Shown here one piece after another: positions 1 to 32,174 of a stretch of DNA of 32,174 nucleotides. The position numbers were made by a program, and so were the translations under genes. The notes beneath the pieces were generated by a model. That model saw only the letters and a program-made list of their open reading frames with translations. It was not told where the DNA came from and made no database searches. Location of the stretch: the IMG/VR virus record IMGVR_UViG_3300020146_000005, positions 1 to 32,174 of that record. One strand, 5' to 3'. The first letter of the stretch is position 1, and each line of letters begins with the position of its first letter. Source of the DNA: a virus.

Positions 1-2
1 CC

Positions 3-389
3 GCCGCAGAGTGGTGCGAGTTCTACGGGGTCGAGATTCGGAAGGGTGGCAAGTACAGCAAGAGGCTCGCCGGTAAAGACGTGGCGATCCTCTTTAAGGC
101 CGTTAAGGATGGCTATGTCTCAGGCCGGGGAGTGTGTTACAGGCCAGGTTCCAAGCCGAAGGCACCGGATTGGGATGGGGGGAGGGCGGAGTGCGGTGGC
201 GGGTTGCACTTCTCGCCGCACCCGAAGATGGCCAGAGATTTTTGTCCCGGGGCCAAGCATTACGTTGCCTGCCCGGTCTTAGTTAAGGACATTGTTGTGC
301 ATCCGGACGGCAACATGCCCTACAAGGTGAAGGCTCCCAGGGTTGTCGGCTCGTGCTACGAGGTGAACCTCAAGGGGGAGCGGGTATAG
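3..389 (+). CDS. DUF7666-like protein, 5' truncated
   Basis: The frame is open to the left edge, so the start lies outside the window and at least 128 residues are present; a GTG at 81 is an internal alternative that would drop protein-like sequence. Visible features are LFKAVKDGY, YRPG, an acidic APDWD stretch, GGGLHFSP, then KVKAPRV and a final Gly-Glu-Arg-Val. This order (a copied 'K-A-V' strand, a GLHF/S segment and a K-V-K/R-A-R strand) matches my memory of the DUF7666 proteins of phages and actinobacteria. No enzymatic residue set is recognised and no role is assigned. It ends in TAGTG, which supplies the start of the next gene. Confidence 0.7.
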   Translation, partial: AAEWCEFYGVEIRKGGKYSKRLAGKDVAILFKAVKDGYVSGRGVCYRPGSKPKAPDWDGGRAECGGGLHFSPHPKMARDFCPGAKHYVACPVLVKDIVVHPDGNMPYKVKAPRVVGSCYEVNLKGERV

Positions 390-535
390 TGGTGGTCAAG
401 ACTGTATTTCACGCGGGCGAACCCCCCCCCTTTGTCCAGGGGGCTGCCCTGGCGAGAGATTTAGAGCTATGGTCTGAGAATCAGCTTAGCGCCAGCCAAA
501 AGGCAGGCCTCCCCGAGCAGGACAAACCCGCCTAG
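389..535 (+). CDS. Small hypothetical protein, 48 aa
   Basis: A GTG start overlaps the upstream stop as TAGTG, the same junction used twice more in this chain, which decides this start over the GTG at 353 inside the previous gene. The protein has a Pro-Pro-Pro segment encoded by a run of nine C residues (422-430), then a short helix-like region (ALARDLELW). No family is recognised. The C run is a place where an indel could change the frame, so the exact length depends on that homopolymer being right. Support comes mainly from the tight overlaps at both ends. Confidence 0.45.
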   Translation: MVVKTVFHAGEPPPFVQGAALARDLELWSENQLSASQKAGLPEQDKPA

Positions 536-870
536 TGACCGCTTCACAGGGCCTATTTGCGATGTTGCGCCAGAACGAGGCCGGCGGGTCGCTGACGAGA
601 GCAGATTTTGACCGTGCGGTTGCCAAAATATACGCTCAGGTGCCGAACCCACCTCTACCGATCATTTGCTCCCCGCGAACGATTCGGCGCGCCCGGGCAG
701 AGGCCACCTGGTGCGAGAGAACCGTCAAGTGGCTTTCGCATGAGCTGAAAGCGACGCGTCGCTGGAGGATCTTCCGTCGCCGTTACCTGGTGGCCCAGAT
801 CGAAAAGCACCGGGCCAACGCAAGGGGGATGCGTCGAATGTTTGGGGGAGAGCGCTTTCGTGGGGCATAG
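535..870 (+). CDS. Hypothetical basic helical protein, 111 aa
   Basis: Starts at GTG 535 in a TAGTG overlap with the previous stop; an ATG at 562 is an alternative. The middle and C-terminal half are rich in Arg and Lys (ATRRWRIFRRRYLVAQ) and predicted helical, which would fit nucleic-acid binding, but no domain is recognised. It sits in a run of small early-type genes upstream of the primase. Function unknown. Confidence 0.5.
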   Translation: MTASQGLFAMLRQNEAGGSLTRADFDRAVAKIYAQVPNPPLPIICSPRTIRRARAEATWCERTVKWLSHELKATRRWRIFRRRYLVAQIEKHRANARGMRRMFGGERFRGA

Positions 871-1075
871 GTTGGGGGAGCAGGATGGGTATCCCGTCGG
901 CGTTAGCGGGTCCGATTCGCACTTCTATGATAACCAGGTGGAGTGCCATCTCTGCGGTGCCACTGTCATCGCGGCCGAGGAGTGCTCGGAGTGCGAGGCC
1001 ACTCTCGACGCCGAGCTAGGCTACGACCGGGCCGAGCCCGACGAGGACCATTACCCCGAGAGGTGTGGGCGGTAG
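860..1075 (+). CDS. Small zinc-ribbon protein
   Basis: The protein (71 aa from GTG 860) carries CHLC and, ten residues later, CSEC, a C-x2-C...C-x2-C zinc-ribbon arrangement, followed by an acidic tail with many Asp and Glu. Start choice: GTG 860 has a purine-rich GGGGGAG about ten bases upstream and overlaps the previous stop by 11 nt; TTG 842 and TTG 872 are alternatives. Zinc ribbons of this size in phages are often transcription or protein-interaction modules, but nothing here fixes the role. It ends in TAGTG, coupling it to the next gene. Confidence 0.55.
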   Translation: MGHRLGEQDGYPVGVSGSDSHFYDNQVECHLCGATVIAAEECSECEATLDAELGYDRAEPDEDHYPERCGR

Positions 1076-1260
1076 TGACGCCGAAGGTCGAGGGTGAACA
1101 GTGCAACTGGTGTGATGATCCTGCTGTAGGTTGCATCGAAATCAAACACAGGATCAAGGGCAAGAAGACCGGGACCTGCGGAACCCGGATGTACAACTTC
1201 CACTGCGAGCGCCATAGGGCCGTCGCAGAACGATTCTCCAACCCGGAGCTGCAAAACTGA
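1075..1260 (+). CDS. Small Cys/His protein, 61 aa
   Basis: GTG 1075 overlaps the preceding stop (TAGTG). The protein has CNWC near the N terminus, a single Cys (VGC) seven residues further on, then TCGTR and FHCERH, so five Cys and two or more His could bind one or two zinc ions. A longer reading from GTG 943 would overlap the upstream zinc-ribbon gene almost entirely and is not preferred. No family is recognised. Its stop TGA overlaps the CTG start proposed for the next gene. Confidence 0.55.
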   Translation: MTPKVEGEQCNWCDDPAVGCIEIKHRIKGKKTGTCGTRMYNFHCERHRAVAERFSNPELQN

Positions 1261-1460
1261 GGCCGATCTTCCCACCGACGCTGCGGGACGAAGGGAGGGG
1301 CTGGCGCCGCCTCCCCGACGCAGATCAGCCGTACGATCACACGGGCCAGCCGGAAGATGGGCCAGAGCGACACCTATTTAGGTTCGAACACCCCCTGCTC
1401 AAGAGCGCGTTTCACCGAGCCTGGGTTCAGCGGAAGCGGCTCGAAAGGGCAACGACGTGA
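1257..1460 (+). CDS. Hypothetical protein with proposed CTG start, 67 aa
   Basis: This frame is open from 1218 to 1460 but contains no ATG, GTG or TTG. It fills exactly the gap between two coupled genes, shows strong G/C third-position bias, and reads as an ordinary protein (RPIFPPTLRDEGRGW..., then HLFRFEHPLLKSAFHRAW and a basic tail). CTG 1257 overlaps the upstream stop as CTGA, and the ORF's own stop overlaps the next start as GTGA. ATGA, GTGA and TTGA junctions occur elsewhere in this genome, so CTGA fits the same system. Function unknown; the Arg-rich C terminus precedes an HNH gene. Confidence 0.5.
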   Translation: MRPIFPPTLRDEGRGWRRLPDADQPYDHTGQPEDGPERHLFRFEHPLLKSAFHRAWVQRKRLERATT

Positions 1461-1954
1461 CGACAATCCTTCGAGAGAAGTACCGCGACAAGACCCAGGA
1501 GGGACGCGAAGCGGCGCGTCAAGAGCGCAAGCGTCGCGCTCGCCGGCAAGAATGGAAGCGAAGCCAAGCCCAAGCGCAAGCGCTTCGGCAGCCCCGGGGG
1601 AGCAAGGCTGAGAAGAAACTAGTCAAGGCCCTCGAACGCAAGCTGCTGTGTCTACCCGAGCCCACGACCCTGCGGTGGCGCCTCCCGCGCCTCGGATTCA
1701 AGACTTACCGGCAGTACCTGCGGTCCGCCCATTGGCAGCGAATGCGGGCTCGGCAGCCCGACAGATTCTGCGCCCTTTGCGAATCAACTGATAGTCTAAA
1801 CCTTCACCATCAGACCTACAAGCGCCTTGGACATGAGGCCGTAGAGGATCTTGCGTGGCTTTGCAGGCCGTGCCATACTGATCTTCATGCGAGGCGGGAA
1901 GGTTTGAGGGTGGATAAGCCCGGGGGTAAGACCCCGGCCGCCGAACCCCAATGA
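1457..1954 (+). CDS. HNH endonuclease-like protein
   Basis: GTG 1457 overlaps the preceding TGA. The 165-residue protein starts with a highly basic helical arm (residues 1-60), then a zinc-HNH domain: CALC at 105-108, the HH pair at 117-118 followed by QTYKRLGHE, and CRPCH at 136-140 with H144. This is the paired-CxxC HNH layout (LHHxTY...LC..CH..LH). Such proteins cut DNA non-specifically or as homing or packaging nucleases. It is the last gene of the left chain and far from terL, so a packaging role is less likely than homing or DNA degradation. A short Pro/Gly-rich tail follows the domain. Confidence 0.8.
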   Translation: MTTILREKYRDKTQEGREAARQERKRRARRQEWKRSQAQAQALRQPRGSKAEKKLVKALERKLLCLPEPTTLRWRLPRLGFKTYRQYLRSAHWQRMRARQPDRFCALCESTDSLNLHHQTYKRLGHEAVEDLAWLCRPCHTDLHARREGLRVDKPGGKTPAAEPQ

Positions 1955-2138
1955 GCCCAACGCTATTGGAACTAGGATCGGTTGCTCGTCCGTCAGAGGG
2001 ATTTGAGGGGTGTGCGCGAAAATGCACACAGGGTAGACGGCGCCGTGAAAATCGGAGGGTTCCCGCAAGGGGGCGCTGTGGCCGTTCTGTTCGTCGGCCA
2101 CTAACGGCCATAGAGAGCTAGAGAAGGGAGGACCACCA
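1955..2138. other. Gap before the primase operon with two inverted repeats
   Basis: No convincing ORF. Two inverted repeats stand out: GTGTGC (2010-2015) with GCACAC (2024-2029) around an 8-nt loop, and TGGCCGTT (2079-2086) with AACGGCCA (2103-2110) around a 16-nt loop. Neither is followed by a T tract, so they look more like operators or mRNA hairpins than terminators. A GAAGGGAGG ribosome site lies at the right end, before GTG 2139. I could not settle on a -10/-35 pair. Confidence 0.45.
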
Positions 2139-3050
2139 GTGTCGGACAACCAGCGAGACTTCGAGCACTTCTGGAGTGCCCTTTACGGCTCTGAGCCTGC
2201 GTCCGGCCTCGTAGAGCTTCGCTACCGCATCCCCGACCGCGTCGGCATGCGCCAGGAGTGGTTTAGCGCTTCGTCTCGGCAGATTCCCTATGTCGTCGAG
2301 CGGCTGAAGGAGCTGCGCGAGAAGACCGATACGTACCTCGGGGTCGCGCCGCGACTCGAACGCAGCGGGTCGGCCCAGGCCGTGAGGCACAGCCATGTGC
2401 TCTGGGCCGACTGCGACACTGACCGTGCAATGGCTGCGCTCAAGGCCTTCGATCCCGCTCCGTCTCTCGTGGTGGCTTCAGGTAGCGGCCAACATGCGTA
2501 TTGGCCCCTGATGGACCCGCTCAACGTGCGTTGGGTCGAGCAAGCGAATCGACGTGTCGCCTGGGCCCTCGGGGCGGACTTGAAGGCGACCGATGCGGCG
2601 CGGATACTGCGCCCGCCCGGCACCTACAATCACAAGAGCGATCCGGCGAGGATGGTGAGGTTGGTGGAGCTTCGACCGGAAGTCTACGACGTTAAGCGGG
2701 TTGTGTCGCACCTCGAGGATCCTCCCGGTGCGATCCGTCGACCGGCCAGGCGGAACAGAATCATCCGCCCCCACGACAGCACCGATCATGAGTTCTTGCT
2801 TGGGCTCGAGCCGCGAGTTTACGTGGAACGCTTGACGGGCGAAGAGGTTCGGCGCGACGGGAAGGTGGTCTGTCCAATCCATGCGGACAGTGACGCTTCG
2901 ATGCACGTCTATGGGGGAACCCGGGGTTGGTTCTGCTTTGGGTGCCAGCGGGGCGGGAGTGTCTACGATCTTGCCGGTGGCATTTGGGGGCTCGACACGC
3001 GGCGTGACTTTCGCGAGATCCAGAAGCGACTCTTGGAGATCTTCGCATGA
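2139..3050 (+). CDS. Primase: AEP-type catalytic domain with CHC2-like zinc finger
   Basis: Makes primers for phage DNA replication. The start GTG 2139 has a strong ribosome site. The N-terminal part looks like the archaeo-eukaryotic primase / RepB-primase fold: HVLWADCDTD at 86-95 (metal-binding Asp91 and Asp93), SGSGQHAYW at 114-122 (His119), and DAARILRPPGTYNHK at 152-166. The C terminus has a CHC2-like zinc finger: C245-P-I-H248 and C266-F-G-C269 in a setting (VYVERLTG...GWFCFGCQRGGSVYDL) like DnaG zinc domains, which read template DNA. 303 residues with no helicase domain attached, so a helicase must come from elsewhere in the phage or from the host. It is followed by an ATGA overlap with a miniprotein. 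Domain naming rests on motif order only. Confidence 0.85.
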   Translation: MSDNQRDFEHFWSALYGSEPASGLVELRYRIPDRVGMRQEWFSASSRQIPYVVERLKELREKTDTYLGVAPRLERSGSAQAVRHSHVLWADCDTDRAMAALKAFDPAPSLVVASGSGQHAYWPLMDPLNVRWVEQANRRVAWALGADLKATDAARILRPPGTYNHKSDPARMVRLVELRPEVYDVKRVVSHLEDPPGAIRRPARRNRIIRPHDSTDHEFLLGLEPRVYVERLTGEEVRRDGKVVCPIHADSDASMHVYGGTRGWFCFGCQRGGSVYDLAGGIWGLDTRRDFREIQKRLLEIFA

Positions 3051-3160
3051 GTGTTTGTACTTGCGCAGATCCCTGCTATGCCTGTGATTGGGACGATGAG
3101 TATGAAGAATGCACCTGTTGCGAGCCTTGTCCAGTTCACGATCCAGAGGATTCTCAGTGA
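3047..3160 (+). CDS. Cys-rich miniprotein, 37 aa
   Basis: ATG 3047 overlaps the primase stop as ATGA and the ORF's own stop overlaps the next start as GTGA, so it is tightly packed in the primase operon. The 37 residues contain eight Cys (C4, C6, C10, C13, C22, C24, C25, C28) and H31, with many Asp and Glu and almost no basic residues. The spacing suits one or two zinc sites. No signal peptide, so it is probably cytoplasmic; disulfide toxin-like folding is less likely. No family is recognised. It may assist the primase or the next protein, by position only. Confidence 0.6.
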   Translation: MSVCTCADPCYACDWDDEYEECTCCEPCPVHDPEDSQ

Positions 3161-3690
3161 TCGATAGGAAGAAACGGGTCGCGGAGGAGGAACCGAACGG
3201 CCACTGGGTCAACCACGACACAGGCGAAATCGAAGTGGCCGACCCGCGAGTGAAGCCATTGCAGGCCCAAATAGACGGCGCTGAAAGGGAGATCAGAGCA
3301 TGGCGGGCTCGTTATGCCGCCCTCGCGGAGGACAAGGACAAGAAGGCGCAGAATCATCCGTTGTATCCGAGGGTAAAGGAGATGTTCAAATACTGGCGCA
3401 AAGCCTGTCGGCACCCTCGCAGTGGGTTCAAAACAGCGCACTTCGAAATGGCGCTGCCGTTCTTCGAAGACAAGAAGCGCTACGGGGAGGAAATGTGTCG
3501 TCGCGCGATCGCCGGCGCTGCGTTCGACCCGTTCATCACTCAGCTCAAGAACGGAAAACAGGAAAGACATGACCACTGGGAGCTCATCTTCAAGTCGGCC
3601 AAAAACTTCGAGCGATTCTGCAACAAGGCCCCTCACGGATGGGACGGCGATGGTCAGGGGACCCTCGAGGCGCCCGAGACAGTTGACTGA
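3157..3690 (+). CDS. Replication-operon protein of unknown function
   Basis: GTG 3157 overlaps the miniprotein stop as GTGA; an in-frame upstream GTG at 3109 would bury the miniprotein. 177 residues: an acidic-basic N terminus containing GHWVNHDTGEIEV, a coiled-coil-like stretch (PLQAQIDGAEREIRAWRARY), and a helical Lys/Arg-rich C-terminal half with HPRSGFKTAHFEMALPFF and AFDPFITQLKNGK. Proteins placed just after primases in phages often load helicase or bind the origin, and the helical C-terminal half would allow that, but no motif proves it. It is the last gene before a gap with a hairpin. Confidence 0.6.
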   Translation: MIDRKKRVAEEEPNGHWVNHDTGEIEVADPRVKPLQAQIDGAEREIRAWRARYAALAEDKDKKAQNHPLYPRVKEMFKYWRKACRHPRSGFKTAHFEMALPFFEDKKRYGEEMCRRAIAGAAFDPFITQLKNGKQERHDHWELIFKSAKNFERFCNKAPHGWDGDGQGTLEAPETVD

Positions 3691-3781
3691 AGCTAACGGA
3701 GCGCGACAACTACTAGGCAGGTTTGCGACATGAGCTAGGCTTAGGGGTCGCTGATCAGCTCGCGACAAGCGAGGAAGGACA

Positions 3782-3820
3782 TGGGACCGGGACCCACTTC
3801 CCCAAGAGGCCCCGGTCCCA
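3782..3820 (+). terminator. Hairpin, possible end of the primase operon
   Basis: A perfect 10-bp stem (TGGGACCGGG at 3782-3791 with its complement at 3811-3820) encloses a 19-nt loop. There is no T tract, so it may be a structural or weak terminator rather than a classical one. It lies in the 217-nt gap 3691-3907, which otherwise holds no ORF; the gap also contains a lone TAGGCT (3736-3741) and the GAAAGGAG ribosome site of the next gene. Confidence 0.4.
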
Positions 3821-3907
3821 GCGCTCAGCCAACCGTTAAGAGGTGGCGAGGGGTCTTTCTCCCTCCCCCAACGTTCTAGTTCTAGGTCCAGAAAGGAGAT
3901 TCACTCA

Positions 3908-4378
3908 ATGAGAATCAGCAATTGGTCAATGGATGAGGTCAGGTCAGCCGTAGCCGTGGCGGCGCAGGAGCTTATCGAGCCAGATTCGCGCTTGGATTTG
4001 GCGGCGCGGATCGGGGACGAGGTGGAGCGCATGTTCGCGCGTTCACTGGCCGCCCCGATAGTGGGAGCAGACATAGAACTATCGGCGGGGGATGCGCTTA
4101 ACCGTTTCGTTGAGACGACCATAGAGACGAACAAGGGTTTTAGGGAGGCCGTTTTGGGCCTTGCGACCTTTTGGACGCTCAAGGGCGAGGAAGACGATTG
4201 GGGGGACGGCTGGGACCAGGCCCTAGGACTTTTAGCGCTCGATATAGAGCGATGGTGGAAGGAGCAGCTAGATCCTTGCGAGGGGCTTTTACAGGCGTTC
4301 TCAGAAGAAGCTCTGAATTGGGTGGACTGGCGCTATATCGCTGAGCATTTCGCGGGTCAGGTGCTGCCCAATGATTGA
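3908..4378 (+). CDS. Hypothetical protein upstream of a sigma factor
   Basis: A good ribosome site (GAAAGGAG) precedes ATG 3908. The 156-residue protein is acidic and Trp-rich in its second half (EEDDWGDGWDQALG, DIERWWKEQLD, NWVDWRYIAEHF) with long predicted helices. It overlaps the sigma-factor gene by 8 nt, so the two are probably translated together. A small acidic helical partner directly before a sigma factor could be an anti-sigma or an activator, but this is only positional. No family is recognised. Confidence 0.65.
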   Translation: MRISNWSMDEVRSAVAVAAQELIEPDSRLDLAARIGDEVERMFARSLAAPIVGADIELSAGDALNRFVETTIETNKGFREAVLGLATFWTLKGEEDDWGDGWDQALGLLALDIERWWKEQLDPCEGLLQAFSEEALNWVDWRYIAEHFAGQVLPND

Positions 4379-4871
4379 GGTCGGACAGTTTTTGGGGCGG
4401 TTTGTTGAGGATGAGCGAAGTCTGGCGATTGCCAGGAAGAACCTCGTTGTTAAGGACCAGGCCGAGGATGCAGTGCAAAAAACCGCCCTGCTGGCGCTGG
4501 AATATCTACCCACCGACCATGAGAATCCTGGCGCTTGGCTGACCCTCACCCTTAAACGAACGTGCTGGGCGATGAACAGGCGCTCACATGTCTACTCTGA
4601 GATTACCTCCGATCACAGCGAGGGCGTGGCGGGCATTGCGGAGGAGGCTACGCTAGGCACCGAGCGAGAGATTGAGGGCAGGCGGGCCTTGGCCGAGATT
4701 GCTGAGGGGATGCGTCACCTGAAGCCAGCCGAGAAAGAGAGTCTCTCTGCGCTGGCGCTGGGGTACAGCTACAACGAGATAGCTGATCGCACCGGCTGGA
4801 CCTACACCAAAGTCAACCGCTGCATAACCGAGGGTCGAGCAGCGCTGCGCGAGTCTCTAACGTCCGTTTAG
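4371..4871 (+). CDS. RNA polymerase sigma factor, ECF-like (rightward)
   Basis: 166 residues, the usual size of an ECF sigma factor. Region 2 is seen at about residues 30-72 (AEDAVQKTALLALEYL..., then WLTLTLKRTCWAMNRRS), the part that binds core RNA polymerase and the -10 element. Region 4 is at about 108-162 (ALAEIAEGMRHLKPAEKES, then GYSYNEIADRTGWTYTKVNR), a helix-turn-helix for the -35 element. It overlaps the preceding gene by 8 nt and is followed by a rho-independent terminator. It would steer the host polymerase to phage promoters. Family assignment is by motif pattern; which promoters it reads is not known, though a candidate motif is described in this window. Confidence 0.85.
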   Translation: MIEVGQFLGRFVEDERSLAIARKNLVVKDQAEDAVQKTALLALEYLPTDHENPGAWLTLTLKRTCWAMNRRSHVYSEITSDHSEGVAGIAEEATLGTEREIEGRRALAEIAEGMRHLKPAEKESLSALALGYSYNEIADRTGWTYTKVNRCITEGRAALRESLTSV

Positions 4872-4892
4872 CGGCTTAGGGGGTATTGAGTA

Positions 4893-4930
4893 CCCGGGTT
4901 CGCCTCTCAATGAGGCGGCCCGGGCCTTTT
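4893..4930 (+). terminator. Rho-independent terminator of the rightward sigma gene
   Basis: CCCGGG at 4893-4898 pairs with CCCGGG at 4919-4924 (self-complementary), and within it CGCCTC (4901-4906) pairs with GAGGCG (4912-4917). The stem is followed by CCTTTTGCTTT. It stops transcription coming from 4371-4871. Confidence 0.8.
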
Positions 4931-4937
4931 GCTTTGG

Positions 4938-4971
4938 GCAAAAAGAAACCCGGCCCACGAAGGGGCCGGGT
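4938..4971 (-). terminator. Rho-independent terminator of the leftward sigma gene
   Basis: A 9-bp perfect stem (4948-4956 with 4963-4971) and a 6-nt loop. Read leftward it is followed by a T-rich tract (AAAAAGAAA on the plus strand at 4940-4948). Together with the rightward terminator it insulates the two convergent sigma genes. Confidence 0.8.
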
Positions 4972-4999
4972 CAGTGATGCGGTGGAGCTTAGCGCGAAG

Positions 5000-5545
5000 C
5001 TAGGCGGGCATTCTTTCCCGCAGTTGTTTCTCGCCCCGCCACGTTGCCTTCTGGGCGGAGGGAAGCGAAGTGCGGCAAGCTCGCGCAATCTGCGGGACTG
5101 TCATACCGAGCATTCGCCCGACCACCGCCCTTTGTCGGTGTGGTGTCATTGTGCCCAGGGCTTCAAGGGCCTCAGAAAACGTCTCACGCAGCTCTGCGAC
5201 TTTCTCGGCGCTTAGGGCAGTTTCGACCTCGCTGGAAACCTCTCGGCCGCGTTTTTCCCTTTGGCCCAAAGTATGAAGCCCTCCCTCATCGCGTAGCTCG
5301 CTGAGGGAGATAGTTGGCTTGGAGGACTTGCTGCGGATTCGGTCAATGCAAGCGTTCTTGACAGCGGAGAAGAAGAAGGCGGAGAGATTCGGAATCTCCC
5401 GATTCGTCTTCAGAATCCGCACGATTACATCCTGAACCACGTCCTCGGCGTCGTCTATCAACGTTGCGAAATTACGGCGGACGTAGGCATGGCCCTTGTT
5501 TTCCAGCCCGATCAATTCCGTAAGGCGCTGCTGGGAATGCTCCAT
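5000..5545 (-). CDS. RNA polymerase sigma factor, ECF-like (leftward)
   Basis: A second sigma factor, 181 residues from ATG 5545, chosen because AGAAAGG lies just upstream; the longer frame from 5647 would overlap a small ORF. Region 2 is at about residues 9-76 (LTELIGLENKGHAYV..., DDAEDVVQDVIVRILK, AFFFSAVKNACIDRIRSK). Region 4 is at about 113-175 (EKVAELRETFSEALEALG, LGMTVPQIARACRTSLPSAQ). It shares little visible sequence with the rightward sigma apart from the common fold, so the two may read different promoters or act at different times. It lies downstream of a leaderless-type promoter and small ORF, and ends at its own terminator. Family call is firm; regulatory role is inferred. Confidence 0.88.
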   Translation of the reverse strand: MEHSQQRLTELIGLENKGHAYVRRNFATLIDDAEDVVQDVIVRILKTNREIPNLSAFFFSAVKNACIDRIRSKSSKPTISLSELRDEGGLHTLGQREKRGREVSSEVETALSAEKVAELRETFSEALEALGTMTPHRQRAVVGRMLGMTVPQIARACRTSLPSAQKATWRGEKQLRERMPA

Positions 5546-5577
5546 TGGGGAAGCTACCTTTCTGTTTTGAGGACTCG

Positions 5578-5679
5578 CTACCTCTTGGCAGCGCCCTGTT
5601 GGTGCAAAAGCCAACCGATCAGAGCGCCTAGCGAAGCACAACCGCAAGCGGGGCAGAGAGTCCGAATGAGTGCCTTCAT
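5578..5679 (-). CDS. Leaderless small ORF upstream of the sigma gene, 33 aa
   Basis: Read leftward, ATG 5679 lies six bases after a TAGGTT -10 box, so the transcript would begin at or within a base or two of the ATG, as in actinobacterial leaderless mRNAs; no ribosome site is present. The 33 residues contain CPACGC (C-x2-C-x-C) followed by a short hydrophobic helix (SLGALIGWLL) and a basic end. It stops 32 nt before the sigma start. It could be a small membrane or zinc peptide, or a leader controlling sigma expression. No family is recognised. Confidence 0.5.
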   Translation of the reverse strand: MKALIRTLCPACGCASLGALIGWLLHQQGAAKR

Positions 5680-5685
5680 GGGACG

Positions 5686-5715
5686 AACCTACAGGATTGA
5701 ATAGCCGAATGTCAA
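5686..5715 (-). promoter_or_regulatory. Sigma70-type promoter of the leftward sigma operon
   Basis: On the minus strand TTGACA (5715-5710) is followed after 18 nt by TAGGTT (5691-5686). A perfect TTGACA with a TANNNT -10 suggests the host housekeeping sigma starts this transcript, so the second sigma could be an early product. Confidence 0.6.
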
Positions 5716-5774
5716 CCCCCAGTTCTGTACATACGTTTTAAGCGTAGAAACCGAAGGGAATCATAAGCGGCCCG

Positions 5775-5794
5775 GTTTAGAAAGGCCTCTAAAC
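5775..5794. promoter_or_regulatory. Inverted repeat in the divergent control region
   Basis: GTTTAGA (5775-5781) and TCTAAAC (5788-5794) form a perfect 7-bp inverted repeat around AAGGCC. It lies in the 248-nt gap 5680-5927 between the leftward sigma promoter and the rightward gene at 5928, a natural place for an operator. Nothing else in that gap looks coding. Confidence 0.4.
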
Positions 5795-5900
5795 GCCTTA
5801 CAAAGCCTCGGATTTCAACGGATCGCTGCAAAATGGCTCAGAAACGCGGCAAAGCGCAGCTGGGCGCGACAGTCGCAAGAGCGCCGAAAGCCGCTCAGGC

Positions 5901-5921
5901 CGCCGGTTTGGCCCGTACACT
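5901..5921 (+). promoter_or_regulatory. Weak form of the GTCCG-N10-TANNNT promoter
   Basis: CGCCG (5901-5905), ten bases, then TACACT (5916-5921), then six bases to ATG 5928. Only CCG of the GTCCG box is kept, but the spacing and the TANNCT box equal those of the stronger sites. It gives a leaderless start for the next gene. Confidence 0.4.
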
Positions 5922-5927
5922 AGCCGT

Positions 5928-6443
5928 ATGCCCCGAAAGCATGATTACGCGAAGATTAGAAATGCTATTGGGGCGCTTGACTTCGCGGGCGTTGAAGTGA
6001 AAGAGATTGTTCGGCGGCTTGCGGAGAACGAGGCCGGCGTGGGTTACGCGGTCAAGATCTCGCCGCGACAGGTTTACTATTACAGGAAGGCCTACAGGGA
6101 CGAACATGGGTCGCCCCGAGAGCAGAAGGTGGATCGAACGGGTGAGTCCCTAGAGGCGATGCGAGATCGTGCAGTAGCGCTGATTCGGCGTGAGATCGAC
6201 GCGCTGGAAGGCCAGGCGCCGGGGGCGCTAACTCGCGATCAGAGCCGGACCCTGAGGGAGCATCATCGGACCCTTTGCGAATTTGAGCGCCGAGAGAATG
6301 CTCAGCTGGGCAAGCCCAGGGCGCGTCGCAAGGATCCAGACGACAGCAAGCCTGACCTCGAGCGAGAGTTGACCACGGCTGAGCGCATCGCTCAGGAAGA
6401 GAGCGCAGGGGAAGACGTGGCGCGGGTGGGTAATGGGCAGTAG
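5928..6443 (+). CDS. HTH and coiled-coil protein, possible small-terminase-like
   Basis: ATG 5928 sits six bases after TACACT with no ribosome site, so translation is probably leaderless. The 171 residues begin with a helix-turn-helix region (about 8-60: IRNAIGALDFAGVEVKEIV..., KISPRQVYYYRKAYRDEHG), then a long charged helix (AVALIRREIDALEGQ, LREHHRTLCEFERRE) and an acidic tail. An N-terminal HTH plus helical oligomerisation segment is the plan of small terminase subunits and of some regulators. It lies 3.1 kb upstream of terL, so a small-terminase role is possible but not shown. Confidence 0.65.
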   Translation: MPRKHDYAKIRNAIGALDFAGVEVKEIVRRLAENEAGVGYAVKISPRQVYYYRKAYRDEHGSPREQKVDRTGESLEAMRDRAVALIRREIDALEGQAPGALTRDQSRTLREHHRTLCEFERRENAQLGKPRARRKDPDDSKPDLERELTTAERIAQEESAGEDVARVGNGQ

Positions 6444-6455
6444 ACCCGAGCATGA

Positions 6456-6489
6456 AAAAGCCCCCGCCCAGCACAAGGCCGGACGGGGG
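6456..6489 (-). terminator. Terminator of the leftward gene at 6507
   Basis: CCCCCG (6461-6466) pairs with CGGGGG (6484-6489), with further partial pairing between. Read leftward the stem is followed by CTTTTTC (GAAAAAG on plus, 6454-6460), a classical T tract. Confidence 0.7.
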
Positions 6490-6506
6490 TGCGAGGCGCG
6501 TCCGGA

Positions 6507-6839
6507 CTAGTCCGACTCGTGCCAGTTTGCCGCCTCTGTCGCATACTCGCGTTCCGAGGCGGCTACAAGGCCAGGTCGGCCCAGTTCGGGCGGTTTGGCA
6601 ATGACGACGTGATAGCCATCGCTTGTAGTGAGCCGTATGAGCTCGCCCAGCAGCGCTGAGGCGTCCCATAGGTCCATCATCGTAGGTGGTCCTTCTTGGA
6701 TGGGCTTGAGCGTGCGCTTTAGCCGAAGCGTGAGCGCTCGCCGGTCTCGTTTGCTGCGAGGTCGGGGCTTGATCCCCGAGCCGATGAGGCCAGCCGCGCC
6801 AGACTTTGAGCGCGGCAACATTGACAGCGGGATAGGCAT
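6507..6839 (-). CDS. Hypothetical protein, 110 aa, leftward
   Basis: ATG 6839 has a perfect AGGAGG ribosome site, the best in this half of the window. The protein has a strongly basic N-terminal arm (PRPRSKRDRRALTLRLKRTLK), then a compact domain with DLWDASALLGELIRLT and GYHVVIAKPPELGRPGLV, and a short acidic end. No family is recognised; the basic arm suggests nucleic-acid contact. It is a single-gene unit with its own promoter (TAGAAT at 6886-6881) and terminator, opposite in direction to its left neighbour. Confidence 0.6.
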   Translation of the reverse strand: MPIPLSMLPRSKSGAAGLIGSGIKPRPRSKRDRRALTLRLKRTLKPIQEGPPTMMDLWDASALLGELIRLTTSDGYHVVIAKPPELGRPGLVAASEREYATEAANWHESD

Positions 6840-6869
6840 GACGCCTCCTATGTAAGGGCCAGACCTTCC

Positions 6870-6890
6870 GTCCGACCATTATTCTAAGTT
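6870..6890 (+). promoter_or_regulatory. GTCCG-N10-TAAGTT promoter-like site
   Basis: GTCCG (6870-6874) and TAAGTT (6885-6890) with exactly ten bases between, as at three other sites in the window. No start codon follows at leaderless distance; instead a non-coding stretch and two rightward hairpins follow. It overlaps the -10 of the leftward gene, so the two could compete. Confidence 0.45.
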
Positions 6891-6911
6891 TACCCGGTCC
6901 TTGCAGGACAA
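6881..6911 (-). promoter_or_regulatory. Leftward promoter of the 6507-6839 gene
   Basis: On the minus strand TTGTCC (6911-6906), 19 nt, TAGAAT (6886-6881), about 40 nt ahead of the start codon. The -10 is close to consensus; the -35 and spacing are weaker. Confidence 0.4.
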
Positions 6912-7112
6912 AACGCAAGAATCCGTGCAAGTCGACCGAGCACCCCGGCCGTAGGCGGCCCGTCTAGCCGTTGACCGCTCGCCATAGCAGCCCAACCGGG
7001 GACAGGGCAGTGCCGTAGCGGCAGGCTAGCGGCAACACCACCGGAAGCCGGATAGGGTGGACCCTTTCGCCCGCCCGATCCGTCTAGATACCGAGTGCCA
7101 TACCAAGAGCAA

Positions 7113-7140
7113 GGGGCCTTTCCTTCTCTCCGGAGGCCCC
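7113..7140 (+). terminator. Terminator-like hairpin
   Basis: GGGGCCT (7113-7119) pairs with AGGCCCC (7134-7140) around a 14-nt loop, followed by CCTTCGTT. The T tract is interrupted and direction is uncertain. Confidence 0.35.
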
Positions 7141-7200
7141 CCTTCGTTCATGACATCGAGAAGCACTAGGCCATATCCCGCCTCTCGCCTCGTCAGTCCA

Positions 7201-7234
7201 GCCCGTCCCTAACCTAGATAGGGGGCGGGCTTTT
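7201..7234 (+). terminator. Rho-independent terminator, rightward
   Basis: GCCCG and CCCTA (7201-7211) pair with TAGGG and CGGGC (7219-7230) with a small internal mismatch; TTTT follows at 7231-7234. The 11-mer GCTTTTCACGC occurs directly repeated at 7229-7239 and 7242-7252. It faces the leftward operon ending at 7284, so it shields that operon from rightward reading. Confidence 0.6.
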
Positions 7235-7283
7235 CACGCCTGCTTTTCACGCTTAACGTGTATTCTGGGACACGAACTCCACA

Positions 7284-7568
7284 TTAGAAAGGACAGTTGC
7301 CCCAATCTCGACGCGTCGTGGGCGGCCGCAGTTTGGCGGGAGCGGGCGTTTGGTCCCCGTTCATCGCCCAGAGCCAGGCCGCTTCAAGCTGACGGGAAGA
7401 GAAAGTGCGCTCGAGCGTGTGACGACGGATCGTCAGGCCGCCCCACTTAGTGCGCTTGGCCCTCGCCCCATTCTTGAAGAAGGCCCGACCATCCCGGTCC
7501 AGCACCTGCTGAAACCCTTTCAGCTTGGCAGGGGTTGCATTAACTTTAGACAGCGATCCTTTAGGCAC
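7284..7568 (-). CDS. Hypothetical basic protein, 94 aa
   Basis: GTG 7568 overlaps the stop of the upstream gene by 8 nt (GTGCCTAA), so I prefer it to ATG 7634, which lies deep inside that gene. The protein is basic: KLKGFQQVLDRDGRAFF, GARAKRTKWGGLTIRRH, then RTFSSRQLEAAWLWAM and a Pro/Arg end. The RTFSSRQLEAAWLWAM helix pair could be DNA-binding, but no family is recognised. It is the last gene of a leftward three-gene operon. Confidence 0.5.
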   Translation of the reverse strand: MPKGSLSKVNATPAKLKGFQQVLDRDGRAFFKNGARAKRTKWGGLTIRRHTLERTFSSRQLEAAWLWAMNGDQTPAPAKLRPPTTRRDWGNCPF

Positions 7569-7746
7569 AGAGCGTAGTCTGACAGGCTGGGAGGATCGCA
7601 GCCTCAGGGACCGCGGGGTCGGCCGACCCATCATCGAATAGCACCACGTACCGGCGAGAGAGCGGGCGACGCTTGACGATCACGCCTCGCCGCTCCCTGC
7701 CCGACCGATACCGGATCAGAACAGTCTCGTCCAGCTGGTAGCGCAC
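7561..7746 (-). CDS. Small Tudor/SH3-like beta-barrel protein, 61 aa
   Basis: GTG 7746 has a GGGGGG ribosome site. The 61 residues read as a small beta-barrel: QLDETVLIRYRSGRERRGVIV, RRYVVLFDDGSADPAVPEAAIL. The pattern V-x-F-D-D-G-S followed by a Pro-Glu turn resembles Tudor/KOW-like domains that bind nucleic acid or protein. The short C-terminal tail has two Cys. Middle gene of the leftward operon, overlapping the next by 8 nt. The fold call is by pattern only. Confidence 0.55.
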   Translation of the reverse strand: MRYQLDETVLIRYRSGRERRGVIVKRRPLSRRYVVLFDDGSADPAVPEAAILPACQTTLCA

Positions 7747-7846
7747 TGGCCCCCCTACAGGAACAGTTCAGCCAATGGCCAGCCGACCACCAGCAGTCCG
7801 CCCAGGACTACGGGCCAAGGTTCTTTTCGTAGCTGATTACGAAGCA

Positions 7847-8122
7847 TTAGCTCTTAGACGTATAGCACAGACGGAGCGGGACCACGGCGCGGCCCTTGAC
7901 GAGCTGAACGCGCCACGTGTCGGAGTAGTAGATCGCACGGTGCCAGGTCCAGGCATTCCGCCCATACATGAGCGTGAAGGCAAAGCCAGCGCCTCGCGGC
8001 CCCTCTAGATCGTCGTCTAGCCAGGCCAGGAACTGCTTGCGCAACAGGGCATCCACGTAGCCAAGACGGGCGACACCGGCGAAGCGGGACACCAGGTCCA
8101 GCCCGACCACACGAGACACCAT
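7847..8122 (-). CDS. Hypothetical protein, 91 aa, first gene of the leftward operon
   Basis: The frame is open much further upstream, but sequence before ATG 8122 is low-complexity and overlaps a G-rich control region, so this start is chosen; the GTG two codons earlier is possible. Residues read VGLDLVSRFAGVARLGYVD, then LRKQFLAWLDDDLEGPRG and a beta-rich Trp/Tyr end (NAWTWHRAIYYSDTWRVQL). No family recognised. Followed after 100 nt by the Tudor-like gene. Confidence 0.45.
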   Translation of the reverse strand: MVSRVVGLDLVSRFAGVARLGYVDALLRKQFLAWLDDDLEGPRGAGFAFTLMYGRNAWTWHRAIYYSDTWRVQLVKGRAVVPLRLCYTSKS

Positions 8123-8142
8123 CAACACCAGAGGGGCTAAGG

Positions 8143-8203
8143 CTTGGGGGTTTCGCCCCGGGGCTCGGGGCTTGGGGGTTGCGGGTTGGGTGGGGGGAGG
8201 GCG
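8143..8203 (+). promoter_or_regulatory. G-rich tract with G-quadruplex potential
   Basis: Seven or more runs of three or more G occur within about 60 nt on the plus strand (for example GGGGG at 8146-8150 and GGGGGG at 8192-8197), with GCTTGGGGGTT directly repeated. It lies in the divergent gap 8123-8458 between leftward and rightward units. On the leftward transcript it would be a C-rich leader. Confidence 0.5.
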
Positions 8204-8204
8204 G

Positions 8205-8315
8205 ATGAACCTTGCTATACACGCGTACGTTATAGCGTACACGATCCAACCCGACCAACCATCGGACCCCCGAGACTTGGCTCTATATGTAGGTCTGCGA
8301 GGTCGAGGCGTGTAA
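8205..8315 (+). CDS. Possible small ORF, 36 aa
   Basis: ATG 8205 follows a G-rich stretch that could act as a ribosome site. The peptide is neutral with HAYVIAYTIQ and ALYVGLRGRG. It lies in a control region and lacks the packed overlaps of other small genes here, so it may be chance. Confidence 0.22.
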   Translation: MNLAIHAYVIAYTIQPDQPSDPRDLALYVGLRGRGV

Positions 8316-8420
8316 ACCTTCGCTTGACACGTCACGCCTATTTGACCCCCCGTCACCCCCTCTGGCCGCGCATGGGAACCCACGCGCAGGATTCCTGCCA
8401 CCCCCTCACACGTATTTGCA

Positions 8421-8432
8421 ACGTATATACGT
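8421..8432. promoter_or_regulatory. Perfect 12-bp palindrome at a promoter
   Basis: ACGTATATACGT is self-complementary and its last two bases are the first two of the GTCCG box at 8431. A dimeric repressor or activator bound here would cover the promoter. A pair of GCGTAC direct repeats (8223-8228, 8235-8240) lies further upstream in the same gap. Confidence 0.45.
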
Positions 8433-8451
8433 CCGACTCCTTCCCTAGGCT
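8431..8451 (+). promoter_or_regulatory. GTCCG-N10-TAGGCT promoter of the rightward late unit
   Basis: GTCCG at 8431-8435, ten bases, TAGGCT at 8446-8451, then seven bases to ATG 8459. No ribosome site, so leaderless. It heads the long rightward run that includes terL. Confidence 0.55.
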
Positions 8452-8458
8452 GCTCCCA

Positions 8459-8776
8459 ATGACCTCGCTCGACACCCTCTGCCAGCGGCTCAGCATTGAG
8501 GCCGTCGAGCTCGAGAACACCGACATAGCGCTCTACGCCCACCTCGAGAGCGAGTGCCGCGGGTCGGTCTGTGCCCTCCACAACCGCTCCGACCACCACA
8601 TGCGAGACTGGCCCCAGCACTGGCGCGGGGACCGCGGTCTAATCGAGCGCATCTGCCCTCATGGCGTCGGCCACCCAGACCCCGACTCCCTTGCCCGCCT
8701 CAACGATCGCGGCCTCTCGGCCGAGGCCGTTGCTGCCGAGGGCGTCCATGGATGCGATGGGTGCTGCCATGGCTAA
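8459..8776 (+). CDS. Actinophage-type small Cys/His protein
   Basis: The start ATG 8459 is set by the promoter seven bases upstream; the frame is open further left without coding character. The 105 residues include a Cys/His pair region (ECRGSVCALHNRSDHH), then ICPHGVGHPDPDSLARLN, and end in a Cys-rich HGCDGCCHG. From memory, the CPHG(I/V)GHPDPD motif with a final HGCDGCC is common in hypothetical proteins of actinobacteriophages; the residues suit metal binding. No known function. Overlaps the next gene by 8 nt. Confidence 0.7.
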   Translation: MTSLDTLCQRLSIEAVELENTDIALYAHLESECRGSVCALHNRSDHHMRDWPQHWRGDRGLIERICPHGVGHPDPDSLARLNDRGLSAEAVAAEGVHGCDGCCHG

Positions 8777-9161
8777 GCCGAAGCTCGGGGAGATCTTCCC
8801 CCTGCGCCTCTCGAAGGGCCAGCGGGCCACCCTTGACGAGAATGCGGAGGCTGCGGGTCTGACCCGATCCGAATTTCTGCGTCGCGAGGCGGGTCTGCCG
8901 AACTGGGGTAAACGCGACCGCTCCGCGGTCGGTCAACAGCGGACGCCGGCGGGCCAGAGGCCCTCGGGCACCGCGCTATGTGGCCGAGTGGCGAAAGGCT
9001 CGGTGGGGGCGGGCCCTGGGGATGTCGGCGTTCCGGGGACTGATCTTGAACTGCGGATTGCCGAGCTCATGAAAACAATGCCGCGGGTCAACGCGGAGCG
9101 GCTGGCGCGTCGGGAGCTGGCGCGGGTTAAGGCCAAGGCGGCCCTGGGGGATTCGGAGTGA
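8769..9161 (+). CDS. Ribbon-helix-helix (RHH) type DNA-binding protein
   Basis: ATG 8769 overlaps the previous stop; ATG 8757 is an alternative and the longer frame from 8661 lies inside the upstream gene. Residues 8-45 read FPLRLSKGQRATLDENAEAA, GLTRSEFLRREAGLP, a strand-helix-turn-helix typical of RHH/CopG or MobC-like proteins (the strand pairs in the dimer and reads DNA). The remainder is Gly/Pro-rich and then helical with many Arg (ELMKTMPRVNAERLARREL). 130 residues. Near terL, it could be a regulator or a packaging-site binder; which is not clear. Confidence 0.6.
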   Translation: MAKPKLGEIFPLRLSKGQRATLDENAEAAGLTRSEFLRREAGLPNWGKRDRSAVGQQRTPAGQRPSGTALCGRVAKGSVGAGPGDVGVPGTDLELRIAELMKTMPRVNAERLARRELARVKAKAALGDSE

Positions 9162-9346
9162 ATTCACCGGCGGAGAATCGGGCGCGGGTCGCTGTGATGC
9201 GGGCCGAGGGAAAGAACATGCCGTTGGGAATGACGGGCGACGAGATCCGGCACGCCGAAAAGCTTGTCCTTACCTCGAGTAGCCGAGCGCGGGGCAAGAC
9301 TGAGTTCATTCGCGGCTGGCGCACGACCAGGAAGGGCTGCGTGTGA
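9158..9346 (+). CDS. Small hypothetical protein, 62 aa
   Basis: GTG 9158 overlaps the preceding stop as GTGA. Helical with basic residues (ENRARVAVMRAEGKN, DEIRHAEKLVL, ARGKTEFIRGW). No family recognised. Between an RHH protein and terL-linked genes. Confidence 0.5.
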   Translation: MNSPAENRARVAVMRAEGKNMPLGMTGDEIRHAEKLVLTSSSRARGKTEFIRGWRTTRKGCV

Positions 9347-9347
9347 A

Positions 9348-9581
9348 GTGAAGGGGGCCTTTCTGCCGACAGATCGCCAGGCGGACGGGATCAGGATATG
9401 CATTCGCGCCTGTGAGGACCTGACGGGGGCTGAGCTCACAGGTAAGGATGTGAACGAACTTACTGACCTGGCGCTTCCGATGGTTTGGGAGGGTTGGGGT
9501 TCGAAGTACATCGTCGCGCGGATGATGCTTCACCTGGGGTCCCCAGGCCTTTGGGGGCGAGTCCGTGAGGAAGTGCATTGA
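9348..9581 (+). CDS. Small hypothetical protein just before terL, 77 aa
   Basis: GTG 9348 follows the upstream stop by one base. The frame is open to 9264 but the earlier part overlaps the upstream gene. Residues: helical ADGIRICIRACEDLT, then ELTDLALPMVWEGWGSKYIV and a basic end. Its stop overlaps the terL start as TTGA. Small terminase subunits are often found here, but it is short and has no recognisable HTH; unknown. Confidence 0.5.
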   Translation: MKGAFLPTDRQADGIRICIRACEDLTGAELTGKDVNELTDLALPMVWEGWGSKYIVARMMLHLGSPGLWGRVREEVH

Positions 9582-11452
9582 GCGCAGTTCGGATTGATCC
9601 GTTCACGGGGATCGCTGGGGTTGAGTATCGCCTAACCCTCGACACTGAATTCTGGGCCTCGAAGGTAGGCAAGATCAAGACGAAGGAGACTGATCTTGCC
9701 TCCTTCAATTTCAAACCTGGGCAGCAGGCGCTCGAGGAAGAGCTAGTTCGGCAGCACCTCGCCGGGCTTCCGATGCGCGTCATTATCTTGAAGGCGCGTC
9801 AGCTCGGGTTTTCGACCTATGTCCAAGCCAGGCTGATCCGGGCCTGCACCAGGTTGCCGCGACGCGAAGCCGTCGTCATTGCGCACGACAAGGAGACGTC
9901 AAAGAAGCTTTACGCGATCGGGGAGCGTTTTTACCGAAACCTCCCGCCCGACATGCGGCCGACGCTTGGCGAATATCGCCGGCGCCAGCACCTTCACTTT
10001 GCTGGCGAGGGAGACTGGCGCAACGAGGAGACCTGGCCCGACTCTCGCTATACGGTCGATACGGCGAACGAGTTCCAGGCCGGCCGAGGTTCAACCTTCA
10101 CTGACGTCCACGGGTCTGAGGTGGCCTTCTGGGAGAGGATCAGCGACAAGCTCACGGCGATCAAGAATGGAGTCCCGAAGCTTCACGGGACTTTCGTTGC
10201 CCTTGAGTCGACGGCGAAGGGCTTTAACGAATTCAAGGACATTTGGGACGATGCCGAAGCGGGTCGCTCAAACTACATCGCGTTTTTCTGGCCCTGGTGG
10301 AAAGAGCCTGAATATCAGATGCTCTTTCTGAACGAGCGGGAGCGGGAATCTTTCGTGATCGGAGACCCGAATCACCCCTACGCAGAGGAAGAGCCGTGGA
10401 CCCTTCAGATCGCGAAGGAACAGGGCTTTGAGATTACGATTGAGCAGCTCCACTGGCGGCGGATCACGATTGCCGACGAGTGCAATGGGCGCCTCAACGA
10501 TTTTCACGCAGAGTATCCGACCACGCCGGAACAGGCCTTTGTCGCGACGGGGGAAAAGGCATTCGATTCACACCAGGTAGCGAAGATCATGTTGCGCGTA
10601 GAGAAGACCGACCCCAAGCACCCGACGGCGGAGAACCCTGGCCCCATCATCGGTGATTTTGTCGTAGCGGAGAAGGACGGTCAGGTTGATCGGAAGGGCA
10701 ACGAAATTGTTGTGCCGTCGAAATCGCTGTGGGTTCCGCGCGAGCCGGGCGTGGTTAGCCAGGAGGCTCCACACCGGTGCTTCCTGGCCCCGGAGGAAAT
10801 GGAGTCGCCCCCCGGGCAATACATCGTGAGTGTCGACGTTTCGGGCGGCGACATGGAGGAAACTGAAACGGATGAGCCCGACTATCACGCGATCGAGGTG
10901 ATCGATCATCGGACCGGTTTCCAGGTATGCGAGTACCGGTCGAAAATCGACCCGGATCTTTTGACCGATGAGGTTCTGTTGGCAGCGCTGTGGTTCAACT
11001 GGGCATGGATAGTTGTGGAGCGGACCGGCTCCTGGGGGATGCCGATTCTGCGGACACTTTGGCTCGATTATCGCTACCCCTACGTTTATCGCTCGAGACG
11101 CATGGGGGTCGCCTCTGAGAAGGTGGAGGCGAAGCTGGGCTGGGACACGAATCCGCGGACCAAGCCCGAACTCGTGGCGGGGATGCAGGCCCTGATCCGC
11201 CGCGGGGAAGACGGGATCCGGTCGCGACTCTTGGCGGATCAGGTGCGCACCTACGCCCGCGACAAACGAGGGCGCTACGGTGCCGAGCCTGGGAAGTACG
11301 ACGACAATCTGATGCCCTTCATGTTCGGCCAGCAGGTGCGTCGCGAGATTCCCCCACGGGAAGATGACGAAGACGTGGAGGAGATGGTCTCCGGAGAGGC
11401 GTTTGTCGCTGCCGGCAGCCGCCTCAGTGGCTACGACCCGCGAGTCAGTTAG
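9578..11452 (+). CDS. terL: Terminase large subunit
   Basis: The motor and nuclease that packages phage DNA into the procapsid. 624 residues from TTG 9578, set by the TTGA overlap. ATPase domain: Walker A-type KARQLGFST at 72-80, Walker B-type FTDVHGSEVAFW at 174-185, coupling motif ESTAKG near 210-215. RNase-H-like nuclease: SVDVSGG with Asp420, a middle acidic residue in VVERTG near 481, and KYDDN near 574-577 with two Asp. These are the hallmark residues in the right order. An acidic tail follows. Positioned upstream of the portal, with an HNH gene between. The start TTG is unusual but the coupling supports it. Confidence 0.95.
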   Translation: MSAVRIDPFTGIAGVEYRLTLDTEFWASKVGKIKTKETDLASFNFKPGQQALEEELVRQHLAGLPMRVIILKARQLGFSTYVQARLIRACTRLPRREAVVIAHDKETSKKLYAIGERFYRNLPPDMRPTLGEYRRRQHLHFAGEGDWRNEETWPDSRYTVDTANEFQAGRGSTFTDVHGSEVAFWERISDKLTAIKNGVPKLHGTFVALESTAKGFNEFKDIWDDAEAGRSNYIAFFWPWWKEPEYQMLFLNERERESFVIGDPNHPYAEEEPWTLQIAKEQGFEITIEQLHWRRITIADECNGRLNDFHAEYPTTPEQAFVATGEKAFDSHQVAKIMLRVEKTDPKHPTAENPGPIIGDFVVAEKDGQVDRKGNEIVVPSKSLWVPREPGVVSQEAPHRCFLAPEEMESPPGQYIVSVDVSGGDMEETETDEPDYHAIEVIDHRTGFQVCEYRSKIDPDLLTDEVLLAALWFNWAWIVVERTGSWGMPILRTLWLDYRYPYVYRSRRMGVASEKVEAKLGWDTNPRTKPELVAGMQALIRRGEDGIRSRLLADQVRTYARDKRGRYGAEPGKYDDNLMPFMFGQQVRREIPPREDDEDVEEMVSGEAFVAAGSRLSGYDPRVS

Positions 11453-11456
11453 GACC

Positions 11457-11477
11457 GTCCGGTACCCGGTCTAGGCT
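11457..11477 (+). promoter_or_regulatory. GTCCG-N10-TAGGCT promoter after terL
   Basis: GTCCG at 11457-11461, ten bases, TAGGCT at 11472-11477, then ten bases to ATG 11488. It fills the 35-nt gap between terL and the next gene, so the gap is mostly promoter. The UTR would be at most a few bases. Confidence 0.5.
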
Positions 11478-11487
11478 ACCTCAAGAC

Positions 11488-11739
11488 ATGCCCCTCTTGG
11501 TGCCAAGCCACATAGCCGAGACACTCGAGGAAAAGACTCGCCGCTTTAGGTGTGAGGTACCGGGTTGTGGGCGTGAATTTCCGCTGGAGCAGAACACGCA
11601 GTTCGTTCGTCACGTTCGGGCTTGTAGCAATCGCAACGCCGATCGGATAGACGCAGTGATTGCCAAGAGCCGAGAGAGCTATTTCACCAAACCAGCGGAC
11701 CAAGAGCTTTACGAACATTTTCGCAAGGGGGGCAATTGA
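11488..11739 (+). CDS. C2HC zinc-finger protein, 83 aa
   Basis: ATG 11488 without a ribosome site lies close behind a promoter. A zinc finger at 20-48: C22-x4-C27, then H42-x3-C46 (FRCEVPGCGREF, FVRHVRACS), a C2H2/C2HC spacing close to eukaryote-like zinc fingers found in some phages. A helical basic and acidic end follows. It probably binds DNA or RNA. The stop overlaps the next ATG as TGATG. Confidence 0.65.
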   Translation: MPLLVPSHIAETLEEKTRRFRCEVPGCGREFPLEQNTQFVRHVRACSNRNADRIDAVIAKSRESYFTKPADQELYEHFRKGGN

Positions 11740-12230
11740 TGGGCTGCGTTGGGGCCTGGGCCTTCATGCCGCTCACGAACGGTGACCACACCTTGCTCGA
11801 CTCGTCCGATTACGAGGATTTGCACCCCGGGCGCTGGTATCGAACAAAATTCGGTTATGCAGCATGGAAACGAAAGACCTTAATTGGGGTCCTGGACGAC
11901 TGGCTTCACAGGGTGATCATGCGCTTGATGCCCTGGGACAAGATGGAGGTCGATCATATCAATGGAGACCGCCTTGACAACCGCCGGTGCAATCTGCGTG
12001 TTGTGACTCGAGCACAAAACTGCCAGAACAAGCCTTCACTCGGAGGGTCGTCTAAATATAGGGGCGTTCATTGGTGTAAGCGAACCAAGAGATGGATGGC
12101 CCGGGCGAAGCTGAATCAGAAAACTTACTACCTAGGTTCCTATGAGGATGAGGAGGACGCCGCCGATGCTGCCTCTAAGTTCAGGGAAGAACATATGCCG
12201 TTTTCAGAGGAGGGGCGCCGTGCAGCGTGA
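11739..12230 (+). CDS. HNH homing endonuclease with AP2 DNA-binding domain
   Basis: The residues VDHINGDRLDNRRCNLRVVT (71-90) form the HNH-3 core (D72-H73, N81, N85). Residues about 105-150 (SSKYRGVHWCKRTKRWMARA, YYLGSYEDEEDAADAA) are a clear AP2-type three-strand DNA-binding domain. This HNH-AP2 build is the classic homing endonuclease of phages, which cuts intron-less alleles and copies itself. It lies between terL and the portal, a common site. 163 residues from ATG 11739; TTG 11736 would add one residue. It overlaps the next gene by 11 nt, so the insertion is well-fitted rather than a late scar. Confidence 0.9.
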   Translation: MGCVGAWAFMPLTNGDHTLLDSSDYEDLHPGRWYRTKFGYAAWKRKTLIGVLDDWLHRVIMRLMPWDKMEVDHINGDRLDNRRCNLRVVTRAQNCQNKPSLGGSSKYRGVHWCKRTKRWMARAKLNQKTYYLGSYEDEEDAADAASKFREEHMPFSEEGRRAA

Positions 12231-12612
12231 GTTTGGAGTTATCTATGCCGAGAACGAATCCCTGGGCAGCGTTCCGGGCGACGAGGCGGCGGTTGCAATT
12301 GCCCTGGGGTTGGCTCAACGCTGTGACGCTCAGACCCTCATCGCCCTGTCGGACTCGGTAGCCATGCTCGAGCGCGTCGGCGGCCAGTTCCACATCGTGG
12401 CCGTTCGGAGGGAGAATGAGGAGGGCTCTGGTGAATTTGAAACTTTTGGGCTGGCCTTTCGTCACGAGAGCCGAGATGCGCGGTTGAAGGTGGCGAAGCC
12501 GCCAGAGACTGCGCTCGGCATTCCGGTTTCCGATGCATCCGTGCCGACGGAGGATCTGCCGGAGGTTGACGTTGAGCCGGAGGGCGAGCCGGCCGCGGCG
12601 GAGGCCGCGTAG
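12220..12612 (+). CDS. Hypothetical protein between endonuclease and portal
   Basis: GTG 12220 has a strong GAGGAGGGG ribosome site inside the end of the endonuclease gene; the frame from 12142 has a basic, non-protein-like beginning. The 130 residues include VPGDEAAVAIALGLAQRCD, DSVAMLERVGGQFHIV, and an acidic/Ala tail. No family recognised. It ends in TAGTG, the portal start, so the two genes are coupled. Confidence 0.6.
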   Translation: MQREFGVIYAENESLGSVPGDEAAVAIALGLAQRCDAQTLIALSDSVAMLERVGGQFHIVAVRRENEEGSGEFETFGLAFRHESRDARLKVAKPPETALGIPVSDASVPTEDLPEVDVEPEGEPAAAEAA

Positions 12613-14582
12613 TGGAGGCCAGCCCCGTGCCCCTTCTGGGCGAGGTGAAACCCCTCGCCTCGATCGAGGACATGTCGGATGAGCAGAAGGCGGTTCTTGC
12701 CCTGGTCAAGAAGCGCTTTGACGCCTCCGACAAGCTGCACGCGCAGTTCCGCGATCGCTGGAACGTTTGGTATGGACTATCGCGGAACTATCGTCGGCTT
12801 CAGCGGCAACATGCTCAGGCGAACACCCCGAATGACAAGGACACGGTAATCCAGGAATTTCGCCGGGTCTTCGGGGAGGAGCTATTCATCCCCTATGTCT
12901 ACACGGTAATCGAGACGAATGTTCCGAAGGTTCTGGCGAACGATCCGAAGATCATGGCGCGTCCGAATGATGCCAGCGAAAAAGCTTACCTGGCATGCGA
13001 TCCGGTCAAACAGCTTTTTGAACGAGACAACAAGGCAATGGGCTATGTGACCACCAGTCAGGAAACGGCTAGGTCTGGACTGCGCTATGGCCTTGGTGTT
13101 CAGAAGGAATATTGGGAACTGAAAACCCGCAGTGGTAAGAAGATTGTTCCCAAGGAGAGTGAGGCCGGGTACAAGCTTGAAGATGACGGTGGGATTGTTG
13201 TTTACGAAGGGCCGCGGGCTGAGTCGGTTGACATCTTCGATTTCTTTTGGGATCCGCAGGCCTACAACCTGGATAGTGCCGACTACCTCATTCACCGCTC
13301 CTGGCGGAAGATGGACTATATCAAGAAGAAGGTGGAGGAGGGACATCGTCGTCGGGGACAGGGAGATCCTGGCGGGTGGGTTGATCTTGACCTGAGCGCG
13401 GTGGATGGTATGGGTTCTGATGCTGCTCGAGGTGAGGTTTGGTCCGACCGCATGCAGGCAGCGGGTATGACAAGTTTCGACACGGAGGGCAACACCCTTC
13501 ATGAGGTTTGGGAGTACCACGATCGCGATAACGTTTACACGATTCTGGACCGAACCCTTGTGGTTCAGATGGCTCCTAATCCATTTCTTCACGGTGATTA
13601 TCCCTTTCAGGTGTTCCGCCCGACCATTATGGAGCATGAGTTCGTTGGCACTGGCGAGGCCGAGCCAATTGCGCACCTTCAGTACGAGTTGAACACCATG
13701 CGCGGGCAGCGCCGAGATGCGGCCACGCTAGCGATGAACCGTGGCTACTTCTACTCGAAGGGGATGCTGAACCCCTCGAAAGTTATGACCGGCGCCGGTG
13801 TTTTTGTGCCGGTGATCGGGGACCCAAAGGACGCGATTCAACCGATGCCTTTCACCGACATTCCTCAGTCGGGAGTATCGGAGGAGGAAGCGCTGAAGCG
13901 AGACATCGAGATGACGACCGGTATTTCCGAAACCGTCTCGGGCGGATCCGGGGGCGGAGATGAGACGGCTACCGGGCGGCAGCTCGTGCAGGCCGCTGCG
14001 AACGTGCGGATTGAACAGAAGGCTAAGAACTTCTTCAGCGAAGTTTTCCGACGGGCAGTGCCGCAGCGCCGCGAGCTCTATCGGCAGCACATCGTGAAAC
14101 AGGAGCAGACTCGGACGATGCGGGTCAGCGATCCCTCTGCGACCCAGGAGATCGGTGGGAAGACGGTCCCTACCGGCTACAGCTTTGTTTCTTGTGGGCC
14201 GGACGAGATCAACGCGAATATTGAGGTAGAGCCGATCAGCGGTTCAACTGAAGCCGAAAACAAGGCCCAGAAACGCGCTGACGTGACGCAGCTGGTACAG
14301 GCTTTGACCCCCTTCATGGCGGAAATTGACCAGCCGAAAATGCTCGTGCACGTTTTGCAGGAGTTCGGGCTGGACCAGCCGGAAGAGATGATCAAAACTC
14401 CGGGTCCGACTGTCGAAGAGATCATCCCGGCGATCGGTCGTGCCTTGCTCGAGACGGGTATGCCGGAAGAGCAGATCGAATCCGTCCTCCAGAGCGCTTA
14501 TGATTTTCTCCAACAGCAACCCGAAGAACAGGCCGAAGGCGGGAGCGAGGCTCCAGCCGCGCCAGAAGGAGCCGGAGGATAG
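12612..14582 (+). CDS. Portal protein, P22-like
   Basis: Forms the dodecameric ring through which DNA enters and leaves the head. GTG 12612 overlaps the previous stop as TAGTG. The 656-residue protein has an N-terminal helical region with RDRWNVWYGLSRNYRRLQ, a central part, and the conserved LQYELNTMRGQRRDAATLAM region near 357-376, followed by VPVIGDPKDAIQPMPFTDIP and TTGISETVSGGSGGGDETATG. These are familiar from P22-like portal proteins of podoviruses, in a family of 600-700 residues. It is followed by the fibre genes rather than by the scaffold. The C terminus is Gln/Pro/Glu-rich. Confidence 0.88.
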   Translation: MEASPVPLLGEVKPLASIEDMSDEQKAVLALVKKRFDASDKLHAQFRDRWNVWYGLSRNYRRLQRQHAQANTPNDKDTVIQEFRRVFGEELFIPYVYTVIETNVPKVLANDPKIMARPNDASEKAYLACDPVKQLFERDNKAMGYVTTSQETARSGLRYGLGVQKEYWELKTRSGKKIVPKESEAGYKLEDDGGIVVYEGPRAESVDIFDFFWDPQAYNLDSADYLIHRSWRKMDYIKKKVEEGHRRRGQGDPGGWVDLDLSAVDGMGSDAARGEVWSDRMQAAGMTSFDTEGNTLHEVWEYHDRDNVYTILDRTLVVQMAPNPFLHGDYPFQVFRPTIMEHEFVGTGEAEPIAHLQYELNTMRGQRRDAATLAMNRGYFYSKGMLNPSKVMTGAGVFVPVIGDPKDAIQPMPFTDIPQSGVSEEEALKRDIEMTTGISETVSGGSGGGDETATGRQLVQAAANVRIEQKAKNFFSEVFRRAVPQRRELYRQHIVKQEQTRTMRVSDPSATQEIGGKTVPTGYSFVSCGPDEINANIEVEPISGSTEAENKAQKRADVTQLVQALTPFMAEIDQPKMLVHVLQEFGLDQPEEMIKTPGPTVEEIIPAIGRALLETGMPEEQIESVLQSAYDFLQQQPEEQAEGGSEAPAAPEGAGG

Positions 14583-15155
14583 ATGCCGACCAAGACCGTC
14601 AAACCCAAGCCAGGGCTCTTCCCCGAGGGGGCGGCAGTTCGGGCCTATCCCAAACGAACCACCGAAGTCCAGCGCCGAGAGAAAGGCGTGCCGGCTGTCA
14701 CGGCGGTAGACTCGGGGGTAATCGCGAACGGCGCTGTCGACATCACGGCGGACGCGGGGGAGTACGTCTTGTTCGGGGTTGTCAACGAGAAACAGAGCGT
14801 CAAAGTTGATGCCACTGGCGGAAAATTCAAACTGAAATACTCAGGCCAGACCACCGCCGATATCGCTTACAACGCTACGGCCGCAGTGTTGAGGGAAGCA
14901 CTCGAGGCCCTCTCGAATATCGCAGTGGGAGAGGTTGCGGTGACCGGGGGGCCAGGGAGCTCAGGAGGAACAACCCCTTATATTGTCACCTTTCTCGAGG
15001 CATTGTCGGGGACTGATGTCGCTGCGCTCGAATTCGTGGCGGGCTCTGAAGCGCTCAGTGGCGGCGGCGCTGCGGTGACAATCACCACGCTCACCGGTGG
15101 CTCGCCGGGAACCGCCGGTGAGACCGTTTCCTGTCTCTTCACGGTGGATGCATAG
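14583..15155 (+). CDS. Virion structural/decoration protein with fibre N-module
   Basis: ATG 14583 directly follows the portal stop with GGAGGAT before it. 190 residues: an N-terminal module (FPEGAAVRAYP ... GAVDITADAGEYVLFGVV) that resembles the N-modules of the three following genes, and a beta-rich repeat (GKFKLKYSGQTTADIAYNAT, then VAVTGGPGSSGG, TPYIVTFLEALSG) of a type seen in phage adhesins and in planctomycete proteins. Probably exposed on the particle. Function not fixed. Confidence 0.65.
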   Translation: MPTKTVKPKPGLFPEGAAVRAYPKRTTEVQRREKGVPAVTAVDSGVIANGAVDITADAGEYVLFGVVNEKQSVKVDATGGKFKLKYSGQTTADIAYNATAAVLREALEALSNIAVGEVAVTGGPGSSGGTTPYIVTFLEALSGTDVAALEFVAGSEALSGGGAAVTITTLTGGSPGTAGETVSCLFTVDA

Positions 15156-15156
15156 C

Positions 15157-15525
15157 ATGGGTCTCCGCCGGTTCAAGAATCTGGGGGAGCTGCTAGGGCT
15201 TGGGCTCAAGCCTCACGGAACGGATGGCGACCCGAACGGAACGGACAGCGAGTCTGCTGTCGACCCCGACTGGATGGGCGTCCCACGGTCGATCGTTCGA
15301 CTCGACCAGCACCCCTTCGCGCCGGGGACCGAGGTCGGAGTTCACCCGGCCCATACGGTAGGAGTTGAGCGCGGACTGGGGCGGGAGCCAATGGAGACAC
15401 CGGAGCAGGTGTTTACTGTTCCGGAGGACGGGGAGCTTGAGGTGTCGGGCCTCGAGCCGGGACGCTATTGCGCTGCTGGGCGGGTTGGGGATCGCTATCA
15501 CTACGTTCAGTTTTCGGTAGCATGA
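15157..15525 (+). CDS. Short fibre-module protein, 122 aa
   Basis: ATG 15157 (the longer frame overlaps the previous gene). After a 60-residue basic and acidic linker it carries HPFAPGTEVGVHPAHT, then GELEVSGLEPGRYCAAGRVG and a final strand YHYVQFSVA. This is the same module as in the two downstream genes and the protein is little more than that module, so it may be a capping or attachment unit. Overlaps the next start as ATGA. Confidence 0.6.
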   Translation: MGLRRFKNLGELLGLGLKPHGTDGDPNGTDSESAVDPDWMGVPRSIVRLDQHPFAPGTEVGVHPAHTVGVERGLGREPMETPEQVFTVPEDGELEVSGLEPGRYCAAGRVGDRYHYVQFSVA

Positions 15526-16319
15526 GCCTCCAAACCTCCGCTACTCTTACGTCGAATCGATTCCCAGAGGGAACTGAAGTTGGTTTGTACCCTGATTCGA
15601 ACTGGGGCATTCCGGGTCTGCGCTCTGGAGAACCGGTCGGGGATGCGATTGACACCCAGACGATGGAAGACGGCTCGGTTGAATTTGACGGGCTCGGCCC
15701 GAACAGTTTGTACTGGGCGGTGGCTCAGGTTGGCGGGGAGTGGGTTTACGTCTCGATTTTCATGGGCAAAATTCCCTCTGAAAACGCGACGATTATCTAC
15801 GGTGAAGGGGAGCCCCAAAACTCAGAAGGTGAGCCCGGGTGGCTCTACATAGACGTCGAAAACTGGGATATCTATGGCCCCAAGGACTCAGATCCTGAAG
15901 TGACCCAACAGTGGGGAGATACAATCCCGTTCGGACTGAAACCCACGGGTGAACTCGAAGTACACGAACAGGCCACTGAAGACGTGCACGGAATCGCGGA
16001 CACCTCAGCCTTGGCGCTGAAATCAGAACTGGGCGAAGGTGGAGGCGGGATCAGCGTTTATGGCAGGGTCGCTGGTGATGGCACAAAAACAGCCGGCAAA
16101 GGGTTCACGAGTGAAAAAATCGGAGTTGGGGAATATAGGGTAACCTACGAAGAGGAATTCGACGACGTCCCCGTGCTGTTCCCCGTCCCCAACTATGAAG
16201 AACCGGCCCTCGTGCCCCTCCTGGCCGAGGAGACAAAAGCTTCGGTTAGGGTGGTTACTGTCACGCTCGAAGGCAACATCGTGGACATGGGGTTTTCGTT
16301 TATGGCGCTGGAGCAGTAG
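15522..16319 (+). CDS. Tail fibre protein
   Basis: ATG 15522 in an ATGA overlap; 265 residues. Domains: N-module (about 14-80: FPEGTEVGLYPDSNWG, DGSVEFDGLGPNSLYW), a second module with ATIIYGEGEP and LYIDVENWDIYGPK, a hinge repeat (ATEDVHGIADTSALALK) common in phage fibres, a Gly-rich link, and a C-terminal beta domain (KGFTSEKIGVGEYRVTYEEE ... VVTVTLEGNIVDMGFSFMAL) of a kind found at fibre tips. It likely contacts the host receptor together with the next protein. Confidence 0.75.
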   Translation: MSLQTSATLTSNRFPEGTEVGLYPDSNWGIPGLRSGEPVGDAIDTQTMEDGSVEFDGLGPNSLYWAVAQVGGEWVYVSIFMGKIPSENATIIYGEGEPQNSEGEPGWLYIDVENWDIYGPKDSDPEVTQQWGDTIPFGLKPTGELEVHEQATEDVHGIADTSALALKSELGEGGGGISVYGRVAGDGTKTAGKGFTSEKIGVGEYRVTYEEEFDDVPVLFPVPNYEEPALVPLLAEETKASVRVVTVTLEGNIVDMGFSFMALEQ

Positions 16320-16322
16320 CAC

Positions 16323-17678
16323 ATGGCCGACATCGTAGTTACCAGCACGCTTTGGCCGGACGGGACAACGGTTGGGGCGTACGATGCGACAGGGTATTCC
16401 AACTTCCCCCGCAATGGCCCGCCCGGTACCGTTATTGACACGAGCGCCCAGACCAAAGGCTCGGTCAAACTCGAAGGCCTGACGAACAACAAACCCTACT
16501 TTGCGGCGGCGAAAGTGGGCAACGAGTGGCGGTCAGTCAAGTTCATTGCGAACGCGGAAGATCCCGCGGCCTGGCACACGGTTGGCCCGCCCGGGGCTGA
16601 CGGCGCCACGATTCGTTCTGGCGAGGGCACCCCTGATGCAAGCGTGGGTTTGAACGGTGATTTCTATGTTGACCTAGAAAATGGTCGCCTGTACGGTCCG
16701 AAGAACGGCTCTGCTTGGGGTGGAGACTTCATCCAGATTAACGAAGGACCCAAAGGCGAAAAAGGCGAAAAAGGCGAAAAAGGGGCCAAAGGGGACACGG
16801 GCGCTAAAGGTGACACCGGAGCTCAGGGCCCCCAAGGCCCCGCCGGGAAAGACGGAGAGGATGGGGCCATTGGGGCCACTGGCCCGGCGGGCCCGGAAGG
16901 CGGAAAAGGCGTCAAAGGAGACGCCGGCCCCGAGGGGCCAGAAGGCCCAGAGGGTCCTCAAGGGCCAGAAGGGCCGCAGGGAGCGACGATTCTAACGGGG
17001 GAAGGAGACCCAGACGATGAATTGGGAAGGAACGGGGATTTTTACCTCGACATAACGCTAGAAGCTGGGTATCAGCTTTGGGGACCCAAGGCGTCCGGCG
17101 AATGGCCTCCCGACCCGAAGTCTCTCGAGGGCCCCCAGGGGATCCAGGGCCCGAAAGGCGACACCGGAGCCCAAGGGCCAGAAGGGCCCCCAGGAGAACT
17201 CGTCGGGCCGGTGACTCAGGACGACATGGATACGGGGGCCGATGGGCTTGCATCGGAGGCGTTCTCGGCTTATCTCAATGCTGACGTAGAACTAGGAAAC
17301 GGAGTTGTTATCCCGTTCGATAATCAAGATTTCGATGTATCGAGCCGCCTAGATACTGAAACTAATAAAGGTAGGTTTACGCCCCAGGTACCTGGCTACT
17401 ATCGTTTTAGTGGCTCAGCTATGGGCACTTCGCCGATGGGAGAATTGCAGAATCTTGAACTGTTTCTTATGAAGAATGGGACACCTGTAAAGCATCTTGG
17501 TACGTGGGCCGGGGGATCGTTCTTCAATCCCGCGATAATAGGTTCTACGGCTATCGAGGCTAACGGGACTACTGACTATTTTGAGCTGGGCGTCTTCCAC
17601 AACTTGATAGGAAAAGTCGAGCTAAACTCGGGGTCTTCACAAACTCGGTTTGAGGGCGAGTTAATCGGTAAGTCATGA
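16323..17678 (+). CDS. Collagen-like tail fibre with C1q-like tip
   Basis: 451 residues. N-module (LWPDGTTVGAYDATGY..., 10-75), a module ATIRSGEGTP...FYVDLENGRLYGPK (95-127), a Gly-X-Y collagen block (142-220), a second copy of the module (221-256), a second Gly-X-Y block (270-292), and a C1q/TNF-like beta-sandwich (about 312-447, with FTPQVPGYYRFSGSA). Collagen stalks form trimers, and a C1q-like head is a typical receptor-binding tip. The tip is coded in AT-richer DNA (about 47% GC by hand count over 17281-17640), unlike the rest, which suggests exchange of the receptor-binding part. Confidence 0.88.
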   Translation: MADIVVTSTLWPDGTTVGAYDATGYSNFPRNGPPGTVIDTSAQTKGSVKLEGLTNNKPYFAAAKVGNEWRSVKFIANAEDPAAWHTVGPPGADGATIRSGEGTPDASVGLNGDFYVDLENGRLYGPKNGSAWGGDFIQINEGPKGEKGEKGEKGAKGDTGAKGDTGAQGPQGPAGKDGEDGAIGATGPAGPEGGKGVKGDAGPEGPEGPEGPQGPEGPQGATILTGEGDPDDELGRNGDFYLDITLEAGYQLWGPKASGEWPPDPKSLEGPQGIQGPKGDTGAQGPEGPPGELVGPVTQDDMDTGADGLASEAFSAYLNADVELGNGVVIPFDNQDFDVSSRLDTETNKGRFTPQVPGYYRFSGSAMGTSPMGELQNLELFLMKNGTPVKHLGTWAGGSFFNPAIIGSTAIEANGTTDYFELGVFHNLIGKVELNSGSSQTRFEGELIGKS

Positions 17679-17731
17679 AAGCACAGATACCCGCGGGGCC
17701 GGCTCAGACTAACTTGGTGATGCCCGCCTAG
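17675..17731 (+). CDS. Possible 18-residue ORF after the fibre gene
   Basis: ATG 17675 overlaps the fibre stop as ATGA and the stop is immediately followed by the next ATG. The peptide is too short to judge; its only support is the coupling. Confidence 0.2.
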   Translation: MKAQIPAGPAQTNLVMPA

Positions 17732-17899
17732 ATGAAACCAACCCGACGCACACAGCCATATCGCAAGCGGGACCTTCGCCCAGCCGGTCCGACCCTTGCC
17801 TCAATGCTCCGGGGTAGCACAGCGACCGGGCAGAACCCCCAGGATGCGCGGCGGAAGCTAAAGAAACAAGCTTATCGAACTTACCGTCGCGCTCGATAA
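17732..17899 (+). CDS. Small basic protein, 55 aa
   Basis: ATG 17732 directly follows the stop of an 18-codon ORF. About a quarter of the residues are Arg or Lys, with a C-terminal ARRKLKKQAYRTYRRAR. No obvious ribosome site. Basic small proteins in the head module may bind DNA or help capsid assembly, but this is only a guess. The stop codon lies in the right arm of a 14-bp hairpin. Confidence 0.4.
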   Translation: MKPTRRTQPYRKRDLRPAGPTLASMLRGSTATGQNPQDARRKLKKQAYRTYRRAR

Positions 17900-17906
17900 G
17901 CTTGTT
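17865..17906. repeat. Perfect 14-bp inverted repeat, hairpin
   Basis: 17865-17878 is the exact reverse complement of 17893-17906, with a 14-nt loop; each arm contains AAGCTTATCGA or its complement. It lies at the boundary between the fibre genes and the head genes, just upstream of the promoter at 17909. No T tract. It may be a terminator-like or RNA-processing hairpin, or a protein-binding site. Confidence 0.6.
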
Positions 17907-17908
17907 CT

Positions 17909-17929
17909 GTCCGGCGGGGGCCCTACTCT
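17909..17929 (+). promoter_or_regulatory. GTCCG-N10-TACTCT promoter of the head operon
   Basis: GTCCG (17909-17913), ten bases, TACTCT (17924-17929), eight bases to ATG 17938. The next gene has no ribosome site, in line with a leaderless start. Confidence 0.5.
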
Positions 17930-17937
17930 TCTGGCTA

Positions 17938-18258
17938 ATGGAGAATGCGGAACAAACCCTGGCGATGGAGGTTGACCTCAGCCACCTGACCAAGGACGAA
18001 CGCGTCGCGATGGGTGAGCGCGTATCGGAGATGGTCGAGAGTCAGGGGTTCCGTGATTTCTGTCAGGTGATCAAGCTTCATAGCGAGGGCATCCTCGCGC
18101 AGGTCAAGCTCACGAGGCCGAAGACAAACGCGTCGGAGTACGCGGATGTGATCGGGCATCTTCGTGGGCTTGATGAGCTTGGTCCGATCGCACGAGGCAT
18201 CGTGGAGGATGGCAAGCTAGCCGCGGCCGAGAAGGCCCGCGAAGAGGAGGGTCAGTAA
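17938..18258 (+). CDS. Hypothetical acidic helical protein, 106 aa
   Basis: ATG 17938, eight bases after the -10 box; upstream frame is low in coding character. Mostly helical and charged (HLTKDERVAMGERVSEMV, SEYADVIGHLRGLDELG). Just before the scaffold gene; perhaps an assembly factor. No family recognised. Confidence 0.6.
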   Translation: MENAEQTLAMEVDLSHLTKDERVAMGERVSEMVESQGFRDFCQVIKLHSEGILAQVKLTRPKTNASEYADVIGHLRGLDELGPIARGIVEDGKLAAAEKAREEEGQ

Positions 18259-19059
18259 ATGGAGGCAGGAAGCGTTCCAGGGGGTCCGGCGGCAGTGTCC
18301 GCAGCGGCACCCCAGCCCCAAGTCCCCGCAGCCGACGCGGCTGCTCAAACCGCTGACGCGGCTGCCGGTGGGCTGTCACAGGCGCCCATTCCTCAAGCAC
18401 CGACGCCCCCTCAGGCTCAGCCCGAAGCCGGCTCACTGGAGGCACAGCTCGCAGCAATGACCCAGCGCGCCGAAGCGGCGGAGGCTCAGATCCAGGGCAA
18501 TCCCCAGGTGCCGACGTCAGAGGGCGAGCCGCAGGACTTGGTCTCTCTGCTTCTCGCAGAGGAAGATGGCGGGCTGACCCCCGAGGAAGTCGCGGCGCAA
18601 CAGACAGGCCAGGGGCCTGAGGCTGAGCCCGGAGGAGATGAGGCCGCGCTGGAAGAATTGACGAACTTCGTGCAGGAGGAGGCGAAAAAAGTTGCGCAGA
18701 GCATGGTCGACCCGATTCTTCAGGAGCGGCAAGACGAACAGCTCAACGCGCTTCAGGGGAAATATCCCGACATTCTTTCGCCAGAGGTATCGGGCAAACT
18801 GCTGCCCACCCTGCAAAATCTCGAGCAGGAGCTCGGAGTAGAGAACGCCCGACTCTCCCCCAGGCTGGTGGAGATGGCGTACAAGGCAGTGAAGGCCGAG
18901 TTGGCCGACGCTGGCGCAGCACCGGCCGAGCAGGCCGCAAACCACGGAGCGTCGATCGAGACGCAGGCTGGCCAAACCCAACAGGGGGACGCCTCCTTGG
19001 AGCAACAGTACGCAAATGCCCTTGGCTCTGTTAGTCAAGGCGGGAGTGAGTTCGACTAG
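18259..19059 (+). CDS. Capsid scaffolding protein
   Basis: 266 residues with an Ala/Pro/Gln-rich N terminus, an acidic middle (SEGEPQDLVSLLLAEEDGG) and a helical C-terminal half (ELTNFVQEEAKKVAQSM, LQNLEQELGVENARL). Low-complexity start plus coiled-coil helices immediately before the capsid gene is the usual scaffold pattern; it guides coat assembly and is then removed. A GAGGAGGG ribosome site precedes ATG 18259. Named mostly by position and composition. Confidence 0.72.
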   Translation: MEAGSVPGGPAAVSAAAPQPQVPAADAAAQTADAAAGGLSQAPIPQAPTPPQAQPEAGSLEAQLAAMTQRAEAAEAQIQGNPQVPTSEGEPQDLVSLLLAEEDGGLTPEEVAAQQTGQGPEAEPGGDEAALEELTNFVQEEAKKVAQSMVDPILQERQDEQLNALQGKYPDILSPEVSGKLLPTLQNLEQELGVENARLSPRLVEMAYKAVKAELADAGAAPAEQAANHGASIETQAGQTQQGDASLEQQYANALGSVSQGGSEFD

Positions 19060-19096
19060 GCCTCTCGCCTAGGGCAACGCACAAGGAGATTCAGCT

Positions 19097-20281
19097 ATGG
19101 CCGTGATAACAGGTCAGAGACAGACGGGAAATGTCAGCTCGGATCAGCGAGTAATTGACATTGCGAAGCCGATCCTGCTCTTGGAGCCGGATGCTGCACC
19201 GCTTACCGTCATCACCAAGTCCATCCAGAACGGTGGCAACGTCAACTCCTGCGAGGACTACAAATTCTCCTGGGTAGAGGACGAGAGGGAGGTGCGGTTC
19301 GATGCCGTGAACAACGGCGCGGGCTACACTTCGGAAGAAACCACGATCAAAGTCGACACGTCGGAGATTTTCTACGGGTCGGCCCTGGTCAGGGTGCCGC
19401 GCACTGGCGAGATCCTCTTCGTCAAAGAAGTCGAAGAAGGGAAAATCAAAGTCACTCGAGCCTTTGCCGGAACTTCGGCGGCGGCTCTGGTCGACAATGA
19501 CCCCCTCTTCGTCATCGGCGCGGTTGCGGAGGAGGGCTCTCGGTCCTTTGCCGCTCGCTCGAAAAACCCCACGAAGATCGATAACTACTGCGAGATCTTC
19601 AAGACGTCGATTGAGGCGTCCGGCTCCTGGCTAAGTTCTGGGAACCAGACGACTCCGCACGACTGGGTTCACCAGCACAAGAAGAAGAACATCGAGCACC
19701 TGCTTGACGTCGAGCACGCTGGGCTGTTCGGTTCTCCTTCGACCCAAACCGGTTCAGGGGGCGGGCGCCTGTCCACTACGGGCGGCGCTCTTTACTTCCT
19801 GAAAGAGAACAATCAGGACGCCGGTGGTACTCTCACTGAGGCTGAGTGGGAGTCCTGGGTGCGGTCGATTTGTCGCTACGGCAACAAGAAGACCGTATTC
19901 GCCTCGCCATTGGTTCTGTCGGTGATCAATAACTTCGCCGTGGGTCGCCTTCAGGTGGTCCAGGCGGATAAAGATCGCACGTACGGCGTCTCCATCATGG
20001 AGTACGTCAGTGCGCACGGGACGATCAAGCTCGTCAAGCACAACCTGCTTGAGGGCGCGGTCTGGGGTGGCTATGCCATCGCCGTCGACATGCAGAAGGC
20101 GGCTCCCGAATACCGGTACTTGGGTGGGAACAACGCCCCGAAGGGTGGACGCGACACGAAGCTCCTTGCCAACAGGCAGGAGAACGATCGCGATGGCCAG
20201 AAGGACGAGATCCTGACCGAGTGCGGGTTTGCATTCAAGCAGACCAAGACCGGAGGTGTCCTCACCGGCGTCACCGGCTAG
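19097..20281 (+). CDS. Major capsid protein, SU10-type (DUF5309-like)
   Basis: The HK97-fold coat. An AAGGAG ribosome site precedes ATG 19097. Of 394 residues, the N terminus (TGNVSSDQRVIDIAKPILLL, FSWVEDEREVRFDAVN) and the middle RTGEILFVKEVEEGK, VTRAFAGTSAAALVDND, GAVAEEGSRS match what I recall of the SU10 major head protein family (DUF5309), whose beta insertion has the same G-E-I-L and R-x-x-x-G-T residues. Downstream there is a strong hairpin (20287-20316). The family is found in phiEco32-like podoviruses and actinophages; this fits the short-tailed set here. Confidence 0.85.
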   Translation: MAVITGQRQTGNVSSDQRVIDIAKPILLLEPDAAPLTVITKSIQNGGNVNSCEDYKFSWVEDEREVRFDAVNNGAGYTSEETTIKVDTSEIFYGSALVRVPRTGEILFVKEVEEGKIKVTRAFAGTSAAALVDNDPLFVIGAVAEEGSRSFAARSKNPTKIDNYCEIFKTSIEASGSWLSSGNQTTPHDWVHQHKKKNIEHLLDVEHAGLFGSPSTQTGSGGGRLSTTGGALYFLKENNQDAGGTLTEAEWESWVRSICRYGNKKTVFASPLVLSVINNFAVGRLQVVQADKDRTYGVSIMEYVSAHGTIKLVKHNLLEGAVWGGYAIAVDMQKAAPEYRYLGGNNAPKGGRDTKLLANRQENDRDGQKDEILTECGFAFKQTKTGGVLTGVTG

Positions 20282-20286
20282 CGCTT

Positions 20287-20316
20287 CGGGGGCCCTGGCT
20301 TCGGTCAGGGCCCCCG
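20287..20316 (+). terminator. Hairpin after the capsid gene
   Basis: An 11-bp perfect stem (20287-20297 with 20306-20316) and an 8-nt loop, immediately after the capsid stop. There is no clean T tract. A partial terminator here would lower expression of downstream genes relative to the coat. Confidence 0.6.
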
Positions 20317-20355
20317 TGCTCTACGGCTTTATCCAACAGACTGAAAGGAAGCCAG

Positions 20356-20937
20356 ATGGCCCCGACAGCAGTAGCACCGGCAGGCGAGCAGACCGAGGCT
20401 TCGGTTGCCCCTGTCACCTTCATTTCGATTAGTCCGAATCAGGTGCTGACGCGCCGTCCCGAGAAATACGTGGACAACGGTTTGGGGGGCAAGGTCCGTC
20501 AGTCCTACGAGGACTGGCTTGATGCCGAGGGTCGTAAGAATCACGAGCGCGAGATTTCGGGCCTTGAGTCGATACCGGTGGACGATACACCTTGGAAGGT
20601 GGAATTCGAGAACCACATCTACGATGCAACCCACCCTGGGATCATCACTTGGCTGAGAGAACATCCACGCTTCAACGTTGTCGGGCCGAGCGGCTTCTAC
20701 GAGGAGGGGGCGGCTCCTGACGAGCCCAAGCCAACCCTTGCGGAACAGGTCAAAGCGATTGCGGAGGCGGCTGCGGAGGCGGACGTCGACAAGATCAACG
20801 AGGCGCTCCAGCTCGAGCGCGATACCCACAAACGAGTTCCGGTGATCCAGGCGGCAGAGGCCGCGCTGCGGAGCTTCGCGGGGTCCGAGTCGGACACCGG
20901 CGCAGGGGGAGACTCCAGTGCTGGTGGCCAGCCCTAG
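20356..20937 (+). CDS. Head-associated hypothetical protein, 193 aa
   Basis: ATG 20356 with GAAAGGAAG before it; upstream frame overlaps the hairpin. Residues include VTFISISPNQVLTRRPEKYV, PGIITWLREHPRFNV and an Ala/Glu helix (KAIAEAAAEADVDKINEALQ) with a Gly/Ser tail. No family recognised. Position after the coat suggests head completion or decoration. Confidence 0.6.
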   Translation: MAPTAVAPAGEQTEASVAPVTFISISPNQVLTRRPEKYVDNGLGGKVRQSYEDWLDAEGRKNHEREISGLESIPVDDTPWKVEFENHIYDATHPGIITWLREHPRFNVVGPSGFYEEGAAPDEPKPTLAEQVKAIAEAAAEADVDKINEALQLERDTHKRVPVIQAAEAALRSFAGSESDTGAGGDSSAGGQP

Positions 20938-21002
20938 CCTCGAGCTGAACACGACGCGTCGCGCGGGCCCCGAAGACCCGCGCGGCCCCCGGGGGGCTCT
21001 GA

Positions 21003-21632
21003 GTGACTCTTGAGAAGCTCCTGAAACGAGCTGAAGAGCTCTACGGGTTTGACACGGGCTCGACCGAAGCCTTGATTGAACTGTTCAACGACGCCCGCCA
21101 GGACGCGGCGCGTCTTTCTGGTTACCCCAGGAAAGTGGTCACCGCCGAACTGAATGGTGACGAGATAGAACTTCCAGAAGACTATCTGCTCGCCAGCACT
21201 GTCATTGTCGGCGGCACGCCTTTTGTGGAGTCGGATCGGATGACGGTCCGACAGTTCGAAAACGGCGAACTTCTCCCCACCGGCCCGGGCTACTGGTACG
21301 ACTACACCAACGACGAAGGCGCAACAGTTGTCAAACTGTGGCCCGAGCCGGCCTCGACTGCCAAAGTGGAATTCGAGTACATCTACTGCGGGTTGGACTG
21401 GACTTCTGGTTCCGGGGAAGAAGCCCCGGTCGAATTTCCGCGGTGGTTTCACCCGAAGCTCATCTCTTTCGTGGCCGCGGCCTACTACGAAACGGTTGAG
21501 GATAATCCTGAGCTCGCGGAAGTGGCGAAAGGGAAAGCCGAACAGGCGGTTAGCGATTTGATTCGTTACGACAATGAGCGCCAGGGTGGCGGAGCCCCGT
21601 TCCAGATTGGAATCCAGGGTTTGACATCATGA
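21003..21632 (+). CDS. Head-tail adaptor, P22 gp4-like
   Basis: GTG 21003. 209 residues: helical N terminus (LEKLLKRAEELYGFDTG, ALIELFNDARQDAARLSGYP), a beta part (KVVTAELNGDEIELPEDYLL) and a helical end (PRWFHPKLISFVAAAYYE). The LPEDY segment followed by a helical AAAYY is typical of the ring adaptors that sit on the portal in short-tailed phages. By position (after the coat, before the hub) it fits. Family call by pattern. Confidence 0.65.
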   Translation: MTLEKLLKRAEELYGFDTGSTEALIELFNDARQDAARLSGYPRKVVTAELNGDEIELPEDYLLASTVIVGGTPFVESDRMTVRQFENGELLPTGPGYWYDYTNDEGATVVKLWPEPASTAKVEFEYIYCGLDWTSGSGEEAPVEFPRWFHPKLISFVAAAYYETVEDNPELAEVAKGKAEQAVSDLIRYDNERQGGGAPFQIGIQGLTS

Positions 21633-21814
21633 AGCTGCCTAAGGGGCCCGATCAGAGGATCATCGTTTACGGCAGTGGGGACGGGGTGGTTTACGACACG
21701 GCGTATACGGATGATCAGGCTAGCGAGGCGATGAACCGCTGCGTTCGTACCTACGGTCGCCGTGCGTCGGTTCGGGCGATCCCCTCTCGTCGACGCACTG
21801 TGGAGGGGTCGTAG
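21629..21814 (+). CDS. Small hypothetical protein, 61 aa
   Basis: ATG 21629 overlaps the adaptor stop as ATGA. Residues include RIIVYGSGDGVVYDTAYTD and a basic end. No family recognised; possibly part of the tail ring. Confidence 0.5.
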   Translation: MKLPKGPDQRIIVYGSGDGVVYDTAYTDDQASEAMNRCVRTYGRRASVRAIPSRRRTVEGS

Positions 21815-23563
21815 TTGCCGGCGGTCAGGGAAAGGCAGGTCCAGTCGGAATTTCAGGATGGGATGGTCCGGCAGGGAGACCGTTCCGAGATTCCCAAAAC
21901 AGGAGCCTACGATATTCAGAATGGCTTGCTTGACGATGGGGGTGATCCTTACCGTCGAGGGGGAACAAAATACAAGTCCAACGCAGCTCTCGCGGGGACC
22001 AAGGTTGACTGGGGGTGGGATGGTTACTTCAAGGCCGGACGGCGCACCATCTGGGCTAATGATGCCTCCAACTACTTTGCGGAGTTCACTGCGAATGACG
22101 AAACCCCTATAGTTCTTAGAGAAACGGCAATCGAAAAGATTGAGCAGTCAGCCCAGCTCAAAGACATTCTCTTCATCAGTGGGGGGTTTATGTATGCGGG
22201 GGGCCGTGTTCCGGGGGTTTATTCGACGGGGAAAGTGAAAGTCACCAAAGGCTCTGCTCAGGTGGTAGGGACGGGAACCGAATTCAAAGTCAACGTTGAA
22301 CCGGGCAGCTTCTTCAAGGTCGGCGCGACCCGTACCTACGTTGTCGAAAACGTTCCATCGAACACTGAACTTGTTCTCTCTGACGCCTGGGAGGGAGAAA
22401 CCGAAGCGGAAAAGGCCTACGAAACTCGGTCACTGGCCTCCCATAGCGAATACTCGGCGTATAAAGCGTTTCAGTACATGTGTGTGTGCGCGAATCGTCT
22501 GGTGGGGATCGTGGATAACAAAATCTACTTCACGGAGGTGAACAACCCGCATACATTTACCAACTCGCTCGGGACAACTAATGTACAAGAACTCCCCCCG
22601 GGCACAAAGCCGTTTGGACTGGCGACGCTTGGTCAGACGGTGATGATCTTCACGTCGGTCGGCCTGTGGTCGCTCGAGGGCCTGGCGCTTTCGATTGTAG
22701 ACCAGAACGGAAACTCCCAGCATCGGCTTCAGCCTCTCTCGTCTGAGATCATGCTGGTGGGGGCACTTGGTCTGGCCACATGGGAAGGCCGCCTCGTCAC
22801 CCCCACCACCGGTGGCATCATACTGGTCGACGAGGTTAGCGGGCCGGAGCAGATCTCACAGCAGATTGAAGGGCACTATCAGGGCCGACTTTTGGAAGGC
22901 TGGAAAGTCGGTCAGGCGGAGGTCTTTCGCGATCACTACTTCCTCCCCCTGGTCGACCCGGCGGGGTCCGCTAAAGAAGTGCTCGTATGCCGTCTCGACC
23001 AGGGCGGTCGTCGCGGGCCCCCCTGGACCCGTTTCACGGGGCACGGCGGGGAAATCAAGGCATTCTTTTCTCGCCCGACTGAATCGCCTGGAACGGGGCT
23101 TTTGCTGGGAGGGCATGGTGCGGTTTCGCGAATCGTGAACTGCTCGAGCTACTTCACGCCCAGCCTCACCTACCGCAGGGACGCAAATGAAAGCTCGCAT
23201 AGCTTCGTTGTGGTTCCCCGGGACCTTGATACGGGTCAGCTCACCATAAACGCCGTGCGTCAGCTGAGGGTTCGAGGAGACGGCCGGGGGGAAGACGAAA
23301 CGGGTTGCAAATTGCGGGCCTTGTGGTCACGGGGGGAGACGGCCGACCTTGGGCCGGCCGACGCTGAAGACGAAGAGGGCTCCGTTTACTACTACGCCGA
23401 CGGTCAGGGTGAGTTCAGCGATGGCAATAATCCGGTGAAGTTTCGGGTCAACAAACGCTTGCGCAGGGGGCGCTTTATGGTGAAAACCGAAGGCCCCTAT
23501 TCGTCCTTTGCTTTGCGTAGTATTGAGGTTGACACGCGTCCAAGCGGAACAGGTCGGAGATGA
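21815..23563 (+). CDS. Tail hub/nozzle protein, P22 gp10-like
   Basis: 582 residues, start TTG 21815 supported by GGAGGGG just upstream. Beta-rich with repeated small blades such as GTKYKSNAALAG, GWDGYFKAGRRTIWANDA, NRLVGIVDNKIYFTEVNNP and ETVEDR-like ends; large beta-propeller tail-nozzle proteins of P22/T7-like podoviruses look similar. The order adaptor then hub then ejection proteins is as in those phages. Assignment is by size, position and composition. Confidence 0.62.
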   Translation: MPAVRERQVQSEFQDGMVRQGDRSEIPKTGAYDIQNGLLDDGGDPYRRGGTKYKSNAALAGTKVDWGWDGYFKAGRRTIWANDASNYFAEFTANDETPIVLRETAIEKIEQSAQLKDILFISGGFMYAGGRVPGVYSTGKVKVTKGSAQVVGTGTEFKVNVEPGSFFKVGATRTYVVENVPSNTELVLSDAWEGETEAEKAYETRSLASHSEYSAYKAFQYMCVCANRLVGIVDNKIYFTEVNNPHTFTNSLGTTNVQELPPGTKPFGLATLGQTVMIFTSVGLWSLEGLALSIVDQNGNSQHRLQPLSSEIMLVGALGLATWEGRLVTPTTGGIILVDEVSGPEQISQQIEGHYQGRLLEGWKVGQAEVFRDHYFLPLVDPAGSAKEVLVCRLDQGGRRGPPWTRFTGHGGEIKAFFSRPTESPGTGLLLGGHGAVSRIVNCSSYFTPSLTYRRDANESSHSFVVVPRDLDTGQLTINAVRQLRVRGDGRGEDETGCKLRALWSRGETADLGPADAEDEEGSVYYYADGQGEFSDGNNPVKFRVNKRLRRGRFMVKTEGPYSSFALRSIEVDTRPSGTGRR

Positions 23564-23793
23564 TCGGAAGGCTTAGAACAGAAAAAGATCTGGCCCGCTT
23601 CGTGAAAAAGCAGGTAGATAAGCCTGATGTGGTGCCGGCGCCCCCTCCCCCTATCGCGATCATGAAACCAGGGGTTCCGGCGGACACTGACTTTCCGCAG
23701 ACGCCGGGGGATGGTCTCTTCGGTCTGAACATTGAAAATCCCGAAGAACCGATTCTGTACGTACGAGTCGCTGGCGCTTGGAGGGAAATCTAG
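23560..23793 (+). CDS. Small protein, 77 aa, with Pro-rich linker
   Basis: ATG 23560 overlaps the hub stop as ATGA. Basic helical start, then APPPPPIAIM-like Pro-rich part and a beta end (EEPILYVRVAGAWREI). Unknown; perhaps a tail tip component. Confidence 0.5.
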   Translation: MIGRLRTEKDLARFVKKQVDKPDVVPAPPPPIAIMKPGVPADTDFPQTPGDGLFGLNIENPEEPILYVRVAGAWREI

Positions 23794-24783
23794 ATGCCCC
23801 TCTATCGCAGGCGCTACTTGCGTCGTTCGCGGCCAGGGGGGGCGGCTGCGCCCGATGCTGCTTCCGGCTCCCCGACGACTCGAACAGCGCCGCCGGCGAT
23901 TGTAGGTGCCGGGGGTGGGGTCGGTCCGCGCCGCCCGAGCCCGAAGCCGACGATTCCAGGCCAGGTTGCCGCTGGCGGGTTTACTCAGCCGCCCTTTATG
24001 ACGTATGACCCTGCTATTGAGGCACAGCGTCGAGCGGTGCAGCGCGGTCTCGAAGACAAAATCCAGGACGTTAAAACTGAGCGTCACTTCAACCGGCGTG
24101 ATTTGGCGCAGACGCTCCGAGATATCAGGACAAACACTCAGCGGAGTCGCGGTAAAATAAACCGTGAGGTTTTCCGCAGCCGCGAAGACATCAACCGTGA
24201 GTCCTCTCGTGCGCAGGAGGGGATAAACGAGCGCGAAGGTGCGGAGCGACTGGACGCGCAGCGGGCCAACCAAGACTTCGATACGCAGCTGGCCAATATT
24301 GGGCGCCAGTTCACTCAACTTGGTCAGCGCCAGGCCGAAGGGGCGAATGCTGCGGGTGTACTAGGCAGCGGCACTCAGGAAGCGTCGGCGGCGGCTCGAG
24401 CACAGAACCAGGCGCTTGCCGAGCAACCGATCGCCGTTGCTCGCCAGCGGGTCGAGGAGGATCTTGCAGCGACACTTCGCCAGCTTGGGGTGCGTCGCGG
24501 CGAGATCTCGGCGGACGCTGAAGGCGCCCTTCGCCGCCTGCTCGAAGATCAGCAGCGCGGGCTCGGTCAGCTCAAAGTCGACCGCGACCGTGAGCGTCGT
24601 CTGAACCGCCGGTCGACGGGTCGAAAAGAATTCGGATTGACGCGAGAAGCGCAGCGAGCGCGGCGCGAGGCTGCCATTACCAACCAGGACCTGATCGAAC
24701 AGCAGATCTACCAGGCGCGGCAGAACCGACCGGGGGCCATCGGCAAGACGGGCCCGAAACCAAAGAAAAAGAAGGGACGATAG
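23794..24783 (+). CDS. Coiled-coil virion/ejection protein
   Basis: ATG 23794 with GGAGGGAA. 329 residues, a basic Arg/Gly/Pro N terminus, then a long charged helical region (AIEAQRRAVQRGLEDKIQD, NREVFRSREDINRESSRAQ, RQFTQLGQRQAEGA) and a Lys-rich end (KTGPKPKKKKGR). Such long Arg/Gln helices just before large ejection genes are typical of internal virion proteins. Not assigned to a family. Confidence 0.6.
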   Translation: MPLYRRRYLRRSRPGGAAAPDAASGSPTTRTAPPAIVGAGGGVGPRRPSPKPTIPGQVAAGGFTQPPFMTYDPAIEAQRRAVQRGLEDKIQDVKTERHFNRRDLAQTLRDIRTNTQRSRGKINREVFRSREDINRESSRAQEGINEREGAERLDAQRANQDFDTQLANIGRQFTQLGQRQAEGANAAGVLGSGTQEASAAARAQNQALAEQPIAVARQRVEEDLAATLRQLGVRRGEISADAEGALRRLLEDQQRGLGQLKVDRDRERRLNRRSTGRKEFGLTREAQRARREAAITNQDLIEQQIYQARQNRPGAIGKTGPKPKKKKGR

Positions 24784-25545
24784 ATGCCGCTGCCTACCGT
24801 AGGGACCGCTGGTTTGAACACCGTGAAGCTGACACCTCAGGTTCGGAAGATTCTGCGTCGGCGGGCCCAGCGTGCGGCCCAGCGTGAATATGCACCGATC
24901 CTCGCTGCCGACCGCGCGGCGTTCGGCACTGCGAACGCGGCCTACCGCACTCAGAAGCGTTCGGTTCGGGGTGCGACGTCGATGGTGCAGAACTCCCTCT
25001 CTCAGGCGCTTCGGGGGCTGAGGGGGTCGGGATTGAAGGGATCGGCCCTGCGTCAGGTGCGCAGTGAGCTCACCTCTCGTCAGGCTGCCGCAGCGCAGGC
25101 GATTCCAGCGCTCCTGGCCGACGCCGGGGCAGAACGCGCTCAGTCGATTCAGGAGGCTAGGACGAATCTCTTGCAGGACAGAGCTCAGATGCAGTCGACC
25201 GCAGCGAGTGGGTTCAATCAGCTGCTGAAGGAGGCACGTACCGCTGGTGCCTCTACTCTGAAAGACCGCGAGAAGGGTCCGTCTAGCGAGGAGAGCGACT
25301 CCCTCAGGCAGGCCGCGCTAGCGCTTGAGCGCTCCCTGAATGAATGGGAAGAGGACCCGAAAAAACAGCGGTCGAACCCGCTTAAAAGTGACAGGGATTG
25401 GCTGGACTTCGCGGCGTTCATGGAAGAGGAGTACGAGGGCGTCAATTTAACCGATGCCGTTACCGTTATCAACCGGTTTCGCGCGCTCCAGAAAAAAGCG
25501 CGGAAAATCAAGGACGCGGTTGGCTCACCCAGTGGATGGGGATAG
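24784..25545 (+). CDS. Helical virion/ejection protein, 253 aa
   Basis: ATG 24784 directly after the previous stop. Basic helices (KILRRRAQRAAQREYAP, SMVQNSLSQALRGLRG, IPALLADAGAERAQSIQE). A likely internal virion protein by position and composition; no family seen. Confidence 0.58.
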   Translation: MPLPTVGTAGLNTVKLTPQVRKILRRRAQRAAQREYAPILAADRAAFGTANAAYRTQKRSVRGATSMVQNSLSQALRGLRGSGLKGSALRQVRSELTSRQAAAAQAIPALLADAGAERAQSIQEARTNLLQDRAQMQSTAASGFNQLLKEARTAGASTLKDREKGPSSEESDSLRQAALALERSLNEWEEDPKKQRSNPLKSDRDWLDFAAFMEEEYEGVNLTDAVTVINRFRALQKKARKIKDAVGSPSGWG

Positions 25546-25548
25546 TGC

Positions 25549-28500
25549 GTGGCCTGGGGACCAAGTCTAGCTGATGCAATCCGCGAGGTCCGCCCTCGCA
25601 AGCCGAAAAAACGCCGCCCAGAGAAGGGTGGCATTCTCGGGTGGGCTGATGTTGAGTCTAAGCCACGCACGAGTGGTGCTGGCCCGCGCGGCCCGGTCGG
25701 TGACACTGGGCGAATCACGGGGGCCGCGCGGGTTTCGGGCGCCAGTTCAGACAGTCCACTAACGGCAGCGCTTGATGCTTACGTAGGCCTGCTTCCCGAC
25801 CCGCGAGCCGGTCGCTTCCTCCCCGGCGAGGATCTAGTCGAGGACTTGCTCGAGGAATCGGGCGAGAACCTCGTCGACGTTGCAGAGGACAGCGAACTGG
25901 CAAGGGTGCTGCGCGGGGAGAATCCCGACGTTAGGGGATTTGCAAAGCCGCCCACCGACAAGGAAATCCGCGCCGTCGCGGACATTGCTGCCTTAACCCC
26001 GGCGGGTGCGGGTGTGAAAGGTGCGCTTGCAGCCAAAACGGCGTCCAAGGCGATCAAGGCCAGTCAGGCGGCGGCGGCTAAGGGTGGCGGTCGGGCGGTT
26101 AGGGCATTCGCAGGTCGTCGTGCCGGCCAGGGCGTGGTGGCGCGGACGGCATCGAAGGCTGAGCCTGCGGTCATTAAGGCCGCGAGAACGGCGGCGGTAC
26201 GACGCGGAGCCAAAGCGGCTCAGCGGTTGCCAAAGCCCGTCAGGGTTGCTGGGGGCGTTGCCGCGCGCGGGGCGACGCTCCCAGTGAAACGTCCGTTCAC
26301 CACTCCCGTTGCCGCCCAGCTTCCGGCTGCGGCCATAGCGGGTGACCCGTCCGAGCTGGGCAAAGCCTTTACGGGCGAGGGAGCCCTGGCCTCAATCGCG
26401 AGCGGGGCGGGTGAGGCAGCCTCGGCGGTTGTTCCCGGCGAGGTGGCGAAAAACCTCGTGAAAGACGCCTTCAACCTCCCGGCCGTGGTGCTGCCTTCCA
26501 CCTACCTGCCGATCGCCGGCGCTGTGGAGGCCTCCCGGGGGGATAGCTCCCGGCTGGAGAAACTGCTGAAGGAATACGAAGAGACGGGTCTGTTGCCGGC
26601 GGCCCTGCGTGGAGACGTGGCGGGGATCTCAAAAGCTCTCCGTGAACATCCTCTCTACTCCGCTCTTGAGGTTAGCGGCGGAGCGGCTGTTGCCGGACGT
26701 GGGGCAGGCGCCGTGGCTCGCGGTGCCACACGCGGCCGCGTTGGAGGCACAGCACGCCCGCCTCTGACGATTCCTGGGCTGGAGAAATACGGGAACGTGA
26801 GAGGGGTCGCGGGGAACAGGTTTGGATCAGGTGTCGGATCGCGATACAGCCCGGACCTACTTAGGCAGGGGGTGCAGCGGGCTTTGGATCGGCGCCGCGA
26901 GAGTCGTGAGGGGGGTATGTTTGCGACCCCGAGAGAGGCCGATCGGGCGCTAAGGCGACTCGGGGATCGGTTCGCCTACAAGCGAACGCAGGTGGACCGA
27001 GTGGCCCGAGAGAACATGGTCAAGGCAATGGACGATGCGAAGCCCTCGGGCCGTGCGACTCAGGCGGTTGTGGCGCAGGTGGCGCAGGGGATCGTGCGCT
27101 CACCCGAGACCTTTGCGGATGATCTGAGAACATACCGCACTCAGCTTGAGGAGATCTATAACAGTGGCTCTCTGACGAAGGCGGAGCAGAAGGGCAACCG
27201 CGATATGGTTAACCTGATCGACCGGGCGATCGAGAAGGGCGATCCCGAGGCGGCTGTGAAAAGTGCCAAGGTCTTCATCGAGCTCCACGGCGAGCAGGTA
27301 GACCGCCTAGTTAAACAGGGGTTGCTCGACCCCGAGCAGGCCACCAGGGCGGCGCTGGTTCCCTTCCTGCGGGTTTGGATGGACGGTAGCTATGGGAAAC
27401 CGAAAAACGGCGATGGGCCCCCGCAGCTATTGGACCGCGACGGGAACGCTATTTCGACGGAGGCGATTCTTGAGGAGGCTGCACGGCAAGGTGTGGAATT
27501 GCCGGGGTTCCTGACTCATCGTCCGTCGAGGAAGGCTTCGGGGGGGACCTGGTACCGGCCCTTCTTCCCCGATCGCCAGAAGCTGCCGACGGCGGCCCGG
27601 ACGGGAGCTTCGCTTGCTCGAGGTACCTACGACGCCTCTTACAAAGCGCTTGTCGAGCAGGCAGTTCGAACCCGATCGATTGCTGGAGCCACCGAGAGCT
27701 TCGATGCGATGATCCGTGAGTTTGGTATCCCGGCGGCACCGTCCATCAAGAACCTGGCGGACGCCCATGGAGCACTGCTTGACCCGGAGAAATACGGTAT
27801 GACCTTTCCCCCGGGCGTAGAGATGCAGCCGGTGCGCACCACTCCGCTGATCGGCAAGAAGCGCGAAGCTGACGCAGCGGGGCAGATCCAGGGGCTGTTG
27901 GACCCCGAGCACAACCCCGGCCTAGAGCGGTTGCCTCAGCGCCTTCTCGGAGAAATGACGTCGGAGGGGCCAGGTCCGATTGCCTTCCTTCCGCGCACTC
28001 TGGTCAAACGCCTGGAGGAACACCACGCGATGCCTAATCAGGGCGAGCGCCTGGCCGGCCTCTTGGTTAAAGGGTTCAAGGGAGCGGTCCTTCCGTTCAG
28101 CATCTCGAAACACATGGGTGACTTCGTCGACAACTGGATGAAAGTTGCCTTGTCGGGGTCGGGCCCTGGAGACATTATGTTGGGCCGAAAAGTGGCAAAA
28201 GCGCTGCCAGAGGACGCACGGGAGAGCGTGGTTAGCGGACTCGGCTTTGGCTCTGTTTCTCGGGTTCATCCGTACCGCTCAAGCAGCCAATTTAAAGGTA
28301 GCTCGCTCGAGGGGCTTGCTGACGGGCTCCACAACTTCCGCATGAAGCCAGGGCCGAAACAGGCGATCAACTTCTACATCAAGGCGCGAGACACACTGCT
28401 GGAGATCAGCTCGCGGCTCTCGGAGAGAGTTCCTCAGTATGCGGCGCTGGGGAAGGAGGCGCGTCGGGAGATCCAAGCCAAGGCGGGCCAGTGGAATCAT

Positions 28501-29325
28501 GCGCTGACTATTTCTGACAAGGCGTTCAAAGACCTGGTAGACGGATACCGTGGGACGGACGCCCAGGTAGATCTTGCGCTGGCGGTCGAGGGGCTGTTGG
28601 GTAACTGGGGTAAGAATGGCCCGAGCACGCGTAGGTGGCTTACCAACTTCATGCCTTTTTGGATGTGGGCGCGAGCCTCCTCGCGCTTTGTCCTTCTGAC
28701 CCTGCCGGCACATCACCCGATTAAGACGGGCCTGATCGCGGCGGCAGCGGAAATGACGGAGGCGGAGAGAAAGAAGCTTGGGCTGGACAAGTATGCTGAC
28801 GAACCCTACCCGGGGTACCTCCAGGGGAACGTTCCAGTTGGGGCGGGAATTACTCGGAACCTGCCCAAATATCAGTCCTTCGGCAGCTTTAGCGATTACC
28901 CCCACTTCCTCGGGGATCTCTTCTTTGCTCAGGGCTCAAGCTTCATAGATTCGCTCAAGGGCATGGACTTTACGGGTGAGCAGCTAGCTGACGAGAACGG
29001 TCGCCCCCTCAGCGAGGCCGACCGGGCCAAGGTGGCCATCCTTGCGGGCGGAGAGGCTTTCGTCCCTGGGTTTTCTCTGATGCAGTCGATAATCAGTGGA
29101 GAGACAGGGAAACTCAGTCCGGCGGCCCAGGAGCAGGACCAGGAGAAGATCAAATTTCTCCGCTCACTGAGGAACATGCAGCAGATCACGGTCCCGATCA
29201 GCGAGGACTCAGAGGGGGGCGGCAGCTCTTCTTGGGGTCGGGGTTCATCTTCTTCTGGTCCGAGCAGCTCATCTTCCAACTGGGGGCGTCCGAGCAGCTC
29301 ATCTTCTAACTGGGGGCGTCCATAA
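25549..29325 (+). CDS. Large internal virion/ejection protein, 1258 aa
   Basis: The largest gene. GTG 25549. Residues 18-33 are a tag (KPKKRRPEKGGILGWA) shared exactly with the next protein, followed by GPRGPVGDTG. Then long Ala-rich helices (about 140-300), a basic region, and a C-terminal part with LPFSISKHMGDFVDNWMKVA (near 850) and FMPFWMWARASSRFVLLTLP (near 1035-1055), amphipathic or membrane-prone. The end is Ser/Gly/Trp low complexity with a 30-bp tandem repeat. It is likely injected into the host envelope with the DNA, like large ejection proteins of podoviruses. No enzyme motif found. Confidence 0.7.
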   Translation: MAWGPSLADAIREVRPRKPKKRRPEKGGILGWADVESKPRTSGAGPRGPVGDTGRITGAARVSGASSDSPLTAALDAYVGLLPDPRAGRFLPGEDLVEDLLEESGENLVDVAEDSELARVLRGENPDVRGFAKPPTDKEIRAVADIAALTPAGAGVKGALAAKTASKAIKASQAAAAKGGGRAVRAFAGRRAGQGVVARTASKAEPAVIKAARTAAVRRGAKAAQRLPKPVRVAGGVAARGATLPVKRPFTTPVAAQLPAAAIAGDPSELGKAFTGEGALASIASGAGEAASAVVPGEVAKNLVKDAFNLPAVVLPSTYLPIAGAVEASRGDSSRLEKLLKEYEETGLLPAALRGDVAGISKALREHPLYSALEVSGGAAVAGRGAGAVARGATRGRVGGTARPPLTIPGLEKYGNVRGVAGNRFGSGVGSRYSPDLLRQGVQRALDRRRESREGGMFATPREADRALRRLGDRFAYKRTQVDRVARENMVKAMDDAKPSGRATQAVVAQVAQGIVRSPETFADDLRTYRTQLEEIYNSGSLTKAEQKGNRDMVNLIDRAIEKGDPEAAVKSAKVFIELHGEQVDRLVKQGLLDPEQATRAALVPFLRVWMDGSYGKPKNGDGPPQLLDRDGNAISTEAILEEAARQGVELPGFLTHRPSRKASGGTWYRPFFPDRQKLPTAARTGASLARGTYDASYKALVEQAVRTRSIAGATESFDAMIREFGIPAAPSIKNLADAHGALLDPEKYGMTFPPGVEMQPVRTTPLIGKKREADAAGQIQGLLDPEHNPGLERLPQRLLGEMTSEGPGPIAFLPRTLVKRLEEHHAMPNQGERLAGLLVKGFKGAVLPFSISKHMGDFVDNWMKVALSGSGPGDIMLGRKVAKALPEDARESVVSGLGFGSVSRVHPYRSSSQFKGSSLEGLADGLHNFRMKPGPKQAINFYIKARDTLLEISSRLSERVPQYAALGKEARREIQAKAGQWNHALTISDKAFKDLVDGYRGTDAQVDLALAVEGLLGNWGKNGPSTRRWLTNFMPFWMWARASSRFVLLTLPAHHPIKTGLIAAAAEMTEAERKKLGLDKYADEPYPGYLQGNVPVGAGITRNLPKYQSFGSFSDYPHFLGDLFFAQGSSFIDSLKGMDFTGEQLADENGRPLSEADRAKVAILAGGEAFVPGFSLMQSIISGETGKLSPAAQEQDQEKIKFLRSLRNMQQITVPISEDSEGGGSSSWGRGSSSSGPSSSSSNWGRPSSSSSNWGRP
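25600..25648 (+). repeat. 49-bp exact direct repeat, copy 1
   Basis: Identical to 29361-29409. Encodes KPKKRRPEKGGILGWA and lies near the start of the 1258-residue protein. Confidence 0.9.
29261..29320 (+). repeat. 30-bp tandem repeat, two copies
   Basis: Two units (29261-29290, 29291-29320) differ at one base and encode PSSSSSNWGR twice, at the end of the ejection protein. Confidence 0.85.
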
Positions 29326-31220
29326 TGGGCTGGGGGATAGACTTAGATGACGTAAGGCCGAAGCCGAAAAAACGCCGCCCAGAGAAGGGTGGCATTCTCG
29401 GGTGGGCTGGTGCTGGCGCTAGCGGGCCTCAGGGGCCAGTCGGTGACACCGGGAGTCCCCCTTCTGGTTCGACTAGGAGCGCCCCGCCCCGTCGCGTTAG
29501 TGGGCCGACTGCCCCACTATTGGCAACGGGCCTGAGTTCCAAATACGTCCTAAACCAACTTGACGATCTTCTGTCGCCGGGGCCCACGGCACGGGAGACG
29601 GCTGAGGTTGCGGTGCGCCTGGGGGTGAGGCCCAATAACAAGTCTGTTATCGCGGAGGCGGGCGAGAAGGCTTCCGACGTCGCCAGCGACGCAATCAGGG
29701 AGATTTCGCGCGGGGCTGAGAAGGCGGCCCGCGAGTTTCGCAAGCTGCCGAGCAAGAAAGTCGACAACGTTGCCGGGGTCAAAACGCTGGGCACCCCGAC
29801 CGTTGGTCAGCTCCTAAAAGCAGCGGCTCAAACTGTCGCCCAGGGAACCGCCCCCCGCCAGGGGAACCGGCGCATGACGGCATCTACCGTCGTGGGCAGC
29901 TCGAGCGGAACGCCTCGGCGGGGGGGCCTCCAGATTAACCGGAAGGGAAAGCTGACAATCCCCGCGACGCGCCAGGCGGCACGGCAGCTGAGTAGCGTCC
30001 GTGCGCGGGCGCGGCGGGTGAGTGGCCCCCTCCCCGGCCTCGACCCGGGGCAGACCCGACTGGTCCGTACCGTACTTCGGGTTGGGGACAAAATGGGGGC
30101 GACCCCGAAGGAGAAACTTGCGGCGGTCGAGACGGCACTGGTGGAGTCCAACGCTCGGAACCTCGGATACGGAGACGCTGACTCTGAAGGCTGGCGACAG
30201 GAGAGGACGTCGATCTACGGGACGGGTCCGACCGGCCCTCGCAACGTAAGGGCCTCGGCACGGCGGTTCTTTGAGGAGTCGGTCTCGGACACTGGCGGTT
30301 CGCGTGGGGCTGGGCTCACGGCCGGACAGCTGGCCCAGACGATCCAGGATTCGGCCTTTCCCGAGCGCTATGACGAACAGAAGGCCGTCGCTGCGCCGAT
30401 CCTGGCCGCTTATGAGAGGGGTGGTGTTCAGCCGGGGTCTGGCCTGGCGCGGGAGTTGAAGGTTGCGGAGGCGCAGGCTCGCTCGCTAGGGATTCCAGTC
30501 GGAGAGGCTGCGAAACTGGGGCCGCCCCCGAAACGGGCGGTGACTCGTTTCAAGGCGGCTATCGTTGCTGCCAAGGAACTTGAGAAGGCCGGTCTTCCCT
30601 ATGTGTGGGGCGGGGGCCACGGCGACCCCGCGTCTCGCCCGACCGGTGGGGGGCTTGACTGCTCGGGCGCTGTGTCTTTCGTCTTGAACAAAATGGGTGT
30701 TATGGATGGCGCGCTGGTATCGGGCTCTATGGGTCAGGTACTGGAGCCCGGGCCCGGAGCGGTCACAGTCTTCTACAACCCGACCCACACCTTCATGAAG
30801 ATCGGGAAGCGGTACTTCGGGACTTCGCGCACCAACCCCGGCGGAGGTGCGGGCTGGATTGAGGGCACCCCCGACGATCTCTCGAAGTACAGCGTGGGCC
30901 ACGTACCCGGCATGGGCGGTAAGGTTGCCCTCCAGATGGGGATTCCTCTCACCGGCGGTGGTTCTACTGAAGGCGGGGGGGGTTCCTTTCCCGGCATGGA
31001 ACTGAGCGCTGATGGGACCACGGCGCGCGTTGTGGCGGGCCAGAAAAAAGAAGACGTTGGCTACTCGGCTGCCCCCATCCTCTTCTCGGCTGCGGTGGGG
31101 GCTCGGGCGGCCATGCCGAGTGCAGTTGAACCGGGCCCCGATGAATCCGAAGCCGAAGGCTCAGAGGGCGGTCTCGGCGGGATTGAGGAGATGCTTAGAA
31201 GAAGGCGGGTCAGAACATGA
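29325..31220 (+). CDS. Virion peptidoglycan hydrolase: lysozyme-like plus NlpC/P60
   Basis: ATG 29325 overlaps the previous stop as TAATG. 631 residues: the tag KPKKRRPEKGGILGWA at 13-28 and GPQGPVGDTG (34-43); a helical linker; a lysozyme/transglycosylase-like domain at about 242-320 with ALVESNARNLGYGDADSEG (271-289, Glu274 as likely catalytic acid); an NlpC/P60 domain at about 410-530 with GLPYVWGGGHG, LDCSGAVSFVL (Cys446) and NPTHTFMKIG (His488). Two cell-wall cutting activities, one on glycan and one on peptide. It shares its N-terminal tag with the internal protein, so it is probably a virion enzyme used in entry, but its place before the holin also allows a role in lysis. Confidence 0.85.
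   Translation: MGWGIDLDDVRPKPKKRRPEKGGILGWAGAGASGPQGPVGDTGSPPSGSTRSAPPRRVSGPTAPLLATGLSSKYVLNQLDDLLSPGPTARETAEVAVRLGVRPNNKSVIAEAGEKASDVASDAIREISRGAEKAAREFRKLPSKKVDNVAGVKTLGTPTVGQLLKAAAQTVAQGTAPRQGNRRMTASTVVGSSSGTPRRGGLQINRKGKLTIPATRQAARQLSSVRARARRVSGPLPGLDPGQTRLVRTVLRVGDKMGATPKEKLAAVETALVESNARNLGYGDADSEGWRQERTSIYGTGPTGPRNVRASARRFFEESVSDTGGSRGAGLTAGQLAQTIQDSAFPERYDEQKAVAAPILAAYERGGVQPGSGLARELKVAEAQARSLGIPVGEAAKLGPPPKRAVTRFKAAIVAAKELEKAGLPYVWGGGHGDPASRPTGGGLDCSGAVSFVLNKMGVMDGALVSGSMGQVLEPGPGAVTVFYNPTHTFMKIGKRYFGTSRTNPGGGAGWIEGTPDDLSKYSVGHVPGMGGKVALQMGIPLTGGGSTEGGGGSFPGMELSADGTTARVVAGQKKEDVGYSAAPILFSAAVGARAAMPSAVEPGPDESEAEGSEGGLGGIEEMLRRRRVRT
29361..29409 (+). repeat. 49-bp exact direct repeat, copy 2
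   Basis: Identical to 25600-25648, again close to a gene start and coding the same peptide in the same frame. Confidence 0.9.
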
Positions 31221-31515
31221 GCCCAGAGCAACCACCCCGACCGCCTCTCTCTCTATCGAGCGCAGACTCTAGCTCACTGCTGGTTCAAATCGCAACTACC
31301 CTTTGGGGGGCATATGGCACGGACGGCATGAATGGGAAGGTGCAAGAACACAGCAGACAGCTGGGGGAGCTCCAGGGTCGGATTGAGGAGCTTAGTGGTC
31401 AGCTAGAGCGCCGGCTTACCGGTATCTATCGCTTGATCGCAACCCTGACGGTTACCATCCTCGTGTCTGCCATCGGGATAATCGCCACCCTTGCTCTGAC
31501 CACGGGGGGAACTCC

Positions 31516-31519
<4 letters not shown>
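31217..31519 (+). CDS. XhlA-like holin/membrane protein
   Basis: ATG 31217 overlaps the hydrolase stop as ATGA. 100 residues: a Pro/Ser-rich start, a coiled-coil helix (VQEHSRQLGELQGRIEELSG), and one transmembrane helix near the end (LIATLTVTILVSAIGIIATL). A coiled coil followed by a single membrane helix is the XhlA/holin-accessory plan. Next to the hydrolase, it likely opens the membrane for lysis, though a single-helix protein could instead help a second holin. Confidence 0.62.

Positions 31520-32174
<655 letters not shown>

Follow-up and report, generated by a model that had tools for sequence, protein, structure and literature searches.

What reads the short motif GTCCG-N10-TANNNT that recurs along this phage genome, and which genes does it serve? 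The window, i.e. the whole stretch of 32,174 nt analysed here (positions 1 to 32,174 of virus record IMGVR_UViG_3300020146_000005), contains four exact matches, all on the plus strand (6870, TAAGTT; 8431, TAGGCT; 11457, TAGGCT; 17909, TACTCT), and a scan of both strands yielded no further exact match on either. These are the four sites reported by the initial annotation, which had also placed the -10 box 7–10 nt before an ATG at three of them and had listed a weaker site at 5901 (CGCCG-N10-TACACT-N6-ATG); all of this is found in the sequence as described. Its estimate of fewer than one match by chance agrees with dinucleotide shuffles of the window, which contained on average 0.54 exact matches and reached four in 0 out of 100 cases. 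The pattern read backwards had no match in the window, and a consensus scan of positions 5600–18300 yielded no plus-strand sigma-70 pair. Matches with one mismatch were not enriched (14 observed vs. 16.5 expected), and the window by itself is, therefore, weak evidence. The sites and the genes around them are as follows.

4371..4871, plus strand: phage sigma-factor-like protein (PHROG 1740)
5000..5647, minus strand: second phage sigma-factor-like protein (Pfam Sigma70_r2)
5901..5921, plus strand: degenerate putative promoter CGCCG-N10-TACACT, 6 nt before ATG 5928 of a small-terminase-like gene
6870..6890, plus strand: fourth motif copy (TAAGTT), with no start codon after it
8431..8451, plus strand: predicted late promoter GTCCG (-26 element)-N10-TAGGCT (-10), leaderless ATG 8459, 7 nt on
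9578..11452, plus strand: terminase large subunit, TerL (PHROG terminase matches)
11457..11477, plus strand: predicted late promoter GTCCG-N10-TAGGCT between terL and the zinc-finger gene, ATG 11488, 10 nt on
11488..11739, plus strand: small zinc-finger-like protein, conserved after terL (tblastn, 12 relatives)
17909..17929, plus strand: predicted late promoter of the scaffold/major-capsid operon, GTCCG-N10-TACTCT, ATG 17938, 8 nt on
17938..18258, plus strand: first gene of the capsid operon (tblastn, relatives)
19097..20281, plus strand: major head protein (PHROG 1328)

Related soil phage records were gathered via TerL, the protein of the window being ~40–56 % identical to those of the relatives; a search of viral contigs with the major capsid protein yielded no usable match. 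Across 19 records (448 kb), GTCCG-Nk-NANNCT-N6-8-RTG had 14 matches at k = 10, 3 at k = 11 and no more than one at any other spacing. After exclusion of the window and merging of near-duplicates, and with 22 other spacings as control, 17 related records retained 11 sites at k = 10 with the start codon 6–8 nt on, as compared to a mean of 0.36 per other spacing (Poisson P ~3e-13). A separate set of 63 further, more distant loci found by TerL alignment gave 7 vs. 0.23 for k = 10 with TANNNT (P ~5e-9). Among all 1024 pentamers located 10 nt before a NANNNT box and start codon, GTCCG ranks first (18 occurrences vs. 6 for the next). The -10 box, TANNNT in the window, is often GACACT in relatives G008, G009 and G010; some relatives retain only the -10, and many family members (e.g., G015 and G016) possess few sites.

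The sites recur before orthologous late genes and not within operons. Their placement was scored with a weight matrix, the tested record's own sites being left out and 5.85 bits marking the 99% level of random places. Strong sites precede the small-terminase-like gene in G009, G015, G007 and G014, the RHH gene in G008, G014, G002 and G009, the zinc-finger gene after terL in the window, G008, G009 and G010, and the first capsid-operon gene in the window and G014; sites before terL are strong in G008, G009 and G010 and weaker in G001, G003, G005 and G006. No site above 5.85 bits was detected for portal, MCP, g12142, g14583, g18259, g20443 and g21003. The GH25 endolysin of G006 likewise comes after a GTCCG-N10-GACACT site. 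An integrase is encoded in G008, and at least one member of the phage family is therefore probably temperate.

The individual sites of the window differ in their counterparts. The predicted promoter at 8431 heads a 105 aa ORF followed by the RHH gene and terL, and orthologous sites lie before the RHH gene in G008 (GTCCG), G014 (GTCCC) and G009 (CTCCG). The site at 11457 has counterparts after terL at equal spacing in G008, G009 and G010, where the -10 reads GACACT/AACACT and a GTG follows after 7 nt. For 17909, evidence comes from an orthologue in G014 (GTCCG-N11-TAGACT-ATG) and from the exact motif preceding 111–118 aa genes in distant relatives. The weak site at 5901 is the orthologue of good sites in relatives, as supported by GTCCG/ATCCG-N10/11-GACACT/GAGAAT/GACAAT-N6/7-start in G009, G015, G014 and G007. 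No site orthologous to 6870 was found in the relatives, and the fold of 6897–7240 is not significant (z -1.4); this copy could be the candidate start of a non-coding RNA with its end close to the GC hairpin at 7202–7236, or could be due to chance.

Spacing, pentamer rank and orthologous placement in the relatives thus support the recurring late promoter proposed initially: it precedes the small-terminase-like, RHH/terL, zinc-finger/portal and capsid operons, with starts that are leaderless or nearly so. The sequence evidence strongly indicates that GTCCG-N10-TANNNT is a real, conserved leaderless late-gene promoter element.

A match for this element is known from Mycobacterium. The consensus of the PafBC-dependent (RecA-NDp) promoter, tTGTCRgtg-8nt-TannnT (PMC5656591), equals GTCRG-N10-TANNNT and is identical in geometry to the phage element. 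In the PafBC complex, which is activated by ssDNA, the HTH of PafB reads the -26 motif and that of PafC interacts with domain 4 of sigma-A (PMC11804915). Both promoter types share the five-base core GTCnG and the TANNNT -10 box, separated by exactly 10 nt (4/4 sites of the window), and need no -35 element. They differ in the fourth core base, which is A or G in mycobacteria, whereas the phages have C in 8 of 12 GTCnG sites with TANNNT. They also differ in the flanking t/tg, which is not conserved in the phage sites: 17 of 20 have C or T ahead of the core, and tg is not preferred after it. By its letters, the element is, therefore, best described as a variant of the mycobacterial PafBC motif and not as identical to it.

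The variant also occurs in actinobacterial chromosomes. Many of 296 Actinomycetota genomes, drawn evenly, carry the element above the reversed pattern used as control. Since TANNNT on its own frequently precedes start codons in actinobacteria, other spacings served as a further control, which was applied to 24 genomes picked for high motif counts. Matches at k = 10 vs. the mean per other spacing amounted to 27 vs. 2.8 in G282, 17 vs. 2.1 in G080, 12 vs. 0.9 in G103, 10 vs. 0.6 in G114 and 13 vs. 1.8 in G317. Because the genomes were chosen for high counts, regression to the mean may account for the weaker enrichments among them, but not for the strongest, which are too extreme. The fourth base is C in 27, G in ~23, A in 3 and T in 5 cases in the G282 chromosome, and C is favoured over the other three letters together in G103 (12 vs. 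5), G317 (13 vs. 4) and G114 (10 vs. 4).

In G282, the sites at k = 10 mark DNA-repair genes. They precede genes for RecF, UvrA, UvrB, RecG, RarA/MgsA, AlkZ, a UvrD-type helicase and two Exo_endo_phos proteins (ExoIII-like), and further for a probable SbcD, FtsK, a ResIII helicase and an RNase_H_2 nuclease. Three of these assignments (RecF, SbcD and ExoIII) are based on the Pfam domain together with reading of the N-terminal sequence. Overall, repair genes follow 9 of 23 sites by a strict and 13 of 23 by a lenient count, as compared to 0 of 17 wrong-spacing control sites in the same genome (Fisher P 0.005 and 1e-4, respectively). When aligned, the phage sites and those of host recF and recG display shared columns. 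In G317/G114, the element precedes genes for UDG, UvrD-type helicases and RuvA. G282 possesses separate PafB and PafC (matched by phmmer to PDB 6sj9, 7p5x and 9fnd), with tatC adjoining pafB-pafC. Two WYL domains ~1.1 kb apart were detected in G103, G114, G317, G080 and G136, and in several genomes the pair lies in one long ORF, probably a PafBC fusion; the paired domains are the only WYL matches in G114.

As to the host of the phage, no TerL relatives were detected in 396 Actinomycetota genomes. A TerL search of chromosomal contigs retrieved mainly distant matches, the best of them in a Chthonomonadales MAG, the genome of which is not enriched in the motif (the reversed control has more matches). 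Among 50,697 records, the only matches to the 631 aa tail protein of the window lie in phages of Streptomyces and Gordonia. We infer an Actinomycetota host of the PafBC-bearing type.

Taken together, the phage sites are probably leaderless late promoters of the PafBC (-26 element) type, read by PafBC of the host. Host PafB would read GTCCG, while PafC would hold region 4 of sigma-A (sigma adaptation), such that ssDNA-activated PafBC adapts the sigma-A polymerase to the leaderless phage late promoters. Since PafBC is switched on by ssDNA, the late genes may be timed by it: phage replication or DNA damage would generate ssDNA, upon which the late genes would come on, the phage contributing promoters only and no activator of its own. 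The suggestion of the initial annotation that GTCCG could be an activator element is supported, its behaviour being that of an activator element rather than of a -35. The wider scenario appears somewhat better than even: an actinobacterial phage family has put its late operons under host PafBC, ssDNA from replication, or damage in lysogens, triggers the virion and lysis genes, and the GTCCG variant uncovers hitherto unrecognised PafBC regulons in Actinomycetota other than mycobacteria.

The alternative that survives best, though unlikely, is a phage-encoded activator other than PafBC which binds GTCCG at -26 and recruits the host sigma-A polymerase, the likeness to PafBC being convergent. The place of GTCCG, directly upstream of the -10, is fitting for an activator; the phages adhere more strictly to C than does the PafBC motif as published; and a conserved zinc-finger gene as well as an RHH gene lie under these promoters. 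However, a phage activator would not explain GTCCG-N10-TANNNT, C included, before DNA-repair genes in host chromosomes, and no candidate activator common to all motif-bearing relatives was identified. A phage-encoded WYL activator was rejected, as the phages have no WYL proteins except for a weak sub-threshold fragment in G004/G006.

Less likely still is a plain -10-only leaderless promoter of host sigma-A, to which GTCCG contributes directly by extended -10 or spacer contact and without any activator. The usual leaderless promoter of actinobacteria is indeed TANNNT with a start codon after it, and the relatives that keep only the -10 would fit. Yet a gap of 10 nt separates GTCCG from the box and puts it outside extended -10 contacts, and in the hosts GTCCG marks DNA-repair genes and not leaderless genes at large, as the controls in G282 indicate.

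The initial annotation had suggested that one of the two sigma factors of the phage may be the reader, giving a phage-specific late promoter; in this alternative, GTCCG would be a -35 element. The window does encode two sigma-70 region 2/4 proteins, but searches by Pfam sigma-70 region 2 and tblastn detected no homologue in any of the 18 relatives, including G008 and G009 with the best-conserved sites; the sigma factors are thus not conserved together with the motif. Moreover, the spacing is fixed at 10 nt, too short for a -35/-10 pair (16–19 nt expected), and the element is not phage-specific but a host chromosomal promoter preceding DNA-repair genes in Actinomycetota. This explanation is largely refuted and highly improbable. 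An ECF promoter was rejected for its wrong spacing; a sigma-54-like -24/-12 promoter has the spacing of 10 in common, but neither the letters nor the TANNNT box. An inverted repeat or hairpin was also considered: the GTC...GAC symmetry at the sites of G008/G009 is absent from the window and hence not general.

Chance, finally, despite the unenriched one-mismatch matches and the lack of a gene behind 6870, is a negligible explanation of the four sites taken together, refuted by orthologous placement and by an enrichment that is specific to the spacing and was seen in each of the two sets of relatives; for 6870 alone, it may still apply.

If the proposed reading by host PafBC is true, this would, as far as the literature searched shows, be the first case of a phage placing its late-gene programme under PafBC, an SOS-independent damage activator; no published link between PafBC and phage late promoters was found in that search, which covered only a minority of subscription papers. 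It would tie late expression to replication in a simple way, with neither an activator nor a sigma factor supplied by the phage. It would also provide a readable promoter code for PafBC regulons outside mycobacteria, GTC[C/G]G-N10-TANNNT-N7-start, and the motif in environmental phages would be a clue to an actinobacterial host. The mycobacterial PafBC motif was reported not to be conserved in Streptomyces venezuelae, although PafBC is (PMC9380542), and the missing motif in this species could be due to an altered fourth base.

With the PafBC system, the phage element has in common that the hosts with the GTCCG form encode PafBC and use the element at repair genes; it differs in driving late genes instead of repair genes, its dependence on PafBC being presumed. 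Two phage systems are related in principle. Middle promoters of phage T4 operate by sigma appropriation with the phage-encoded MotA and AsiA. There, too, the -35 is dispensed with: its part is taken by an element near -30, which cooperates with the -10 and the sigma factor of the host; the T4 activators are phage-encoded, whereas here the activator appears to be that of the host. In LexA/SOS-coupled prophage induction, control of phage genes lies with the DNA damage signalling of the host, as would be the case here. In contrast to that relief of repression, the late promoters of the present phage family would be positively activated by a WYL activator, and RecA/LexA are not part of the PafBC model.

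The following features of the window are considered:

4371-4871 (+), sigma-70 region 2/4 protein
5000-5647 (-), sigma-70 region 2/4 protein
6890-7240, stretch without clear gene
11736-12230, HNH_3 and AP2 domain protein, with the zinc-finger gene on one side and the next conserved gene on the other
25549-29325, ORF of 1258 aa in the late region
29325-31220, protein of 631 aa

The two sigma-70 region 2/4 genes are convergent, and homologues of their products were not detected in any relative found. The stretch downstream of the motif copy at 6870 is closed by a GC-rich hairpin (7202-7236), after which T residues follow, and could represent a non-coding RNA started from 6870. The HNH_3/AP2 protein is probably a homing endonuclease. 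The 1258 aa ORF had no match in either Pfam or PHROG; in the 631 aa protein, residues 239-429 matched nothing but tape measure proteins from phages of Streptomyces and Gordonia.

In the related phages G004 (near 3499) and G006 (near 28426), an open frame of 193 aa with a weak and partial WYL-domain match lies near the endolysin promoter site. Among the motif-bearing Actinomycetota genomes, pafB- and pafC-like domains are apparently fused in a single ORF in G103, G114 and G317 (L240, L237 and L241, respectively). In G103 and G317, the motif is located upstream of a pair of related proteins of 324-330 aa (L153, L220), which lack a Pfam match and are perhaps NurA-like nucleases.
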